NCBI RefSeq assembly: GCF_016887565.1
Contig: NZ_CP069396.1
Location: forward strand, 1,763,001 to 1,827,000
Direction: 5' to 3'
From: Archangium violaceum
Lineage (GTDB): Bacteria; Myxococcota; Myxococcia; Myxococcales; Myxococcaceae
Length of the DNA stretch: 64,000 nt
The translations under genes and the position numbers were made by a program. Each line of letters begins with the position of its first letter. The stretch's first letter is position 1. The notes beneath the pieces were generated by a model, which worked only from the letters and a program-made list of their open reading frames with translations, was not told the DNA's origin and searched no databases. Positions 1-64,000 of this stretch are shown piece after piece.

Positions 1-2
1 TG

Positions 3-497
3 GAGGTGCCGCTCGTGGGGCTCGGGTCACTGGATGGGCTCGTGGCGGCGGTAACGGAGCAGGTGGACGCGAGCTGCGCGCAGGAACTGGACGGGCACGT
101 GGTGCGTCTCACGCTGACGGAGCGGGGCCCGCTGCACCGCGAGCTGTCCCGGCCGGAGGCGCTCCAGCAGTTGGAAGCGGACCTGCGCGAGCAGCTCTCG
201 CGGCGTCACCCGCCGGTGCTGCTGGAGTCCCTGCGCGACGCGAGCCGGCCCGAGTTGGACCTCCAGACGGTGCGACTGGCGGGAGGCTTCACCGGGACGC
301 TGCTGGCCGAGGCCGACGCCCTGGCCGCGGACCCGGAGGCGTTGGAGACGGTGTGGAAGGAGGACGCGGAACTGCGCTCGCTGCGCCAGCGCTTGTCGCG
401 GCTGGGCGTGGACGCGCTGGAGAAACCCCGGCCGGAGTGGGTGGAGCAGGCGGGGCTGCGGGTGGTGGAGCAGCTCCACGAGGAGGACGAGACGTGA
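3..497 (+). CDS. SbcD/YhaO-like exonuclease subunit, C-terminal part (partial)
   Basis: The reading frame is open to the left edge, so only the last ~165 residues are present. The metallophosphoesterase core that would prove the family lies outside the window. What is visible is an acidic, helical C-terminal region rich in Arg, Glu and Leu, as in the C-terminal domain of the YhaO/SbcD-type DNA exonucleases. The call rests mostly on context. The stop codon overlaps the GTG start of a YhaN-like ATPase by four bases (GTGA), and YhaO-YhaN pairs are a known arrangement analogous to SbcD-SbcC/Mre11-Rad50. The pair would process DNA ends or hairpins in the cytoplasm. The family call is an inference; the partial status is seen directly. 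Confidence 0.6.
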   Translation, partial: EVPLVGLGSLDGLVAAVTEQVDASCAQELDGHVVRLTLTERGPLHRELSRPEALQQLEADLREQLSRRHPPVLLESLRDASRPELDLQTVRLAGGFTGTLLAEADALAADPEALETVWKEDAELRSLRQRLSRLGVDALEKPRPEWVEQAGLRVVEQLHEEDET

Positions 498-3400
498 GCG
501 GGGGACTGAGGATCGACCTGGTGCGCGTGCACGGCTTCGGCCACTTCTCCGACTACGCGCTGGAGCTGAAGCCGGGCCTCAACCTGCTGTACGGGCCGAA
601 CGAGGCGGGCAAGAGCACGCTGCTCGCGTTCATTCGGGGCGTGCTGTTCGGCTTCGAGAAGCGGGGCCCCCGGTACGAGCCCGAGGCGGGGACCTTCGGG
701 GGCGAGCTGTGCGTGAGCACGGGTGTTGGCCCGATGGTGGTGCGCCGCGTGGTGGACCGGCGGGGGAGGGCGGTGGCGACGGTACACGCTCCGGAAGGAC
801 ACGAGCTGCTCGCCTCGCGGCTGGACGAGGCGCTGGCGCACGTGTCCCGGGAGCTGTTCTGCGAGGTGTTCGCCTTCAGCCTGGAGGAGCTGTCCACCTT
901 CGAGAAGCTGGCCGAGGAGGACGGAGTCTCCCGAGCGCTCTTCGCGGCCGGGCTGAGGGGCGCGCGCCGGCTGCCGGAGGTGGAGAAGCAGTTGGAGAAG
1001 CGGGCCGGCGAGCTGTTCAAGCCGAGCGGGCGCAACCCCGAGCTCAACCAGGTGCTGAAGGAGCTGGAGGAGGTGAAGGCGAAGCTGCACGCGCTGGAGG
1101 ATCGCCCGGAGAGGTATGCCGAGGAGCGCGAGCGGCTCGGCTCGCTGTTCCGGCAGCAGGAGGAGGCGGCGGTGCTGCGGGACGGCATCTCGCGGGAGCT
1201 GGGGCGGCTGACCCGGCTGGAGGCGGCGTTGGGGGATCTGGGCGAGCTGGTGCGGGCGCGGGCGGAGCTGGCCGGGCTGCCGGACCTGACGGCCTTCCCG
1301 GTGGGAGGGGAGGCCCGGCTGGAGGAGCTGCTGCAGCGGCTGAAGGAGACGAGGGCGCGGCGGGCGCACATCGAGGAGCTGCTGTCCTCGGGTGAGGCCG
1401 AGCTGGCGCGGCTGTCGGGAGCGTCGGGAGTGCGCGAGAGGCAGGGGGAGTGGCGCTCGGCGCTGGCGGCCTTCACGGCGAGGGCCGAGCTGCTGCGGGC
1501 CTTGCCGGGCCGTCGCGCGGCGCTCGAGTCCAGGCGCCGGGAGGTGGAGCAGGCCCTGAGGGGGTTGGGGCTGGAGGTGGATGCCGCGGGCCTGCTGGCG
1601 TTGGAGCTGGGGGCGGCGGCGCGAGGCACCCTGGAGGCCCTGGCGGACCGTCTGGCGAGGGCGGAGACGGAGCATCGGGACGCGGAGGGGGCGCTCGGGC
1701 GGGCGCGCCTGGGACTGGAGCGTATCGATGGGGCCCTGTCACGTCTGGAGGCGGAGCGTGCCCGGCTGCCGCCTGTTGCCGTCATGGAGGTCCGTCGCCG
1801 ACAGGCGGCGCTGGGGCGTCTGCGGCCCCTGCGCGTGGAACGGGAGCAGGTGGTGGGCCAGCGTGCCGAGCAGAGACAGCGGCTCGAGGCGCTCCGGTCC
1901 CAGGTGGAGCCCGGGTTGGGGCCAACACCCGCCCCCTGGCCGGTGGCGGCTGGCGTGGCGGGCGCGGTGGTGCTGGCCGTGCTCCTCGGGCTGTACGCGG
2001 GAGTGGGGGCGGGAGTGCTCGCGCTGGTGGGGGCGCTGCTGCTCGTCATCCCCCTGGTGCTCGGCCACCGGCGAGCGGTGGAGAGCCACCAGCGATTGGA
2101 GGAGGCTCGGACGGCGCGCCAGCAACTGCACGCGCGGGAAGTGGCGCGGGTGCAGTCGGCGCTGGACGTGCTGACGGGGCGGGTGGCCGGGCTGGAGCGC
2201 GAGCTGGCGGCGGCCGCCGTGGAGGCGGGCGTGCCGCCAGAGGCCCCGATGGCGGAGCTCGCCTCTCGGGAAGCGGCGATGACCGAGCTGCTGCGGCAGG
2301 CGGATCGCCTGGAGCACCTCGACCGGGAGCACGAGGCCCGCATGGCGGAGCGGGACGTGGTGGCGCACGAGGCCCACGCCGCGGAGGAGTCCGCGCGCCG
2401 GGCGGAGGCGCAGGTCCGGACGCTCCAGGCGGAGCTGTCCGCGTTGCTGGCCGCGAGGCGCTTTCCGGTGGAGCTTTCCCCGGGGCGGGCGCTGGCACTG
2501 TGGCGTGACGCGGCCGAGCAGCGTCAGCGGCTGGCGGACCTGAGGGCGGACGAACGGGCGCTGGCGGCGGACGAGGCCACCTGTGCCGCGGTCGTGTCGC
2601 GCTTGCAGGAGGAGGCCCGGGTGGCGGGACTACCGGGAGGCGCGGTGGAGGCAGTGGCCGCCCGGGTGTCCACGGAGTTGGAGGAGCTCAAGACCCGGGA
2701 CGCGGAGGCACGGGCGCTTCGGGCGCGCAGGGACGAGTGGATGGCGGATAGGGCCCGGCACGCGCGTCTCCAGGAGACCGAGGAGCAGGCGCTGGCGGCG
2801 TTGCTGGCACGGGGTGGAGGGGAGTCGGAGGAGACGTTCCGGCAGCGGGCGCGGCAGGCGGAGCGCTTCGAGTCCCTGACGCGGAGCGTGCGCGAGCTGA
2901 CCCAGCGTATCGAGGCGGCGACAGGCCTGGAGGAGGAGTCGGCGCGTGAGGCCATCGAGTCCCTGGGGGGAGAGGAGGGACTGAAGGAGAAGCTGGGACA
3001 ACTGCGGATGCAGGAGCCCGCGTGTGCCGAGCGCCTGAAGGCATTGCACACCGAGTACGGCGCGACGCGGAGCCAGCTGGAGCAATGGGAGAACGACGAG
3101 CAGCTGGCCGCGTTGCGAATCCAGGAGGAGCGGCTGAGGGCGAGGGCGGCGGAGCTGGCGACCCGCTATGCATCGGAGCGGCTGTCGCTGACGCTGCTGG
3201 CGAGGGCGCGCCGGCGCTTCGAGGAGGAGCAACAGCCGCGGGTCATCCAGCTGGCCTCGGAGCACTTCGCGGTGCTGACGGGAGGCCGGTACCGTCGGGT
3301 GTTCATCCCGGCGGGAGGAAGGAGGGAGCTACGGGTGGGCGATGGGCGGAGGGACTGGAGCGCGGAGCAGCTCTCGCGAGGGACGAGGGAGCAGCTCTAC

Positions 3401-3712
3401 CTGGCGTTCCGGCTGGCGGTCATCCAGGACTTCGGGGAGACGCGGGGGGCGTTGCCGCTGGTGGTGGACGACATCCTGGTGAACTTCGACCTGGAGCGGA
3501 CGAGGAGCACGCTGTCCCTGCTGTCGCACCTCTCCGAGTGCCACCAGATCATCGCCTTCACCTGTCACCCCTGGGTGCGCGAGCTCTTCGAGGAACAGGG
3601 AGCACGAGTCGTGGAGCTGGGCTCCAGGAACACAGAGGCCGCGAGCCCCCGAGAAGAATCCTCGAAGGTCGCGGCCACCATCCCCTCTCCCTCCGGGAGA
3701 GGGCTAGGGTGA
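494..3712 (+). CDS. YhaN-like SMC/Rad50-type ATPase (AAA_27)
   Basis: About 1072 residues from a GTG that overlaps the upstream stop (GTGA). The N-terminus carries the Walker A motif GPNEAGKST about 35 residues in. The C-terminus has the ABC signature-like QLSRGTREQLYLAFRL and the Walker B LPLVVDDILVNFD, followed by a conserved His (AFTCHP). Between the two half-ATPase domains lie long Arg/Glu/Leu/Ala-rich coiled coils. The middle of the coiled coil (about 1940-2070) contains a very hydrophobic stretch, PWPVAAGVAGAVVLAVLLG followed by a second such segment. These look like two membrane helices at the place where Rad50/SbcC has its hook. It is translationally coupled to the exonuclease-like gene and probably acts with it in DNA-end repair at the membrane. 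The last residues (TIPSPSGRGLG) are encoded by a dispersed repeat that also supplies the stop codon. Confidence 0.85.
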   Translation: MSGGLRIDLVRVHGFGHFSDYALELKPGLNLLYGPNEAGKSTLLAFIRGVLFGFEKRGPRYEPEAGTFGGELCVSTGVGPMVVRRVVDRRGRAVATVHAPEGHELLASRLDEALAHVSRELFCEVFAFSLEELSTFEKLAEEDGVSRALFAAGLRGARRLPEVEKQLEKRAGELFKPSGRNPELNQVLKELEEVKAKLHALEDRPERYAEERERLGSLFRQQEEAAVLRDGISRELGRLTRLEAALGDLGELVRARAELAGLPDLTAFPVGGEARLEELLQRLKETRARRAHIEELLSSGEAELARLSGASGVRERQGEWRSALAAFTARAELLRALPGRRAALESRRREVEQALRGLGLEVDAAGLLALELGAAARGTLEALADRLARAETEHRDAEGALGRARLGLERIDGALSRLEAERARLPPVAVMEVRRRQAALGRLRPLRVEREQVVGQRAEQRQRLEALRSQVEPGLGPTPAPWPVAAGVAGAVVLAVLLGLYAGVGAGVLALVGALLLVIPLVLGHRRAVESHQRLEEARTARQQLHAREVARVQSALDVLTGRVAGLERELAAAAVEAGVPPEAPMAELASREAAMTELLRQADRLEHLDREHEARMAERDVVAHEAHAAEESARRAEAQVRTLQAELSALLAARRFPVELSPGRALALWRDAAEQRQRLADLRADERALAADEATCAAVVSRLQEEARVAGLPGGAVEAVAARVSTELEELKTRDAEARALRARRDEWMADRARHARLQETEEQALAALLARGGGESEETFRQRARQAERFESLTRSVRELTQRIEAATGLEEESAREAIESLGGEEGLKEKLGQLRMQEPACAERLKALHTEYGATRSQLEQWENDEQLAALRIQEERLRARAAELATRYASERLSLTLLARARRRFEEEQQPRVIQLASEHFAVLTGGRYRRVFIPAGGRRELRVGDGRRDWSAEQLSRGTREQLYLAFRLAVIQDFGETRGALPLVVDDILVNFDLERTRSTLSLLSHLSECHQIIAFTCHPWVRELFEEQGARVVELGSRNTEAASPREESSKVAATIPSPSGRGLG

Positions 3713-3719
3713 GGGTATC
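3682..3719 (+). repeat. Dispersed palindromic repeat, copy 1
   Basis: Hairpin core CCCTCTCCC-tcc-GGGAGAGGG followed by the tail CTAGGGTGAGGGTATCC. It overlaps the 3' end of the YhaN-like gene and lies between two convergent genes. It could serve as a bidirectional terminator hairpin, although no T-tract follows. The flanking TCACCCGGGTTGAACCC is shared with the copy near 7405. Confidence 0.8.
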
Positions 3720-3751
3720 CGCTCACCCGGGTTGAACCCCATCACCGGGTT

Positions 3752-5038
<1,287 letters not shown>

Positions 5039-5097
5039 GTTGGCTCCTCGCGAAAAGGTACGGGTGAAAAGACGGAACCGCGGAAAGGGACGGCCAC

Positions 5098-6747
5098 TCA
5101 GCCGTGCGAGACGAGCGCCTCGTAGGCGGGAAGGGTGAGGAAGTCCTCGAAGCGGGGCGCGGTGGAGAGCTTCTCGAAGAGAGCCCGGGCCTCCTCGAGC
5201 CGCTCGGCGCCGTAGCGCTCGGTGGCGCCCTCGGCCTCGATGCGCTTCATCTCCTCGGCGAGCACCTGGCGGAAGCGCTCGGGGGTGACGGGCTTGCCGT
5301 CGGCGAGCGGGACGCGGTGGTGCATCCACTGCCACACCTGGGCGCGGGAGATTTCAGCGGTGGCCGCGTCCTCCATGAGGTTGTAGAGGGGCACGCAGCC
5401 CAGGCCCCCGAGCCACGCGGCGATGTACTGCACGCCCACGCGGATGTTGTGACGCAGCCCCTCCTCGGTGCGGGAGCCCTCGGGCATGGCGAGCAGGTCC
5501 GCCTCGCTGATGTTCACGTCCGGGCGCTTCTTGGCCAGCTGGTTGGGCCCGGGCATGTGCTGGTCGAAGATTTCGCGGGCCACGGGGACGAGGCCCGGGT
5601 GGGCGACCCAGGTGCCGTCGTGGCCGTCGCGGGCCTCGCGGGACTTGTCGGCGCGCACCTTGGCCATGGCGGCCTCGTTGGCGGCCGGGTCGCTCTTGAT
5701 GGGGATGAAGGCGGCCATGCCGCCCATGGCGTGCACGCCGCGGCGGTGGCACACCTGGATGAGGCGCAGCGAGTAGTTGTGCAGGAAGGCCTTGTCCATC
5801 GTCACCTGCCCGCGGTCGGGCAGGACGAACCTGGAGTCGCTCTGCAGCTTCTTGATGAAGCTGAAGATGTAGTCCCAGCGGCCGCAGTTGAGCCCCGCCG
5901 AGTGCTCGCGCAGCTCGTAGAGGATTTCGTCCATCTCGAAGGCGGCGGGCAGCGTCTCGATGAGGACGGTGGCCTTGATGGAGCCGCGAGGGATGCCCAG
6001 CTCGCTCTGGGCCAGGTGGAACACGTCGTTCCACAGGCGGGCCTCGAGGTGGCTCTCCATCTTGGGCAGGTAGAAGTAGGGGCCGCTGCCCTTCTCGAGG
6101 AGGGCGCGCGCGTTGTGGAAGAAGTAGAGGCCGAAGTCGAAGAGCGAGGCGGAGACGGGCTTGCCATCCACCTCCAGGTGGCGCTCCAGCAGGTGCCAGC
6201 CCCGGGGGCGGCAGAAGAGGACGGCGGTCTTCTCGTGGAGGGCGTAGTGCTTGCCGTTGTCGGAGGTGTAGCTGATGGTGCCGCGCACGGCGTCGCGCAG
6301 GTTGAGCTGGCCGCGCACCACGTTGTCCCAGGTGGGGCTGTTGGCGTCCTCGAAGTCCGCCATGAAGACGTTGGCGCCCGAGTTGAGGGCGTTGATGATC
6401 ATCTTCCGCTCCACCGGGCCGGTGATTTCGACGCGCCGGTCGAGCAGGTCCTGGGGGAGGGGGGAGACGGTCCATTCCTTCTCCCGGATGTCACGCGTCT
6501 CCGGGAGGAAGCGGGGACGCTCGCCCTTGTCATAGGCGGCCTGGACCTGCTTGCGCCGCTCCAGGAGGGCCTCGCGCCGGTCGCCGAAGGCCCGGGCCAG
6601 CTTCGCCACCAGCTCGAGGGCCTGGGGGGTGAGGACGTCCGCGTATTCGGGCAACCAGGGGCCTCGGAGGGAGACCCCCTGTACCTGGGGACATTGTCCC
6701 TCGGTACGTTGCGCGGAGGGGGAGGAGGAGAGGCTGGCCGCGTCCAT
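5098..6747 (-). CDS. aceB: Malate synthase A
   Basis: 549 residues. It condenses glyoxylate with acetyl-CoA to malate. Malate synthase A motifs are clear: [40 protein letters not shown] and the C-terminal [18 protein letters not shown], which holds the catalytic Asp. The ATG at 6747 is preceded by AAGGAGCTTTGC, a good ribosome binding site, and gives the expected length. It is the first gene of an aceB-aceA operon. The region upstream (6748-6900) is AT-richer than its surroundings and carries a TTGACA box, so the operon is probably transcribed from there. Confidence 0.97.
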
Positions 6748-6900
6748 GCAAAGCTCCTTGACGGGGTGCGTTGTAAAAGGCCCCAACGGGGACCAATGTG
6801 TATCTGGTCCGAGGAAGTGTGAACCCCCCGTGCTCAAAAGTCGACAGCTTTGTAAGGATGTCAACACGGTCGGGATTAAATTTGTAAATTGACGGGACTG
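6748..6900 (-). promoter_or_regulatory. Candidate promoter/operator region of the aceBA operon
   Basis: This stretch is clearly less GC-rich than the genes around it. On the minus strand a perfect -35 hexamer TTGACA lies at 6864-6859. The -10 region about 17 bases further (ACTTTT near 6836-6841) is weak. The plus strand shows repeated TTGTAA words: GTTGTAAAA near 6771, TTTGTAAGG near 6849 and TTTGTAAATT near 6881. These could be sites for a regulator of acetate or fatty-acid metabolism, which is an inference. Confidence 0.4.
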
Positions 6901-7002
6901 AAAATGGGTGTGCGAGGGGGCGATGCAATGGGGGGAGACGTGGCGCGTAGGGAGGAGGGAGAGAGGCCGGCGGTGGGTGGGCCTTCCTAGAGGAGTGGAG
7001 CC

Positions 7003-7371
7003 ATGGACGAGACGAAGCGGTGCGAGGCGTGCCGGATGGACATCCGGGTGGAGGCGACGAGGTGCCCGCACTGCCGCGAGCGGCAGCCGGGGGCGGAGCG
7101 GATGCACCGAGGAGGAGAGGGGAGGGCGTTGGGAGGGGTGTGCACGGCGCTGGCGCGGCAGCTGGGCCTGGACGTGGGGCTGGTGAGGGTGGCGTTCGTG
7201 GTGGCGCTGGCGCTGTCTGGGGGAACGGTGCTGATGGTCTACCTGCTGCTGTGGGCGCTCACGCCGCCGTCGGCGATGGGGAAGGCGCCCGTGCAGCGGC
7301 TGGTGGATTGGCTGGCGAGGGTAACGAGCGGGGCGGTGGAGGAGGAGCCGAGGGTGGAGCGGAGGGTCTGA
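7003..7371 (+). CDS. Zinc-ribbon PspC-domain membrane protein
   Basis: 122 residues. The N-terminus has two CxxC pairs (CEAC, then CPHC), a small zinc ribbon. The rest is a PspC domain: [29 protein letters not shown] followed by one strong membrane helix ([21 protein letters not shown]). PspC proteins sense or react to envelope stress in the inner membrane. The start has a good ribosome binding site (GAGGAGTGGAGCC). The gene stands alone, divergent from aceB, with no other psp gene nearby, so its signalling partner is not visible. Confidence 0.85.
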
Positions 7372-7404
7372 GGCGTCCGGCCGCTGGTAATTTTGTAAAA
7401 CGTC

Positions 7405-7441
7405 CACCCTCTCCCTCTGGGAGAGGGCCGGGGTGAGGGTA
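7405..7441 (+). repeat. Dispersed palindromic repeat, copy 2
   Basis: CCCTCTCCC-tct-GGGAGAGGG followed by CCGGGGTGAGGGTATC, about 35 bases after the stop of the PspC gene. It is followed by TCACCCGGGTTGAGCCC, nearly identical to the flank of copy 1. The hairpin is a plausible terminator for the upstream gene. Confidence 0.8.
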
Positions 7442-7582
7442 TCGAGTCACCCGGGTTGAGCCCGGGCCGTGGAGCGACAGGATGTCAGAGGTCAGGAGCA
7501 TCCTGGGCGCATGAGCGGAGAACTGGGAAGGGCGAGGGGGCGTCGGCTTGCGGTGGCCGAGGGAGAACCGCATCCTGTGGGA

Positions 7583-8149
7583 ATGAGCGACGAGCCGCCG
7601 CGGCGCGAAGCGACATACGCGGACCTCGAGGAACTCCCACCCAACTGCGTGGGTGAGATCATCGAGGGCGAGCTGCACGTGAGCCCCCGGCCGAGGCCGA
7701 TGCATGCCCGGGCGGCGGGCCGACTCTTCAACGCACTGGATTCATTCGACCAGGACGCGGGGGAAGAGGGCCCCGGGGGCTGGGTGCTCCTCTACGAGCC
7801 CGAATTGCACTTGGGGCGTGAGGTGCTGGTGCCGGACCTGGCGGGATGGCGCCGGGAGCGGATGCCGGAGCTGCCGGAGGAGGCGGCCTTCACGCTCGCG
7901 CCGGACTGGGTCTGCGAGGTGCTCTCACCCTCCACGGCGGTGCTGGATCGCGGCCAGAAGCAGAAGTCGTACGCGCGAGAAGGCGTTCAACACCTGTGGC
8001 TCGTGGACCCCGCGGTGCGGTCGCTGGAGGTCTACCGGCTGGAGCGTGGTGACTGGGTGCTGCTGGGCAAGCACAAGGGGGAGGCGAAGGTGCACGCCGA
8101 GCCCTTCGAGGTGCTGGCCCTGGAGCTGGGGCGCCTCTGGAGTCGTTGA
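7583..8149 (+). CDS. Uma2-family (DUF820) PD-(D/E)XK protein
   Basis: 188 residues from the ATG at 7583 (MSDEPPRREATYADLEEL); the frame is open further upstream. It has the typical Uma2 blocks EIIEGELHVSPRPRPMH, PELHLGREVLVPDLAGWR, DWVCEVLSPST and YAREGVQHLWLVDP. The D...E.xK-type nuclease core is represented by PDLAGW and CEVLSPST. The biological role of these single-domain putative endonucleases is not established. A clear paralogue lies at 17892-18446. It is isolated between a repeat element and a convergent MOSC gene. Confidence 0.85.
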   Translation: MSDEPPRREATYADLEELPPNCVGEIIEGELHVSPRPRPMHARAAGRLFNALDSFDQDAGEEGPGGWVLLYEPELHLGREVLVPDLAGWRRERMPELPEEAAFTLAPDWVCEVLSPSTAVLDRGQKQKSYAREGVQHLWLVDPAVRSLEVYRLERGDWVLLGKHKGEAKVHAEPFEVLALELGRLWSR

Positions 8150-8150
8150 C

Positions 8151-8633
8151 TCAGGGCAGCTTGGGGCGGATGGGGCGAGGCGCGTCGGGGTTGACGTCGA
8201 GCAGGCGCACGCCGTCCCCCTCGCGCACCGTGCCTCCGCTGAGCACCCTGGCGAGCTGTCCCCGCTGGCCCCAGGACTCCTTGAGGAGGCCCGGGCGGAT
8301 GCGCTCGAGCTTCGAGCAGGGCACACAGGGCTCGGTCAGCTCCACGACCACCTCGGCGCCCAGTGCCAGGCGCTGGCCCGGTGGAAGGGACTCCAGGGGG
8401 AGGCCGGAGATGACCACGTTCTCCTTCAGCGCCCCCGCGCCGAGCCTTAGCGAGGCATGGGAGGCCTCGTCGAGCAGCAGGAGCTGACGCTTGCCGTTGG
8501 GCTTCTTCTTCCCGTGACGGTCTCCCACGAAGCCTCGGCCCTCGAGGGCCTGGGCCTCGGGGACGCGCTTCATGGGGGTCCCCCGCTCCTGGGCGAGCAG
8601 CAGTGCGCGGATGGTGCCGTTGGGAGTGTCCAC
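8151..8633 (-). CDS. MOSC-domain protein
   Basis: About 160 residues. The MOSC pattern is visible: EAQALEGRGFVGDRHGKKK, LLLLDEASH, LGAGALKENVVISGLPLESLPPGQRLALG and ELTEPCVPCSKLERI with a conserved Cys (EPCVPCS). MOSC domains are sulfur-carrier or molybdenum-cofactor-related domains that handle sulfur on the conserved Cys. The start is uncertain: GTG at 8633 has AGGA at a suitable distance, while an upstream TTG at 8669 and an internal ATG (MKRVPEAQ) are alternatives. The stop lies one base from the stop of the convergent Uma2 gene. Confidence 0.8.
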   Translation of the reverse strand: MDTPNGTIRALLLAQERGTPMKRVPEAQALEGRGFVGDRHGKKKPNGKRQLLLLDEASHASLRLGAGALKENVVISGLPLESLPPGQRLALGAEVVVELTEPCVPCSKLERIRPGLLKESWGQRGQLARVLSGGTVREGDGVRLLDVNPDAPRPIRPKLP

Positions 8634-8746
8634 TTCCGGAATCCTGTCCGGGGGCTGCCGCCACCGCAAGACGGATGGAAGGGTGAACCGGGGCGCGGCG
8701 GGGGGTCGCGTGTTATCGCACCGGCTCCAGCCGAGGAGGCAAGCAC

Positions 8747-10144
8747 GTGAGCAAGCAGGACGTTCGCATCGAGAAGGACACGTTCGGTCCCATCGAGGTT
8801 CCGGCCGAGCGCCTGTGGGGAGCGCAGACGCAGCGCAGCCGGCAGAACTTCGCCATCTCCAGTGAGCGGATGCCGCTGGCGCTCATCCATGCCCTGGTGC
8901 TGGTGAAGAAGGCCGCGGCCACGGCCAACATGGAGAACGGCACGCTGCCGAAGGACAAGGGGGAGGCCATCGTGAAGGCCGCCAACGAGGTGCTCGGCGG
9001 CGAGCATGACGAGGAGTTCCCCCTGCTCGTCTGGCAGACGGGCAGCGGCACGCAGACGAACATGAACGTCAACGAGGTGCTGGCGAACCGGGCCTCGGAG
9101 CTGCTGGGGGGCGAGCGGGGTGAGGCGCGCAAGGTGCACCCCAACGACGACGTCAACAAGGGGCAGAGCTCCAACGACGTCTTCCCCACGGCGATGAGCG
9201 TGGCCGCGGTGGAGGCGGTGGTGCGCAACGTGCTGCCCGAGCTGCAGGCGCTGCGCGACGTGCTGACGGAGAAGTCGGAGCAGTTCCGGGACATCGTGAA
9301 GATTGGCCGCACGCACCTGCAGGACGCCACGCCGCTGACGCTGGGGCAGGAGTTCAGCGGCTACGTGGCGCAGCTGGAGCATGCGCGCAGGCACCTGGAG
9401 CTCGTGCTGCCGCACCTGTCCGAGCTGGCGCTCGGGGGCACCGCGGTGGGCACGGGCCTCAACGCCCCCAAGGGCTTCGCCGAGCGCGTGGCGCAGGAGC
9501 TCTCACGCCTCACGGGCCACCCCTTCGTCACCGCGCCCAACAAGTTCGAGGCGCTCGCGGCCAATGACGCGCTGGTGCAGGCGCATGGGGCGCTCAAGGG
9601 CCTGGCCGCCGCGCTCTTCAAGATCGCCAACGACGTGCGCTGGCTGGCGTCGGGGCCGCGCTCGGGCATCGGAGAAATCACCATTCCGGAGAACGAGCCG
9701 GGCAGCTCCATCATGCCGGGCAAGGTGAACCCCACGCAGTCGGAGGCCGTCACCATGCTGTGCGCGCAGGTGATGGGCAACGACGTGGCCGTGTCGCTGG
9801 GAGGCGCGTCCGGCAACTTCGAGCTGAACGTCTTCAAGCCGCTCATCATCCACAACTTCCTGCAGAGCTGCCGGCTGCTGGCGGACGGCATGCGCAGCTT
9901 CCGGCTGCACTGCGCGGTGGGCATCGAGCCGAACAAGGGGCGGCTGAAGGAGAACCTGGAGCGCTCGTTGATGCTCGTCACCGCGCTCAACCCGCACATC
10001 GGCTACGACAACGCGGCGAGGATCGCCAAGAAGGCGCACAAGGAGGGCAAGACGCTCAAGGAGGTGGCGGTGGAGCTGGGCCTGCTCACCGCCGAGCAGT
10101 TCGACCAGTGGGTGCGTCCGGAGAAGATGATCGGCAATCTGTAG
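8747..10144 (+). CDS. fumC: Class II fumarate hydratase
   Basis: 465 residues from GTG with GAGGAGG seven bases upstream. It interconverts fumarate and malate in the TCA cycle (cytoplasm, homotetramer). The fumarase/aspartase signature [11 protein letters not shown] is present, with [34 protein letters not shown] and [20 protein letters not shown]. The class II enzyme is the iron-free, heat-stable type. It is followed after 28 bases by a PLP enzyme on the same strand, which may be cotranscribed. Nothing is unusual. Confidence 0.97.
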
Positions 10145-10172
10145 CCCGTGGACGCGAGGAGCCTGAGTCCAA

Positions 10173-11267
10173 ATGAGCCCTTTCTCCCTGGACAGCATCG
10201 AGACCCCGGCCGCGCTCGTGGATGTGGACCGCATGGAGGCCAACCTCCAGAAGGCGGCGGCGTACACGCGCGAGCATGGACTGCGGTGGCGGCCGCATAC
10301 GAAGACGCACAAGGTGCCGGAGCTCGCGGCGAGGCAGCTCGAGGCCGGAGCGACAGGCGTCACGGTGGCCACGCCGCGCGAGGCCGAGGTGATGGGTGCC
10401 GTGGCCGAGGACGTGCTCCTGGCCTACTCGCCCGTGGGGGCGTCCAAGCTGAAGCGGTTGATGGCGCTGTCCCGGCGCGTGCGGCTCTCGGTGGGACTGG
10501 ACTCGCGCGAGGTGCTGGCCGGCCTGGCCGAGGCCGCTCGCGAGGCGGGGCGCACCGTGGGCGTGCTGGTGGAGCTGGACCTGGGGATGCGCCGCGTGGG
10601 CGTGCAGACGCCGGAGGTGGCCGTGGCGCTGGCCCGCGAGGCCGCCTCGGCGCAGGGCCTCGAGTACCAGGGCGTGATGTTCTACCCGGGGCACATCCGC
10701 ATGCCGATGGCCGAGCAGGGCCCGGCGCTCGCGGAGGTGTCACGGCGGCTGGGCACGTTCCTGGAGGCGCTGGGCGCCGCGGGGCTGAAGCCCGGAATCG
10801 TGAGCGGCGGCTCCACGCCCACCCTCTGGCGCTCGCACGAGGTGGCGGGGATGAATGAGATCCGCCCGGGCCTCACCCCCTTCTTCGACCGTGCCAGCGC
10901 GTGGACGGGCGTGTGCGGCTGGGAGGAGGTGGCCTACTCGGTGCTCGCGACGGTGGTGAGCACCTCGGTGGCGGGGCAGGCCGTCATCGACGCGGGCTCC
11001 AAGGCCCTGGCGAAGGAGGAGCTGCCCATGGGCGGCTATGGCGCGCTGGTGGACCGGCCCGACGTGGTGGTGCACGCCCTCTCCGAGGAGCACGGGATGC
11101 TGGACCTGTCGCGCACCTCGTGGAGGCCGCGCGTGGGCGACCGGGTGAGGGTGGTGCCCAACCACGTCTGTGTCTCGGTGAACCTGCAGGACGAGCTGTG
11201 GGCGGTGCGCGGCGGGCAGGTGACGGGCCGCTGGGAGGTGATGGGGCGGGGCCGCGGGCCGGTGTAG
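10173..11267 (+). CDS. D-threonine aldolase / D-serine dehydratase-like PLP enzyme (alanine racemase fold)
   Basis: 364 residues. The N-terminal TPAALVDVDRMEANLQ, RWRPHTKTHKVPELAARQLEAGATGVTVATPREAEVM and VLVELDLGMRRVGV are those of the fold-type III PLP family with D-threonine aldolase and D-serine dehydratase-like proteins. The PLP lysine is expected in the KTHK segment. Near the C-terminus RVVPNHVCVSVNL matches the His/Cys metal site of this family. It would act on a D-3-hydroxy amino acid with a divalent metal; the substrate cannot be told from sequence. It follows fumC closely and ends eight bases from the stop of a convergent reductase. Confidence 0.85.
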   Translation: MSPFSLDSIETPAALVDVDRMEANLQKAAAYTREHGLRWRPHTKTHKVPELAARQLEAGATGVTVATPREAEVMGAVAEDVLLAYSPVGASKLKRLMALSRRVRLSVGLDSREVLAGLAEAAREAGRTVGVLVELDLGMRRVGVQTPEVAVALAREAASAQGLEYQGVMFYPGHIRMPMAEQGPALAEVSRRLGTFLEALGAAGLKPGIVSGGSTPTLWRSHEVAGMNEIRPGLTPFFDRASAWTGVCGWEEVAYSVLATVVSTSVAGQAVIDAGSKALAKEELPMGGYGALVDRPDVVVHALSEEHGMLDLSRTSWRPRVGDRVRVVPNHVCVSVNLQDELWAVRGGQVTGRWEVMGRGRGPV

Positions 11268-11274
11268 TGCCCGC

Positions 11275-11865
11275 TCACGCCAGGGGCGTGTGGGGCACTC
11301 CGTTCTGACGCCGCGCCTTCAGGGCCTCGGCATACCATTCCAGCTCGCTGGCGAACTTGTCGAACCGCTTCTCCCACGCTGGATCCGCGGGGACGCCCTG
11401 CTCGTCGAACGCCTGCTGCACCTTGGGGACCGGCAGCAGGCTCGGGATGCTCGGCATGCCCAGCTCACCGAGCGTCGCGCGGAGCTGAATCGCCGCGCGC
11501 ACGCCGCCGAAACCGCCGCCCGAGTAGCAGACGATGGCCGACGGCCGCCAGTGGTACTCCGCGTAGAAGTGGTCCAGCAGGTTCTTCAGCCCTGGCTGCA
11601 CCCCATGGTTGTACTCGCCCGCGATGAGGACGAACGCGTCGGCGGCGCGGTACAGCGTCGCCAGCCGCTCCAGCGGTTCCGGCGCGCTCCCTCGCGGATA
11701 CTCGACGTACAGCCGATCCAGCAGGGGCAGCCGGTATTCGAGTGCGTCCACGAACGTCACCGTGTGCCCGCGAGCCTCCAGGCCGTGGTGGACGAAGCGC
11801 GCGGCGCGGATTCCCTGCCGCCCGGTGCGGACCGAGCCGTAGATGACGACGAGATTCAGCGGCAT
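11275..11865 (-). CDS. NADPH-dependent FMN reductase family protein
   Basis: 196 residues from the ATG at 11865 with GAGGAG upstream (MPLNLVVIYGSVRTGRQG). This is a flavodoxin-like fold: VVIYGSVRTGRQGIRAA is the FMN phosphate loop and VLIAGEYNHGVQPGLKNLLDHFY is the characteristic second FMN loop of the NADPH:FMN/chromate/azo reductase family, followed by YSGGGFGGVRA. It probably reduces quinones, flavin or xenobiotics with NAD(P)H in the cytoplasm. It is divergent from the lipoprotein at 12056 across a 190-base region that holds both promoters. Confidence 0.88.
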   Translation of the reverse strand: MPLNLVVIYGSVRTGRQGIRAARFVHHGLEARGHTVTFVDALEYRLPLLDRLYVEYPRGSAPEPLERLATLYRAADAFVLIAGEYNHGVQPGLKNLLDHFYAEYHWRPSAIVCYSGGGFGGVRAAIQLRATLGELGMPSIPSLLPVPKVQQAFDEQGVPADPAWEKRFDKFASELEWYAEALKARRQNGVPHTPLA

Positions 11866-12055
11866 GACACTCCTCGGATAATGATGACCCTGATGGGTGG
11901 GGCGCCTGCTCCTGGTAGGCAATGGGACGAACCGGCAGGGCTTCTGGCATCTGGGGCACAGAGGGGGCTGCCTCGGGGCGCTTTTGGCGGATTGGAACAA
12001 AAAGTCGTCCGACCCACGAAAGTCGCCACGACCGATCTGGCGCACGATACGCGCC

Positions 12056-12997
12056 ATGAGACACATCACTTCGCTGACGAGCCTGTTGCTGGTCTTCCTG
12101 GTGGGCTGTGCCACTGCCCCCGCCGCGTCACCCGGTGGCCGTTACGACGGTACCGCCCATCGACTGAAGGAGGACTCCCGGGTGGGGGTCTACACCTCCA
12201 AGCCCCGGGGCTTCTCCACGAACTCGTATTGGCTCGAGGGCCCGGAGGGGCTGGTCGTCATCGACACCCAGTTCCTGCCCTCGGCGGCGCGGGAGCTCAT
12301 CGAGCTGGCGGAGCGGGAGACGGGGAAGAAGGTGGTGCTGGCGGTGGTGCTGCACCCCAACCCGGACAAGTTCAACGGGACGGGCGTGTTCCAGGAGCGG
12401 GGCATCCGGGTGGTGACGGCCCGGCAGGTGCTCGAGCGGATTCCGGCGGTGTTCGAGCTGCGCACGCGCTGGTTCAAGGACCGGTACGCGCCGGACTGGC
12501 CGGAGGCGGAGCCGCGGCCGGAGGCGTTCGGCGCGGAGACGACGGAGCTGGAGGCGGCCGGACTGAAGCTGAAGGCGCACGTGCTGGGGGCGGGGTGCAG
12601 CGAGGCGCAGGTGGTGGTGGAGTGGGAGGGGCACCTGTTCACGGGGGACCTGGTGGCCAACGGCACCCACGGGTGGTTGGAGCTGGGGCGCCACCACGAG
12701 TGGCTGAAGCGGCTGGAGGAGCTGGCGCGGCTGAATCCCCGCCAGGTGCACCCGGGCCGGGGGCCGTCCGCGGGTCCGGAGCTGCTGGCGCGGCAGCGGG
12801 CGTACCTGGAGAAGGTGGTGGAGCTGGTGCGGGCCGGCGAGCCCACGCTGCCGGTGCGTGACGAGGCGGTGGCCGCGGCCGTGCAGCGGGTGCAGGCCGC
12901 CTTCCCGGACCTGGACCTGGCCGTGTTCCTCCGGGTGGGCATGCCCGAGGTGTACCGCCACGAGGCCGAGCTGCGCGCGAACGCGGCGGGGCATTGA
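12056..12997 (+). CDS. Metallo-beta-lactamase-fold lipoprotein with a degenerate metal site
   Basis: 313 residues. The start at 12056 gives a lipoprotein signal peptide (MRHITSLTSLLLVFLVGC), so the mature protein is a periplasm-facing lipoprotein. The fold pattern follows: NSYWLEGPEGLVVIDTQFLPSAARELI, then VVLHPNPDKFNG where active enzymes have HxHxDH, HVLGAGCSEAQVVVEW where they have G-H-[ST], and HLFTGDLVANGTHGWL with the usual metal-bridging Asp. Two of the three ligands of the first motif (second His to Asn, last His to Lys) and the His of the second motif are missing. It is therefore either a non-catalytic member or one with unusual metal use. Confidence 0.82.
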   Translation: MRHITSLTSLLLVFLVGCATAPAASPGGRYDGTAHRLKEDSRVGVYTSKPRGFSTNSYWLEGPEGLVVIDTQFLPSAARELIELAERETGKKVVLAVVLHPNPDKFNGTGVFQERGIRVVTARQVLERIPAVFELRTRWFKDRYAPDWPEAEPRPEAFGAETTELEAAGLKLKAHVLGAGCSEAQVVVEWEGHLFTGDLVANGTHGWLELGRHHEWLKRLEELARLNPRQVHPGRGPSAGPELLARQRAYLEKVVELVRAGEPTLPVRDEAVAAAVQRVQAAFPDLDLAVFLRVGMPEVYRHEAELRANAAGH

Positions 12998-13009
12998 GCC
13001 GCCCGCGCT

Positions 13010-13756
13010 TCAGTGCTCGGTGCGGCCCTCCTGGCTCTGCTGGTACACGGGGAACCGCAGGGCGTGCAGGAAGCCGCGAGGGGTGATGCCGAGCCCGTCG
13101 CGGAAGGGATTGAAGCGCAGGCGCGCGGGATTCAGCGTCACCTCGGCGCGCAGGAGGAGGTCCGCCAGGGGCGTCCAGGTGTGGGGCAGCCCGTGCTCCA
13201 GGGGATACACCTCGAAGGTGAGCAGGGCGTTGCCCTCGCTCATGGCCTCGCGCAGGCGCCGCACCCGCGAGCCCTGCCTCCGGGGCAGGTCGCGCGGCGA
13301 GGTGAGCCGCAGCTTCGCCCGTCCGAGCCCCCGCACCGTGAAGGGCGCGATCCCATAATAGTCGTTCGCGAGCCAGTCGTGGACATGGGTGGAGAAGGCC
13401 GCGGGGGCCAGCGTCCAGACGTGGCGCACGGTGGCGAAGAGGATGTCCTGGTCGCGGGGCGAGGCCTCCTCGGTGATGCGCGCGTCGTGCCGGAAGCGCA
13501 CCGCCGCCCCGAGGATGTCCGGCCACTCGCGCCCGCCCCGCCACACGGCGGTGGAGAGCCGCACGAAGGCCGGGCCCGCGAGGCGCTCGGCCACGTCCGT
13601 GAAGGGCGGATCCGTCCTCACCGGGACGACCTCGGCCTGCAGGCAGATGCCCTCGGGGTGCAGGGAGCGGGCGTGGCGCAGCTCCGAAATGGCGCGGAAC
13701 GGTGGCCCCCACAGCGTCCCCACCGCCCGACCGACGACTTCTCCCATCAGACCCAT
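13010..13756 (-). CDS. Conserved protein of unknown function
   Basis: 248 residues, no signal peptide or membrane helix beyond a mildly hydrophobic N-terminus. Recognisable blocks are LHPEGICLQAEV, RLSTAVWRGGREWPDILGAAVRF and the C-terminal RFNPFRDGLGITPRGFLHALRFPVYQQSQ. This arrangement resembles a family found in actinobacteria and myxobacteria that is sometimes labelled phosphodiesterase or catalase-like. I cannot confirm a function and see no catalytic motif that decides it. It is convergent with the lipoprotein gene (stops 13 bases apart) and divergent from clpP. Confidence 0.65.
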   Translation of the reverse strand: MGLMGEVVGRAVGTLWGPPFRAISELRHARSLHPEGICLQAEVVPVRTDPPFTDVAERLAGPAFVRLSTAVWRGGREWPDILGAAVRFRHDARITEEASPRDQDILFATVRHVWTLAPAAFSTHVHDWLANDYYGIAPFTVRGLGRAKLRLTSPRDLPRRQGSRVRRLREAMSEGNALLTFEVYPLEHGLPHTWTPLADLLLRAEVTLNPARLRFNPFRDGLGITPRGFLHALRFPVYQQSQEGRTEH

Positions 13757-13895
13757 GCGCGGACCCTCCGAGAGCTACAGGGTGGGTGGGGTGGGGGACT
13801 CCGGCCATGGGCGGGCGCCATGTCCGGGCGGAGGGCGGGCGGGGGACCAGCCGGAGACACTCCAGAGGTCATCCAGGACCCGGCGCCGTAGGGCC

Positions 13896-13917
13896 GACCG
13901 TGGTCTGGCGCACGGTC
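13896..13917 (+). promoter_or_regulatory. Inverted repeat upstream of clpP
   Basis: Perfect 7-base arms GACCGTG and CACGGTC separated by eight bases, about 50 bases before the clpP start. It may be an operator or a leader hairpin. The rest of the 213-base gap between 13757 and 13969 shows no gene. Confidence 0.3.
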
Positions 13918-13969
13918 CGCGAAGAACGCACGGGCGCAGGGCGGGAAGGCGCATTAGTGTTGGGAGGCC

Positions 13970-14581
<612 letters not shown>

Positions 14582-14690
14582 CCGCCCCGGCATTCCGCGC
14601 GTGCAATGCTTGCGGGCCGGTCTCCCGGGCTCCCATCGAGTCTCCGAGGGAGCCCCGTGTGGCACGGACCATGCTCACCTTTGAACCGTC

Positions 14691-15050
14691 ATGGTCCGCC
14701 AACGTCTCGCACTCGCCCTCTTCTTGTCGTCCGCCCTCCTTGGTGTCGGCTGTGCCGGCCCGACCCAGGAGCGGCGCATGTACCCCGAGCCGCCCAACAC
14801 CGTGCAGCAGGAGCTGGGCTACAACGACGTCATCCGGATTGGCCAGGAATACGCCACGTCCTCGGGCTACGAGGTGGCGGAAGTCGCCGAGGCCGTGAGG
14901 GTGCGCCCCAACTACTGGCGGGTGCGCTTCGGCCTGGCGCCTCGGGGCTCGGGGCGGCTGCTGGAGCTCGAGTTCGACGAGGCCCAGCGGCGCGTCGTGG
15001 GCTCCACGGAGGTGGGTGGCGCGGCGGGCCGTACCACGCCGGGTCCGTGA
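14691..15050 (+). CDS. Small lipoprotein of unknown function
   Basis: 119 residues. The N-terminus is a lipoprotein signal (LALALFLSSALLGVGC) with lipidation at Cys21. The mature part has a short Pro-rich linker and then a compact alpha/beta region (GYNDVIRIGQEYATSSGYEVAEVAEAVRV, NYWRVRFGL, LLELEFDEAQRRVV) that looks like a PepSY/cystatin-type small domain, though I cannot assign it. It lies 110 bases after clpP on the same strand and is convergent with the hydrolase gene. Confidence 0.7.
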   Translation: MVRQRLALALFLSSALLGVGCAGPTQERRMYPEPPNTVQQELGYNDVIRIGQEYATSSGYEVAEVAEAVRVRPNYWRVRFGLAPRGSGRLLELEFDEAQRRVVGSTEVGGAAGRTTPGP

Positions 15051-15060
15051 GCGGGCGGCC

Positions 15061-16041
15061 TCAGGGCAGGGTGGACAGGAACTGGCTCACGTCCCGCTCG
15101 AAGCGGTCCGCCTCCTCCAGGTAGGGGTAGTGGCCGCTCCGCTCGTACTCGAGGAAGGTGGCGCGGGGCAGGGCCTTCGCCAGCGCCTGCATGCTCTCCA
15201 GGCCGATGGAGTTGTCATACCGGCCACCGACGACGAGCACCGGCGCGGTGATGCGGTCGAAGGCCGAGAAGCGGTAGCCGAGCAGCTCGTTGGCGAAGAG
15301 GGTGCGTGAGAGCTCGCCCGTGTTGCGCAGGCCGCTCTCCGTGTCCACCGCCTCCTGCATCTGGAGGTACATGGCGTCGCGGAACTGTAGCTGGTTGAAG
15401 AAGGACTGGGCGTCCATGCCGCGCAGCGCCCGCATCACCCGGGTGTAGTCCGACGTGTCCTCGGGAGCGGCGGCGGCCTCCACCCGCCCGGGGTGCAGGC
15501 GCTCGAGCTCACGCTTCCAGGTGGCGAACGAGCTGGACGCGTCCGAGAAGCCGCTCACGAACACCATGCCCGCCATGTGCTGGGGATGACGTGCCGCGTA
15601 CTCCAGCGCGAGCGTCGCGCCGAAGGAGTGGCCCAGCAGCACCCAGCGCTCCACGCCCAGCTCCTGGCGCAGCGCCTCCAGGTCGGCCACCAGCACCTCC
15701 AGGGAGTAGCGGCCGTCCCAGGGGCGCTCGGAGCGGCCACAGCCGCGCTGGTCCAGGTACACCATGCGCCGGCCCTTCTCGAGCCGGGTGCCCATGAGCC
15801 GGGCGAAGCTGTAGCTGTTGTAGCCCGGGCCGCCGTGGAGGAAGAGCACGGGAGCGCGCTCGTCCGAGGCCTTCCCGGCGATGCGGTAGTAGAGCCTCAC
15901 CCCATTGAGGACGCGCTGGTGCTCGCCAGGGGCCAGCGGCGGCTCGGAGTTGGCGAGGGAGAGGGGCGCGTGGTGCGTACAGGCGGCCACCAGCGCGCAC
16001 AGGACGACACAACCCAGGAATCCAAGACGCGAGGAATGCAT
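15061..16041 (-). CDS. Alpha/beta-hydrolase lipoprotein (proline iminopeptidase-like)
   Basis: 326 residues from the ATG at 16041; an upstream TTG at 16059 is less likely. The signal peptide ends in a lipobox (VVLCALVAAC), so it is exported and lipid-anchored. The fold motifs are VLFLHGGPGYNSYSF (oxyanion), YLDQRGCGRSERPWDGRYSLE (DQRGxGxS typical of proline iminopeptidases), GHSFGATLALEYA (nucleophile Ser), VLVVGGRYDNSIG (acid) and RSGHYPYLEEADRF (His). It probably releases N-terminal proline or hydrolyses small esters or amides outside the cytoplasm. It is co-oriented with the 5'-nucleotidase lipoprotein upstream but separated by 90 bases. Confidence 0.88.
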   Translation of the reverse strand: MHSSRLGFLGCVVLCALVAACTHHAPLSLANSEPPLAPGEHQRVLNGVRLYYRIAGKASDERAPVLFLHGGPGYNSYSFARLMGTRLEKGRRMVYLDQRGCGRSERPWDGRYSLEVLVADLEALRQELGVERWVLLGHSFGATLALEYAARHPQHMAGMVFVSGFSDASSSFATWKRELERLHPGRVEAAAAPEDTSDYTRVMRALRGMDAQSFFNQLQFRDAMYLQMQEAVDTESGLRNTGELSRTLFANELLGYRFSAFDRITAPVLVVGGRYDNSIGLESMQALAKALPRATFLEYERSGHYPYLEEADRFERDVSQFLSTLP

Positions 16042-16131
16042 GGCCCGTATGTGTGTCAACGGTGCCCGCGGGATGCCCGTGCGGCGGGTGGCAAGTGTCG
16101 CCCGCTGTCCGGCGGGAGTGTCGGCTGGTGG

Positions 16132-17835
16132 CTAGTCCACCCGGGTGATGCGGTTCGTCTCCGGCGGCGAGCGCGGGGAGGCCTTCAGCCAGGCCTCCAG
16201 TGCGTCCACGTCCAGCATGCCGCCCTGGCGGTCGGTGCCCTCGGCGAACTCGCGGAAGCCGTCTCCGCCACCCGCGAGGAAGCTGCCCACCGTCACGCGG
16301 TAGCGGCCCGCCGGGTCGACGGGTTGACCGTTGAGCCGGATGCTGGCCGGGTCCACCTTCTGGCCCACGGGGGCCGAGGCCTTCCACGTATAGGAGAAGC
16401 CCTGGGAGGGCTGGAGGATGCGGGGATGGCTGCCCTCCCACTGGGCCTCCAGCAGGGAGTGGAGCTGGGCGCCGGTGAGCGTGAACGTCACCAGCGCGTT
16501 GCCGAAGGGCTGGAGGGTGAAGGCCTCGCCATAGGTGACGTCGCCCGCGTCGAGATCGCCCCGGATGCCGCCCGGGTTCATGAAGGCCACCTGGGCGCCC
16601 AGGTCCTTCGTCGCCGCGAGCTGCGCGTCGGCGAGGGCATTGCCCAGGGTGGACTCGCCCGAGGGCCAGCGCCGGGCGTTCGGCTGCTGGAGCGGCGCGG
16701 TCACCCGGCCGAGGACGCGGTCGCGCAGGGGGGCGGCCAGTCCGTCATAGCGGTCGACGAGGGCCCGCACGTCGGAGACGCCTTCCACGTCCTGGGTGAC
16801 GAGGACGTTGCGAGCGGTGGTCTCCACGACGTCTCCAGTGGACGTGTCCAGCACCAGGTCGAGGTCCGTGATGATCCGCCCGTAGGAGGCCGCGCTGGTG
16901 ACGCGCCTGCCGTCGATGACGCAGTTGTACGGCTGGTGGGTGTGGGCGCTGAGGACGGCGTCCACCTCCTTGTCCATGCGGTGGACGATGTCCACGATGG
17001 GGCCGGAGATGCCCTCGCAGCCGTCGTACGGGCCGCCCTGGCCCTGGACGCCGCCCTGGCCCTGGACGCCGCCCTCGTGGAGGAGCACCACGATGGCCCT
17101 GATGCCCTGCTTCTTGAGCTCCGGCACCAGCGCGTTGACCGTGTCGGCCTCGTCCCGGAAGTGGAAGCCCCGGATGCCGGCGGCGTCGACGATCTCCGGC
17201 GTGCCCTCGAGCGTCATGCCGATGAAGGCCACCTTCACGCCCGCGAGCTCGCGCACGGCGTAGGGGGGGAAGAGGGTGGCGCCCTTGTCATCGACCACGT
17301 TGGCGGCGAGGAACTGGAACCGGGCGCCCTCGAAGGGCGTGCCGTCCTGGCAGCCGTCCACCGGGTGGCAACCACCGGTCTGCATGCGCTTGAGCTCGGT
17401 GGTGCCCTCGTCGAACTCGTGGTTGCCCACGGCGTTGAGCTGAAGGCCGGCGAGGTTCATGGCCTCGATGGTGGGCTCGTCGTGGAAGAGGGCGGAGACG
17501 AGCGGGCTGGCGCCAATGAGATCTCCCGAGGAGACCACGAGTGTGTTCTTCGGATCGCGTGCGCGCAGGTCCGCCAGATGCCGGGCGAGGAAGCCGATGC
17601 CTCCCGCCTTCGTCTTGGTGGAACCCGTGCGGATCTCCCCCGAGGAGCCCTGGGGAGGCGCGAGGTTGCCGTGGAAGTCATTGATGGCCAGCACCCGCGC
17701 GTGCACCTGGCGGGCGTTGGCGGGAGGGGTGGCACCGGCGGCTGTCGTCTGCCCGCCACCATGGGCACAGGCGAGCAGGAGCGAGGAGGACAGCAGGAGC
17801 GCGCGGAGTGAGGCGGGGGAAGAGGGCGTTGGCAT
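16132..17835 (-). CDS. 5'-nucleotidase / 2',3'-cyclic phosphodiesterase family lipoprotein
   Basis: 567 residues with a lipoprotein signal (LLLSSSLLLAC). The N-terminal calcineurin-like domain has the metal motifs LAINDFHGNL, VVSSGDLIGAS, AVGNHEFDEG and LSAHTHQPYNC. The C-terminal domain (NALADAQLAATKD, AFMNPGGIRGDLDAGDVTYGEAFTLQPFGN) is the 5'-nucleotidase substrate-binding domain. It would dephosphorylate nucleotides or UDP-sugars outside the cytoplasm for scavenging. An 18-base unit near 17030-17078 is duplicated in tandem, giving the peptide GGVQGQGGVQGQGG in a surface loop. Confidence 0.93.
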   Translation of the reverse strand: MPTPSSPASLRALLLSSSLLLACAHGGGQTTAAGATPPANARQVHARVLAINDFHGNLAPPQGSSGEIRTGSTKTKAGGIGFLARHLADLRARDPKNTLVVSSGDLIGASPLVSALFHDEPTIEAMNLAGLQLNAVGNHEFDEGTTELKRMQTGGCHPVDGCQDGTPFEGARFQFLAANVVDDKGATLFPPYAVRELAGVKVAFIGMTLEGTPEIVDAAGIRGFHFRDEADTVNALVPELKKQGIRAIVVLLHEGGVQGQGGVQGQGGPYDGCEGISGPIVDIVHRMDKEVDAVLSAHTHQPYNCVIDGRRVTSAASYGRIITDLDLVLDTSTGDVVETTARNVLVTQDVEGVSDVRALVDRYDGLAAPLRDRVLGRVTAPLQQPNARRWPSGESTLGNALADAQLAATKDLGAQVAFMNPGGIRGDLDAGDVTYGEAFTLQPFGNALVTFTLTGAQLHSLLEAQWEGSHPRILQPSQGFSYTWKASAPVGQKVDPASIRLNGQPVDPAGRYRVTVGSFLAGGGDGFREFAEGTDRQGGMLDVDALEAWLKASPRSPPETNRITRVD

Positions 17836-17891
17836 GGGGGCCCCCTATCTCGCACAACCCGAGCGCGACCGCATGTCCGGGGTGTTACGCG

Positions 17892-18446
17892 CTACGCCTC
17901 ATCCCAGAGGACGGCGAGTTCCAGCTCCAGCGCTTCGAATGGCTCGGAGCGCACCCGTGCCGTGCCGGTGTGCGTGACCAGCAGGGAGTAGCGTGCCCCT
18001 TCCAACCGGAAGACCTCCAGCATGCGCACTTCCGGTTCGAGGAACCACACGTGCCGTACGCCCTCGCGCGCATACACGGGGAGCTTGAGCGCCCGGTCCA
18101 GCCTGGCCGTGGAAGGAGAGAGCACCTCGCAGACCCAGTCTGGTGCGAGTGTGAAGGCCGCGGTACGCGGAGGCCGGGGCATCCTCTCCCGGCGCCAGCC
18201 GGCCAGGTCCGGTACCAGCACGTCCTGCCCCAGGTGCAACTCGGGCTCATCCAGGAGCACCCATCCGCCAGGGCCTCCGCGCCCCCGATGGAACGGTCCT
18301 CCCAGCTCCATGCCCAGCACGGAAGCCGCCAGCGTGTGAGGCGATGCTGGCCGGGGGCTCACATGGAGCTCTCCGGCGATGATCTCCCCCACGACATGCT
18401 CGGGGAGTGCCTCCAGATCGGCGTAGGTGGCCGGTTTGCGTTCCAT
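17892..18446 (-). CDS. Uma2-family (DUF820) PD-(D/E)XK protein
   Basis: 184 residues if it starts at 18446 (MERKPATYADLEAL); another ATG at 18485 would add 13. The blocks are EIIAGELHVSPRPASPH, PELHLGQDVLVPDLAGWR, DWVCEVLSPSTARLDR and YAREGVRHVWFLEPEVRMLE, nearly the same as the Uma2 protein at 7583-8149. The putative nuclease fold has no established role. It lies just downstream of, and on the same strand as, the SIR2/AAA-metallophosphoesterase pair, so cotranscription with that defence candidate is possible. Confidence 0.82.
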   Translation of the reverse strand: MERKPATYADLEALPEHVVGEIIAGELHVSPRPASPHTLAASVLGMELGGPFHRGRGGPGGWVLLDEPELHLGQDVLVPDLAGWRRERMPRPPRTAAFTLAPDWVCEVLSPSTARLDRALKLPVYAREGVRHVWFLEPEVRMLEVFRLEGARYSLLVTHTGTARVRSEPFEALELELAVLWDEA

Positions 18447-18540
18447 GACTCCCCGATGTTCCTCGACGCCCGTCTCCGTTTCCATGGAGCCGGTCTAGCA
18501 CCTGGGTCTGACGTGGCGAGTCAGGTACAACCACCTGCCC

Positions 18541-20472
18541 TCAGCGGTTCACCTTACCTCTTTCCTGGCCTGGCGCTCCCCACTTCAGCTCCAGGGGTGT
18601 CCAGGCGAATCCTTCGCCGTCCAGATTGTAACGGTTGGAATCCGCACGCATGCCCACACCCTTCACGAAGACGCGGGGCGCCCAGCCCAGCTCCCAACGC
18701 CCCTGGTTCCAGCGGAAGGCTCCCCATGCATAGCCATGCTGCTCGGAGGACTCCCCGTGGCCCGCTCCCGCGACGAGGCGGACCGACTCCCGAGAGATGC
18801 CGAGGCTTCGCAGCGCACGGGCCCGGGCGACGTGGACGTGCCCGCAGAGATGCAGATGGGGACCCCTCTCCATCATCCGCTCCAGGAGCAGATCCTCGGC
18901 ATCCGGGTGCAGCCAGCCCGGTGGATGGTGGGTGAGCAGGAGCAGAAGATCCTCCTCCTTCACCTGCTGGAGCGAGCGGAGTTGCCGCTCGCCGATGACG
19001 AGCTTCCTTTCAGCGTCGTTCTTGTCACTCACCCAGACCGAGCACAGGCCGACGAACCACACCCGCCCAGGCTGCTCGGAGGTGGGGGCGCGTTGCTCGC
19101 TCCAGTCGAGCAGCAGGTTGTCGGCGCCTCGCGGATGGTTGGGAGCGAGTTCCTCCAGGAAGCGGACGTAGGCTGCGAGCTTGTCACCCAGCAACGTCCG
19201 GCTGCGCTCCTTCTGGAGATGATCGTCAATGGAGCCAGGCTTCGCGCGGATGGACGCGTGTGAGCCTTCGACATGCGGCTCCTCGGCCATCGAGCGATCG
19301 ACGTCGTGGTTGCCGGGCACCACGCGGAGCGCCGCGGTCGAGGTGCCGGCTGCCTCGATGAGCTTCCTCAGCCACTGGGCTGCCTGCTGGTACTGCTCGG
19401 GCTTCGCGCTGAAGGCGATGTCCCCCGTGACGAAGACATGGTCCGGTATCCAGGGGAGGTTCTTCTCCACGTCCTGGCGGATGGCTTCGATGACGACTTC
19501 CTGGTTGAAGCGGTGCTTCTGCTGTTTCTGCACCTCCCCGGCACCGAAGTGGAGATCCGACACATGGAGCCACGTGAGGGCGGGCTTCGGCCCGGAAGGT
19601 CTGGGGCGCACCGTGCCCGGAGCAGCCCGCGGGACCCGCGGCTCCCAGGTGCTCCCGGATCCCCAGACGAGGCCGAAGAGCGAGCCGCTGAACGAGGCCG
19701 GGCTTCCAGCGACGAGCCCGTATTGCCGGAGGGCTTCGAGGCTCGACCCCGTGCCGAGCCGGGCGCCGTCCAGCAGTTGCTGCATCTTGGGAGGCAGGGA
19801 GGTGTAGATGGCCTGGAAGGGATCATCGAAGTCCTCGACGGAGTCGATGAAGCCCGCCAACTCGTCCTCGGTGGGAGGATGCGCGGCCTCGGTGCCCGCG
19901 TGCATGAGGAAGCGGCAGAGGCGTGCGACCAGATTGGGGAAACCCGCGGTCGCGCGGTGGATGGCCTCCACCACGTTCTCCTCGCAGGCCAGCGGCGTCT
20001 GGCTCCAGGCCCGCCGGACCATTCGCGCCGTTTCCTCCCGGCTCAGCGGATGGAGTGGCTCGATCTTCACATCCTCGAGGAGCCGCTGGAGCTCGATCGG
20101 TGCATCTGGCCTCATCAGGATGGGCCAGGCGGCCAGGACGAACGGACGATCCTTCAGCCGCCGGTGCAGCTCGCCGAGCGCCTGCGGGGTCCAGTCCAGC
20201 AGGTGCTGCGCCTCGTCGAACACGAGCCAGCCCGTGGCCTTCTCCATCCGGGCGAAGGTGTCCTTGGATTCACTGGACAGGTGGATGGGGCGGGGGCTGT
20301 CGAACCGGGGCCCCAGGTTTTCGATGACCCGGTGGAGCAGGCTCGTCTTGCCGATACGGCTGGGACCCACCACCACCACGCCGCGCTCCGCCAGACGGAT
20401 GATGCGCTGGGTTCCGGCGGGATCCCGGCAGTCCTCGTCCTTGTCCACGGGACCATGGATGCACCAGCTCAT
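18541..20472 (-). CDS. AAA ATPase fused to a calcineurin-like metallophosphoesterase
   Basis: 643 residues. The N-terminal ~215 residues form an AAA/STAND-type ATPase: VVVVGPSRIGKTSLLHRV is Walker A and GWLVFDEAQHLL is Walker B, with the helical lid following. From residue ~300 a class III phosphoesterase domain shows all metal motifs: HVSDLHFGAGE, VFVTGDIAFS, RVVPGNHDVDRSM, LLLTHHPPGWLH and LHLCGHVHVAR. The start codon overlaps the stop of the giant SIR2 gene by four bases (ATGA), so the two are translated together. Its AAA part matches the C-terminal AAA domain of that protein block by block. I infer a two-component defence or conflict system in which this protein is a second effector or regulator hydrolysing a nucleotide or nucleic acid. 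Confidence 0.85.
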   Translation of the reverse strand: MSWCIHGPVDKDEDCRDPAGTQRIIRLAERGVVVVGPSRIGKTSLLHRVIENLGPRFDSPRPIHLSSESKDTFARMEKATGWLVFDEAQHLLDWTPQALGELHRRLKDRPFVLAAWPILMRPDAPIELQRLLEDVKIEPLHPLSREETARMVRRAWSQTPLACEENVVEAIHRATAGFPNLVARLCRFLMHAGTEAAHPPTEDELAGFIDSVEDFDDPFQAIYTSLPPKMQQLLDGARLGTGSSLEALRQYGLVAGSPASFSGSLFGLVWGSGSTWEPRVPRAAPGTVRPRPSGPKPALTWLHVSDLHFGAGEVQKQQKHRFNQEVVIEAIRQDVEKNLPWIPDHVFVTGDIAFSAKPEQYQQAAQWLRKLIEAAGTSTAALRVVPGNHDVDRSMAEEPHVEGSHASIRAKPGSIDDHLQKERSRTLLGDKLAAYVRFLEELAPNHPRGADNLLLDWSEQRAPTSEQPGRVWFVGLCSVWVSDKNDAERKLVIGERQLRSLQQVKEEDLLLLLTHHPPGWLHPDAEDLLLERMMERGPHLHLCGHVHVARARALRSLGISRESVRLVAGAGHGESSEQHGYAWGAFRWNQGRWELGWAPRVFVKGVGMRADSNRYNLDGEGFAWTPLELKWGAPGQERGKVNR

Positions 20473-23400
20473 GACGCGAACTCCTGGATCCAGAGAAAGA
20501 AGGTGGGCTCCACGTCGAGTCGCTTCTTCACCTTGTCCGCGAGCCCATAAGGTTCGAGCAGACGGATTGTCGGTGCGTCGAGCGCCTCGCGCTCCGTGGC
20601 GGGCAACCCGGCCAGACGGCGCAGCACCTCGCGGACCTGCTCGGGCAGGCCCGCCCAGCGCCCGGGGTAGCCGTAGATGTCGATGACGTCATCGAACGCC
20701 TTCTCCCGGAAGGCCTGCTCGATGTCCGCTCCATCAATGCGGAAGTGCCGCGACACATGGCAGGCCTCGAGCGCATGACGGCAGATGAGCTGCGCGATGA
20801 GAGGCCGTCCGCCCGAAAGCGCTTCGATCCGATCCACCGCCTCGTCCGTCACCGTGTACTCATCGCCCAGGGGCGTGCGCACCAGACGGACGAGCTCGGG
20901 ACGTTTCATGGGACCGAGGCGGTACGGCAGGAAGATGTTCAGGAAGGGCGAGCCGGTGGGATCATGGGCCAGCTCGCGCATGGCGTGCGGTGGCCCGGCG
21001 ACCAGGACGCGCAGCCCGTCGCGCCGGCGTGACTGGAAGAGGTTGCGGAGCTCGTGCCGCACGGAGTCGGAGCGGATGAGGAACTGGGCCTCGTCGATGA
21101 GCAGGGTGAAGCGCGCTCCATGGCCTCGGGCCCGGGTCAGCTCCGTCAGGCGGGAGGTGATGGCCCGGTCGAGCACGTCGTAGGGCTCGCCCTCCAGGCG
21201 CTCGCCGGGAGCGATGAGCCCGGCCAGCCGGATGGGCAGCGCCTCCAGGTTGGACATGTGGCGCTGCAGGGAGAGGAGCTGGCAGCTCCCGCTCAGGCGG
21301 TGCTCGAGCTGGTTCAACAGCGAGCTCTTTCCAATCCGCATGTCGCCGATGAGCGCGACGTATCCCTGCTCGAGATCGCGGAGGATGCGGGAGAGCTCCT
21401 CCTCGCGCCCGTAGAAGTCCCTCGGGAGATCGATGGGGGGACCCACGATGTAGGGGTTCTCGGGCACGAAGGAGACCGTGAGCGTCTCGGTGTGCTCGTG
21501 GCCGCTCTGGAGACGCGAGGTGAGGGCGAGCAGCCCCTCGCCAGGGCCTGGGACCTCGAATTGGAGTTGGACGGTGGCGGCGCTGGCCACGTCCCCGCTC
21601 CGTTCGAGAGCCACCCGTGTCGCCGGGAGACGCTGGGAACCCAGGTGGAGGACGGCGGAGAGCTCCACTCCCGGGGAGAGCCCTGTCCCTTGCAGGTAGA
21701 GGGAGAGGGGTGGCCGCTGTCCTCCCCTGAGCAGCCCGAGGGGCACGGAGGAGAGAGGCAGGGAGAAGGAGGGCGAGGGCTGGGGCGGAGACGTCGCGGG
21801 CCGGAATCCACCCCGCACACTCCGGCGGCGGACGAGTCCCTGGCGCTTGCGCTCGGCGAGGAGGGCGGAGGCACAGGCCTCGTAGCTGTCGAGCCCCAAG
21901 GCCTTCATGTCGACAGGCTTGCCCGCGAGTGCCTCTCGTACGAGTTCTTGGCGCTGGAAGAGGGGTTTCCAGAGCTCGGCGGACATGGCTCGGGGGCCCG
22001 AGACATAGTGGAGCAAGTGGGAGAGATTGCCTTCGCCCACGAAGAAGGGCGTACCGTCGACGAGCGCGACCCAGTCCTCCCAGGTGCTCGCCAGGATGGT
22101 GTTCCGGGTTTCCGGGTGGATGGACCATACCCGCACCGTTCCATCCTCTGAGCCCGAGACCAGACGCGAACCGTCTGGCACATACGCCGCCGTCCACACA
22201 CTGCTCTGATGCCCCTCCAGCCGGTGGAGCAGCGCCCCGCTGCGCGCATCCCACACCCGCACCGTTCCATCGTCCGCGCCCGAGACCAGACACGAGCCAT
22301 CCGGCGCATACGCCACCGTCAATACGCGGCCCTTGTGTCCCTCCAGCCGGTGGAGCAGCGCCCCGCTGAGCGCGTCCCATACCCGCACTGTTCCATCCTC
22401 CGCGCCCGAGGCCAGACACGAGCCGTCCGGCGCATATGCCACCATCCACACGCCGCCCTCGTGTCCTGCCATCCCATACAGCAGCGCTCCGCTGTGCGCG
22501 TCCCACACCCGCATCGTTCCATCATTGGCGCCCGATGCCAGACGTGAGCCGTCCGGCGCATACTCGAGCGTCCACACACCGTTCCTGTGTCCCTCCAGGC
22601 GGTGGAGCAGTGCACCACTGCGCGCGTCCCACACCCGCACCGTTCCATCGTTCGCGCCCGAGGCCAGCCGCGAGCTGTCCGGCGCATACGCCACCGTCCA
22701 CACGCTGCCCTGGTGCTCGTTCAGTTGGTGGAGCAGTGCACCACTGCGCGCGTCCCACACCCGCACCGTCCCATCGTCCGCGCCCGAGACCAGACACGAG
22801 CCATCCGGCGCATACGTCACCATCAAGACACGGCCCTTGTGTCCCTCCAGGCGGTGGAGCAGCGCTCCGCTGCGCGCGTCCCACACCCGCACCGTCCCAT
22901 CCTCCGCGCCCGAGGCCAGCCGCGAGCCGTCCGGCGCATACGCCACCATCCACACACTGCCTTCGTGTCCCTCCAGGCGGTGGAGCAGCGCTCCGCTGCG
23001 CGCGTCCCACACCCGCACCGTTCCATCCTCCGCGCCCGAGACCAGACGCGAGCCATCTGGCGCGGACACCACCGTCCACACACTGCTTTCTTGCCCCGCC
23101 AGCTGCTGGAGCAGCGCTCCGTTGCGCGCGTCCCGCACCAGCACCGTTCCATCGTCCGAACCCGAGGCCAGACGCGAGCCGTCCGGTGCATACGCCACCA
23201 TCCTGACCCAATCCGCGTGCCCCACCAGGCGGTGGAGCAGCGCCCCACTGCGCGCGTCCCACACATGCACCGATCCATCGACCGCGCCGGAAGCCAGACG
23301 CGAACCGTCCGGTGCATACGCCACCGTCCACACAGGGCCTTCGTGCCCCTCCAACGAGTGGAGCAGCGCCCCGGTGCGCGCATCCCATACCCGCCCCGTC

Positions 23401-26400
23401 CAATCGTTCCCGACCGATACCAGCCGCGAGCCGTCCGGCGCATACGCCACCGTCAAGACACCGTCGTCGTGCCCCTCCATCCGGTGGAGGAGTTCCCCGC
23501 TGAGCGCATCCCACACCCGAACCGTCCCATCCTCCGCGCCCGAGGCCAGACGCGAGCCGTCCGGCGCATACGCCATCGTCCACACACTGCTCTCGTGCTC
23601 CGCCATCTGGTGGAGCAGTTCCCCGCTGTGCGCATCCCACACCCGAACCGTCCCATCCTCCGCGCCCGAGGCCAGACGCGAGCCGTTCGGCGCATAGGTC
23701 ACCGTCCACACACGGCCTTCGTGCCCCTCCAACAGGTAGAGCAGCGCTCCGCTGCGCGCATCCCACACCCGCACCGCTCCATCGTCAGCGCCGGAGGCCA
23801 GACGCGAACCGTCCGGTGCATACGCCACCGTCCACACGCCGCCCTCGTGCCCATCCAGCCGGTGGAGGAGCTCCCCGCTGAGGGCATCCCACACCCGCAC
23901 CGTTCCATCATTGGCGCCGGAGGCCAGACGCGAGCCGTCCGGCGCATACGCCACTGTCAAGACACGGCCCGTGTGCCCCGTCAGCCGGTGGAGCAGCTCC
24001 CCGCTGTGCGCGTCCCACACCAGCACCGTTCCATCCGCGCCCGAGGCCAGACGCCTGCGATCCGGAGACCAGGCCAGATGGGACACGGAACCGCCCCTGG
24101 TGTGAAGGACGGCACGAGGTGGCGAGACATTCCCTTCCTTCGTCCCGCTTCGTGAGGGCTCCACGTGCAGGTCGATCAAGCCCTCGCGGTTCGCGGCACC
24201 CCACTTCACGTGCTCGATGGATGCATCCACCACCGAGGCCCGGAAGAGGTCCGCCTCCACGAGGCTCGCACCATCCAGCACGGCTCCATCGAGAATGACG
24301 TGGTCCGCCCTGGCCCGGTCGAGCCTGGCCCCGCGGAGATCCGCCCAGGGCAGCCTGGCTCCGGACAGCTCCGCTCCCGAGAGCACCGCTCCTGGCAGTG
24401 AAATCCAGGGCAGCTCGACATCCGCGAGCCGCGCTCCCTCCAGCCGGATGTGGGCTGGAAGCTCGTGCTCGAGCGCCCGCCCCAGGGCCTCCCCCTCGCC
24501 CTCGCGCTCCCGGGCGGCGAAGTAGAGCGCGAGCAGCGCATTCTCGCTGACGCGCGGCTGGTACCTCGTGGTGAGCACCCGGCGCAGCAGTTCCTTCCTG
24601 TGCTCCCATCCCTCCATCCCCGCGAGGAACGCCACGATTTCCGGCGTCAGCCGTGGAAGCGCGAGGGCGTCCTCCCGTCCCTCATCGAGCCGCGCGGAGA
24701 CGTCGGCCGCCAGGAAGTACTCGAGGAAGGATCTGTGCGCGAACCGGAAATGCCCCTCCTGCTCGTCATGGGCGAGGAACACGGCCGTGCGGACCTCGAG
24801 CTCCGCCTCGTCGATGGACGCGTACCGGTCGCCGAGCACCTCCTCGAGAACGATTCGCGCCACCTCGTTGCGCGTGGCGCTCGCCGCCCCGGAGTCGAAG
24901 AGCTTTCGTGCCAGGCTGCGTGCGAAGGCGAGCCGGTATTCGTGGATGACGAGCCGCTCCTCCCGGCTCCCCAACCAGTCCTCCACGGCCAGCTCGTAGA
25001 GCTTCGCCGCGCTCATCTTCCGGCTCGACAGCCGTTCCTGGTTCTTCACGATGAGGTCGAGCAACACCGGGCGCTTGGAGAGGCTCGCCAGATCGTGGGT
25101 GTTCCGGATGTTCTCCATCACGCGGGCCTTCTCCTCGACCGAGGGGGTCCGCCGTCCCACGAACTCGATGACCTCTGAGCGGTCCAGGTCCTCCAACTCG
25201 ACGATCGCCCAGGAGGACTGGCCTCCTGGTCTCGCCGCCATGACTCGCGCGGGGTCGGGGAAGAGGGTCTTGCGGGAGGTGAGCACCGCGCGCGCCTCCT
25301 CTCCAGAGAACGCCCCCAGCAAGGCTCCGATGGCGCCTTCGAGCTGATGAGGGGCGAGCTGCATCTCGTCCAGCCCGTCGAAGAGGGGGACCGTCAAACC
25401 CAGGTCGACGGCCAGCCGGAAGGCTTCCCCCGACAATCCCGGGACGTGCTTCGCCACGAGGGCGTCCAGCTCCAGGGGCATTCCGGCCAGGGGCAGGAGG
25501 AGGGGCGCCGGAGCCCGCAGGGGCTCCTCCAGGAATGCCTTCGCCATCAGGGCGGCCCGGCGTTTGAGGTGCGTGGACTTGCCCGTGCCGAAGTCCCCCA
25601 GGACGAGGACGCGCCTGTGTGCTTCCAATGATTTGACGAGGGCCTCTGCTACCGGGAGCACTTCGCCTGTCTCCCGGAGCCGGGCGCGGGCCGCCACGAA
25701 GCGGTGCTCGTCCACCTCGTTCCACGTGGTGAGGCACTGTTGCGCGTGTGCGCGGAGCGGATCACTCATCAAGGGCGCCAGCGCCTCACGCAGCCCCAGA
25801 ACCTTCACGTCGGGTATGGGAGGGGTGTCCGGCGACGTCCGGTCATACACGCGCACGGAGCCGCCGCGAGCCCCGAGTTTGCTGGCCAGAGCGATGATCA
25901 GCGTACGAAAAGAGGAGGTCAGCACCTCCGTATGGAAGTAGAGGGTGAAGCCTCCGTGGGGGAGGAGCGAGAGCACCGTGGCGAAGGGAATGAGAGGCGC
26001 CTCCCCCTGTCCGGCTCGTTGCTCAAGCCAGAGGGTGGTGCCGGGAAGGTCCAGGCAGCGCAGGAGCCGTAGCAAGAGATACGTCTCGCTCGAGTAGGCA
26101 CGAGGGGTGCGAGGAGCCTCGGTCGACGCGGTGAATCCCTCCGCCTCGATGATGCCGACCGCTTCGGCGAGAGAGAGGCGCCGGGTGTGAGCGGAAACGT
26201 CCGGTCCGCGCACGGCGGGCGACGGTGCGAGTTGCCGCAGCATTTCAACCACGGCGGTGTGCCGCCCGTCGGGGTTGTCGTAGGGGATGAGGCGCACGCC
26301 GGAGGACTCCAGCCGCTTGCGCCGGTGGGGCGTCACGGAGTCGGCGGGGACGAGCGCGAAGTGGCGGGGAGGCTGCGCTCCGGAGAAGGCGCGGATCCGG

Positions 26401-27059
26401 CTCAGGTGCAGGTCGAAGTCGTCATCGGTCAGGCCGTAGCCCACGAACAGCAGGGGCACGGCGTGGAAGAGGGCGGTGAAGGCGCCGTGCAGATTCGGGT
26501 CGGCGAAGATGGCGCGGTCGTAGTCCTCGCGGGTGAAGACCCAGCTGGAGCGGTCGAGCAGGGTGCCGTGCAGCTTGAGGATGAACTCCCTGCGCTGGGC
26601 GATGTCGCCCGTGGCGCGAGGCAGCGTGGGCCAGCGGCCGGCGAAGGCGCGCTCGAGCAGGTGGTCGATGTTGGTGGTGAGGACGGCGCGCAGGCGGGGC
26701 GCGAGCGCCGCGATGGCTCGGGTCACCTCCGGCTCGTCCGCGAGCTTGTCGTCGAGGTGCCGCTCGATGACGGTGCCGAACTCGGAGGCGCCGAGGCAGT
26801 CCTTGAGCGCCGAGAGCGCGTCGATGTACTGGCGCGCGGCGGTCAGCTCGGCGATCTCCTGGAGCGCCGCCGTATCGGCTTTGCGAGCCCTGGCGCGCTC
26901 GGAGAGCAGCTCCACCAGGCGCTTCCAACCGGGCAGGCCGGCGGCGGCCGAGACCCCCGCGCCCGCGAAGATGACCAGATTGCCGGACTCGTAGGCTTCC
27001 CGGAGCTCGGCGAAGGCAGGATCCAGGGACGCGGGGGGGCTGGGGGGTGATTCCTTCAC
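20469..27059 (-). CDS. SIR2-NACHT-pentapeptide-WD40-AAA giant STAND protein (defence candidate)
   Basis: 2196 residues. Domains in order: SIR2 (about 15-290) with FAGAGVSAAAGLP, TTNIDHLLERAF and the catalytic-His block ILKLHGTLLDRSSW; an unassigned linker; NACHT NTPase (about 480-800) with Walker A GDFGTGKST and Walker B VPLFDGLDEMQ; pentapeptide-type A-[DN]-L repeats (about 875-960); sixteen WD40 repeats of 42 residues (about 985-1650); a beta-rich linker; and a second AAA ATPase (about 1880-2190) with GDMRIGKSSLLNQ and LLIDEAQF. SIR2 domains of this type are NADases in Thoeris, DSR and SIR2-STAND defence proteins. WD40-STAND proteins sense ligands through the propeller and oligomerise. The likely job is NAD depletion on infection. 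It is ATGA-coupled to the AAA-phosphoesterase. Confidence 0.93.
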   Translation of the reverse strand: MKESPPSPPASLDPAFAELREAYESGNLVIFAGAGVSAAAGLPGWKRLVELLSERARARKADTAALQEIAELTAARQYIDALSALKDCLGASEFGTVIERHLDDKLADEPEVTRAIAALAPRLRAVLTTNIDHLLERAFAGRWPTLPRATGDIAQRREFILKLHGTLLDRSSWVFTREDYDRAIFADPNLHGAFTALFHAVPLLFVGYGLTDDDFDLHLSRIRAFSGAQPPRHFALVPADSVTPHRRKRLESSGVRLIPYDNPDGRHTAVVEMLRQLAPSPAVRGPDVSAHTRRLSLAEAVGIIEAEGFTASTEAPRTPRAYSSETYLLLRLLRCLDLPGTTLWLEQRAGQGEAPLIPFATVLSLLPHGGFTLYFHTEVLTSSFRTLIIALASKLGARGGSVRVYDRTSPDTPPIPDVKVLGLREALAPLMSDPLRAHAQQCLTTWNEVDEHRFVAARARLRETGEVLPVAEALVKSLEAHRRVLVLGDFGTGKSTHLKRRAALMAKAFLEEPLRAPAPLLLPLAGMPLELDALVAKHVPGLSGEAFRLAVDLGLTVPLFDGLDEMQLAPHQLEGAIGALLGAFSGEEARAVLTSRKTLFPDPARVMAARPGGQSSWAIVELEDLDRSEVIEFVGRRTPSVEEKARVMENIRNTHDLASLSKRPVLLDLIVKNQERLSSRKMSAAKLYELAVEDWLGSREERLVIHEYRLAFARSLARKLFDSGAASATRNEVARIVLEEVLGDRYASIDEAELEVRTAVFLAHDEQEGHFRFAHRSFLEYFLAADVSARLDEGREDALALPRLTPEIVAFLAGMEGWEHRKELLRRVLTTRYQPRVSENALLALYFAAREREGEGEALGRALEHELPAHIRLEGARLADVELPWISLPGAVLSGAELSGARLPWADLRGARLDRARADHVILDGAVLDGASLVEADLFRASVVDASIEHVKWGAANREGLIDLHVEPSRSGTKEGNVSPPRAVLHTRGGSVSHLAWSPDRRRLASGADGTVLVWDAHSGELLHRLTGHTGRVLTVAYAPDGSRLASGANDGTVRVWDALSGELLHRLDGHEGGVWTVAYAPDGSRLASGADDGAVRVWDARSGALLYLLEGHEGRVWTVTYAPNGSRLASGAEDGTVRVWDAHSGELLHQMAEHESSVWTMAYAPDGSRLASGAEDGTVRVWDALSGELLHRMEGHDDGVLTVAYAPDGSRLVSVGNDWTGRVWDARTGALLHSLEGHEGPVWTVAYAPDGSRLASGAVDGSVHVWDARSGALLHRLVGHADWVRMVAYAPDGSRLASGSDDGTVLVRDARNGALLQQLAGQESSVWTVVSAPDGSRLVSGAEDGTVRVWDARSGALLHRLEGHEGSVWMVAYAPDGSRLASGAEDGTVRVWDARSGALLHRLEGHKGRVLMVTYAPDGSCLVSGADDGTVRVWDARSGALLHQLNEHQGSVWTVAYAPDSSRLASGANDGTVRVWDARSGALLHRLEGHRNGVWTLEYAPDGSRLASGANDGTMRVWDAHSGALLYGMAGHEGGVWMVAYAPDGSCLASGAEDGTVRVWDALSGALLHRLEGHKGRVLTVAYAPDGSCLVSGADDGTVRVWDARSGALLHRLEGHQSSVWTAAYVPDGSRLVSGSEDGTVRVWSIHPETRNTILASTWEDWVALVDGTPFFVGEGNLSHLLHYVSGPRAMSAELWKPLFQRQELVREALAGKPVDMKALGLDSYEACASALLAERKRQGLVRRRSVRGGFRPATSPPQPSPSFSLPLSSVPLGLLRGGQRPPLSLYLQGTGLSPGVELSAVLHLGSQRLPATRVALERSGDVASAATVQLQFEVPGPGEGLLALTSRLQSGHEHTETLTVSFVPENPYIVGPPIDLPRDFYGREEELSRILRDLEQGYVALIGDMRIGKSSLLNQLEHRLSGSCQLLSLQRHMSNLEALPIRLAGLIAPGERLEGEPYDVLDRAITSRLTELTRARGHGARFTLLIDEAQFLIRSDSVRHELRNLFQSRRRDGLRVLVAGPPHAMRELAHDPTGSPFLNIFLPYRLGPMKRPELVRLVRTPLGDEYTVTDEAVDRIEALSGGRPLIAQLICRHALEACHVSRHFRIDGADIEQAFREKAFDDVIDIYGYPGRWAGLPEQVREVLRRLAGLPATEREALDAPTIRLLEPYGLADKVKKRLDVEPTFFLWIQEFAS
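22120..24100 (-). repeat. Array of sixteen 126-base WD40-coding repeats
   Basis: Sixteen units of 42 codons with the consensus VWTVAYAPDGSRLASG, then DGTVRVWDA and LLHRLEGH. Neighbouring units are close to identical at DNA level over long stretches (for example the recurring GTCCGGCGCATACGCCACC). Differences cluster at a few codons: the three residues after GH, the residues after LASG, and the residue after WDA. Unit 8 has VRDA in place of VWDA and ends in GQ. This looks like an array that recombines and diversifies. Confidence 0.9.
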
Positions 27060-27160
27060 GCGCCCGCCAACATAGGTCAGCGCCCGTGAACGAGGCGAGT
27101 ACCCCGCCCCCGTGTCGGATCAACTCGCGTTGTCGTCTCCCTCCACCGGGCGTCGCAGCG

Positions 27161-28354
27161 TCAGTGCACCGGCCGGGAGCCAGACTGGTCCGGCGTTTGG
27201 GGCGACAGCTGGTCGCGCGAGACGGTCTCCCGCCCCGTGGCCTTGCCCGTCTCGATGAGCGACTTGAAGCGCATCAGGTCGTCATCCATCTGCCGCTTGG
27301 GATCGGCGCCCAGCAGCAGGGCGAAGGCGTGGCCCAGCGCGCCCGCGGGCGGGTTGTAGGACATGCGGATGTCCAGCCGCGTGGCACGGCCATCCTGGAC
27401 CGGCTCGAAGTGGATGATGCCGGCGTGCTCCACCGTGGAGCCCTCCACGCTCTTCCAGGCGAGCACCTGGTGGGGGATGAGCCGGGTGATGAGGGCGTCC
27501 CACTCGAACACGACGCCGGCCGGGCCCCGCACCCGCCAGTGCGAGCGGTCTTCACCGCTGGTGCGCAGATCCTCCACGTGGGTCATGAAGCGGGGGAAGT
27601 TCTCCATCGCCCGCCAGAAGCCGAACACCTCCTCCACCGGGGCGTGGACGGTGATGTCCTTGTGGAGCTCGATGCCCAGGCGTCCGCCGCCGATGCCGGT
27701 GAGGCGCTTGAGCTCGATGTTGGTGATGCTGCGCAGGGTGATCAGCCCGCCGAGGATGGCCGAGCCGATGCCCGGGATGCCCCGTCGCGAGAGCCCCCAC
27801 GTGAGCAGGCTGGCGCCCCCGAGCCCCGCCACGAAGCGCGCCGCGGGCGACCAGTTGTGCTGGAGGAACTCGGGACGCTCTCCCGGCCTCTGGGAGCCGC
27901 TCTGCAACGCCGGGTGACCGCCCGGCTGCTTGTGCACCTCCAGGTTGTCCACCAGGCCCAGCAGGCCGCGGACCCGTGCGATGCGGGAGAGCACTCGCGG
28001 GTGCTCGCTCTTGAGGATGACACCATCGAGCCGCACCCGGCCCTGCTCGACACCCACCTGGATGGCATGCGGGTGCGAGCACACGCGGCCGAGCGCCGAG
28101 CGGACACGGGCCTCGAGGGTCCTGTCATCCACCTCCTCGGGGCGCAGCCGGTGCAGGAGCTCGAAGAAGAAGCCGCGCGAGCGGTGGGCCATGTCGCGCA
28201 CCACCACGCCGGCCGCGTTCCCCGCCTCGTGCATGGCATGAAGGGCCTTGTCGTGAGTCACGGCGCGGCGGCGCCGGCCGCTGCGAGGGTCCGCCCAGTA
28301 CATCAGTCCCGCCCCCAACCCCATTCCCCCCACCGCCCACCAGGTAGCTCTCAT
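27161..28354 (-). CDS. BON- and SRPBCC-domain (polyketide cyclase/dehydrase-like) membrane protein
   Basis: 397 residues from the ATG at 28354 (MRATWWAVGGMGLGAGLMYW); another ATG five codons upstream is possible. The N-terminus has a short membrane helix. A BON-like domain follows (DDRTLEARVRSALGRVCSHPHAIQVGVEQGRVRLDG, RVRGLLGLVDNLEVH). After a Gly-rich helical hairpin (ARFVAGLGGASLLTWG) comes an SRPBCC domain (IELHKDITVHAPVEEVFGFWRAMENFPRFMTHVEDLRTSGEDRSHWRV). Proteins with this architecture are common in myxobacteria and other bacteria, but their ligand is unknown; BON suggests phospholipid or envelope binding. It lies 100 bases from the start of the SIR2 gene. Confidence 0.82.
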   Translation of the reverse strand: MRATWWAVGGMGLGAGLMYWADPRSGRRRRAVTHDKALHAMHEAGNAAGVVVRDMAHRSRGFFFELLHRLRPEEVDDRTLEARVRSALGRVCSHPHAIQVGVEQGRVRLDGVILKSEHPRVLSRIARVRGLLGLVDNLEVHKQPGGHPALQSGSQRPGERPEFLQHNWSPAARFVAGLGGASLLTWGLSRRGIPGIGSAILGGLITLRSITNIELKRLTGIGGGRLGIELHKDITVHAPVEEVFGFWRAMENFPRFMTHVEDLRTSGEDRSHWRVRGPAGVVFEWDALITRLIPHQVLAWKSVEGSTVEHAGIIHFEPVQDGRATRLDIRMSYNPPAGALGHAFALLLGADPKRQMDDDLMRFKSLIETGKATGRETVSRDQLSPQTPDQSGSRPVH

Positions 28355-28500
28355 TTCCCTGCCCTCCATGGAAGTCCAGTGCCCCCCAAGCTGGGGGCGG
28401 GCGGCATGCCCGACAGCAGGCGGGCGAGGGCTTCCTCCCCTGGCTGTCTCGTACCCGGACCCACCTGAATGAGCAGATTGAGGACGAAGGAGGGGAATCC

Positions 28501-28794
28501 ATGCCCATTCAGCCGCCCACGAGACCTGGAGCGCCCATGAAGGAGCCGGAGCCGCGCGAGTCGCCGCAGCGCGAGCCGGAGCCTCAACGTCCGCCGGAGG
28601 TGGATCCACCCCGGAGGCACGCGCCGGAGATAGAGCCGCCGACGCGCCAGCCGCCGGAGATAGAGCCGCCCCGGCACGACCCACCGTTACAGGACCCGGG
28701 GCGCGAGACCGAGCCGGAGATCCGCCCGCCCGGCATCCACGAGGCGCCCGATCCGTACAAGCAGCCGCCGGGCATCCCGGGCATCATCGCCTGA
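28501..28794 (+). CDS. Proline/glutamate-rich disordered protein
   Basis: 97 residues made almost wholly of Pro, Glu, Arg and Gln in short degenerate repeats (PPEIEPP, PPEVDPP, RQPPEIEPP), ending in PGIPGIIA. It has no signal peptide, membrane helix or known domain. Codon use in this frame fits the neighbours, and the opposite frame would be unusually Ser/Gly-rich, so the plus-strand frame is the better reading. The function is unknown. It ends eight bases from the stop of the convergent acyl-CoA ligase gene. Confidence 0.5.
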   Translation: MPIQPPTRPGAPMKEPEPRESPQREPEPQRPPEVDPPRRHAPEIEPPTRQPPEIEPPRHDPPLQDPGRETEPEIRPPGIHEAPDPYKQPPGIPGIIA

Positions 28795-28802
28795 GTGGAA
28801 CC

Positions 28803-30605
28803 TCAGTCACCGCCCCCGCGCGAGTACAGGTGCTCGATGACCTGTGCATAGTGTTCGTTGACGATGTGGCGCCGTACCTTGAGCGACGGCGTCAGCTCGT
28901 TGCGCTCGATGGTGAAGTCGTGGGGGAGGATGACGAACTTGCGGATGGACTCCGCGCGCGACACCGTGCGGTTGGCGGCCTCGATGGCCTGGCTCACCTC
29001 CGCGCGCAGCGTGGCGTCCTCCACCAGTGACTCCAGCGACTGCCCGGTCTTGCCATGCTTCCGGGCCCAGTTGTTGAAGGCGCCGGTGTCGATGGTGACG
29101 AGCGCCGCGACGAAGGGCTTGCCCTCGCCCACCACCATGGCCTGACTGACCAGCGGGTGCTCGCGGATGCGGTCCTCGAGCGGCCCCGGCGCCACGTTCT
29201 TGCCGGCCGCGGTGACGAGGATCTCCTTCTTGCGGCCGGTGATGCGCAGGTAACCCTGCTCGTCCAGGCTCCCGAGGTCTCCCGTCTGCAACCAGCCGTC
29301 CGGGGTGAACGCGCGCTGCGTGGCCTCCGGGTTGTGCCAGTAGCCGTGGAAGACCTGGGGCCCCTTCACGAGGATCTCCCCATCGTCCGCGATGCGCACG
29401 GTGGTGCCGGGCAGCGGCTGGCCCACCGTTCCGATGCGGTTGGCGTCGGCGGCGTTGATGGTCAGCACGGGGCTCGTCTCGGTCATGCCGTAGCCCTCGA
29501 ACGCCTTCACGCCCATGCCGTTGTAGAAGTGGTTCAGCCACTCGGGCAGCGGCCCTCCACCCGACACGATGAAGCGCACCTGCCCGCCGAGCACCTCGCG
29601 GAGCTTGCGGTACACGAGCCGATCGAACAGCGCGTGTTGCAGCCGGGTCGTCAGGGCGGCGCGGCCCGCGGAGCGCTCGCGCGAGGATTGGATGGCCACC
29701 TTGTGGGCGAGGCCGAACACCCGGCCCCGTCCCGCGTGCTCGGCCTTCTGCTGCGCCGTCTGGAACACCTTCTCCAGCACGCGCGGCACCGTGCCGAACC
29801 AGGTGGGCCGCACCATGGCCAGCTCCTCGGTCAGCTTGCCGGGGCTGGTGGCGAAGGCCACCACGTTGCCCTTCTCCACCGCCGCCAGGAAGAGGATCTT
29901 CGCCAGCGCGTGGGCGAGCGGGAGGAACAGGAATGTCCGGTCCTGCTCGGTGAGGACGCTGCCCGTGTGGGCCATCACCTGCAGGGCATTCACCCGGATG
30001 TTGCCGTGAGTGAGCTCGCAGCCCCGGGGCCGCCCCGTGGTGCCCGAGGTGTAGATGAGGGTGGCCAGGCGGTCGGTGCGCAGCTGGGACAGACGCTCGT
30101 CCAGACGGGACTCGTCGACCGCGTCCCCGAGCTGCTGGAGGTGCTCCAACGCCGCCTGGTCGATGACGAAGGTGTGGCGGCAGGCCGGGAGCCGGTCCGC
30201 GGACTGGCGGTAGAGCGCGTGCAGGGCGTCGGTCTCGAAGAACGCCCCCAACGCCTCGCTGTCCTTGAGGATCCACTCCACCTGGTCGGCGGAGGAGGTC
30301 TCGTAGATGGGCACCGTGGTGGCCCCGGCGGCCAGGATGGCGTAGTCGAGCAGCACCCACTCGACGCGCGTCTTGGACATCAGGGCGATGCGCTGACCCG
30401 GCTCGACCCCGAGGGAGATCAACCCCCGGGCGATCCGGCGCACGGTGCGGACGATGTCCGCGGCGGTGAGGGACTCGAACCGGTCTCCGGCACGGCGCGA
30501 GAACAGCGGCTTCGTCGGGTTGCGGCGCGCGTGCTCCAGGAGGGGCTGGAGCAGGTGTGCATCCGGCGCGAGCGTGACCTGTTGCTGTCCTTGGAACTCC
30601 TTCAT
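28803..30605 (-). CDS. Long-chain acyl-CoA synthetase (AMP-forming)
   Basis: About 600 residues. It activates fatty acids to acyl-CoA through an acyl-adenylate. The adenylate-forming motifs are LIYTSGTTGRPRGCELTHGN (P-loop), YGMTETSPVLT, DGWLQTGDLGSLDEQGYLRITGRKKEILVTAAGKNVAP and the C-terminal ELTPSLKVRR with the catalytic Lys. The ATG at 30605 is preferred because GGGAG lies seven bases upstream; an in-frame ATG at 30623 would add six residues but lacks a ribosome binding site. It is divergent from the WGR gene at 30757. It would supply acetyl-CoA for the glyoxylate shunt or serve lipid synthesis. Confidence 0.93.
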   Translation of the reverse strand: MKEFQGQQQVTLAPDAHLLQPLLEHARRNPTKPLFSRRAGDRFESLTAADIVRTVRRIARGLISLGVEPGQRIALMSKTRVEWVLLDYAILAAGATTVPIYETSSADQVEWILKDSEALGAFFETDALHALYRQSADRLPACRHTFVIDQAALEHLQQLGDAVDESRLDERLSQLRTDRLATLIYTSGTTGRPRGCELTHGNIRVNALQVMAHTGSVLTEQDRTFLFLPLAHALAKILFLAAVEKGNVVAFATSPGKLTEELAMVRPTWFGTVPRVLEKVFQTAQQKAEHAGRGRVFGLAHKVAIQSSRERSAGRAALTTRLQHALFDRLVYRKLREVLGGQVRFIVSGGGPLPEWLNHFYNGMGVKAFEGYGMTETSPVLTINAADANRIGTVGQPLPGTTVRIADDGEILVKGPQVFHGYWHNPEATQRAFTPDGWLQTGDLGSLDEQGYLRITGRKKEILVTAAGKNVAPGPLEDRIREHPLVSQAMVVGEGKPFVAALVTIDTGAFNNWARKHGKTGQSLESLVEDATLRAEVSQAIEAANRTVSRAESIRKFVILPHDFTIERNELTPSLKVRRHIVNEHYAQVIEHLYSRGGGD

Positions 30606-30756
30606 CTGCGTGCTCCCACTCATAGAGGCGGCGCAAGGTAGGCGATTCCAAGGGGCGCGACCACGATTCGCTGCGCCCGGTGTCGGGTGTACCTCTTCCG
30701 TGTTGTCAGTCCCTCGGACTACTCTGTGCGTACTGCGCCGGTGGGGAGACCTGAGA

Positions 30757-32181
30757 ATGGCCGAGGAACGGACGTACCTGGAGCTGTCGGAGGATGGCGG
30801 TGGCTCGCACAAGTTCTACGAGGTGAAGCTGGAGGGCACCTCCCTCACCGTTCGCTACGGCCGTATTGGCGACAAGGGCCAGACGCAGGTTTCCCAATTC
30901 CCGACTCCCGAGAAGGCGCTCGCCGAGGCCCGGAAGAAGATCAACGAGAAGGTCCGCAAGGGCTATGCCCCCGCCGTCATGGGCGCGCGCCAGAAGCGCA
31001 CCGTCACCCGCCGGGAGATGACCAGCGGCCGCTCCACCGCGACGCAGGCCCCGCTGCTCTGGAAGTTCAACTCTGGCGACCGCGCCTTCGGCATCTTCGT
31101 GGACGACTCGCGCTGCTGGGTGGGCAACGAGAGCGGCTCCATCTATTCGGTGGACCACGAAGGCCGCACGCTGTCCCAGTTCCGCCTCGCGGATGGGGTG
31201 AAGTGCATCGTCGCCGATGACCGCTGGCTCTACGCCGGGTGCGATGACGGCCGCGTCTATGACCTCGGCGGCAAGGTGCCGCGCGTGGCCTATGCCATCT
31301 CGGACGACGTGGACATCTTCTGGCTGGACATCAAGGACGGCGTGCTCGGCGTGTCCGACGCGGGCGGCAAGCTCACCGCCATCAACCACGAGGACGAGTC
31401 CCAGTGGGTGAAGCAGAGCATCGGCACCCACGGGTGGATGGTGCGCTGCGACGAGCTGGGCATGTACCACGGCCACGGGCGCGGCCTGACCATGTACGAC
31501 TGGGAGGACGGCCGGGAAATCTGGCACCGCCCCACCCAGGGCAACGTGCTGTTCGGCTGGCAGGAGGAGTCCTCGCTCTACGCGTGCACCAACCTGGGCT
31601 TCGTGCACCGCTTCTCGAAGAAGGGGGACGCGGGGCCCGTCATGCAGTGCGACGCGGCGGTGTTCTCCTGCGCCGCGGTGGATGACGGCCGGTACGTCTT
31701 CGCTGGCGACAACATGTCCAGCGTCTACTGCTTCAACGACAAGGGCGAGCGGCTCTGGAAGCTGTCCACGGGGTGCGGCTCGGCCTTCTCCATGCAGTTC
31801 TTCGACAACCGGCTCTACCTCGTCACCACCGAGGGCGTGATGGCCTGCATCGACGCGAGCGAGAAGGCCATCCAGGCCGCGCAGTCTGGTGCGCTGCCGA
31901 AGGCCCGCGACATCCAGGCGCCGAAGCCCGTGGCCGCCGTCCCCGCCGGCACCGTGGAGACGACGCGCGAGGCGGGCAAGGGCGTCATCGTGGAGTGCTA
32001 CCAGGACGGCGCGCAGCTGCGCGTGCGCGTGGTGTCCCCCGGCTACCACTCCGACTGGCACGTGCAGTTCCCCAAGGACATCCGCCAGGCGGGCAGCCGC
32101 TACGTGGTGGAGGGCGTCCACGAGTCCGCGCGCGGTGGCTTCTACCGCGCCCATGGCGACATCCGCAGGCTGGTGAGCTGA
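30757..32181 (+). CDS. WGR-domain protein with PQQ-like beta-propeller
   Basis: 474 residues from the ATG at 30757 with GGGGAG nine bases upstream. Residues 1-75 form a WGR domain (SHKFYEVKLEGTSLTVRYGRIGDKGQTQVSQFPTPEKALAEA), the module that in PARP enzymes binds DNA ends. Residues ~100-400 are beta-propeller blades (FGIFVDDSRCWVGNESGSIYSVDHEG, YVFAGDNMSSVYCFNDKGERLWKL) and the C-terminal ~60 residues add a small domain (VIVECYQDGAQLRVRVVSPGY). There is no PARP catalytic domain. It is the first gene of a tight block: the next WGR gene starts one base after its stop. It probably binds nucleic acid and acts as a sensor or scaffold. Confidence 0.85.
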   Translation: MAEERTYLELSEDGGGSHKFYEVKLEGTSLTVRYGRIGDKGQTQVSQFPTPEKALAEARKKINEKVRKGYAPAVMGARQKRTVTRREMTSGRSTATQAPLLWKFNSGDRAFGIFVDDSRCWVGNESGSIYSVDHEGRTLSQFRLADGVKCIVADDRWLYAGCDDGRVYDLGGKVPRVAYAISDDVDIFWLDIKDGVLGVSDAGGKLTAINHEDESQWVKQSIGTHGWMVRCDELGMYHGHGRGLTMYDWEDGREIWHRPTQGNVLFGWQEESSLYACTNLGFVHRFSKKGDAGPVMQCDAAVFSCAAVDDGRYVFAGDNMSSVYCFNDKGERLWKLSTGCGSAFSMQFFDNRLYLVTTEGVMACIDASEKAIQAAQSGALPKARDIQAPKPVAAVPAGTVETTREAGKGVIVECYQDGAQLRVRVVSPGYHSDWHVQFPKDIRQAGSRYVVEGVHESARGGFYRAHGDIRRLVS

Positions 32182-32182
32182 C

Positions 32183-35100
32183 GTGAAACTGCTCGAGCAG
32201 GTGGTGCTGGTCTTCCAGGAGGGCAAGAGCGACAAGGTGTACGAGGTGGACCTGCTGGAGGTCTCCCCGGGCCAGTGCGTGGTGAACTTCCGCTACGGGC
32301 GGCGGGGCACCTCGCTGAAGGACGGCTCGAAGACGTCCGTGCCCGTACCCCAGGCCGAGGCCAGGCGCGTCTTCGACAAGCTCGTCCAGTCCAAGCTGGA
32401 CTCGGGCTACATGCGCGGCGGTGCGCCCGGCACGCCGGTGGCTCCGCCCGCTCCTCGTGCGCCCGCGCCGCCGCCTCCGAAGGAGGAGGCCCCGGCCGGC
32501 CTGTCGCCCCGTGAGAGCACCCTCCTGCGGCAGCTCCAGCAGGAGACCAGCGCCCGGCAGTGGTTCCGCCGCGCCGACGTGCGTGCCCAGCCCCGCGACC
32601 TGGAGCGCGTCATCTGGCGCGTGGGCGAGCTGCGCCTGCGCGCCGCCGAGCCCTTGCTGCTGCCCCTGTTGGAGCGGGCCAAGCCGCTGCGCGCCTACTG
32701 CATCGCCGCGGCCCTGGGGCGCGTGGGCTCGGAGGCCTCGGTGTCCGCGCTGGGACGGCTGTACGGGGAGTCCTCCACGCCGGACATGGTGCGCCGCATG
32801 GCCACCGAGGCGCTGCTTCAGCTCTCCGACGAGGCCACCCGCGCCGACTTCCGCCGGGACGTGCTGGAGAAGCTGCCCCCCGCGCTGAGGGAGCCGGCTC
32901 GGGGTGGGGACGCGGAGGTCTTCGGCAAGGCACTCGACGCGCACCTCGCCTCCGGCAGGGCGGACGCGTGCAATGTCCTCGAGCCCCTCTACCTGGTGGA
33001 CTCGGAGACGGTGCGGCCCGCGCTCCTGCGCGTGCTGCGCACGGTGCCCTTCTCCCTGGACTCGGTGCGCGTGCTGCGCCACCTCTTCAAGGCGGCCGAG
33101 TACCGGTACGACGGCGAGGTGTTCGGCCTCATCGCCTGGCGCTACGAGAAGGAGTTCCCGCTCCGGGGCGGAAGGCCACGCGCCTTCTCCCGCGATACGC
33201 GCACGTTCCTCCGGCGCCGCGTGTGGCGCACGCTGCGCCGCCTGGGCGAGCTGGAGAGCCCGGACTTCGTGAAGATGGCGGTGGGCGTGCTGCTCGCCTT
33301 CAGTGACACGGACGCGGAAACCCCTCGCTCCACGGGCTGGGGCCAGTACCAGGAGCACTGGGATGCCTGGTCGTACTATTGGGCCTTCAGCCACCTGCTG
33401 TACGGCGAGAGCCCTCGCTACGAGCCGGTGAAGAACAAGCTCGCCTTCCACTGCAAGGGCGCGTACCGGCCCGGGGCGGCGGCACCGGAGACCCGCGAGG
33501 AGTCCTTCCCCCGGCTGTGGGAGCGCACGCCGGAGGGCCTCCTGCACCTGCTGGACGAGAGCCGGTGTGCCCCGGTGCACGCGTTCGCCGCCCGTGCGCT
33601 GCGCGCCTGCCCGGACTTCCTCGCGCGGCTCGACGTGGACGCGCTGGCCATGATGTTGGAGCGTCCCTACGAGCCCACCGCGCGCCTCGGCTTCGAGCTG
33701 GCCTCGAAGCGGCTGGACGCGAAGCGCGAGCCCCGGGCGCTGCTGCTCGCGGTGGCGCGGGCCTCGTACGTGCCCGCGCGCCAGCAGGCCTTCCGGTGGA
33801 TGGACGAGGTGCGCCACGCGCTCGCCGGGGACAGCGGGTTCCTCGCGGGGCTGGCCACCGCGCCGCATGCTGACACCCGCGCCTATGTCGCCAACCTCGT
33901 GCGAGGCTCCGTGCTCTCCGCGCAGGTGGTGCAGGCGCTCGTGGGCCGGCTGGTGGCGGCGCTGCTGTCCATGAAGAAGGAGGACGGCCCGCTGGCCGTG
34001 GACGTGGGCCGCGTGGTGCTCGCCGCGCTGGGGCCGGGCTCCCGCGCGGTGGGGTTGGAGGTGGTGCGCGACCTGCTCTCCCACCCGGTGCCCGAGGTGC
34101 AGGAGCTCGGCGGCGAATTGCTGCTGCGCCGCGACCCGCGTACCGAGCCCGTGCCGGACGAGCTGCTCCACCTGTTGCTCCAGGCGGAGCACGCGCCACT
34201 GCGGGCCCTCGGCCTGCGGCTGCTCGCGCTCCTCGCCGAGTCCGAGCCCGCGCTGCTCGCCCAGGAGGCGCTCCTCACGCGCCTGGCCACCAGCCACGAG
34301 CCGGACGTGCGCGCCGCGGTGCGCCCGCTGCTGGGGCGGCTCCTCGCGGCGAGTCCCGCCGCCGGGGCGCGGGTGGTGGAGGTGCTGCTGGCCGCGTTGC
34401 TGCGCCGCCGCCTGCCCGAGGGCGTGCCGGCCCATGTGGCCGAGGTCCTCTCCGGAGAGCTGGCCCCGGCGCTGGCCCTGTTGCCCGCGGAGACGGTGTG
34501 GCGGTTGCTCGAGTCCGAGGACACCGCGGCGCAGGGGTTGGGCGGAGAGCTGCTCGCCCGCCGGAGCGCGGAGCTGACGGTGGACGTGCCGCGCGCGGTG
34601 AAGCTCGCCGGGCATGACGTGCTGGCGGTGCGCGAGTGGGCCTGGCGCTGGCTGGAGGACCATGTCCCCGAGGTGCGCGCGGAGCTGTCCACGGCGGTGG
34701 GCCTGCTGGACTCGCGCTGGGATGACGCGCGGGCCTTCGGCTTCCGCTACTTCCGCGAGCGCTTCGCCCCGGAGGACTACTCGCTGGAGGTGCTCGTCTC
34801 CATCGCGGACAGCGTGCGCAAGGACGTGCAGGCCTTCGGGCGGGACATGCTCACGCGCTCCTTCCGCGAGGAGGACGGGCCGGAGCTGCTGCTGCGCCTG
34901 TCCGAGCACCCCGCGCCCGCGGTGCAGCTCTTCGCCACCAACTACCTGGAGCGCTTCGCCAGCGGCAAGCCGGCCCTGGTGGAGAAGCTGGTGCCGTACT
35001 TCATCCGGGTGCTGAGCCAGGTGAACCGGGGCCGTGTGGCGCGCCAGCGGGTGCTGGGTTTCCTCCAGCGCGAGGGCCGGGGCACCGAGGCGGGTGGCCG

Positions 35101-35254
35101 CATGGCCATGGAGGTTCTGCACCGGATGTCAGCCACCATTGCTATAGAGCATCGCGCCGCGGCGCTGGAGGCGATGCTGTCCATCGCGAAGGCGCAGCCG
35201 TCCGTCTCCCTGCCCTTCCACATCCGTCCGGTGGAGGTCCGCCGTGCAGTTTGA
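32183..35254 (+). CDS. WGR-domain HEAT-repeat protein
   Basis: 1023 residues from a GTG one base after the preceding stop. The N-terminal ~80 residues are a second WGR domain (GKSDKVYEVDLLEVSPGQCVVNFRYGRRGTSLKDGSKT). A Pro-rich linker follows, then a very long alpha-solenoid of HEAT-like repeats (LRLRAAEPLLLPLLERAKPLRAYCIAAALGRVGSEASVSALGRLYG, and further units to the end). No catalytic motif is visible. It overlaps the start of the SWIM gene by 11 bases. Related WGR-HEAT proteins occur in predicted bacterial conflict or ternary systems; the exact function is unknown. It is likely a scaffold that binds nucleic acid ends through WGR and partners through the solenoid. Confidence 0.82.
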   Translation: MKLLEQVVLVFQEGKSDKVYEVDLLEVSPGQCVVNFRYGRRGTSLKDGSKTSVPVPQAEARRVFDKLVQSKLDSGYMRGGAPGTPVAPPAPRAPAPPPPKEEAPAGLSPRESTLLRQLQQETSARQWFRRADVRAQPRDLERVIWRVGELRLRAAEPLLLPLLERAKPLRAYCIAAALGRVGSEASVSALGRLYGESSTPDMVRRMATEALLQLSDEATRADFRRDVLEKLPPALREPARGGDAEVFGKALDAHLASGRADACNVLEPLYLVDSETVRPALLRVLRTVPFSLDSVRVLRHLFKAAEYRYDGEVFGLIAWRYEKEFPLRGGRPRAFSRDTRTFLRRRVWRTLRRLGELESPDFVKMAVGVLLAFSDTDAETPRSTGWGQYQEHWDAWSYYWAFSHLLYGESPRYEPVKNKLAFHCKGAYRPGAAAPETREESFPRLWERTPEGLLHLLDESRCAPVHAFAARALRACPDFLARLDVDALAMMLERPYEPTARLGFELASKRLDAKREPRALLLAVARASYVPARQQAFRWMDEVRHALAGDSGFLAGLATAPHADTRAYVANLVRGSVLSAQVVQALVGRLVAALLSMKKEDGPLAVDVGRVVLAALGPGSRAVGLEVVRDLLSHPVPEVQELGGELLLRRDPRTEPVPDELLHLLLQAEHAPLRALGLRLLALLAESEPALLAQEALLTRLATSHEPDVRAAVRPLLGRLLAASPAAGARVVEVLLAALLRRRLPEGVPAHVAEVLSGELAPALALLPAETVWRLLESEDTAAQGLGGELLARRSAELTVDVPRAVKLAGHDVLAVREWAWRWLEDHVPEVRAELSTAVGLLDSRWDDARAFGFRYFRERFAPEDYSLEVLVSIADSVRKDVQAFGRDMLTRSFREEDGPELLLRLSEHPAPAVQLFATNYLERFASGKPALVEKLVPYFIRVLSQVNRGRVARQRVLGFLQREGRGTEAGGRMAMEVLHRMSATIAIEHRAAALEAMLSIAKAQPSVSLPFHIRPVEVRRAV

Positions 35255-36890
35255 GTACTCCTTCGCGGGCAACACCGCGGTGCAGCACCGGGGTGACCGG
35301 ACCGAGCTGTCCTTCGCACCGGACCTCAAGCGCGAGCCCACCTTCTTCACCGGGGAGCTGCGCCAGAACGTGGCCTTCCGCGAGGCCATCTCCGCGCTCC
35401 ACGACGTGGTGGTGTCGGACCTGCGCTTCAAGCCCAAGGACAAGACGGCCTACAAGGCCTGGGCCGCGCAGCAGGAGGAGGCGGACCTGGCGGCCATCGC
35501 CTCGCAGCGGCAGGCCACGGCCAGCCGGCTCAAGGCCCTGCGCGAGGAGCTCACCGCGCTGGAGAAGCAGAGCGCGGCGCGCATGCAGCCCTTCTGGGAT
35601 GCGCGCGCGCGCTACTTCAAGTTCCTCTACGAGAAGCACCGGGACTTGTGGTTCGTGTACGACCCGGTCATCACCATCCACCCGGACGAGTGCTTCTTCG
35701 AGTGCTTCAGCCAGGACGAGTCCACCTACGGCCGGCTCGGCGCCAGCTACGAGGTGTTCCAGAACATCGGTGACTTCTCCTGCGGCACGACGAACGTCGA
35801 CTACTCGGAGCCGCTGTACGACGAGTTCCAGAAGATCCGCTCCTACAAGCAGACGCGCTTCGAGGTGGACCCGAGCGGCTTCACCACGCGCACGGGCACG
35901 GACGCGGCGTACAAGGAGGTGAAGATCGACCTCCCGGACTCGTGGGTGCGCGGCTTCCTGCAGGTGAACTCGGCGATGGCCCTGCCGACGGTGCGCTTCA
36001 CGCTGCACCCCATGGACGTGCACAACTTCCTCGTCGTGCTCAAGCGGCACAAGGAGAAGAAGGGGCCGCGCTCCATGCGCTACAAGCTGGCGCCGGGGCA
36101 GCCGGTGAAGGTGGTCTTCGAGCCGTGGGGCACGGAGGTCGTCTGCCGTCGCTCGGTGTACGAGGGCGAGGGCACGCACGACATCCGCGTGTGGGGCCGC
36201 CGGCGGCTCGGGGTGCTGGAGCGGCTGCTCCCGGTGGCCCGGCGCTTCACCGTGCACCTGCTGGGCACGGGGCTGCCGTCCTTCTACGTGGCGGACCTGG
36301 GCGACCTGTCCTTCACCCTGGGCCTGTCCGGGTGGACGGCCAATGACTGGTCCACCGCGGGCAACTTCGACCTGATGGCGCCGCGCGGGCAGGTGGACGA
36401 GCTCACCCGCCGCCGCGTCTTCGACGCGCTCAAGGAGACGTGGTCCGCCAGGCCCGAGGCGCTGGCCTCGAAGCTGGGGTTGGAGCGGGGCACGGTGCTC
36501 GGCGCGCTGTCGGCCTGGACGCAGGCGGGGCGGGCCATCTGGGACCTGAACAAGGGCGTGTACCGGGCGCGCGAGCTGAGCCGCGAGCCGCTGCCGGTGG
36601 ACAAGCTGCGCTTCTCCAACGAGCGCGAGGAGCGCGCCACGCGCTTCCTGGACGCGAGGGCGGTGCACGTGCAGGCCAGGCCCTCCAGCGTGGACGGCTC
36701 GCTGGAGCTGAGCGGCACGGTGAAGGAGGGCGAGAAGGTGCTCCGTCCCTCTTTGCGGCTCGATGGGGACCAGCGTATGGTTTCAGGCGAGTGCACGTGC
36801 AACTTCTTCCAGCAGAACAAGTTGTTCCGGGGGCCGTGCGAGCACCTGCTCGCGCTGCGGCTCCAGCACTCACGGGTGTCTCGCACATGA
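35244..36890 (+). CDS. SWIM zinc-finger protein
   Basis: 548 residues from a GTG inside the previous gene. The C-terminus carries a SWIM finger: CTC, a spacer, then CEH (CxCxnCxH), as in proteins that bind DNA or partners in recombination and conflict systems. The rest is unassigned. It contains a coiled coil (EEADLAAIASQRQATASRLKALREELTALEKQ), an aromatic alpha/beta region (DLWFVYDPVITIHPDECFFECF) and a winged-helix-like part (TRRRVFDALKETWSARPEALASKLGLERGTVLGALSAWTQAG). Its stop codon is the first triplet of the retron RNA's left arm, so the gene and the retron are physically joined. Confidence 0.82.
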   Translation: MQFEYSFAGNTAVQHRGDRTELSFAPDLKREPTFFTGELRQNVAFREAISALHDVVVSDLRFKPKDKTAYKAWAAQQEEADLAAIASQRQATASRLKALREELTALEKQSAARMQPFWDARARYFKFLYEKHRDLWFVYDPVITIHPDECFFECFSQDESTYGRLGASYEVFQNIGDFSCGTTNVDYSEPLYDEFQKIRSYKQTRFEVDPSGFTTRTGTDAAYKEVKIDLPDSWVRGFLQVNSAMALPTVRFTLHPMDVHNFLVVLKRHKEKKGPRSMRYKLAPGQPVKVVFEPWGTEVVCRRSVYEGEGTHDIRVWGRRRLGVLERLLPVARRFTVHLLGTGLPSFYVADLGDLSFTLGLSGWTANDWSTAGNFDLMAPRGQVDELTRRRVFDALKETWSARPEALASKLGLERGTVLGALSAWTQAGRAIWDLNKGVYRARELSREPLPVDKLRFSNEREERATRFLDARAVHVQARPSSVDGSLELSGTVKEGEKVLRPSLRLDGDQRMVSGECTCNFFQQNKLFRGPCEHLLALRLQHSRVSRT

Positions 36891-37158
36891 GAGAGGAGAG
36901 GGTCCGCGCACGCGGCGGTCAGGGGGCAGTACCTTGCAACCCGGACGGTGTTTCGCCGTCCATGCCTCATGGCCTGTCATGCATCACTGGCCCGCTCTTT
37001 ACTGTGCGCGGCCTCCCTCCCTGTCGCCGCAGCGATGTCGACCTCGTCGGTCCTGCGCGCGACAGGGAGGGGGCCGCGCTTGAGTTGAGACGGTCCAGTC
37101 CCGAGAGCAGTACGAAGGTGCTCTCTGACCGCCGCGTGGACGGACCCTCCCTCTCTCA
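36888..37158 (+). ncRNA. Retron msr-msd RNA (Mx162/Sa163-like)
   Basis: Long inverted repeats a1 (36888-36922) and a2 (37125-37158) pair over ~34 bases with two mismatches and one bulge. This is the outer stem from which the branched msDNA is primed. Inside a1 lie small msr hairpins: GGACGG/CCGTCC at 36943-36961 and GGCC/GGCC at 36971-36992. The msd part contains a large hairpin: left arm 37006-37027 (GCGCGGCC then TCCCTCCCTGTCGC) and right arm 37059-37079, extended by CGCAG/CTGCG around a short loop. The reverse transcriptase starts ten bases after a2. The layout matches the myxobacterial retrons whose msDNA is about 160 nt. The branching G should lie just after a1 but I do not fix it. Confidence 0.92.
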
Positions 37159-37168
37159 CTGACCCGCC

Positions 37169-38722
37169 ATGTCCTCCCAGCGCCCCCGCAGCCGACAGGA
37201 GCTGTACGACCGCATCCGCGCCAGCTCGAAGGAAGAGGTCATCTTCGAGGAGATGGTGCGCCTGGGCTTCTGGCCGGAGCGCAGCGGCGCGCCCGGGGAC
37301 CCGGCGGAGGTGATGCACCGGCGCAACGAGCTGCGGGGCGAGCTTCGCGCGCTCGCCACGGAGCAGAGCCGGCTGGGCAACCTGGAGAAGCTGAAGCGCG
37401 AGCTGCGCAAGCGGCGGCTGGAGGAGAGCCGCCGCAAGCAGCAGGAGACGAAGGAGCGACGCGAGCGCGAGCGGCAGGCGCGGGCCGAGGCCTGGAAGGA
37501 GCGCAAGGCGAAGGAGCTGCTCTTCCTGGGCCGGGGCGTGTCCGGGGGCCTGAGCGAGCGCACCGCGGACGAGGCGAAGCTGACGCGCCTGGGCCTGCCG
37601 GTGCTGGCTACGCCCGAGGCGCTGGCGCAGGCCCTGGGGCTGAGCGTGGGGAAGCTCCGGGCGCTGTGCTTCACGCGCACCGCGTCCACCACGAGCAACT
37701 ACGTGCGCTTCCTGCTGCCCAAGAAGACGGGTGGCACCCGGCTCATCTCCGCGCCCCTGCCGAGGTTGAAGGCGGCGCAGGCGTGGGTGCTGGAGAACAT
37801 CCTCGAGAAGGTGCCGGTGCACGAGGCGGCCCACGGCTTCCGCGAGGGGCGCTCCATCGTCACCAACGCCCGGCCGCACGTGGGCGCGCGCGTGGTGGTG
37901 AACCTGGACCTGAAGGACTTCTTCCCCTCGGTGCTGTACCCGCGGGTGAAGGGCGTCTTCGTGCGGTTGGGCTACAGCGAGGCCACCGCCACGGTGCTGG
38001 CGCTGCTGTGCACCGAGCCGGACGTGGAAGAGGTGGAGCTGGATGGACAGCGCTACTACGTCACCCAGGGCGGGCGGCGGCTGCCCCAGGGCGCGCCCAC
38101 CTCGCCCGCGCTGACGAACATCCTCTGCCGGCGGTTGGACAGGCGGCTCGCGGGCGCGGCGCGCAAGCTGGGCTTCGTCTACACGCGCTACGCGGATGAC
38201 CTCACGTTCTCCGCCCACGGGCCGGAGCCTCGCGATGCCGGGGAGCTGTTGCGCTTCGTGCGCTGGCTGGTGCGGCAGGAGGACTTCACGCCGCATCCCG
38301 AGAAGACTCGCGTGTTGCGCCGGGGCCGGCAGCAGGAGGTGACGGGCGTCGTCGTCAACGACAAGCCCGGCGTGGACCGTGAGACGCTCAAGCGCTTCCG
38401 CGCGCTGCTGCACCAGTTGGAGAAGACCGGGCCCGAGGGCAAGCGGTGGGGGCACAGCGGGGACGTCATCGCCTCGGCCGTGGGCTTCGCCAACTACGTG
38501 GCCATGGTGGACCCGGTGAAGGGCAGGGCGTTCCAGGAGAAGGCCCGGGCGCTGGAGCTGCGCTACGGACGCCGGCCCGCCCCGCCTCCGCGGGCCAGGC
38601 CCTCGAGTGCTCCGGCCCAGGCTCCCGCGTCTCCGGTTGCCGCTCCCGTGGACAGTCCGCGGACGGAGACGGAGCAGAAGCCCGCCGAGCCTCCGAAGAA
38701 GAAGTGGTGGAAGCTGTTCTGA
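37169..38722 (+). CDS. Retron reverse transcriptase
   Basis: 517 residues. A charged N-terminal extension with a long Arg/Glu/Lys coiled coil (residues ~50-115) precedes the polymerase, as in the myxobacterial retron RTs. Motifs: NLDLKDFFPSV (first catalytic Asp), LPQGAPTSPALTNILCRRLDRRL, TRYADDLTFSA (YADD active site, about residue 339) and EVTGVVVND, the retron VTG motif of the Y region. It copies the msd part of the RNA immediately upstream into branched msDNA. The Pro-rich C-terminal tail is unusual. A short single-pass membrane protein follows after 28 bases. Retrons are anti-phage systems, but the effector of this type has not been assigned to my knowledge. Confidence 0.95.
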   Translation: MSSQRPRSRQELYDRIRASSKEEVIFEEMVRLGFWPERSGAPGDPAEVMHRRNELRGELRALATEQSRLGNLEKLKRELRKRRLEESRRKQQETKERRERERQARAEAWKERKAKELLFLGRGVSGGLSERTADEAKLTRLGLPVLATPEALAQALGLSVGKLRALCFTRTASTTSNYVRFLLPKKTGGTRLISAPLPRLKAAQAWVLENILEKVPVHEAAHGFREGRSIVTNARPHVGARVVVNLDLKDFFPSVLYPRVKGVFVRLGYSEATATVLALLCTEPDVEEVELDGQRYYVTQGGRRLPQGAPTSPALTNILCRRLDRRLAGAARKLGFVYTRYADDLTFSAHGPEPRDAGELLRFVRWLVRQEDFTPHPEKTRVLRRGRQQEVTGVVVNDKPGVDRETLKRFRALLHQLEKTGPEGKRWGHSGDVIASAVGFANYVAMVDPVKGRAFQEKARALELRYGRRPAPPPRARPSSAPAQAPASPVAAPVDSPRTETEQKPAEPPKKKWWKLF

Positions 38723-38750
38723 GCCGGGGCTCGCGGTAGGGTCGGGCCGC

Positions 38751-38999
38751 GTGAACTGGAACGTCGTCTTCGTGGTGCTCGGGGCCGTGGTGCTGCTCGG
38801 GCTCATCATCTGGGTCGTGGGTGGCAACGAGGTCAGCCGCCTGCGCAACCAGTACTTCCGCAGTGTCCCACTCCCGCGCGCCCAGGCAGAGCAATCCCTC
38901 GCGCGCCACCTCGCCAGGCTCCAGGAGCGTTACCCCGGCAAGACCGAGGCCTGGTACCTCCGCCGCGTCCTGGCCGACCTGGAACGCGACCGGCGGTGA
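38751..38999 (+). CDS. Small single-pass membrane protein downstream of the retron
   Basis: 82 residues from a GTG 28 bases after the reverse transcriptase stop. Residues 3-24 form one strong membrane helix (WNVVFVVLGAVVLLGLIIWVV). The rest is a charged helical cytoplasmic tail (RAQAEQSLARHLARLQERYPGKTEAWYLRRVLADLERDRR). No known domain. The ribosome binding site is weak (TAGGG), so translation may depend on the reverse transcriptase. Some retron effectors are small membrane proteins (for example retron Ec48), so this is a candidate effector by position; it could also be an unrelated small protein. Confidence 0.65.
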   Translation: MNWNVVFVVLGAVVLLGLIIWVVGGNEVSRLRNQYFRSVPLPRAQAEQSLARHLARLQERYPGKTEAWYLRRVLADLERDRR

Positions 39000-39038
39000 G
39001 CCCACCGGGTGGCGTTCGTCAGGTTCGGAGTCTATATG

Positions 39039-39053
39039 GTGTCATATGGACAC
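39039..39053. promoter_or_regulatory. Palindrome over the start of the ADP-ribosylglycohydrolase gene
   Basis: GTGTC-atatg-GACAC, perfect five-base arms overlapping the start codon at 39046. The sequence around it is AT-richer than its surroundings. It could be an operator that controls the gene separately from the retron block. No regulator gene is adjacent. Confidence 0.3.
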
Positions 39054-40203
39054 TATGATTCCGAATGACATTCAGGGAGTTTCCGTGGAGGAGCGTGTCC
39101 AGGGCGCCCTGTGGGGCCTCGCCTGGGGTGACGCCCTCGGCTGTCCCGTCGAGACCTGGCGCGCCTCCTTCATCCGTCAGGTGTTTGGCGACTACGTGGA
39201 GCTGCCCTCCGAGCTGCCCCTCCAGGCGCTCGCGGGTGACAAGAAGCGGCTCGAGCGCCTCCGCCCGCTGGGGCTCCACTCCGATGACACCCAGCAGGCC
39301 CTGGCGCTCGTCGCCTGCGCGCTCGAGCCGGGTGGATGGACTCGCGAGTCCTGGGCCCGCTGGCTCGTCGAGGGCCTGCGCCGCAAGGCCTGGCGCGGCT
39401 ACGGGCGCAACTTCCAGGTCGCCGTGTCCCAACTGGCGAAGGGTGGCGCCCCGGAGCACTCGGGGAGCGCCTCGGCCGGTATGGGCGCCGCCATGCGCGT
39501 GGCTCCCGTGGGCGCCCTGCTGCGCGATGCGCCCGCCGAGCTCGCCCGCGTGGTCATGGAGTCCTCCATGATGACCCATGCGGATCTGCGCGCCTCCGCC
39601 CTGGCCTACGCCGTGGCCTGGTCCGTGGCCGCCCTCGCGCGAGGCGAGGACGTGGCCCGCGTGCGCGCTGGCGTGGCCTCCGCGGTCCGCGAGGAGGAGA
39701 CTCGCTGGCTCCAGTCGGGCACCGCGTGGAGCTTCGATCGGACCGGCGGGCACCTCGTCTCGGAGACGCTGGCCGCGCTGCTCGAAGGCCCTGTCCTCGC
39801 CCCGGCGGCCTTGCGCGAGCGCATCTCCGAGCTGGCCCGCCCGCACCTCGCCGAGGGCTTCACCGTGGCGCACCCCAACCAGGGCTTCGCGCTCCTCGGC
39901 GGCGCTCATGGGCTCGTCCGGGCGCTCACCGCCGAGGAGGCTCCAGGCGCCGTGCTCGCGGACATCATTCAGCAGGGCTACGACACCGACACCGTCGCGG
40001 CCATCGCGGGGGGTGTTCTGGGCGCGCGGTTCGGAAGCGCTTGGGTGCCCCGGGCCCGGTTGCTCGACTCGGAGCGGCTCGAGGGGTATGCCCGGGCGCT
40101 CGTGGCGCGCGGTGGAGCTCCTGAGACGCTCGATGCGTTCGTGAAAAACGAAGCGGCCTGGACCGCTCACGAGAAGCGGTTCCAGGCCGGTCTGGTGCGG
40201 TGA
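39046..40203 (+). CDS. ADP-ribosylglycohydrolase (DraG-like)
   Basis: 385 residues from the ATG at 39046 (a second ATG at 39055 is possible). It has the fold's metal-binding signatures: RVQGALWGLAWGDALGCPVE, LHSDDTQQALAL (the [ST]DDT motif) and the C-terminal GYDTDTVAAIAGGVLGARFGSAWVP (the D-T-D motif). These bind two Mg ions and cleave ADP-ribose from proteins or nucleic acid. It is the last gene of the same-strand block that begins with the WGR genes and includes the retron. WGR is a PARP-associated module, so an ADP-ribose signal in the block is possible, but no ADP-ribosyltransferase is visible here. Confidence 0.92.
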   Translation: MDTMIPNDIQGVSVEERVQGALWGLAWGDALGCPVETWRASFIRQVFGDYVELPSELPLQALAGDKKRLERLRPLGLHSDDTQQALALVACALEPGGWTRESWARWLVEGLRRKAWRGYGRNFQVAVSQLAKGGAPEHSGSASAGMGAAMRVAPVGALLRDAPAELARVVMESSMMTHADLRASALAYAVAWSVAALARGEDVARVRAGVASAVREEETRWLQSGTAWSFDRTGGHLVSETLAALLEGPVLAPAALRERISELARPHLAEGFTVAHPNQGFALLGGAHGLVRALTAEEAPGAVLADIIQQGYDTDTVAAIAGGVLGARFGSAWVPRARLLDSERLEGYARALVARGGAPETLDAFVKNEAAWTAHEKRFQAGLVR

Positions 40204-40231
40204 GCACCGGTGGGTTCAACTCGAGGGGGCG

Positions 40232-40270
40232 GATACCCTCACCCCGACCCTCTCCCAGAGGGAGAGGGAG
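40232..40270 (-). repeat. Dispersed palindromic repeat, copy 3
   Basis: Same unit on the minus strand: GATACCCTCACCCC, then the hairpin CCCTCTCCC-aga-GGGAGAGGG. It lies between the convergent glycohydrolase and GAF genes and can act as a bidirectional terminator hairpin. Upstream GGGTTCAACTCGAG matches the inverted flank of copies 1 and 2. Confidence 0.8.
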
Positions 40271-40294
40271 GAGTTGGCAGGGGAGATGGGTTGA

Positions 40295-40876
40295 CTAGCG
40301 CGTTCCGGCGCAGCGGGCCATCATCGCTTCCAGGTCCTGGCGCGTCTGCGCCAGCGCCTCGCGCCTCACGTCCTGGCGCAGCGCGTTCGACAGCGAGCGC
40401 GACAGCGTCTTCACGATGGTCACCTCCTCCGCCGACCACCGCCGCTCCTTCTGGCAGTCGTCCAGCCGCAGGAAGCCCCACCACTGCCCGTTGATGTTGC
40501 CGATGTTGATGGGGCACAGCAGCACCGACTGCACCGCCTGCGCCTCCAGGTTCACCTGCAGCGGTCCCTGGATGTTGCGCACCACCTCCCAGACGGGCTG
40601 CCCTCGCGAGAGCACCTCCACCCAGCCCGCCATCTGATCCTTCAGCGGGAACGTCTGCAGCAGCGGCGTCATGGGCGCCGTGCCCCACACGTGCCTCAGC
40701 GGCGCCAGCCTCTTGCCCGGCATCGTCGAGGTGCTGTTCTCGTAGATGACCGCCCGGTCCACCCCGATCGCCCGGCCCACCATCTCCATGGCCGCCATCA
40801 CCGCCTGTGCCGAGAAGCCCTGCTCCACCAGCAACTTCGAGGCCTCGGAGACCTTCGTGAATGCTTCCAGTGACAT
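40295..40876 (-). CDS. GAF-domain protein
   Basis: 193 residues with GGAGG before the ATG at 40876. Almost the whole protein is a GAF-type sensor domain: SKLLVEQGFSAQAVMAAMEMVGRAIGVDRAVIYEN, QSVLLCPINIGNINGQWWGFLRLDD (the core beta strands) and KERRWSAEEVTIVKTLSRSLSNALRQ. GAF domains bind small molecules and usually feed a kinase or cyclase; here no output domain is attached. It stands alone between a repeat element and a 250-base intergenic stretch. Confidence 0.85.
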   Translation of the reverse strand: MSLEAFTKVSEASKLLVEQGFSAQAVMAAMEMVGRAIGVDRAVIYENSTSTMPGKRLAPLRHVWGTAPMTPLLQTFPLKDQMAGWVEVLSRGQPVWEVVRNIQGPLQVNLEAQAVQSVLLCPINIGNINGQWWGFLRLDDCQKERRWSAEEVTIVKTLSRSLSNALRQDVRREALAQTRQDLEAMMARCAGTR

Positions 40877-41125
40877 CGCATCCTCCGTGCCGACGAACTC
40901 AGGTAAATCCCGAGAGGCATGTACGAGCCGCCTTCTTAGCGACTCATGAGTTCATTGAACAGCAAGAAGACGATGTCTGTCAAGTATCCCTGGATTTTCT
41001 CAGCTCGTCTGGAATCCCTCGTTCCCCTTGGGTCAGCCGTTCCTGGCGGGCGCGGGGGGCGGGCTCGGGCTAGCCTGTCGGCATCCGGTGCCGGCCGGTG
41101 GGCCCGGACAGGAGGTCTCGACAGG
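40877..41125. promoter_or_regulatory. Divergent intergenic region with candidate promoter for the GAF gene
   Basis: A 249-base gap less GC-rich than its flanks. On the minus strand TTGACA lies at 40983-40978, a good -35 box for the GAF gene, with a poor -10 about 17-18 bases on (TTCAAT/GTTCAA). A ten-base palindrome ACTCATGAGT lies near 40943. Nothing else recognisable. Confidence 0.35.
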
Positions 41126-41755
41126 ATGGAGAGCTTGGACTCGCGTCTGGAGCGGTTGGAGCGCCGCTGCCGTCGCCTGCAGTCCGTCACCTTCGCCGCG
41201 CTCGCGCTGGGGGCGCTCGGAGTGGGCGTGGCCACACTGGGCCCGCGGTGGCCCGCCGAGGGGGGGGAGCTGGTGGCCTCACGCCTCACCCTGCGGGACG
41301 CGCGGGGCCGCACACGTGCCACCCTCTCCGCGCAGGACGGGAGCGAGGGCGGACTGGTGCTGCACGACGCCCAGGGCCGGCCCCGCGCCCTGCTGGGCGT
41401 GGACACCAGTGGCTCGCCCCGGCTCCGCTTCGCCACCGCCGAGGGCGCCACGCTCGCCGAGCTCACCGTGTACGCCAACGAGGCCCCGCGCCTGTCGCTC
41501 GGGAAGAATGGTGGCACCGAGTTCTTCTCCGTGGGGCTGCTGTCGGATGGTTCCTCGCGCCTGGAGCTGGCGGATGAGGACGGGCGCCCTCGCGCCATCC
41601 TCGGCGCCGATGAGCATGGCTCGCCCGGGCTGTTGCTCGTGGATCGCAAGGGCCAGCCCCGGGCCTCCCTGCGGGTGACCCCGGCGGACTCCGCGAGCCT
41701 CGTGCTCGAGGGGCGGGATGGCGAGGTGTTCCGCGCCCCGTCCGCCGTCCAGTAG
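41126..41755 (+). CDS. Membrane-anchored repeat protein of unknown function
   Basis: 209 residues from the ATG at 41126. A short N-terminal coiled coil (LDSRLERLERRCRRLQ) precedes a membrane helix (VTFAALALGALGVGVATLG). The remainder faces outward and consists of repeated beta units of ~28 residues with the theme L-x-D-x-x-G-R-x-R-A-x-L (TLRDARGRTRATLSAQDGSEGG, VLHDAQGRPRALLGVDTSGSP, LADEDGRPRAILGADEHGSPG, LVDRKGQPRASLRV). It resembles surface beta-solenoid or tail-like repeats, and no enzyme motif is present. Similar coiled-coil-TM-DARGxxRA proteins occur in many bacteria without known function. Confidence 0.7.
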   Translation: MESLDSRLERLERRCRRLQSVTFAALALGALGVGVATLGPRWPAEGGELVASRLTLRDARGRTRATLSAQDGSEGGLVLHDAQGRPRALLGVDTSGSPRLRFATAEGATLAELTVYANEAPRLSLGKNGGTEFFSVGLLSDGSSRLELADEDGRPRAILGADEHGSPGLLLVDRKGQPRASLRVTPADSASLVLEGRDGEVFRAPSAVQ

Positions 41756-41800
41756 GAGCTCGCGAGGTGGGAGCGGAGGGGGAACCCGCTTACACGCGGG

Positions 41801-41835
41801 ACCCTCACCCCGACCCTCTCCCGGAGGGAGAGGGG
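41801..41835 (-). repeat. Dispersed palindromic repeat, copy 4
   Basis: ACCCTCACCCCGA followed by CCCTCTCCC-gga-GGGAGAGGG, about 45 bases after the stop of the preceding membrane protein gene. A terminator-like hairpin without T-tract. Confidence 0.8.
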
Positions 41836-41925
41836 ATGTTGCTCGGTGGTGGGCAGGGCGGACAGGCGGGCTCGGAGTCGTGAGGGCTTCCCCGGGCGGG
41901 CGGCGTCCCTACCTTCCCACGGCTT

Positions 41926-43179
41926 ATGGAATCACCACCGACGGGGGCGCAGGGGTGGGAGCAACCCGACCGCCTCAATGACCAGCACGAGATGCGCGGG
42001 CCCATGGCGCTGCCAACCGGGTTCCAGGCCTTCCGCCATGCGCTCTACCAGTCCACCCGCATGCGGCTCCAGCCGGGGCACCGGGTGGAGCTGGTGGAGA
42101 ACGGGCGTATCTTCGACGAGGTCGTCGAGGCCATCCGCGGGGCCACCGAGTCCGTCCACATCCTCGTCTTCATCTGGCGCCCGAGCGAGCCGTCGGACCG
42201 CATCGTGGAGGCGCTGTGCGAGCGCGCGCGGGCCGGAGTCGCCTGCCGCGTCGTCGTGGATCCGGTGGGCAGCGAGGAGGTCCGCGGCGAGCACGACTTC
42301 GACCCGAAGGTGGAGCAGCGGCTGCGCGAGGGGGGCGTCGAGGTGCACTACTTCCGGCCCCTGTCGGGCCGGTGGCTGGGACGGCTCCTGGGGCGCACGC
42401 ACCACAAGCTCGTCATCCTCGATGGGCAGGTGGGCTTCACCGGGGGCTTCGGCATCTGGAAGTCGTGGCAGGGCGAGGGGGACAGTCCCGAGGAGTGGCG
42501 CGACACCAACGTGCGCGTGGAGGGCCCCGCGGTGCGCGAGATGCAACTGGCCTTCGCGCGCACGTGGCAGGAGTGTGGCGGCGCGCTGCTCCCGGAGAGC
42601 TGCTTCCCCGAGCTGGAGCACGAGGGGGAGGGGTACGCCGCCTTCGTGGAGAGCACGGGAGGCCATGGGCTCTCCGACGCCGAGCGCATGTTGCGCATGG
42701 TGTTCGCCGCCGCGCGCCGCAGGCTGTGGATCGCCAACGCCTACTTCACCCCGCCCAAGGCCATCCTCGAGCAGCTGTTGGAGAAGCGGAAGCAGGGGGT
42801 GGACGTGCGGGTGCTCGCGGCGGGACCCGTGCATGACTGGCGCATCGTGCGGGCCTCGCAGCGCGCCACCTACCAGGAGATGTTGAAGGGCGGGGTGCGC
42901 CTCTGGGAGTACCAGCCCTCGATGCTGCACTCGAAGACGGTGCTCGTGGACGACTGGCTGTGCACGGTGGGCTCCACCAACCTGGACGCACTGTCGCTCC
43001 ACCGGATGCGCGAGGGCTCCGTGGTGGTGGCCGACCAGCGGCTCGCCTCCAAGCTGGAGCAGTGCTGGGAGCGGGACCTGGCGCACGCGAAGGAGATGAC
43101 GCTCGCCCACGGGGGACGCACCAATCCGTGGCGGCGGTTCGCGCGGCGGGTGACGCAGTTGCTCGCCGTGGACCGTTGA
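41926..43179 (+). CDS. Phospholipase D family / cardiolipin synthase-like protein
   Basis: 417 residues if it starts at 41926; ATGs at 41992 and 42004 are also possible and no start has a clear ribosome binding site. It has two HKD domains: THHKLVILDGQVGFTGGFGIWKSW (about residues 160-185) and MLHSKTVLVDDWLCTVGSTNLDALSLHRMRE (about 325-355), both with H-x-K-x4-D. This is the transphosphatidylation fold of ClsA/ClsB-type cardiolipin synthases and phosphatidyltransferases. It lacks the N-terminal membrane helices of ClsA, so it is closer to the soluble or peripheral ClsB type. It acts on phospholipids at the membrane. Confidence 0.9.
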   Translation: MESPPTGAQGWEQPDRLNDQHEMRGPMALPTGFQAFRHALYQSTRMRLQPGHRVELVENGRIFDEVVEAIRGATESVHILVFIWRPSEPSDRIVEALCERARAGVACRVVVDPVGSEEVRGEHDFDPKVEQRLREGGVEVHYFRPLSGRWLGRLLGRTHHKLVILDGQVGFTGGFGIWKSWQGEGDSPEEWRDTNVRVEGPAVREMQLAFARTWQECGGALLPESCFPELEHEGEGYAAFVESTGGHGLSDAERMLRMVFAAARRRLWIANAYFTPPKAILEQLLEKRKQGVDVRVLAAGPVHDWRIVRASQRATYQEMLKGGVRLWEYQPSMLHSKTVLVDDWLCTVGSTNLDALSLHRMREGSVVVADQRLASKLEQCWERDLAHAKEMTLAHGGRTNPWRRFARRVTQLLAVDR

Positions 43180-43191
43180 AGAGGGAGCGCG

Positions 43192-43875
43192 TCAGCGCGG
43201 GTTGCGCACGCCCACCTGCTGGCACATGGACAGCACGGGGCACGTGGTGCACTGGGGCCGGGTGCCCGTGCACACGTGCTTGCCGAAGGGCACCAGCAGC
43301 CGGTTGAGCTCGACCCAGTGCGCTCGCGGCAGCTTCGCCTCCAGCGCGGCCAGCGTCTGCTCGGGCGTGCGCGCCTGGACGTAGCCCCAGCGGTTCGTCA
43401 CCCGGTGCACGTGGATGTCCACGCTGATGCGGGCCTGCCCGCAGGCGATGCCCAGCGCCAGGTGGGCACACTTGGGCCCCACGCCCTTGAAGGATTGGAG
43501 CACCTCCGCGTCGCACGGCAGCTCGCCGCCGAGCTCCTGCACGGTGCGGACCGCGATGGCGTGAATCGTCTTCGCCTTGGGCTCGGGGAAGGTCACCGGG
43601 CGGATGAGCGCGCCGATGCGCTCGGGCCCGAGGCGGCGCATGGCCTCGGGCGTGCGGGCCTGGGCGAGCAGCCGGAGGGATACCGGCAAGGACACCTCAT
43701 CTCGCGTGCGGATGGAGAGGATGCAGGCCACGAGCTGCTCGAAGAGGCTCGCGTGGCCGCGTGCCGCCAGCTCGAACATGGCGGCGTCGGCGAACCCGCG
43801 GATGGATTCGCGCACCCGCGTCAGCACCTCTTCGATGTCGAAGGGCTGTTTGTCCTCGCGCGGGTGCGCTTCCAT
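43192..43875 (-). CDS. Endonuclease III-like DNA glycosylase/AP lyase
   Basis: 227 residues from the ATG at 43875. The helix-hairpin-helix with the catalytic Lys is LQSFKGVGPKCAHLALGIACG, the catalytic Asp is in ISVDIHVHRVTNRWG, and the iron-sulfur loop is C-x6-C-x2-C-x5-C (CTGTRPQCTTCPVLSMC). It removes oxidised pyrimidines and nicks the abasic site in base-excision repair. It diverges from E. coli Nth in the motif before the HhH (FKGVGPKCA in place of LPGVGRKTA), so it may be one of several Nth-type paralogues. Confidence 0.92.
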   Translation of the reverse strand: MEAHPREDKQPFDIEEVLTRVRESIRGFADAAMFELAARGHASLFEQLVACILSIRTRDEVSLPVSLRLLAQARTPEAMRRLGPERIGALIRPVTFPEPKAKTIHAIAVRTVQELGGELPCDAEVLQSFKGVGPKCAHLALGIACGQARISVDIHVHRVTNRWGYVQARTPEQTLAALEAKLPRAHWVELNRLLVPFGKHVCTGTRPQCTTCPVLSMCQQVGVRNPR

Positions 43876-43885
43876 GGGTTGACGC

Positions 43886-44122
43886 CTACTGGGAGCCCGC
43901 CTTCGAGCTGCCAGGGGCGTGGACCTTGCGAGCGTCTTCCTTGCCGGTCTTGTTGGGGCCGCCATGCGTGCCGAACTGGCCCGCGTTGCGGTGCTTGGGA
44001 TACGCCTCGTCGTCCCGGCGCTCGCGGCCCTGACCCGAGACGTCACCCGAGTCGACCTTCGGGTTCAGCTTCTCCTTGTCCGCGTCGGAATGCAGCTTCT
44101 CCCTGTCCTGGTCCTGTGCCAT
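43886..44122 (-). CDS. Small hydrophilic protein of unknown function
   Basis: 78 residues from the ATG at 44122 with a strong ribosome binding site (GGGAGGTGCCCG). Entirely charged and Gly-rich (MAQDQDREKLHSDADKEKLNPKVDSGDVSG, NAGQFGTHGGPNKTGKEDARK), like small stress-induced disordered proteins. No domain is recognised. It starts upstream of the endonuclease III gene on the same strand and ends ten bases before that gene's start, so the two are probably cotranscribed. Confidence 0.65.
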   Translation of the reverse strand: MAQDQDREKLHSDADKEKLNPKVDSGDVSGQGRERRDDEAYPKHRNAGQFGTHGGPNKTGKEDARKVHAPGSSKAGSQ

Positions 44123-44223
44123 CGGGCACCTCCCTTTCTGGAGAAGATGGGGATGGTCCAGGGGGCTGGCTGCGGGTTCCGCCGCGCCGCCGGGCGGGCG
44201 GGCGGACAGGCACTCCGGGCTCG

Positions 44224-45126
44224 TCAGTCCAGGAAGCGGCGCTCCCATTGGAGGAGCCCCTTGGAGGCCGGGCCGCCGAAGATCGGTTTCCAGTGGTAGA
44301 GGTGGGGCTCGAGGAGCCGTGCGAGCGCACGGTGCATGGGAAGCGACTGGCCTGCTTCGATGTCTCCCACCTCTGGCCGCTCACCGAGAGTGATGAGGAC
44401 CCGGTCATCGCTCATCTCCTGGAGTGAGATACCCGGGAGCGTCAGGTGCTCGCGCAGACCGGTCAACCCGCCGAGCTTCCCGAGCACGGGCTGCCCGAGG
44501 AAGTTCATCCAATGCACCCCGTCCACCCAGGTGTTCATGTGCATGTTCGCTCCGTTCCATGCGAGGTGCACCCCCGGGTAGCGCGGGCGGATGAGCTCGA
44601 GGGCTTCATCCGAATCTCCAAGGGACGCGCAGAGGACGAAGTCCACATAGCCCGAGTTGAAGGGGAGCTCTTTCGCCAAATCGAGAGCGAGCGCATGGAC
44701 ATGCTCCGAACCCCGCTCTTCCAGGTACTCCGTGGGCAGGCGCAGGTACAGGACGCTCACATCATCCTGCCGGTAGGGCCAGGGGAGGGGAACGACGTCC
44801 AATCCCCTGTAGTCCACGTGGAGTCCTGCGAATCTGCGAGGGTCATCCCACAGCATTTGGGATGCGAGTTCGTCGGGCCCCGGTTTCAACATCCGCTTGC
44901 GGATTCTCTCCCATGCGGAGTCATCGAGTGGCTCGGCTTGCCCCTCACCCGTGTCGTTCCAGGCAAGCTCGTAGGGCCGTATCCGTTCACGGAAGAGTTC
45001 CAGGGCACGCACGACGGCGGGCGCAATCCGCTCGTTGGGGTGCCGCATGTAGAAGCTCATGACCAGGGCATCACATGCGGTCAGCCGGCCGTACTTGTCG
45101 TGGTATCGCAGTCTCGGGTAGCGCAT
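44224..45126 (-). CDS. DUF3396-like immunity protein for the adjacent nuclease toxin
   Basis: 300 residues, cytoplasmic, no signal peptide. It matches the DUF3396 pattern (MRYPRLRYHDKYGRLTACDALVMSFYMRHP near the start, VDFVLCASLGDSDEALELIRPRYPGVHLAWNG, and WVDGVHWMNFLGQPVLGKLGGLTGLREHLTLPGISLQEMSDDRVLITLGERPEVGDIEAG). This family is annotated as type VI immunity for VRR-NUC-type nuclease toxins. It lies 15 bases downstream of a lipoprotein nuclease toxin gene, the usual toxin-immunity order. It should bind and block the nuclease in the producing or recipient cell. The family assignment is from memory of its motifs and needs a profile search. Confidence 0.75.
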   Translation of the reverse strand: MRYPRLRYHDKYGRLTACDALVMSFYMRHPNERIAPAVVRALELFRERIRPYELAWNDTGEGQAEPLDDSAWERIRKRMLKPGPDELASQMLWDDPRRFAGLHVDYRGLDVVPLPWPYRQDDVSVLYLRLPTEYLEERGSEHVHALALDLAKELPFNSGYVDFVLCASLGDSDEALELIRPRYPGVHLAWNGANMHMNTWVDGVHWMNFLGQPVLGKLGGLTGLREHLTLPGISLQEMSDDRVLITLGERPEVGDIEAGQSLPMHRALARLLEPHLYHWKPIFGGPASKGLLQWERRFLD

Positions 45127-45141
45127 GGTGGTCCTCTCGTT

Positions 45142-46011
45142 CTACTTCGTCTCCGGTACTACTCCCTCCCGTGGGGAGACGAGCTTGGGTGTTACCCCGA
45201 GGGCTGTTTTATAAAGGTCACCCTGTGACCAGTCCTTCCAGGTCTCGTTCTTGTATCTGGTCCAGGTCGCGACGTTGGTCTCCGGGCATGGGAACTTGAG
45301 ATCGTACACGTGGACGATGAATCCCTTCTCATCCAGGATGACGATGTCCGGCTCGATGCTGCCCGTCAGGCCCTTCCATCCCTGCTCCGACACAATTTTT
45401 TTCACCGCCTGCTCATCCAGGAACTCCCACTTGCCGGTCTGACCGTCGTGCCGGAAACGGGGATGGAGCAGGTAATTCTTCTTCGGCAATAATTCGTCCA
45501 GTGCTTTGCGCAGACACGGCCAGGCTTGCTCGTGTTTGAAGAGTCCCAGGTACGCGGCCCACGTCGTCTGTTCGCCGACCTTGAGTTGCTGACAGAGTTC
45601 TCGGCTCGGGCTCCTGCCATCGAAGTGGTAGTCGTTCACCTCGCGCTCCGCACGGCGTACACACTGCGCGATGGCTTTATCGACCCGCAGGAGCAGGTCC
45701 ACAGCCAGTTCCGCGCCTCGGTGCTCGGCTGAGTTGATTCGAGGTTGCAACGCCACGGTTGCAGTCACACCTGCCGCAACCACCCTTGTCGCCACGGAGT
45801 GTGCTGTCTTCGCCGTCTCTACCATTTCGGTCGAGCCGGTGCATTGCTCCCACTGGCCGGGGTTCTGTTTGAGACAGCACTCAGGGGTCAGGTCTCGTGG
45901 ACCGCATTTTCCCGCCACCTCGACGGGCTCTGATTCCGCCAGACACCCTGCCAGGAGCATGCTCAGGAGCACCAGCAACCGCAGGGGCACACTCTTCGCG
46001 ATAGGATGCAT
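45142..46011 (-). CDS. Lipoprotein toxin with PD-(D/E)XK nuclease domain
   Basis: 289 residues. A lipoprotein signal (LRLLVLLSMLLAGC) is followed by a Cys-rich leader (CGPRDLTPECCLKQNPGQWEQCTG) and a helical region. The C-terminal third holds the PD-(D/E)XK core: Glu220, Pro-Asp at 221-222 (EPDIVILD) and Asp-Leu-Lys at 237-239 (VYDLKFP), then a conserved Q-x3-Y (QGDLYKTA). A DNase on a lipoprotein makes no sense for its own cell, but fits the SitA-type polymorphic toxins that myxobacteria pass between siblings by TraA/TraB outer-membrane exchange. A DUF3396-like immunity gene follows 15 bases on. The delivery route is inferred; the nuclease motif is seen. Confidence 0.75.
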   Translation of the reverse strand: MHPIAKSVPLRLLVLLSMLLAGCLAESEPVEVAGKCGPRDLTPECCLKQNPGQWEQCTGSTEMVETAKTAHSVATRVVAAGVTATVALQPRINSAEHRGAELAVDLLLRVDKAIAQCVRRAEREVNDYHFDGRSPSRELCQQLKVGEQTTWAAYLGLFKHEQAWPCLRKALDELLPKKNYLLHPRFRHDGQTGKWEFLDEQAVKKIVSEQGWKGLTGSIEPDIVILDEKGFIVHVYDLKFPCPETNVATWTRYKNETWKDWSQGDLYKTALGVTPKLVSPREGVVPETK

Positions 46012-46032
46012 GGGCCCTACTATAGGGAGGCC

Positions 46033-47430
46033 ATGAACGGTGATGCGGAAAACGGCGTGGTGGGATCGATGGGCGCGCGGCCTCCAGAGGGGATAGGAGG
46101 ACGGGAGCCTCGGTGGCCGCGCCGTCGGGTGCTGCGTTGGGCCCTGGGGCTGGTGCCCGTAGCGGCAGGCGGTGGGTGGGCTGCGTTCGAGTGGCTCGGC
46201 GGACGGCGGGGGCTCGTCGCGGTGGAGTCGGACAGTGAGAGTTGGGCCGACTCGTTCACCCAGCAGGTTGCCCTGGCCTGTTTCTCGGGACACCCGGACG
46301 CGGGGGCGGGGCTGGACAGGTTGCTCCAGCCCCTCACGCCTGGCAGGCCGGCCCGGCTGCTGGGCGCCTGTCTGTCCATGGAGCGAGGTGATTGGAGCCG
46401 GGTGAAATGGCACCTCGGGTTCTCCAATGTTCGAGACGCTCCGGAGGCGCACCTGCTGCGTGAGCTTGCCGATCGCCGGCCCCGTGCGCCCGACTGGCGC
46501 CATGCCTTCCTCGACGCCTGGACGGCGCTCGGCCGGCCCGACTTCCGCAAGAGCACCCTGCTTCCTCAACCGCTGGAATGGAATCTCCTGCTCGCCGACA
46601 CCTCGGCCGCCTGGGATGCCGCCACGGAGGCCCAACGCTTCCCGCTGGCGGTGTTGCACCCGGAGTCGTTGATGGAACCGCGCCAGGAGTGGGCGCTCGC
46701 GCAGGTGCGCGCCAGTCAATCCGTGCCACTCCTCATGGTGCTGTGTCAGCAACTCCACTCGCTCGACGCGCGAGCGCCGTTGAGCCAGCGCCTGCGGCCC
46801 GTGGTGGAGGAGCGGCTCGGTCAACTCGCCGGGTCCTCTTCCCCGACCCTTCAGCTCGCCCTGCTGTCCTTCCTGGCCGGCAGCCCTCGGACGGCTCTCT
46901 TCGTGCGCCGCGAGCTGGAAGCGCTCGAGAAGCTCGTCGCACTGCCCGAGTGGAAGCAGCCCTCGAGCGAGCAGTTCTTCCTGGAGATGCGCGCGCTCTT
47001 CGAGGGCCTTCTGCTCGCGCCCGGCCACCATGCCTGGCTGATGGCCACCCTGGCCCAGGGAATCTTCCTCGGACCGTGGCTCGTGCAGCGTGCCACGGCC
47101 AGCAAGGAGCACCTGACAGAGGACGAGCAGCGGTGGTTGGGGCGGCTCCTGTGGGATGCGGGGGCACGCCTGCGTGAGCAGCGTTCGGACCTGGAGCTGG
47201 ACATGGGGCTGCGGCTCCAGATGCGCGGCTCAGAGTTGACGGGGCACACCCCGTCCCGGGAGCAGGCCATCGCCGCCTGGGTGGAGTTGGGCAAGTGGGA
47301 GGAGGCCCTGAAGCAGGCGGCCTGCTACCGCTGGCCCCTGGCCTCGCTGCAGGAGGAGTCCTGTGCGCCCAGGGCCCGCGACGAGCAGGCATGGATGAAA
47401 GCCTTCGCAGGCAAGGGCGCGCTGCTCTGA
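46033..47430 (+). CDS. Membrane-anchored protein of unknown function next to the toxin
   Basis: 465 residues from the ATG at 46033 with GGAGGCC upstream. A disordered N-terminus is followed by an Arg-rich patch and one membrane helix (PRRRVLRWALGLVPVAAGGGWAAFEWLGG), reminiscent of a Tat or anchor signal. The long remainder is all-helical, TPR/HEAT-like, without a known motif (PTLQLALLSFLAGSPRTALFVRRELEALEKLV). Only 21 bases separate its start from that of the divergently transcribed toxin, so their promoters must lie inside each other's genes or overlap. I do not recognise the family. Confidence 0.72.
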   Translation: MNGDAENGVVGSMGARPPEGIGGREPRWPRRRVLRWALGLVPVAAGGGWAAFEWLGGRRGLVAVESDSESWADSFTQQVALACFSGHPDAGAGLDRLLQPLTPGRPARLLGACLSMERGDWSRVKWHLGFSNVRDAPEAHLLRELADRRPRAPDWRHAFLDAWTALGRPDFRKSTLLPQPLEWNLLLADTSAAWDAATEAQRFPLAVLHPESLMEPRQEWALAQVRASQSVPLLMVLCQQLHSLDARAPLSQRLRPVVEERLGQLAGSSSPTLQLALLSFLAGSPRTALFVRRELEALEKLVALPEWKQPSSEQFFLEMRALFEGLLLAPGHHAWLMATLAQGIFLGPWLVQRATASKEHLTEDEQRWLGRLLWDAGARLREQRSDLELDMGLRLQMRGSELTGHTPSREQAIAAWVELGKWEEALKQAACYRWPLASLQEESCAPRARDEQAWMKAFAGKGALL

Positions 47431-47463
47431 AGCCGACATGATGGCTTCCCGGGGGCCAGGACG

Positions 47464-48072
47464 ATGTCTACCCTGCCTGCGGCCATGACGAAGGCGTCGA
47501 CATCGGGGAGAGGGCAGGGCAACCCCTCGCGGGGTGGAGAGCTGGCGCTCATTCAACAGTTGGAGGAGCGCTTCCGGCGCCTGACCCTCCTGCTCTACGA
47601 CACGAGCGTTCCCGCCCGTGTCCTGGATGAAGAGGTCGTGCCCTTCCTGGCGGAGGATGTCAGCTTCACGGATCCCTGGCAGCGCGGCGCGGGACGGGAG
47701 ACCTACCGGCGCGGCGCGGCTGGCTTCCACTGCATGTTCTCCTTCGACTTCGACATCCACCAGCTCAATGTCCAGCTGGAGGAGGGCCACGAGAAGGGCC
47801 GCGCCATCGTCGACGGGGTGATGAACCTGAAGCAGTTCAGCTGGCTGTACACCTATCCACTCAGGACCATCCTCGTCTTCGACTTCACCCTCGTGCGCAC
47901 TCCGGGAGGGGACGTCAGGCCCCTCGTCCACGCCCATGAGGAGATGTGGAGCTTCGGCGACATGATCGCCGCCGTTCCCGGGGTGGGCTGGGTCTACACG
48001 AAGCTCTTCCGCAAGGGCTTCAGCTACGGCTTCCTGGCGGCGTCCGCGATCTGCCGCTGGATCCGCCAGTGA
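47464..48072 (+). CDS. NTF2/SnoaL-like protein
   Basis: 202 residues. The block RVLDEEVVPFLAEDVSFTDPWQRGAGRETYRRGAAGFHCMFSFDFDIHQLNVQL and the strand-rich LRTILVFDFTLVRTPGGDVRPLVHAHEEMWSFGDMI fit the cone-shaped NTF2-like fold, related to the DUF2358/SnoaL group, which binds small hydrophobic molecules or is a scaffold. The first 30 residues look disordered and an internal start is possible. No catalytic residues can be assigned. It is 33 bases after the preceding gene on the same strand. Confidence 0.6.
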   Translation: MSTLPAAMTKASTSGRGQGNPSRGGELALIQQLEERFRRLTLLLYDTSVPARVLDEEVVPFLAEDVSFTDPWQRGAGRETYRRGAAGFHCMFSFDFDIHQLNVQLEEGHEKGRAIVDGVMNLKQFSWLYTYPLRTILVFDFTLVRTPGGDVRPLVHAHEEMWSFGDMIAAVPGVGWVYTKLFRKGFSYGFLAASAICRWIRQ

Positions 48073-48136
48073 ACACCGCGAGGCGCCGCTTCACGTGCGC
48101 GGCCTCGTCCCTATTTTAGCGGGACGGAGGTCGCAC

Positions 48137-48352
48137 ATGTCGAAGGTCACCAATCAGCCGTCGGGTGTCGTCGCGGGAACCCTGGATATCTCCAACTCGA
48201 CCGAGCCGGACGTCGCCTCGCCCACGGACGCGGGAGCGGTGCTCTCTCGCCGTAAAGTGGCGGCGACCCGGGCGAAGAAGGCCGCCCCGCGGGCGAAGAA
48301 GCCCGTGGCCCGCCGCGTGACGAAGACGAGCAACGCCCGGCAAAAGCGCTGA
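48137..48352 (+). CDS. Small basic histone H1-like protein
   Basis: 71 residues with GGAGG before the ATG. The N-terminal half is acidic and Ser/Thr-rich. The C-terminal half is strongly basic with AKKA-type repeats (RRKVAATRAKKAAPRAKKPVARRVTKTSNARQKR), like the DNA-binding tails of bacterial histone H1-like proteins. It may compact or bind nucleic acid. A T-rich stretch (GATTCTTTTTCG) follows directly after the stop and could be part of a terminator. Confidence 0.6.
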   Translation: MSKVTNQPSGVVAGTLDISNSTEPDVASPTDAGAVLSRRKVAATRAKKAAPRAKKPVARRVTKTSNARQKR

Positions 48353-48463
48353 CGATTCTTTTTCGTGCAACCCCTTTGCAACAAGCAGTGCGTCCCTACC
48401 TTCCCGCGCGTGACACGGCTCCGGCGGCCGTAGGCCGGGGCCACACGAGAGGAGAGAACACTG

Positions 48464-48685
48464 ATGCGGAAGGTACTGTGGGCCGTGGCGCTGGGGACCT
48501 TGTTGGCTGGAACGGGCTGCCACCGCAATACGCGTGAGCGCGCCGAGGACACCGCGGAGAAGGCGGGCGACAAGGTTGAGGACACCGCGGAGAAGGCGGG
48601 CGACAAGGCCGAGGACGCCGCGGAGACGGCGGGCGACAAGGCCGAGAAGGCGGGCGACAAGATCGAGGACGCGACGGACGACTAG
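48464..48685 (+). CDS. Small lipoprotein with LEA-like 11-residue repeats
   Basis: 73 residues. The signal peptide ends at a lipobox (LLAGTGC). The mature part is five degenerate copies of an 11-residue charged helix unit (AEDTAEKAGDK, VEDTAEKAGDK, AEDAAETAGDK, then AEKAGDK and IEDATDD). This resembles LEA or apolipoprotein-like amphipathic helices. The DNA of the copies is nearly identical with a 33-base period. It probably coats the membrane periplasmic face or protects on desiccation; this is inferred. Confidence 0.65.
   Translation: MRKVLWAVALGTLLAGTGCHRNTRERAEDTAEKAGDKVEDTAEKAGDKAEDAAETAGDKAEKAGDKIEDATDD
48543..48675 (+). repeat. 33-base tandem repeat within the small lipoprotein gene
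   Basis: Repeated units of GAGGACACCGCGGAGAAGGC type with period 33, about four copies, coding the 11-residue helix motif. Such arrays can change length by slippage without frameshift. Confidence 0.65.
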
Positions 48686-48692
48686 GCCAGGA

Positions 48693-48829
48693 GGGGTCAG
48701 TCCTTTCAGGAGGGAGGTCCCGGTCGCGCTCGGGAGCAACTGGTCTGACTGTCAGACCAGTTCGTCCGAAGCGCGCCCGGAAGGTGCCCCATCCTTTCCT
48801 GCAAGAGCACCCCTGAAAGAACTGACTCC
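48693..48829. mobile_element. MITE/REP-like element with terminal inverted repeats
   Basis: Outer arms of ~19 bases, GGTCAGTCCTTTCAGGA at the left and its imperfect complement ending in GAAAGAACTGACTCC at the right, enclose a 25-base perfect palindrome at 48738-48762 (arms AACTGGTCTGAC and GTCAGACCAGTT around one T). CCAG occurs just outside both ends, possibly a target duplication. There is no coding capacity. The end sequence resembles those mobilised by REP-associated Y1 transposases, which is a guess. It lies between two convergent genes and could also terminate transcription. Confidence 0.5.
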
Positions 48830-48835
48830 AGCGGC

Positions 48836-49366
48836 TCAGCCTTCGCGCTTGCGATCCCAGGGACGCGCCGTGGGACTGATGTGGGGCAGCACGGCGCCCA
48901 GCGGGGCCGTGGCGTCACCTTCACTCCCGGAATCGAACTGGCGCCGGATGCGCTCGGCGACGGGCCGGAGGCTCGTCTTCTCGAGGCAGGCCGCCGCCCA
49001 GGCTCCCGCCGCGCCCAGGTCGGGCACGATGGTGTAGGGGGCCGACGGCGGCTTGAAGTGGAAGATGACGCTCATCGTCAGCCGCACCACGGGCGAGGTG
49101 ACGACGTACACGATGCCCAGCAGCGTCTGGCGGATCAGCACCTCGTGGGCCTTGAGCCACTCCACCTGCCGCTGTCGCTGCTCGGTCGAGAGGAGCCGGA
49201 GCGCGCTCACGTCGAAGATGCAGACGTGTCTTTCCTGGCGCTGCAGATAGTGGCTGGCCCTGGCCAGATAGCTCTCGAAGTCCTGGGAGGAGAGCTCTCC
49301 GGTGAGCCGCACCACCATCAGCGGCCACTGGGAATCATCGAAGGTGAAGGATGCACCGGGATGCAT
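48836..49366 (-). CDS. STAS-like protein of unknown function
   Basis: 176 residues from the ATG at 49366. The start SFTFDDSQWPLMVVRLTGELSSQDFESYLARASHYLQRQERHVCIFDVSALRLLSTEQRQRQVEWLKAHEVLIRQTLLGIVYVVTSPVVRLTMSVIF follows the SpoIIAA/STAS-like pattern common in myxobacteria (a beta-alpha fold that senses or interacts with signalling partners). The C-terminal ~60 residues include an Ala-rich helix and a charged tail. No catalytic motif. The ribosome binding site is weak, so the start is uncertain. Confidence 0.6.
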   Translation of the reverse strand: MHPGASFTFDDSQWPLMVVRLTGELSSQDFESYLARASHYLQRQERHVCIFDVSALRLLSTEQRQRQVEWLKAHEVLIRQTLLGIVYVVTSPVVRLTMSVIFHFKPPSAPYTIVPDLGAAGAWAAACLEKTSLRPVAERIRRQFDSGSEGDATAPLGAVLPHISPTARPWDRKREG

Positions 49367-49504
49367 GGGTTCAAGAGGTGACGGTGGACCTCGACCGGCG
49401 CAAGGTGTGAAAGTGTTTTTGTGCGGGGGCCCGCGTGCAGTGATGGCAAAGATATACACCGCAAGCGGTTCAAGCCGTGGCGTGAATGAAATTCTTCAAC
49501 TCCA
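49367..49504. other. Intergenic region, AT-richer, no gene seen
   Basis: 138 bases between two minus-strand genes, must hold the promoter of the STAS-like gene. A small palindrome ACCGC-aa-GCGGT lies near 49459. No convincing -35/-10 pair was found. Confidence 0.3.
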
Positions 49505-50392
49505 CTACCGCTGGGTGAAGTTCGTCAGCCACTGCAGGTTGGAGTCGATCGACCACGAATAGGTTCCGGCGAGCCATTTCTGGTCCAGGGTGTTCTGGCT
49601 GGCGAGGCATCCGCCCTGACGCATGTAGCAGTGGTCGGCGTTGCCATCCGAAGCCTCCGCGTGCTTCACGATGTACCAGCCGCTGTCGTTGCTCCGGGTG
49701 CAGGAGGTCGACGTGGACGTGCAGGCCAGGCCCGTCAGTTCCTGGAGCTGGGCGCGCACCGAGCTCTCGGTCGAGCCCATGAAGCCATCCGCCTCGCCAT
49801 TCACGGCCCGAAGCCTGTCACTCGTCAGGGTCCGCTTGCCATGGGCGACGCAGGCGCGCAGGTCGTAGGTGGAGTACTGCACGCCCGCTCCCAGTCCATA
49901 GACGGCCTGCACGCGCGAGTCGTAGTTCTTGGAGAGGATGGCCAGGATGGAGCCCTGGCTGAAGCCGCTCACGACGATTCCCTTGGCGCAGTCCGCGGTG
50001 GGACGGGAGCAGAGCGCCTTGACGGCACTGCTCGCGCTGCCCGCATCGAAGATGCACTTGGAGCGGGTCGACAGCGTGGAGCAGGTTCCAAAGCTGGAGC
50101 TGGGATACTGGATGGTCGCCGCGACGTAGCCGCGGCCCGCCATCTTGTCCACGGCACTCAGCGCCGAGGCGTTGTCATACGTCTCCGAGGTGCCCACCAG
50201 GTAGATGAAGACCGGGTAGGTGCCCAGCGACGCCGGCTCCTTGCCCTTGATGTTGTACGTCGTGTTGCACGAGGTGCTGCCGCCCGAGTACGTCGCCGTG
50301 AAGCTGTTCAGGGTTTGCGCCCAGGCGGATGTGCCGCACACCGTGGACAGGAGCAGTGCGGCGAAAAGGTTCGCGTTCTTCCGCTCGTGCAT
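49505..50392 (-). CDS. Secreted alpha/beta-hydrolase-like protein
   Basis: 295 residues with a classical signal peptide (ANLFAALLLSTVCGTSAWA then QTLNSF). The mature protein shows the alpha/beta hydrolase pattern: YPVFIYLVGTSETYDNASALSAVDKMAGRGYVAATIQYP, then the nucleophile elbow GFSQGSILAI and a late His (NADHCYM). It has many Cys, probably disulfides, consistent with export. The substrate is unknown; esterase or polymer hydrolase is likely for a predatory myxobacterium. Low Arg and Glu and higher Ser/Thr make its composition unlike its neighbours. Confidence 0.75.
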   Translation of the reverse strand: MHERKNANLFAALLLSTVCGTSAWAQTLNSFTATYSGGSTSCNTTYNIKGKEPASLGTYPVFIYLVGTSETYDNASALSAVDKMAGRGYVAATIQYPSSSFGTCSTLSTRSKCIFDAGSASSAVKALCSRPTADCAKGIVVSGFSQGSILAILSKNYDSRVQAVYGLGAGVQYSTYDLRACVAHGKRTLTSDRLRAVNGEADGFMGSTESSVRAQLQELTGLACTSTSTSCTRSNDSGWYIVKHAEASDGNADHCYMRQGGCLASQNTLDQKWLAGTYSWSIDSNLQWLTNFTQR

Positions 50393-50520
50393 ACGACCTC
50401 CAGTACCCGGGGAAGGGGGGAGTCCCAGGTAATTCCGGTTTGACGGAGAGGTCGCGCAATATGGCTGCTCCTCGAGAGATTCTCAAGTCCTGGGAATTTC
50501 CCTCCCCCGAGGTCCGCGAC

Positions 50521-51018
50521 CTACGCGGTCAGATCGATCGCGTACCAGCGGTCGCAGCTGAAGTGGCCCGTGGCGCCCATGGGGCGTGGCAGCGGCTGGA
50601 AGCCCAGGCGGAGGTACAGCTTCTGCGCCTGCGTCATCCCCGCCAGCGTCTCCAGGTAGCACGTCCGGTAACCCGCCTCCCGCGCGAAGGCCAGACACTG
50701 GCGCAGCAGACGCTCGCCCACGCCGCGCCCGCGCAGCTCGGGCAGGAAGTACATCTTCCGCAGCTCGCAGATGCCGGGCTCGCCGCCATCCAGCGGCGCG
50801 ATGCCTCCTCCGCCCAGCACCCGGCCCGCCTCGTCCTCCACCACCCAGTAGGCGCGTCCCGGGCGCGAGTAGGCCTCGCTCATCCCGTTCACCTCCGGGT
50901 CGTGGAGGGCGAAGCCCGGTCCGCTCGCTCCGAACTCCGGCATCACCTGGCGGATGACGGCCGCCACCGCCGCATCGTCCCTCGACTCAATCGGGCGCAG
51001 CTTCAGTTCCGTGCTCAT
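50521..51018 (-). CDS. GNAT-family N-acetyltransferase
   Basis: 165 residues from the ATG at 51018 (MSTELKLRPIESRDDAAVAAVIRQV). Acetyl-CoA binding motif A is LRKMYFLPELRGRGVGERLLRQCLAFAREAGY (R-G-x-G-V-G). It also has YWVVEDEAGRVLGGGGIAPLDGG and the C-terminal QKLYLRLGFQPL typical of GNATs. The acceptor substrate is unknown. It is divergent from argC across ~220 bases. Confidence 0.92.
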   Translation of the reverse strand: MSTELKLRPIESRDDAAVAAVIRQVMPEFGASGPGFALHDPEVNGMSEAYSRPGRAYWVVEDEAGRVLGGGGIAPLDGGEPGICELRKMYFLPELRGRGVGERLLRQCLAFAREAGYRTCYLETLAGMTQAQKLYLRLGFQPLPRPMGATGHFSCDRWYAIDLTA

Positions 51019-51235
51019 GGTGCGCGCACCGTTCCACGCCTCCGTTCCGAGGCCAAGCACCGTCATGCCGTCCCGGGGCCCGGAGGGCTCACACCCGGAG
51101 TGACACCGCTGCCTTCGCCTGTAGGGGAGGAGACACGTTCTCCTGGCCCGCCGCGTCAGAGGCGCGGTGTGGTGGATTTCCCGGGCGCGGCACCTCTATA
51201 CACGCCCCGGGAAGTACCTCACGGAGACAGTGCAC

Positions 51236-52300
51236 ATGGCCAACAAGGTCAAGGCAGTCCTCATCGGCGGTACCGGCTATGGCGGGGCCGAGATCCTCCG
51301 CCGCCTCCTCTTCCACCCCCACGTGGAGGTCATCCGCGTCACGGCGGTGGACAACATCGGCAAGAAGGTGGGCGACGTCCACTTCAACCTCGCCGGGCTC
51401 ACGGACCTCACCTTCCAGGAGCTGCCTCCCGCCCAGGCCGTGGCCGGCGCGGACGTGGCCTTCCTGGCCATGCCCCACAAGACCACCGCCAAGGTGGTGC
51501 TCGACATCATCAACTCGGGCGTGCGCATCGTGGACCTGTCCGGCGACTTCCGCCTGCGCGACGCGGCCTCCTACGCGAAGTACTACGGCGTGGACCACCC
51601 GGCCCCGCAGATGCTCACCGACGGCGCCTTCACCTACGGCATGCCCGAGCTCAACCGCGAGGCCATCCGCAAGGCGCGCTACATCGCCAGCCCCGGCTGC
51701 TTCGCCACCACCATCGCGCTCGGCCTGATGCCGCTCGCGAAGGCCGGGCTGCTCACCGGCCCCATCCACACCGTGGCCGCCACAGGCTCCTCGGGCAGCG
51801 GCGCCAACCCGCAAATCACCACGCACCACCCGCTGCGCGCGGCCAACCTGCGCACCTACAAGCCGCTCGAGCACCAGCACATCCCCGAGATTCTCCAGAC
51901 GCTGCGCATCGCCGGTGGCAAGGAGGACATGTCGCTGGAGTTCGTGCCCGTGTCCGCGCCGCTGCCGCGCGGCATCTTCTCCACCTCGTTCGCCGAGGTG
52001 CCCGCCTCCGTCACGCAGGAGCAGCTCACCGCCGCGTGGAAGTCGGCCTTCGGCAACGAGCCCTTCATCCGCATCGTCGGCGGCGGCCGTCAGCCCGAGG
52101 TGGTGGGCGTGTCCGGCAGCAACTACGTGGAGGTGGGCTTCACGCTCGGCCCCGTCACCGGCAACACCCGCCGCGTGGTGTGCTTCTCCGCGCTCGACAA
52201 CCTGGTGAAGGGCGGCGCCGGTCAGTCCATCCAGAGCTTCAACCTGATGATGGGCTGGGACGAGCGCCTCACCCTCGCCGAGCCGGGGCTGTGGCCGTGA
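51236..52300 (+). CDS. argC: N-acetyl-gamma-glutamyl-phosphate reductase
   Basis: 354 residues from the ATG at 51236 with GGAGA upstream. It reduces N-acetylglutamyl phosphate with NADPH in arginine synthesis. The NADP loop is IGGTGYGGAEILRRL, the active-site Cys is in YIASPGCFATT, and the conserved HHP is in ITTHHPLRAANL. The stop overlaps the GTG start of argB by four bases (GTGA), a translationally coupled argCB pair. Length is normal. Confidence 0.95.
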   Translation: MANKVKAVLIGGTGYGGAEILRRLLFHPHVEVIRVTAVDNIGKKVGDVHFNLAGLTDLTFQELPPAQAVAGADVAFLAMPHKTTAKVVLDIINSGVRIVDLSGDFRLRDAASYAKYYGVDHPAPQMLTDGAFTYGMPELNREAIRKARYIASPGCFATTIALGLMPLAKAGLLTGPIHTVAATGSSGSGANPQITTHHPLRAANLRTYKPLEHQHIPEILQTLRIAGGKEDMSLEFVPVSAPLPRGIFSTSFAEVPASVTQEQLTAAWKSAFGNEPFIRIVGGGRQPEVVGVSGSNYVEVGFTLGPVTGNTRRVVCFSALDNLVKGGAGQSIQSFNLMMGWDERLTLAEPGLWP

Positions 52301-53145
52301 GCGCGCTCACCGACTTCAAGGGGCGCTGGTTCGTCGTGAAGATCGGCGGCGAGCTGGCCATGGACAAGCCGAAGCTCGCCGCGAGCGTGGGCGCCGCCGT
52401 GCGCGCCTTCCTCGACGCGGGCATCCGCGTGGCCGTCATCCACGGCGGCGGGCCCCAGGCCACCGAGCTGCAGAAGAAGCTCGGGCTTCAGCCGAAGATG
52501 GTCGCCGGCCGCCGCTACACCGACGAGGCCACCCTCGAGGTGATGAAGATGACGCTCGCGGGCCAGGTGTCCGTGGACGTGGCCGCCGCCTTCCGCATCG
52601 CCAACGTCCCCGCCCTGTGCACCACCGGCATGTCCGCCGGGCTCGTCGACGCGAAGCGCCGGCCCCCCAAGGTCATGAGCGGCGCCGGGCCGGACCCCGT
52701 GGACCTCGGCCTGGTGGGCGACGTCACCGGCGTGGAGACCTCGCTCTTCCAGCGCATCGCCGACGCGGGCTTCGTCCCCGTGCTCGGCTCGCTCTCCGGC
52801 GACGCCCAGGGCAACGTCTTCAACATCAACGCGGACACCGTGGCCACCCGCGTCGCCGCGAAGCTCGGCGCCGCCAAGCTGTTCCTCGTGTCCAACGTGC
52901 CCGGCGTGCTCGCCAACAAGGACGACCCCTCCACCCGCCTGCCCACCCTCACCCCCGCCGAGGCCCGCGCCAAGATTGCCTCCGGTGTCATCCAGGGCGG
53001 CATGATCCCCAAGGTGGAGGAGAGTCTGGAGATGCTCGAGGAGGGCATCGAGGCCATCCACATCGTGGGCATCTCGCCCAACGACGCCGTGCTGCGCGAG
53101 GCCGAGAAGCCCGGCAGTCATGGCACCGCGTTCCTGCGCGGGTAG
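52297..53145 (+). CDS. argB: Acetylglutamate kinase
   Basis: 282 residues from the GTG at 52297 (VSALTDFKGRWFVVKIGGELAMD), overlapping the argC stop. It phosphorylates N-acetylglutamate. Motifs: VVKIGGELA, VAVIHGGGPQATELQKKLGL, GLVGDVTGVETSL, VFNINADTVATRVAAKLGA and GVIQGGMIPKVE. The N-terminus is short, without the extra helix of the arginine-inhibited hexameric enzymes, so it may not be arginine-regulated by that mechanism. It completes a small arg operon. Confidence 0.95.
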   Translation: MSALTDFKGRWFVVKIGGELAMDKPKLAASVGAAVRAFLDAGIRVAVIHGGGPQATELQKKLGLQPKMVAGRRYTDEATLEVMKMTLAGQVSVDVAAAFRIANVPALCTTGMSAGLVDAKRRPPKVMSGAGPDPVDLGLVGDVTGVETSLFQRIADAGFVPVLGSLSGDAQGNVFNINADTVATRVAAKLGAAKLFLVSNVPGVLANKDDPSTRLPTLTPAEARAKIASGVIQGGMIPKVEESLEMLEEGIEAIHIVGISPNDAVLREAEKPGSHGTAFLRG

Positions 53146-53254
53146 TGGCTCGCGCATCGCTGCCCCCCGGGCCCTTCGGGTGGGGGGGTAGCAACATCTT
53201 CTCGGCTCCGGCGATAATTCCGTTGTCGTCTCAAGTTTTTCCCCGGAGCTGACC

Positions 53255-54376
53255 GTGAGCACCGTTTCCTCCTCGACCCGCCCCCAGGTCGCCCTCACCA
53301 CCGCCGCCGCTTCGTCCGCCCCCACCCTCCCGTCGGGGACCCTCTCCAAGGGCGACTCGGGGACGCCGGTGAAGCAGCTCCAGTCGGCCCTGGTGAAGCT
53401 GGGCTACATGACCCAGGCCCAGATGAACTCCGGCCCCGGCACCTTCGGCCCCCAGACGGAGGCCTCGCTCAAGAAGTTCCAGTCCGCGCACAAGCTGACC
53501 GCCGACGGCGTCTACGGCCCGAAGACGCGCGCCGCGATGCTCAAGGACCTCACCCCCGCCACGCCCTCCAAGCCGCCCTCCTCACCCTCCGTCACCGCCC
53601 CCGCGGCGGGCCTCGAGCGCGGCGACAACGGCGCCGGGGTGAAGCAGCTCCAGTCGGCCCTGGTGAAGCTGGGCTACATGTCCCAGGCCGATATGAACTC
53701 CGGCCCGGGCGTCTACGGCCCCAAGACCGAGGCGTCCGTGAAGAAGTTCCAGTCCGCGTGGAAGCTCGGCGTGGACGGTGAGTACGGCCCGAAGACCAAG
53801 GCCGCCCTCGAGAAGGCGCTCGCCGGTCAGAAGCCTCCCTCCACCAACCCCACCCCCACCCCCGGCGGCCCCGGCAAGGTCACCAAGCCGGACATGAAGT
53901 GGGTCCCCTCCGCCAACTACGGCTCGCGCGGCGGCGCCGACATCGACGCCATCGTCCTGCACCACACCGCCTCCAACAACGTCGACGGCGACCTCAGGGC
54001 CCTCACCAAGCCCAATGGCGACAAGTCGGTGAGCGCGCACTACCTCATCGGCAAGGACGGCACCATCTACCACCTCGTCGATGACAAGATGGCCGCCTGG
54101 CACGCGGGCGTGTCCTCGCTCCACGGCGACAAGAGCCCCAGCGTCAACGCGCGCTCCATCGGCATCGAGATCACCAACGACGGCAGCGGTAAGACTCCCT
54201 TCACCGAGGCCCAGTACCGCGCCCTCGAGAAGCTCGTCCCCTACCTGGCCAAGACGTACGACGTCCCCATGAAGAACATCCTCGGCCACAGGGACGTGGC
54301 TCCCGGCCGCAAGGTCGACCCCGCCGACAACTTCGACTGGGGCCGCATCCGCCGCGCCACCGACGCCGTCATCTGA
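53255..54376 (+). CDS. Peptidoglycan-binding N-acetylmuramoyl-L-alanine amidase
   Basis: 373 residues from a GTG. Two peptidoglycan-binding repeats (about 28-95 and 120-190, each with LKGDSGTPVKQLQSALVKLGYM-type and GPKT) precede an Amidase_2 domain (about 215-370). Its zinc ligands are in IVLHHTASNN, its glutamate region in ARSIGIEITNDG and its C-terminal His/Asp in NILGHRDVAPGRKVDPADNF. It cleaves the bond between muramic acid and L-Ala. No clear signal peptide is seen, so export may be non-classical or by lysis. The two PG repeats are nearly identical at DNA level around 53371 and 53639. Confidence 0.93.
   Translation: MSTVSSSTRPQVALTTAAASSAPTLPSGTLSKGDSGTPVKQLQSALVKLGYMTQAQMNSGPGTFGPQTEASLKKFQSAHKLTADGVYGPKTRAAMLKDLTPATPSKPPSSPSVTAPAAGLERGDNGAGVKQLQSALVKLGYMSQADMNSGPGVYGPKTEASVKKFQSAWKLGVDGEYGPKTKAALEKALAGQKPPSTNPTPTPGGPGKVTKPDMKWVPSANYGSRGGADIDAIVLHHTASNNVDGDLRALTKPNGDKSVSAHYLIGKDGTIYHLVDDKMAAWHAGVSSLHGDKSPSVNARSIGIEITNDGSGKTPFTEAQYRALEKLVPYLAKTYDVPMKNILGHRDVAPGRKVDPADNFDWGRIRRATDAVI
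53371..53700 (+). repeat. Duplicated peptidoglycan-binding repeat in the amidase gene
   Basis: The segment starting GTGAAGCAGCTCCAGTCGGC near 53370 recurs 267 bases later near 53637 almost without change, through a whole PG-binding module. It shows a recent internal duplication. Confidence 0.7.
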
Positions 54377-54421
54377 CGCCCGAGGTTCTCACCGTGGCTC
54401 GCGTGCGCCCGCGTCCCTTTG

Positions 54422-54456
54422 TGCAGTACGCTGCACATGGGCGCGGGCGTACTGCA
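54422..54456. promoter_or_regulatory. Inverted repeat between amidase and giant membrane-protein gene
   Basis: Perfect 10-base arms TGCAGTACGC (54422-54431) and GCGTACTGCA (54447-54456) with a 15-base loop. A second overlapping palindrome GTGCAG-tacg-CTGCAC sits at its left. It could be a terminator of the amidase gene or an operator of the next gene. No T-tract follows. Confidence 0.45.
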
Positions 54457-54544
54457 TCAGGTGGGTAGCACCCCCAAGGCCCCAAGTTCCTCATTTCCCT
54501 GGGCCTCGCGTCCGGCACGGTCGTTGTAGGGGGCTTCTCTCAAC

Positions 54545-57500
54545 ATGTATTGCTCGTCCTGCCGGCAGGAACGGCTCGGGGGTCTGGCGTGTGCCGCCTG
54601 CGGCAACCCCATGTCCCCGCGCCCTCGCGAGGTTCTGGAGCAAGAGCTCGCCCACGTTCAGTTCCTCCTCGCTGAGCTCTCGCACTGGGACCCCTCGTAT
54701 GTCCCCAAGGGGACTCGCGGTTATCTCTCCCAGCGGTACGAGCGCCAGGTCCGCATCCTGCTCTCCGTTCTCGCCGAGAGTCCCTCCGCCCCCCCCAGGG
54801 ACGCGGAGGTTCCTTCCGTGGCTCCAGTGGAGGGCGGGCCCGCTCCTGCTCCGGTGAGCCTCGAGGTCCAGGGAGAGAGCCCGGCGTTTTCCGACACGGT
54901 CGCGGAGGTCTCCGACCGCATGGCCGGGCAGGGCTCGGCTCCGGAGGTTGAGCCAGAGGTTGATCCAGAGGTCGCTCCGGTAGACCCTCACCCCAGCCCT
55001 CTCCCAGAGGGAGAGGGGGCGGACACGGGTTCGACTCGGGATCCGCGATACCCTCACCCCAGCCCTCTCCCGGAGGGAGAGGGGGTGGGGGCGATGGTCC
55101 TTCCTCCCGTTGTCACAGAGCCCCTCTTCGATCCTCCTCCCGTTCGCTCTGTTTCCGCTCGCATCGTCGAGCAGGTCTCGACCTGGGACACCGTCTGGCG
55201 CCCCTTCCTCTACGAGAGCATTGGTTGGTTCATCGGCGCCTTCCTCATCGTCGCTGGTTCGCTCTACCTCGCCTTCGATAGTTGGGCCGGGCTTACCTCC
55301 TTCTCCCGCTCCCTCGTCGTCTTCGGCATGACCGCGGGTTACTCCGCCGCCTTCTCCATCTGCGGCTCCCTCCTCGCCCGCCGCGAGGCCCTCGCCAGCG
55401 CCGGCCGCATCCTCGGTCTCATCGGCGCCGCCGTCGCTCCTCTCGCCGGCGTCGCGCTCGGTCCCGTCGACAGTCTCAGTCTCGACGGTGTTCCGCTCGC
55501 CCTCCTGCTGCCCCTGCTCCTCGCCTGGTCCGTCGCCGCCGCCTGGCTCGTCCGCAAGCCCGCTGAATCCTTCGACGCTCCCTCCCGGCCCTCCGTCCAG
55601 CTCGCGCTCCTCGGCACCACCTTGATGATGGGGCTGGCGTCCCTCTTCGCACGCCTCGGCCCTCTCTCCCTCTGGCTCGATGCGCTCCCCTGCGCCCTCT
55701 TCTTCGTCCTCTCGCGCGGGCGCGTCCCCGAGCCCCGGAGCACCAAGGCCCTCTCCTTCGTCCTGGGCGCTCCCCTCTACCTGGCTCTGCTGTACTTCGT
55801 CCGGTTGCACCTCGCGCTCTCCGCCGGCGGGATGGCTCCCTCCTTCGGCGGTTACGCCCCGTTCCTCGCCTTCCTGCTCGCCGCCTGTCTCGGCTTCCGC
55901 CGGCTCGAGCCCGACGAGGCCGCTGACTCCCTCTCCGTGGGCGTCGCTTCGCTCCAGGTGGCCTGCCTCGTGCTCGCGGCCACGGGCTCGCCCCCGGCCT
56001 TCTTCTTCACCGCCGCCGTCTTCACCTGGACCGTGTTCGGGCTCTCCCGGGGCGCGCTTCCCCGGGTGCGCTGGCTGTACCTCGCCTATGCCGGCGCGTA
56101 CCTCTCCTATGCCTCCTCCGGGCAGCTCGTCCCCGGGGCCGTGCGGGCCCTGATCAACTCGCTCAAGGCCTCGCTGGGTTATCCCGTGGCCGGGAAGCTC
56201 CCGTTCCACTTCGGGGCGCTCTCGGCCGTGCCCTTCGTCCTCGCGGGCGTCGTCCTCGCCGGGTGGTTGCGCTCCCGCGCGGAGCGCTCCTCCTCGGCTC
56301 GGGACATGGCGGTCTCCGAGGTCCTCCTCCGCTCCACCGCCATCGCCAGTCTCGTCTTCGTCCTCCTCGGGCACATGGGCCTCGACCAGCGTCCGGCCTT
56401 CTGGTCCGCGCTCGCGCTCATCCCCCTGTGCGTGGGCAGCGGGCTGCTCTTCGAGCGCCTCTACCTGTCCATCGTCGGTGCGCTGCTCTCCTTCTTCCTC
56501 TCGATCTCCTCCGCCGTCCTCCTGGGACCCTCCGGCTCCTCGCTGGTGTGCGGTGGCGTGGCGCTGGCTTTCGCCGCGCTGTCGCTCGTCTGTACCCGCC
56601 CCACGCGCATTACCTTCAGTGCCGCGGTGGGGTGGCTCTCCTTCGTCGGTTTCGTCTACGGGCTCGGGGCGGGCTCTCATGTGTCTAGCCTGGTGGGCAT
56701 GGCGCTCTGCGGTACCGCCGCGCTCGTCGTGGCGTGGAACCTCGCCAATCCCTTCCTGCTCGCCCTCGCGGCCCTCGTGGCCGCCGCCGTCGTGCCCAAG
56801 TTCGCCAGCCTCGTGGATCCGTCGCTGGTTCCCCTGGCGCTCGTCCTCGCGGCGCTGGGGCTCGCCGCCCTGGGCGAGCTCGGCGGCCGTACCCGGCTGT
56901 TCGGCTGGCCCGGCATCCTGTACGCCCTCCTGGCCTTCGTCTGGGGCCTCTCCATCCAGGTGCCCTGGTTCGGCGTCATCGTGCTCCTGGCCGCGGCGGC
57001 GGTGGCCATCACCTCGCGCACCTTCCCGGGCGTGCGCCCGCTCGCCGTCATCCTCGCCGGCATCGCGCTCCTGCCTCGCATGGGCGTCTTCTCCGCCTGG
57101 CCGTGGATGACGCCCGCGCTGTCCGTCACCTGCTTCATCTTCTGGTCCCTCGGAACCTCGGGAGCCGCCGCGCGCTGGGGACGGAGCGCGAGCACCTTCA
57201 CCGCCGGTCTCGTGGCCCTCCTCTTCCCCCTGCTGGCCGTCGCCCAGTCCCACGGGGCGCAGCCGTACCCGCTGATGCTCGGTGTGGCGCTCGCGGCCCT
57301 CTTCACCGCTCGCGCGCTGCACCCCTCCGTCAGCGTCGTCACCGCCGCTGTCTACGCCAGTGTGGACATCCTCCCGCGCGGCGCCCTGGCCCAGCTGGCG
57401 GTGGCCACGCTGCTGAGTGTCCTCGCCCTGTTCGAGTCCTTCCGGACGACGTTCCGGTGGCTCGCCGGGGAGCGCCGCTTCGCGCTCGCCGCCAGCCTCT

Positions 57501-60025
57501 GCGCCCTGCTGTTCCTGGGCGTCGCCTGCGCTCACCCCCATGAGGCGGAGGTCTACCCGGTCCTCGCTGGCGCGATGCTGCTGCCGCTGCTGTGGACGCG
57601 GGCCAACCACCAGCCCCTCTTCGCGGCCTTCGCGCCACTGCTCGCGTTCTGCGTCGTCCTCGTCTCCCGGGTGCCCATGCCCTGGGCGCCCGCGCTGCCG
57701 CTCCTCTCGCTCGGCGTGGTGCGCGCCGCGGAGCACCTGTCCGCCGCTCGCCTCCTCCTGCTCGGAAAGCCCGACGACGCGCTGGCCCGCCAGCTGTCCG
57801 CGTGGATGCAGGGCGCGCTGACGTTGGTGGGCGTGGTGCTGGTCCCCGAGACCCAGGCCGATCCCTGGACGCTCGGTCTCCTGGTGGCGTCCCTCGTGCT
57901 CCTGCCCGGGCCGAGGCCCTCGGTGCGCGTGGGGCTCGGGGTGGGCCTGCTGCTCCTCTGCTTCCCCCTTCATCCGGTGGCCATCGTGCTGCTGCTGGCG
58001 CTCGGCTTCCTCACGCACCACGTCCCCGGTGCGCTGTGGGCCTTCCTCCGCACGCCGCCGGACCTCCTGCTGCGGCCCCTCACGGTGGGGGGCTCGCTCG
58101 CGCTCTGTGTCGTGTCCATCGCCCTGCACGCGCCCACGCCCGGCGCCATCTCCCTGCTGGCCGGCGTGCTGCTGGTGGGTGCCTTCCTCCTGTCCCAGGG
58201 CTGGATGCTCACCGCCTCGGTGCTCGCGCTCGCCAGTGCCTCGCTGGGCAGGACGGAGCAGCACGGCTTCCTCGACTGGAGTCCGGAGTCGGCGCTCACC
58301 TTCGCCGCGGTGGGCTTCGGCGCGGCGCTCCTGGCGGCCCTGTGCCAGCACGGGGGCATCCAGCGTGCCCTGATGCGGCTGGCCGCGCGCCTGTCACCGG
58401 GACTCTCCGAGACGTGGAGCGAGCCGCTGTGGGTGGCGGGGGCCATCGCCACCGCCGTGCCCCTGGGAATGCACCTGGTGGAGTGGGGCCCGGGCGCGCT
58501 GCCCCTCCCGGTGGCGCTCCTCACGGGCCTCGCCTCGGGCGTGCTGATGGTGGCGCGCGAGCGGTGGATGGCCAACGTGGCCACCGCGCTGCTGGGGACG
58601 ATGCTCGTCGCGCTGGTGCCTCCGCTCTGGACGCCCGCCGTGCTGAGCGGCACGGGGCTCCTGCTGTGCATGCTGGGCACCTGGCTGGACGAGCGCGACT
58701 TCACCGTGGGCGCGGCGCTGCACCACGCGGGCTGGGCGCTGTCGTTGCTGTCGCTCGCCACGTTGCGTGACTTGAAGCACCCGGGCACGGGGGCCTGCTT
58801 CCTGTTCGGCCTCGGGTCGGCCTGGGCGGTGGTGTACCGGCGCCGCGAGCGCGAGGTGGTGGGGTGGGTGGCCACGCTGGTGGCGCTGCACGCGCTGCTC
58901 GCGCACGTGGGGGCCATCTACTCCACCGGCAGGGGCGCGGAGTTCATCCTCCCGCTCTTCGGAGCCCTGTCGGCGCTGCTGGCCACGCTGGCCCTGTCCG
59001 TCGCGGGCGAGCGCGTGCGCCGGGGCGTGGGCCATGCCTTCGCGGTGGTGGCCCTGCTGGAGGTGCTCGGCGGGCTGGTGCTGGTGCCCGGGGAGGCCGG
59101 GGTGATGCGCGAGGCGCTCATCGACTGCGTGTGTCTGGCGGTGCTCTTCTTCGCGCTGGTGCGCCGGGGCGTGCGCGAGCAGGACGAGACCTCCGCCTTC
59201 CTCGCGCAGGGGACGCTGGTGCTCGGCTACCTGGCGGTGCGCCTGCACGCGCTGGTCTCCGGGCTGGGCGCGGCGGACAGCCTCGCGGCGCTGGTGGGCG
59301 GTGCGCTCTTCTCCGGCCTCTACGTCTTCGTGCAGCGCGAGGGCGCGGGGTTGCCCGCCTTCCGCCGGCCCGCGCTGTGGGGCGCCTTCCTCTTCCCCAT
59401 GGCGGGCCTGCTCACCGCGCCGTGGCACCAACCGCTGTACGTGGCGGCCCTGCTGGTGGGCTACGCCGCCCACTTCGCCGCGCTGGCCGCGCACCCCTCG
59501 CAGCGGGGCGTGTCCTCGCTGGTGTCGGTGTGCTCCTTCAACGCGGCGCTCCTCCTCGTCTGGGTGGGCACGGGGGCGGGGGAGCCGCAGTACTACGTCA
59601 TCCCCGCGGGCCTCTCGCTGCTGGTGCTGCTGCGCGTCTTCCAGGACGCGCTCTCCCCGGACACGCGGGCGAAGCTGCGCGCCCTGGCCATCACCGTCGT
59701 CTACGTGGCCGGAGCGTGGAAGCCACTCATGTTCCAGGACGGCGGAGCCATGCTGCTGTGCGTCTTCCTGTGCGTGGTGGGCGTGGCGGCCGGCATGGCG
59801 CTGCGCATCCGCTCCTACGTGTACCTGGGCAGCGCCTTCCTGGTGACGTGCGTCATCGCCAACCTGGCGCGCTTCGGCATCCGGGACCACCGCATGGGCG
59901 CCGCCTTCCTCTCCCTGCTCGGCGTGGGCGTGGTGGGCTTCATGGTGCTCTTCACCGCCAAGCGCGCGGAGCTGCTCGAGCGCTACGAGCGGGTGCGCGC
60001 GATGATGTCCACCTGGGAGGGGTGA
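54545..60025 (+). CDS. Giant multi-pass membrane protein with N-terminal zinc ribbon
   Basis: 1826 residues. Residues 3-19 hold two CxxC pairs (zinc ribbon), then a cytoplasmic helix with an RQVRILLSVL segment. A variable region of ~150 residues follows, in which two copies of a dispersed repeat read in frame give PHPSPLPEGEG. From ~225 to the end it is almost continuous membrane helices (several dozen), the layout of the DUF2339-like giant membrane proteins. No transport or catalytic motif is recognised. The ATG at 54545 is preferred because the zinc ribbon then starts at once. It is a single long gene without partner in the neighbourhood. Confidence 0.85.
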   Translation: MYCSSCRQERLGGLACAACGNPMSPRPREVLEQELAHVQFLLAELSHWDPSYVPKGTRGYLSQRYERQVRILLSVLAESPSAPPRDAEVPSVAPVEGGPAPAPVSLEVQGESPAFSDTVAEVSDRMAGQGSAPEVEPEVDPEVAPVDPHPSPLPEGEGADTGSTRDPRYPHPSPLPEGEGVGAMVLPPVVTEPLFDPPPVRSVSARIVEQVSTWDTVWRPFLYESIGWFIGAFLIVAGSLYLAFDSWAGLTSFSRSLVVFGMTAGYSAAFSICGSLLARREALASAGRILGLIGAAVAPLAGVALGPVDSLSLDGVPLALLLPLLLAWSVAAAWLVRKPAESFDAPSRPSVQLALLGTTLMMGLASLFARLGPLSLWLDALPCALFFVLSRGRVPEPRSTKALSFVLGAPLYLALLYFVRLHLALSAGGMAPSFGGYAPFLAFLLAACLGFRRLEPDEAADSLSVGVASLQVACLVLAATGSPPAFFFTAAVFTWTVFGLSRGALPRVRWLYLAYAGAYLSYASSGQLVPGAVRALINSLKASLGYPVAGKLPFHFGALSAVPFVLAGVVLAGWLRSRAERSSSARDMAVSEVLLRSTAIASLVFVLLGHMGLDQRPAFWSALALIPLCVGSGLLFERLYLSIVGALLSFFLSISSAVLLGPSGSSLVCGGVALAFAALSLVCTRPTRITFSAAVGWLSFVGFVYGLGAGSHVSSLVGMALCGTAALVVAWNLANPFLLALAALVAAAVVPKFASLVDPSLVPLALVLAALGLAALGELGGRTRLFGWPGILYALLAFVWGLSIQVPWFGVIVLLAAAAVAITSRTFPGVRPLAVILAGIALLPRMGVFSAWPWMTPALSVTCFIFWSLGTSGAAARWGRSASTFTAGLVALLFPLLAVAQSHGAQPYPLMLGVALAALFTARALHPSVSVVTAAVYASVDILPRGALAQLAVATLLSVLALFESFRTTFRWLAGERRFALAASLCALLFLGVACAHPHEAEVYPVLAGAMLLPLLWTRANHQPLFAAFAPLLAFCVVLVSRVPMPWAPALPLLSLGVVRAAEHLSAARLLLLGKPDDALARQLSAWMQGALTLVGVVLVPETQADPWTLGLLVASLVLLPGPRPSVRVGLGVGLLLLCFPLHPVAIVLLLALGFLTHHVPGALWAFLRTPPDLLLRPLTVGGSLALCVVSIALHAPTPGAISLLAGVLLVGAFLLSQGWMLTASVLALASASLGRTEQHGFLDWSPESALTFAAVGFGAALLAALCQHGGIQRALMRLAARLSPGLSETWSEPLWVAGAIATAVPLGMHLVEWGPGALPLPVALLTGLASGVLMVARERWMANVATALLGTMLVALVPPLWTPAVLSGTGLLLCMLGTWLDERDFTVGAALHHAGWALSLLSLATLRDLKHPGTGACFLFGLGSAWAVVYRRREREVVGWVATLVALHALLAHVGAIYSTGRGAEFILPLFGALSALLATLALSVAGERVRRGVGHAFAVVALLEVLGGLVLVPGEAGVMREALIDCVCLAVLFFALVRRGVREQDETSAFLAQGTLVLGYLAVRLHALVSGLGAADSLAALVGGALFSGLYVFVQREGAGLPAFRRPALWGAFLFPMAGLLTAPWHQPLYVAALLVGYAAHFAALAAHPSQRGVSSLVSVCSFNAALLLVWVGTGAGEPQYYVIPAGLSLLVLLRVFQDALSPDTRAKLRALAITVVYVAGAWKPLMFQDGGAMLLCVFLCVVGVAAGMALRIRSYVYLGSAFLVTCVIANLARFGIRDHRMGAAFLSLLGVGVVGFMVLFTAKRAELLERYERVRAMMSTWEG
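54984..55018 (-). repeat. Dispersed palindromic repeat, copy 5 (inside a gene)
   Basis: ACCCTCACCCCAG then CCCTCTCCC-aga-GGGAGAGGG, in frame within the giant membrane-protein gene, encoding PHPSPLPEGEG. The frame is kept because the unit has no stop codon in this phase. Confidence 0.85.
55049..55085 (-). repeat. Dispersed palindromic repeat, copy 6 (inside a gene)
   Basis: ACCCTCACCCCAG then CCCTCTCCC-gga-GGGAGAGGG, 65 bases after copy 5 and in the same reading phase, again encoding PHPSPLPEGEG. Two insertions so close suggest duplication of the unit with its flank. Confidence 0.85.
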
Positions 60026-60198
60026 GGCGGGCGGCCCGGCGTCACGCGGGTGGGGGCGAGTCGCAACCGTCCAGTAGTCGTAATCAGCGCGATGCCTGGG
60101 CGTCTGGCGGCCAACATCCCGGGGTGCTCCCTCCTGACGTCTTTCGATAGGTCTGTATTCTTTCGAAACGCAGAGCCGCGCGGAGAGGGAGGCGAGCC
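60026..60198. promoter_or_regulatory. Upstream region of the histidine kinase with direct repeats
   Basis: 173 bases without a gene. CTTTCGA occurs twice, 19 bases apart (near 60142 and 60161), in an AT-richer stretch. It may be a tandem binding site or promoter. Confidence 0.3.
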
Positions 60199-61803
60199 AT
60201 GCGGTCGCGTGAAGCCGTCGTGCAGATGCCGGTATTCCAGAACGCGGATGCCGAGCTGTTCCGGCGCATCCTCGACGCGCTGCCCTACCCCATCTTCTGG
60301 AAGGGGGTGGATCTGCGCTACCTCGGATGCAACACCGCGTTCGCCAGGCTCAGCGGCCTGGAGCACCCCGACAGGGTGGTGGGCCTCACCGACCACGATC
60401 TGCCCTGGCGCACGGGGGACGCGGACTTCTACCGGTCGTGCGACCAGGAGGTGCTGCGCACCGGAGCGCCGCTGCCCGAGTTCGAGGAGGCCGTGCGCGA
60501 CAGCACCGGCTGGCACCGGTGGACGCAGACGAGCAAGGTGCCGCTCCGGGACGAGCGGGGGGGCATCTGCGGAGTGCTCGGCATCCTCGTCGACGTCAGC
60601 AGCCGGCACGAGGCGCAGGAGCAGCTCCAGATGGCGCTCGAGGCGGGCGCGGCGTCCAATCGCCTGCTGAAGGCCCAGGTGCTCGAGCGCGAGTCCATGC
60701 AGCGCGCCCTGGCCACCAGCGAGATGCGGCTGCGCACGGCGGTGCGCGGCGCGCGGATGATCATCTGGGCGCTGGACGCGCGGGGAACCTTCACCTTCTC
60801 GGACGGAGGGGGGCTGGCCGCGCTGGGGCTGCTGCCGGGGGTCCTGGTGGGGCTCAACATCTTCGACCACTACCGGAACAACCCGGACATCGTGCGGCAG
60901 GCCCGGCGGGCGCTGGCCGGTGAGTCCTTCGCCGAATACACGCTGTTCGGCCGCCTGCACTACGAGACACACTACACGCCGGTGTACGATGAGACCGGCA
61001 CGCTCACCGGCGCCATCGGCATCGCCACGGACGTGGAAGAGCGCGTGCGCTACCACGAGATGCTGGAGGCGGAGCTGGAGCGGACGCGCGGGCAGCTGCT
61101 GCAGGTGGAGCGGCTGGCGACGTTGGGCACGCTGGCGGCCGGCGTGGGGCACGAGCTGCGCAACATCTCCACCGTCCTCAACAGCCTGAGGAGCTACTTC
61201 ACCGAGTGCGCCGAGCAGGGCATCCCGCCGGATCCGGAGGAGCTGAAGGAGCTGGGCTGGGCCTGTGAGCACGTGGCCACGCACGGGCGGCACCTGATGG
61301 ACCTGGGCCGGCCCGGCAAGACGCGCGTGGAGCGGGTGGATCTGCGCGAGCTGGTGGCGGGGACGCTGGCCATGTTGCGCACGGCGGGCCGCATCAAGCA
61401 CGTGAAGGTGTCGCTCTCGGCGCCCGAGTCCCCCCTCTGGCTCGAGGTGAGCCGGACGCGGGTGGAGCAGGTGCTGCTCAACCTGGTGAGCAACGCCGCC
61501 GATGCGGTGGAGCCGGTGCGCGACCGGACCGCGGAGGTGTGCGTGCGCCTGCACGAGGACATGACGGCGGGCCTCGTCTGCTGCCGCGTGGAGGACACCG
61601 GCGTGGGCATCCCCGAGGACAAGCTCTCCAACATCTTCGAGCCGTGGTTCACCACCAAGTCTCCGGGCCGCGGCACGGGCCTGGGTCTGCCCGTGGTGCG
61701 CACCATCATCCAGGAGTGCGGAGGAGACCTGTTGGTGGAGAGTCAGGAGGGGAAGGGCAGTGCCTTCACCTTCCGGTTGCGCGCGGCGGGCTCGCCCGCC
61801 TGA
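60199..61803 (+). CDS. PAS-domain sensor histidine kinase
   Basis: 534 residues with a strong ribosome binding site (GAGGGAGGCGAGCC). Two PAS domains (about 15-135: ILDALPYPIFWKGVDLRYLGCNTAFARLSGL; about 175-290: GARMIIWALDARGTFTFSDGGGLAALGL) lead through a coiled coil to the H-box GVGHELRNIS (phosphorylated His at about residue 317). The ATPase domain has NLVSNAADAV, VEDTGVGIP and GRGTGLGLPVV. It is a soluble kinase with no membrane helix, so it senses an internal signal. No response regulator gene is adjacent, so it is an orphan, as is common in myxobacteria. Confidence 0.93.
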   Translation: MRSREAVVQMPVFQNADAELFRRILDALPYPIFWKGVDLRYLGCNTAFARLSGLEHPDRVVGLTDHDLPWRTGDADFYRSCDQEVLRTGAPLPEFEEAVRDSTGWHRWTQTSKVPLRDERGGICGVLGILVDVSSRHEAQEQLQMALEAGAASNRLLKAQVLERESMQRALATSEMRLRTAVRGARMIIWALDARGTFTFSDGGGLAALGLLPGVLVGLNIFDHYRNNPDIVRQARRALAGESFAEYTLFGRLHYETHYTPVYDETGTLTGAIGIATDVEERVRYHEMLEAELERTRGQLLQVERLATLGTLAAGVGHELRNISTVLNSLRSYFTECAEQGIPPDPEELKELGWACEHVATHGRHLMDLGRPGKTRVERVDLRELVAGTLAMLRTAGRIKHVKVSLSAPESPLWLEVSRTRVEQVLLNLVSNAADAVEPVRDRTAEVCVRLHEDMTAGLVCCRVEDTGVGIPEDKLSNIFEPWFTTKSPGRGTGLGLPVVRTIIQECGGDLLVESQEGKGSAFTFRLRAAGSPA

Positions 61804-61906
61804 ATGCCCTGGAGGCAGGCCCGAGGCCTTCGCCCGGTCGTAGAACGTGCAGGCGGCGGTGGAGGTGGATAATGTCCGCCCCCCTTTCGCCTCACGGGAA
61901 CTCCGC

Positions 61907-62686
61907 ATGCGTTGTCTCGCCCTCGTTCCGGTGTGTCTCCTCGTCGCCTGTGCCGGCACCGCGCCCGCGCGCCGTCCCGCGCTCACGGCCGAGCCGCTCC
62001 CCGTGGCCGCCGAGGCTCCCCGGGTGGCCGCGGGTGGCGTCGAGTCCGCCGTCCTCGAGGGGGTGGCGCATGCGCTCATCACCACCGTGGACGCCGCGCG
62101 GCTCGTGTCCTCGGCCGCCAGTCTCCGGGCCTGGCACCCGGGCGCTCCGGGAACACCCTCGGGCGCCGCGGCCCTCATCGTCGAGCGCGCGGTGCAGCTC
62201 GTGGGCGTGAAGCGCCTGGGGAGCGTGGCCCGTGGCGTCCCGGATGACTGCTCCGGCTTCGTGCGGCTCGCCTACCAGCGGGCCGGCATCGACCTGGTCA
62301 GCCATGGTTTCCTCGGCGGGGAGAACGCCGTCTCCGCCATCTTCCGCCGCGCCCAGGGCCAGGGGGCCCTCCGCCAGCGCGCGCGGCCGGGAGACCTCGT
62401 CTTCTTCCGCGAGACGTACGACCGCAACCGCGACGGCCTGCGCAACGACGGGATGACCCACATCGGCGTCGTCGAGACCCTCGAGCCCGACGGCACCGTC
62501 ACCTTCATCCACCGGGGCAGCAAGGGCATCGCCCGCTCGCGGATGAACCTCTTCTTCCCGCGCACCCACCGCGTCGGCCAGGACGGGCCCGTTCTCAACG
62601 ACTACCTGCGGGCCGCCTCTCGCGGCCAGCGCGCCTGGCTGGCCGGGGAACTCTTCGCCGGTTTCGCCTCTCCCGGACCGTTGTAG
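61907..62686 (+). CDS. NlpC/P60-like lipoprotein (peptidoglycan hydrolase)
   Basis: 259 residues from the ATG at 61907. The signal peptide has a lipobox (VCLLVAC). The C-terminal domain shows the NlpC/P60 or CHAP-type pattern: VPDDCSGFVRLAYQRAGIDL (catalytic Cys), RARPGDLVFFRETYDRN and MTHIGVVETLEPDGTVTFIHRGSKGI (catalytic His). It would cut peptide bonds in peptidoglycan at the outer face of the envelope. It is 103 bases after the histidine kinase gene on the same strand. Confidence 0.88.
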   Translation: MRCLALVPVCLLVACAGTAPARRPALTAEPLPVAAEAPRVAAGGVESAVLEGVAHALITTVDAARLVSSAASLRAWHPGAPGTPSGAAALIVERAVQLVGVKRLGSVARGVPDDCSGFVRLAYQRAGIDLVSHGFLGGENAVSAIFRRAQGQGALRQRARPGDLVFFRETYDRNRDGLRNDGMTHIGVVETLEPDGTVTFIHRGSKGIARSRMNLFFPRTHRVGQDGPVLNDYLRAASRGQRAWLAGELFAGFASPGPL

Positions 62687-62743
62687 GAGTCCCAGCGCGC
62701 ATGTGGGTTTGAAGTTGGGCGCCGCTCCTTCGTCAGGAGGCGC

Positions 62744-63160
62744 ATGCGAATCGTCCTGCTACTTGGATTGCTCAGTCTCGCACCCGGTTGTGTCCTGCAT
62801 ACCGGCCGGGGTCACTACCCACGGCCCGCGCCGAGTCCCGCGCCGCCGCCTCCGCCGCGCGCCATGTCCTATGACGAGGCCGTGTCGCTCGGCCTGGGGC
62901 AGTGCCGCTCGCGCGGCTACCGGTGCGAGCTGAAGGAGGCCCACCTGAAGGGCCACGACGTGTGGAAGGTGAAGTTCCAGGCCTTCGCGCCCGGCGCCAG
63001 GGGCCACCTGCACCTCGACTACGACGCCTACTCCCGCGCGCTCCTCAAGGTGGACGAGAAGGTGAAGTCCAAGGGCGACGACTGGGATGACGACGATGAT
63101 GGGCGGGGGCATGGGCATGGCCGCGGCAAGAAGAAGGGCCATGCGAAGTGGGATGACTGA
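62744..63160 (+). CDS. Small lipoprotein with Asp- and His/Lys-rich tail
   Basis: 138 residues. The signal peptide ends in a lipobox (LLGLLSLAPGC). A Pro-rich linker is followed by a compact domain (AMSYDEAVSLGLGQCRSRGYRCELKEAHLKGHDVWKVKFQAF, HLHLDYDAYSRALLKVDEKVKSK) that resembles PepSY-like small domains, and an unusual tail with DDWDDDDDGRGHGHGRGKKKGHAKWDD that may bind metal. The function is unknown. It is convergent with the HEAT-type gene (stops ~26 bases apart). Confidence 0.7.
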   Translation: MRIVLLLGLLSLAPGCVLHTGRGHYPRPAPSPAPPPPPRAMSYDEAVSLGLGQCRSRGYRCELKEAHLKGHDVWKVKFQAFAPGARGHLHLDYDAYSRALLKVDEKVKSKGDDWDDDDDGRGHGHGRGKKKGHAKWDD

Positions 63161-63185
63161 ATGAGCCCGGCGGGGGCGGGGACGC

Positions 63186-64000
63186 TCACTTCTTCGTCAG
63201 CGTCTTGATGGCGTCTTCCGCCTCGTCCTGGCCGCAGTTCCTCGGGCCCGACTTCTCCCGGGGCAGCTTGCTCAGCTGCTCCAGCGCTGGCAGGGCCTCC
63301 GGATTGCCCAGGCCCGCCAGCCGCCGCGCCGCGCGCGCCCGCACGGCGCAGTTCTTCGACTCGAGCGCCCCCGAGTACAGCTTCACCAGGTCGAGCCCGG
63401 CCGTGGTCTGCACCGCCTCCAGGTAGCGCAGCGCGCCCCACTGCCTCGGCGAGTGCTCCTCCTCCGCCAGCTCCTCGAAGTGCTCCCTCACCCGCTCCTT
63501 GGGGAACGTGGACAGCAGCTTGCGCAGCCCCTTGTCCCCCTCGTCCTCGCCGAAGTCCTCGGCCAGCCCGTCCAGCACCGGGTCCTCGATGGACTCGCGC
63601 GCCTCCGCGTCCAGCCCCACCAGCGCCGCGTGCTCGTCCTCGTGCCGTTTCAGCGCGTGCATCGCCCACGCGCGCACCTGTGGCACCGCCCCGTCCTTCT
63701 TCGTCTCCGCCGGCACTTCCGACAGCCGCTTCAGCGCCTCCGCGGCCTTGCCCTCTTCCACCAGCACGCGCGCCTGGTACACCGGGTCCCCGCGGCGCAC
63801 CACCTCGTACGAGCCGACGCCCAGCACCGCCACCACGCCCAGGCTCACGCCCAGCGTCTGGCCCGGGTAGGCGCGCGCGAGCGCCATCACCCGTTCCACC
63901 ACCCGCTCCACCACCGGTCGAGCCGCCTGCTCCAGCCGGTTCCAGATCGCCCGCACCGGCCGCATCACCGGGGCCAGCTGTTCCGTGAGCGGCGGGCGCA
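63186..64000 (-). CDS. HEAT-repeat-like protein with membrane helix, open to the right edge (partial)
   Basis: The frame is open to the window edge, so the true start is probably outside; a GTG at 63968 followed by ATG would give 260 residues. One membrane helix (TLGVSLGVVAVLGVGSYEVV) lies ~45 residues from that GTG. The C-terminal part is helical and repeat-like (HSPRQWGALRYLEAVQTTAGLDLVKLYSGALESKNCAVRARAARRLAGLGNPEALPALEQLSKLPREKSG), a HEAT-type solenoid. Residues upstream of the GTG (PPLTEQLAPV) read as part of a longer protein, possibly the end of a Ser/Thr kinase or similar. No catalytic motif is in view. Confidence 0.65.
   Translation of the reverse strand, partial: RPPLTEQLAPVMRPVRAIWNRLEQAARPVVERVVERVMALARAYPGQTLGVSLGVVAVLGVGSYEVVRRGDPVYQARVLVEEGKAAEALKRLSEVPAETKKDGAVPQVRAWAMHALKRHEDEHAALVGLDAEARESIEDPVLDGLAEDFGEDEGDKGLRKLLSTFPKERVREHFEELAEEEHSPRQWGALRYLEAVQTTAGLDLVKLYSGALESKNCAVRARAARRLAGLGNPEALPALEQLSKLPREKSGPRNCGQDEAEDAIKTLTKK

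Follow-up and report, generated by a model that had tools for sequence, protein, structure and literature searches.

A predicted type XIII retron of Archangium violaceum with an added WGR-propeller gene, and rare relatives with a PARP gene

The locus and its predicted proteins

The window, a 64,000-nucleotide stretch of the Archangium violaceum genome, contains a compact series of genes and one structured RNA (Table 1). The initial annotation had described seven elements on a single strand with very small gaps, and the sequence bears this out almost to the base: the WGR-propeller and WGR-HEAT genes are 1 base apart, the WGR-HEAT and SWIM genes overlap by 11 bases, and 46 bases separate the gene of the 82-residue protein from that of the ADP-ribosylglycohydrolase. 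The genome of origin, G000, is a single contig of 13.21 Mb. Named relatives, as judged by the reverse transcriptase (RT), are Archangium violaceum Cb vi76, Archangium lansinium, and Hyalangium versicolor.

Table 1. Predicted features of the retron locus, in window coordinates
Feature	Position	Strand	Basis
WGR-propeller protein (474 aa)	30757..32181	+	Pfam WGR 8.5e-21, propeller matches
WGR-HEAT solenoid protein (1023 aa), type XIII partner	32183..35254	+	PADLOC WGR_XIII
SWIM zinc-finger protein (548 aa), type XIII partner	35244..36890	+	PADLOC SWIM_XIII
Retron ncRNA, msr hairpins and msd	36886..37161	+	Fold energy, consensus structure with compensatory changes
Outer a1/a2 stem of the ncRNA	about 36886-36927 paired with 37119-37161	+	Fold
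Long msd hairpin	37006..37079	+	Alignment columns 134-209; sequence varies, pairing kept
Retron RT (517 aa) with N-terminal extension of ~140 aa	37169..38722	+	PADLOC RT_XIII, RVT_1 4e-23
82-aa protein, one hydrophobic segment	38751..38999	+	28 bases after RT
ADP-ribosylglycohydrolase (DraG/ARH fold, 385 aa)	39046..40203, ATG 39046	+	ADP_ribosyl_GH, PF03747 4.3e-44

According to Pfam, the first protein is composed of a WGR domain, a BamB/PQQ-like β-propeller, and a C-terminal domain of about 90 residues. The second matches HEAT_2 (1.9e-5) and, weakly, WGR (19.8 and 24.8 bits in two scans, cut-off 22), and its predicted structure (mean pLDDT 68.7) consists of a WGR domain and an all-helical solenoid. 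Among the 50 structural matches listed, this model resembles only large HEAT/ARM proteins, with TM scores by query of 0.10–0.22, which limits its reading to that of a putative scaffold. The SWIM domain of the third protein reaches 20.2 bits (4e-4) against a Pfam cut-off of 19.6, and the finger residues C517, C519, C532, and H534 are kept in 14 of 14 aligned homologues; its profile has no match among PDB sequences at E 1. No enzyme domain was recognised in these three partners, and the SWIM protein may hide one, since its model is poor (pLDDT 45.6, pTM 0.27). The RT contains NAxxH, YADD, and VTG, the motifs listed for retron RTs, at residues 233, 341, and 391. The 82-residue protein has no confident Pfam family, and the ADP-ribosylglycohydrolase carries the motifs GDALG, SDDT, and DTDT.

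The retron RNA

The stretch 36885–37168 is predicted to fold with −190.7 kcal/mol, whereas 100 dinucleotide shuffles give −122.5 ± 5.1 (z −13.5), and in the RNAalifold consensus of 14 loci, the window included, 35 of 88 pairs show a compensatory change on both sides in at least one sequence. The initial annotation had placed the start of the a1 arm on the SWIM stop codon; in the predicted fold, pairing begins at 36886, beside this codon (36888–36890), in agreement with it. Upstream of the RT there is thus an msr–msd RNA with an a1/a2 stem and an msd hairpin, as expected of type XIII; Rfam gives no match in the window. The end of a1, judged by position, reads GGTCAGGGGG in eight loci and GGTCAGAGGG in four. 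A strong promoter and terminator separating the trio from the retron had been named as evidence against the unit. A scan of 36600–37400 with sigma-70 and terminator models, which have little power here, found no promoter-like and no terminator-like site; this is compatible with a joint unit and says little about it, because only 0.0 and 0.3 sites were expected anyway.

Assignment to type XIII and conservation of gene order

The classification is based on the PADLOC-DB 2023 models, of which WGR_XIII matches the WGR-HEAT protein with 1133 bits over residues 2–1019, SWIM_XIII matches the SWIM protein over its full length with 772 bits, and RT_XIII, at 630 bits, is the top of the 59 families matched by the RT. 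With an RT of the XIII clade that has its motifs, a WGR-HEAT partner, and a SWIM partner, the locus is, on sequence grounds, almost certainly a complete type XIII retron. The retron type scheme reportedly goes back to the 2020 work of Mestre et al. Since all three proteins match type XIII models, the partner set was already known, and the initial statement that no described retron with it was known is not supported: PADLOC-DB already holds WGR_XIII, SWIM_XIII, and RT_XIII.

A close RT (74–100% identity) is found in 12 of 76 genomes from the window's family, a sample of a larger group, with the window itself counted. The order WGR-propeller, WGR-HEAT, SWIM, RT is kept in all 12, and the distance from the WGR-propeller stop to the WGR-HEAT start is exactly 1 base in 11 of them and 823 bases in genome G003. 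Considering 78 SWIM places (rows that were merely short N-terminal fragments of these genes are not counted), a retron RT lies within 10 kb in 68 and within 3 kb in 65. For six of the ten unpaired SWIM genes, the genome has an RT that is likewise unpaired, lying on a different contig or 62 kb away; of the rest, three are divergent and more than 1 Mb from any counted RT, and one is a weak fragment. Seen from the RT, 42 of 110 places (weakest rows, E 3e-10 and above, left out) have no SWIM within 10 kb; 36 of these 42 score at most 258 bits, and the 12 close RTs score at least 834. On the 21.4-kb locus of the type XIII-like RT of the cyanobacterium Argonema (61% identity), neither SWIM nor HEAT is matched. 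The proposal that the retron and the WGR/HEAT/SWIM genes travel together is upheld by the 12 close relatives and by the SWIM count. The opposite outcome named beforehand, a trio equally common away from retrons, is not what the SWIM figure of 68 out of 78 shows.

Distant SWIM relatives (25–30% identity) that have DUF6493/DUF7824 neighbours and no RT match exist in Diaphorobacter (L104), Streptomyces (L105), and genome G060 (L107). On viral contigs, no relative of the SWIM protein, the WGR-propeller protein, or the PARP described below was confirmed by tblastn.

The WGR-propeller protein and WGR modules at other loci

The novel piece of the locus is the WGR-propeller protein, which is a lineage-specific fourth protein of the cassette. 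It is encoded upstream of WGR-HEAT at 12 of 12 close loci, with identities down to 77%, and no PADLOC model matches it at E 1. Homologues with 44–62% identity are present on replicons of Nonomuraea, two Streptomyces, Deinococcus, Hymenobacter, and Calothrix, the last adjoined by a second, shorter relative, and in the 15–17 kb around these homologues there is no match to RT, SWIM, or HEAT. A second copy in genome G065 also stands without retron genes. There is no WGR-propeller match at L042 and L060, the two type XIII loci that lie closest to the clade without belonging to it, which suggests that the gene was probably recruited into the window's clade. As a parallel, the giant proteins of the Mx162-like loci L088 (2177 aa) and L090 (2403 aa) start with a WD40 propeller.

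WGR domains are attached to different proteins at type XIII loci: to HEAT proteins in the window, L042, and G099, to the C-terminus of a giant HEAT protein in L090 and L091, and to PARP in genomes G105 and G115. In L142 there is a small WGR gene, the ATG of which overlaps the RT stop codon; an RT-WGR fusion was considered for this locus and rejected, as there are two separate frames. The domains of the window, G105, and G115 were among those used for a WGR profile and therefore match it by construction; this profile has matches in 9 of 28 loci or parts of loci (L154 weakly, E 0.017) and none in the other 19, namely six of the L055/L056 SWIM type, six of the "C" SWIM type, and L060, L098, L088, L089, L057, L141, and L153. 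WGR is thus frequent at type XIII loci and not universal. In G000, it matches the two proteins of the window locus and one 308-residue frame. The SWIM tails of the Mx162-like type show a weak similarity to WGR (hhalign E 5e-5, probability 68%), and Pfam WGR reaches E 0.06 on one of the two.

Loci L088 and L089 are called Mx162-like from their layout, RT size, and CAGC motif. The label "Mx162-type", which the window retron had been given, applies loosely: its RT and the Mx162-like RT of L088 share 48% identity. A separate Mx162-like copy is present in the window genome at C1:12.78–12.80 Mb.

Genes behind the reverse transcriptase

The 82-residue micro-protein and the ADP-ribosylglycohydrolase had been counted as members of the cassette, a view that the close loci contradict. 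The micro-protein is present at 10 of the 12, though in G062 it lies about 3.5 kb away from the RT, and was not found at the loci of G011 and G053. The hydrolase is intact at only two, those of the window and G007. Directly behind the micro-protein, G037, G044, and G051 have hydrolase 3′ remnants of 22–32 residues, which are most simply explained by loss, and G028, with the same flanks, has no hydrolase match. The hydrolase as a constant cassette member was accordingly rejected (intact in 2/12, 3′ remnants in 3/12). Going by their distribution, the two genes are neighbours at a chromosomal site, with the hydrolase varying within Archangium. The hydrolase, which in G000 is one of six matches to this type of eraser, may be an optional accessory that, for example, removes ADP-ribose from host proteins.

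Operons with a PARP gene

Two Myxococcota genomes, G105 (family f16) and G115 (family f22), encode on one strand a WGR-PARP, a macro protein, HEAT and SWIM proteins, the ncRNA, the RT, and an ADP-ribosylglycohydrolase. For G105 and G115, respectively, the first gene matches WGR-PARP_reg-PARP with 1e-32 and 1e-27, the macro domain is found with 2e-9 and 9e-10, and ADP_ribosyl_GH after the RT with 2.8e-60 and 6.6e-75; in G115, the hydrolase frame continues into an NAD-dependent DNA ligase. The gaps in G115, by first start codon, are 25, 36, −4, 288 (ncRNA), and 33 bases, and the ncRNA stretches of the two genomes fold with z −8.5 and −9.2. Between them, identity is 58% for PARP, 60–64% for macro, 41% for HEAT, 54% for RT, and 37% for the hydrolase. 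Both PARPs keep the H, Y, and E motifs, the residues that matter in these enzymes.

Such operons are rare. Among 146 genomes searched, a PARP lies inside the operon in 2 of the 60 that are SWIM_XIII-positive, and in a tblastn scan of 37 locus pieces at 1e-4, some of them overlapping, the type XIII pieces other than these two have no PARP, macro, or hydrolase match. PARPs of this kind are themselves found in just 5 of 195 Myxococcota at E 1e-20; three are close, two of these being the ones in operons, and the third, in G122, stands with a macro gene and no retron match. In G000, no PARP writer is matched at E 1e-20. Tandem PARP-like genes (24–28% identity in tblastn, on which they rest) occur in G036 and G040 near a hydrolase 48–49% identical to that of the window and a NAD-ligase-like gene named by eye.

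A tree of 34 hydrolases places those of the window and G007 together with G036 and G040 at 100/100, and those of G105 and G115 form a separate branch together with G014_C9. Twenty-eight of the rows come from loci among 62 places listed, with frames taken from locus position 1501, and six are less than half filled and in part perhaps mis-framed, so that only these two groups are used. Near the hydrolases G014_C9 and G053_C4 there is no PARP, RT, or SWIM match. The different branches of the window and G105/G115 enzymes indicate that type XIII RTs probably acquired a downstream hydrolase on two occasions. Since the genomes G105 and G115 have only one to three hydrolase genes or fragments each, chance adjacency to the RT appears unlikely in them.

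The initial suggestion of ADP-ribose as a signal thereby gains indirect support from two distant type XIII operons with PARP, macro, and hydrolase genes, although the window genome has no PARP at the threshold given. Judged by gene content, a rare subset of type XIII retrons is linked to ADP-ribose, and for the window locus such a link is hypothetical.

Proposed mechanism and alternatives

Retrons were first discovered in myxobacteria in 1984 (PMC6868368) and are described as defence systems (PMC9967889; PMC12548924). Among the open-licence papers listed, none joined retrons with PARP or with the type XIII partners, nor does PMC9967889 where it deals with retrons; the one match for WGR that was checked turned out to be the unrelated abbreviation wGRR. 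The type XIII set was already known, and what appears to be new is the clade-fixed WGR-propeller and the PARP-type operons, the latter being the part most surprising to a specialist. Should these operons be functional, a bacterial retron would share one system with ADP-ribosylation, and a retron type that has no recognised toxin could be followed directly through ADP-ribosylation or NAD+ loss.

We know of no tested role for the WGR, HEAT, and SWIM partners of retrons. The WGR domain of PARP1 binds DNA ends and nicks. The reshuffling of one set of pieces among loci (HEAT, SWIM, RT, and ncRNA, often with WGR and a propeller) suggests which domains the system needs. In the mechanism proposed here, which is tentative and has somewhat less than an even chance of being right, the RT would copy the msd into a hairpin msDNA and stay bound to it. 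The SWIM and WGR-HEAT proteins would hold this particle, with the WGR modules reading the msDNA duplex or its ends, and the HEAT repeats and the propeller serving as a scaffold. If the msDNA were damaged, or captured by phage proteins, the WGR/SWIM complex would be set free and might then act on nucleic acid and stop growth, an abortive infection by analogy with other retrons. For the account as a whole, a complete type XIII retron with an added WGR-propeller acting in this way, the chances appear evenly balanced.

It is unlikely that ADP-ribose chemistry is general to type XIII, with WGR sensing DNA ends or msDNA, the hydrolase resetting the mark, and the writer in the window's case being of another kind or phage-borne. 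The G105 and G115 operons, their intact PARP motifs, and the 100/100 grouping of the window hydrolase with two that lie near PARP-like genes speak for it, but a PARP is in the operon in only 2 of 60 SWIM_XIII-positive genomes (146 searched) and G000 has none at E 1e-20, the hydrolase is intact at 2 of 12 close loci and on another branch than those of G105 and G115, and the PARP–macro pair of G122 does without a retron. A more specific version is speculative and rather doubtful: type XIII retrons would be WGR-based DNA-end sensors wired to ADP-ribose chemistry, the msDNA particle in G105 and G115 controlling a PARP1-like enzyme, with macro as reader and the hydrolase as antidote; in the window's clade, catalytically empty WGR proteins would have replaced the PARP, and a hydrolase of the PARP-linked kind would have been kept or regained beside the RT.

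The WGR/HEAT/SWIM genes could also form a conflict system of their own that simply accompanies retrons, as the distant SWIM genes with DUF6493/DUF7824 neighbours (L104, L105, L107) and the WGR-propeller genes away from retrons, on the six replicons listed and at the second G065 place, might suggest. This is quite improbable, given that in the window's family SWIM seldom occurs without an RT (68/78 paired, and six of the other ten in genomes with an unpaired RT) and that the ncRNA stem of the window starts at the SWIM stop codon. It is similarly improbable that the retron works without the WGR-propeller, the latter being a hitch-hiker in the operon: its absence from L042 and L060 just outside the clade and its 823-base distance from WGR-HEAT in G003 fit this, yet it is kept at 12 of 12 loci of the clade, at 1 base in 11, with identity down to 77%, and a WD40 propeller is found at the N-terminus of both giant HEAT proteins scanned from Mx162-like loci (L088, L090). 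Overall, the part of the earlier interpretation that stands is the association of the retron with WGR, HEAT, and SWIM, whereas the novelty of the partner set and the membership of the micro-protein and hydrolase fall away.

Comparison with known systems

The PADLOC type XIII set consists of WGR_XIII, HEAT-ARM_XIII, SWIM_XIII, and RT_XIII, and the window resembles it in the near end-to-end model matches of RT, WGR-HEAT, and SWIM and in the ncRNA upstream of the RT; it differs by the clade-fixed WGR-propeller and by the downstream hydrolase and micro-protein. SWIM genes paired with DUF6493/DUF7824 neighbours likewise place a SWIM_XIII-like protein (135–176 bits, two scanned) beside a large protein, but they have no RT match, and the large proteins (three scanned) have no PADLOC match at E 0.01.

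The Mx162-like loci L088 and L089, taken here to represent the Mx162 and Sa163 retrons, share with the window the N-terminal extension of the RT, the ncRNA upstream of it, and SWIM and HEAT partners. In the Mx162-like locus L088, the partners are fused differently, as a 909-residue HEAT protein, a 2177-residue WD40-HEAT giant, and a 619-residue SWIM protein. The priming motif given for Mx162 and Sa163 is CAGC (PMC6868368), and L088 carries CATCAGC, whereas the window's clade has CAGG or CAGA at the end of a1. The operons of G105 and G115 are like the window in HEAT, SWIM, RT (47–48% identity), the folded ncRNA, and the hydrolase behind the RT, and differ from it in that WGR-PARP and macro genes come first, the WGR-propeller is missing, and the hydrolase belongs to another branch.

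The second type XIII locus and the neighbours of the cassette

A second type XIII locus of the A. violaceum genome is Mx162-like, and a LysM-like ORF of 659 aa, assigned by eye, lies between its SWIM and reverse transcriptase (RT) genes. The SWIM-to-RT start distance at the Mx162-like locus is about 5.3 kb in this genome, 5.9 kb in G044 and 6.9 kb in G028; in other genomes of the family, the two genes are 62 kb apart (G051) or on different contigs (G007, G037).

In the window, the gene of a 2196-aa protein, which combines a SIR2_2 domain (2e-32) with many WD40 repeats and is possibly an NAD-directed defence protein, lies to the left of the cassette, 3.7 kb away. The window also encodes a T6SS immunity protein of the TsiV type (1.3e-42), for a VRR-NUC effector.

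Coordinates of the loci and genes described
Feature	Location	Strand
Second type XIII locus (L057/L093)	G000 C1:12.779-12.797 Mb	
SIR2_2/WD40 protein	window 20469-27059	-
T6SS immunity protein	window 44224-45126	-
Argonema RT_XIII	L041:9998-11398	
Small WGR gene, G106	L142:3417-3884	
VWA protein	L096:4554-6416	-
Tandem PARP-like genes	L164:3400-10187	
Tandem PARP-like genes	L165:8464-17940	
PARP and macro pair, G122	L162:11298-13807	

Related genes in other genomes

An RT_XIII (665 bits) is found in the cyanobacterium Argonema, on a 21.4-kb locus without a SWIM or HEAT match. In G106, the RT stop codon is overlapped by the ATG of a small WGR gene. A VWA protein has, in its C-terminal part, more than one match to the C-terminal domain of the WGR-propeller.

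Close to the tandem PARP-like genes are a gene resembling NAD ligase and a hydrolase of the DraG type; neither locus gave an RT match. The G122 piece, which contains no retron match around its paired PARP and macro genes, shares 68% and 79% identity in these with the distant Myxococcota genome G115.
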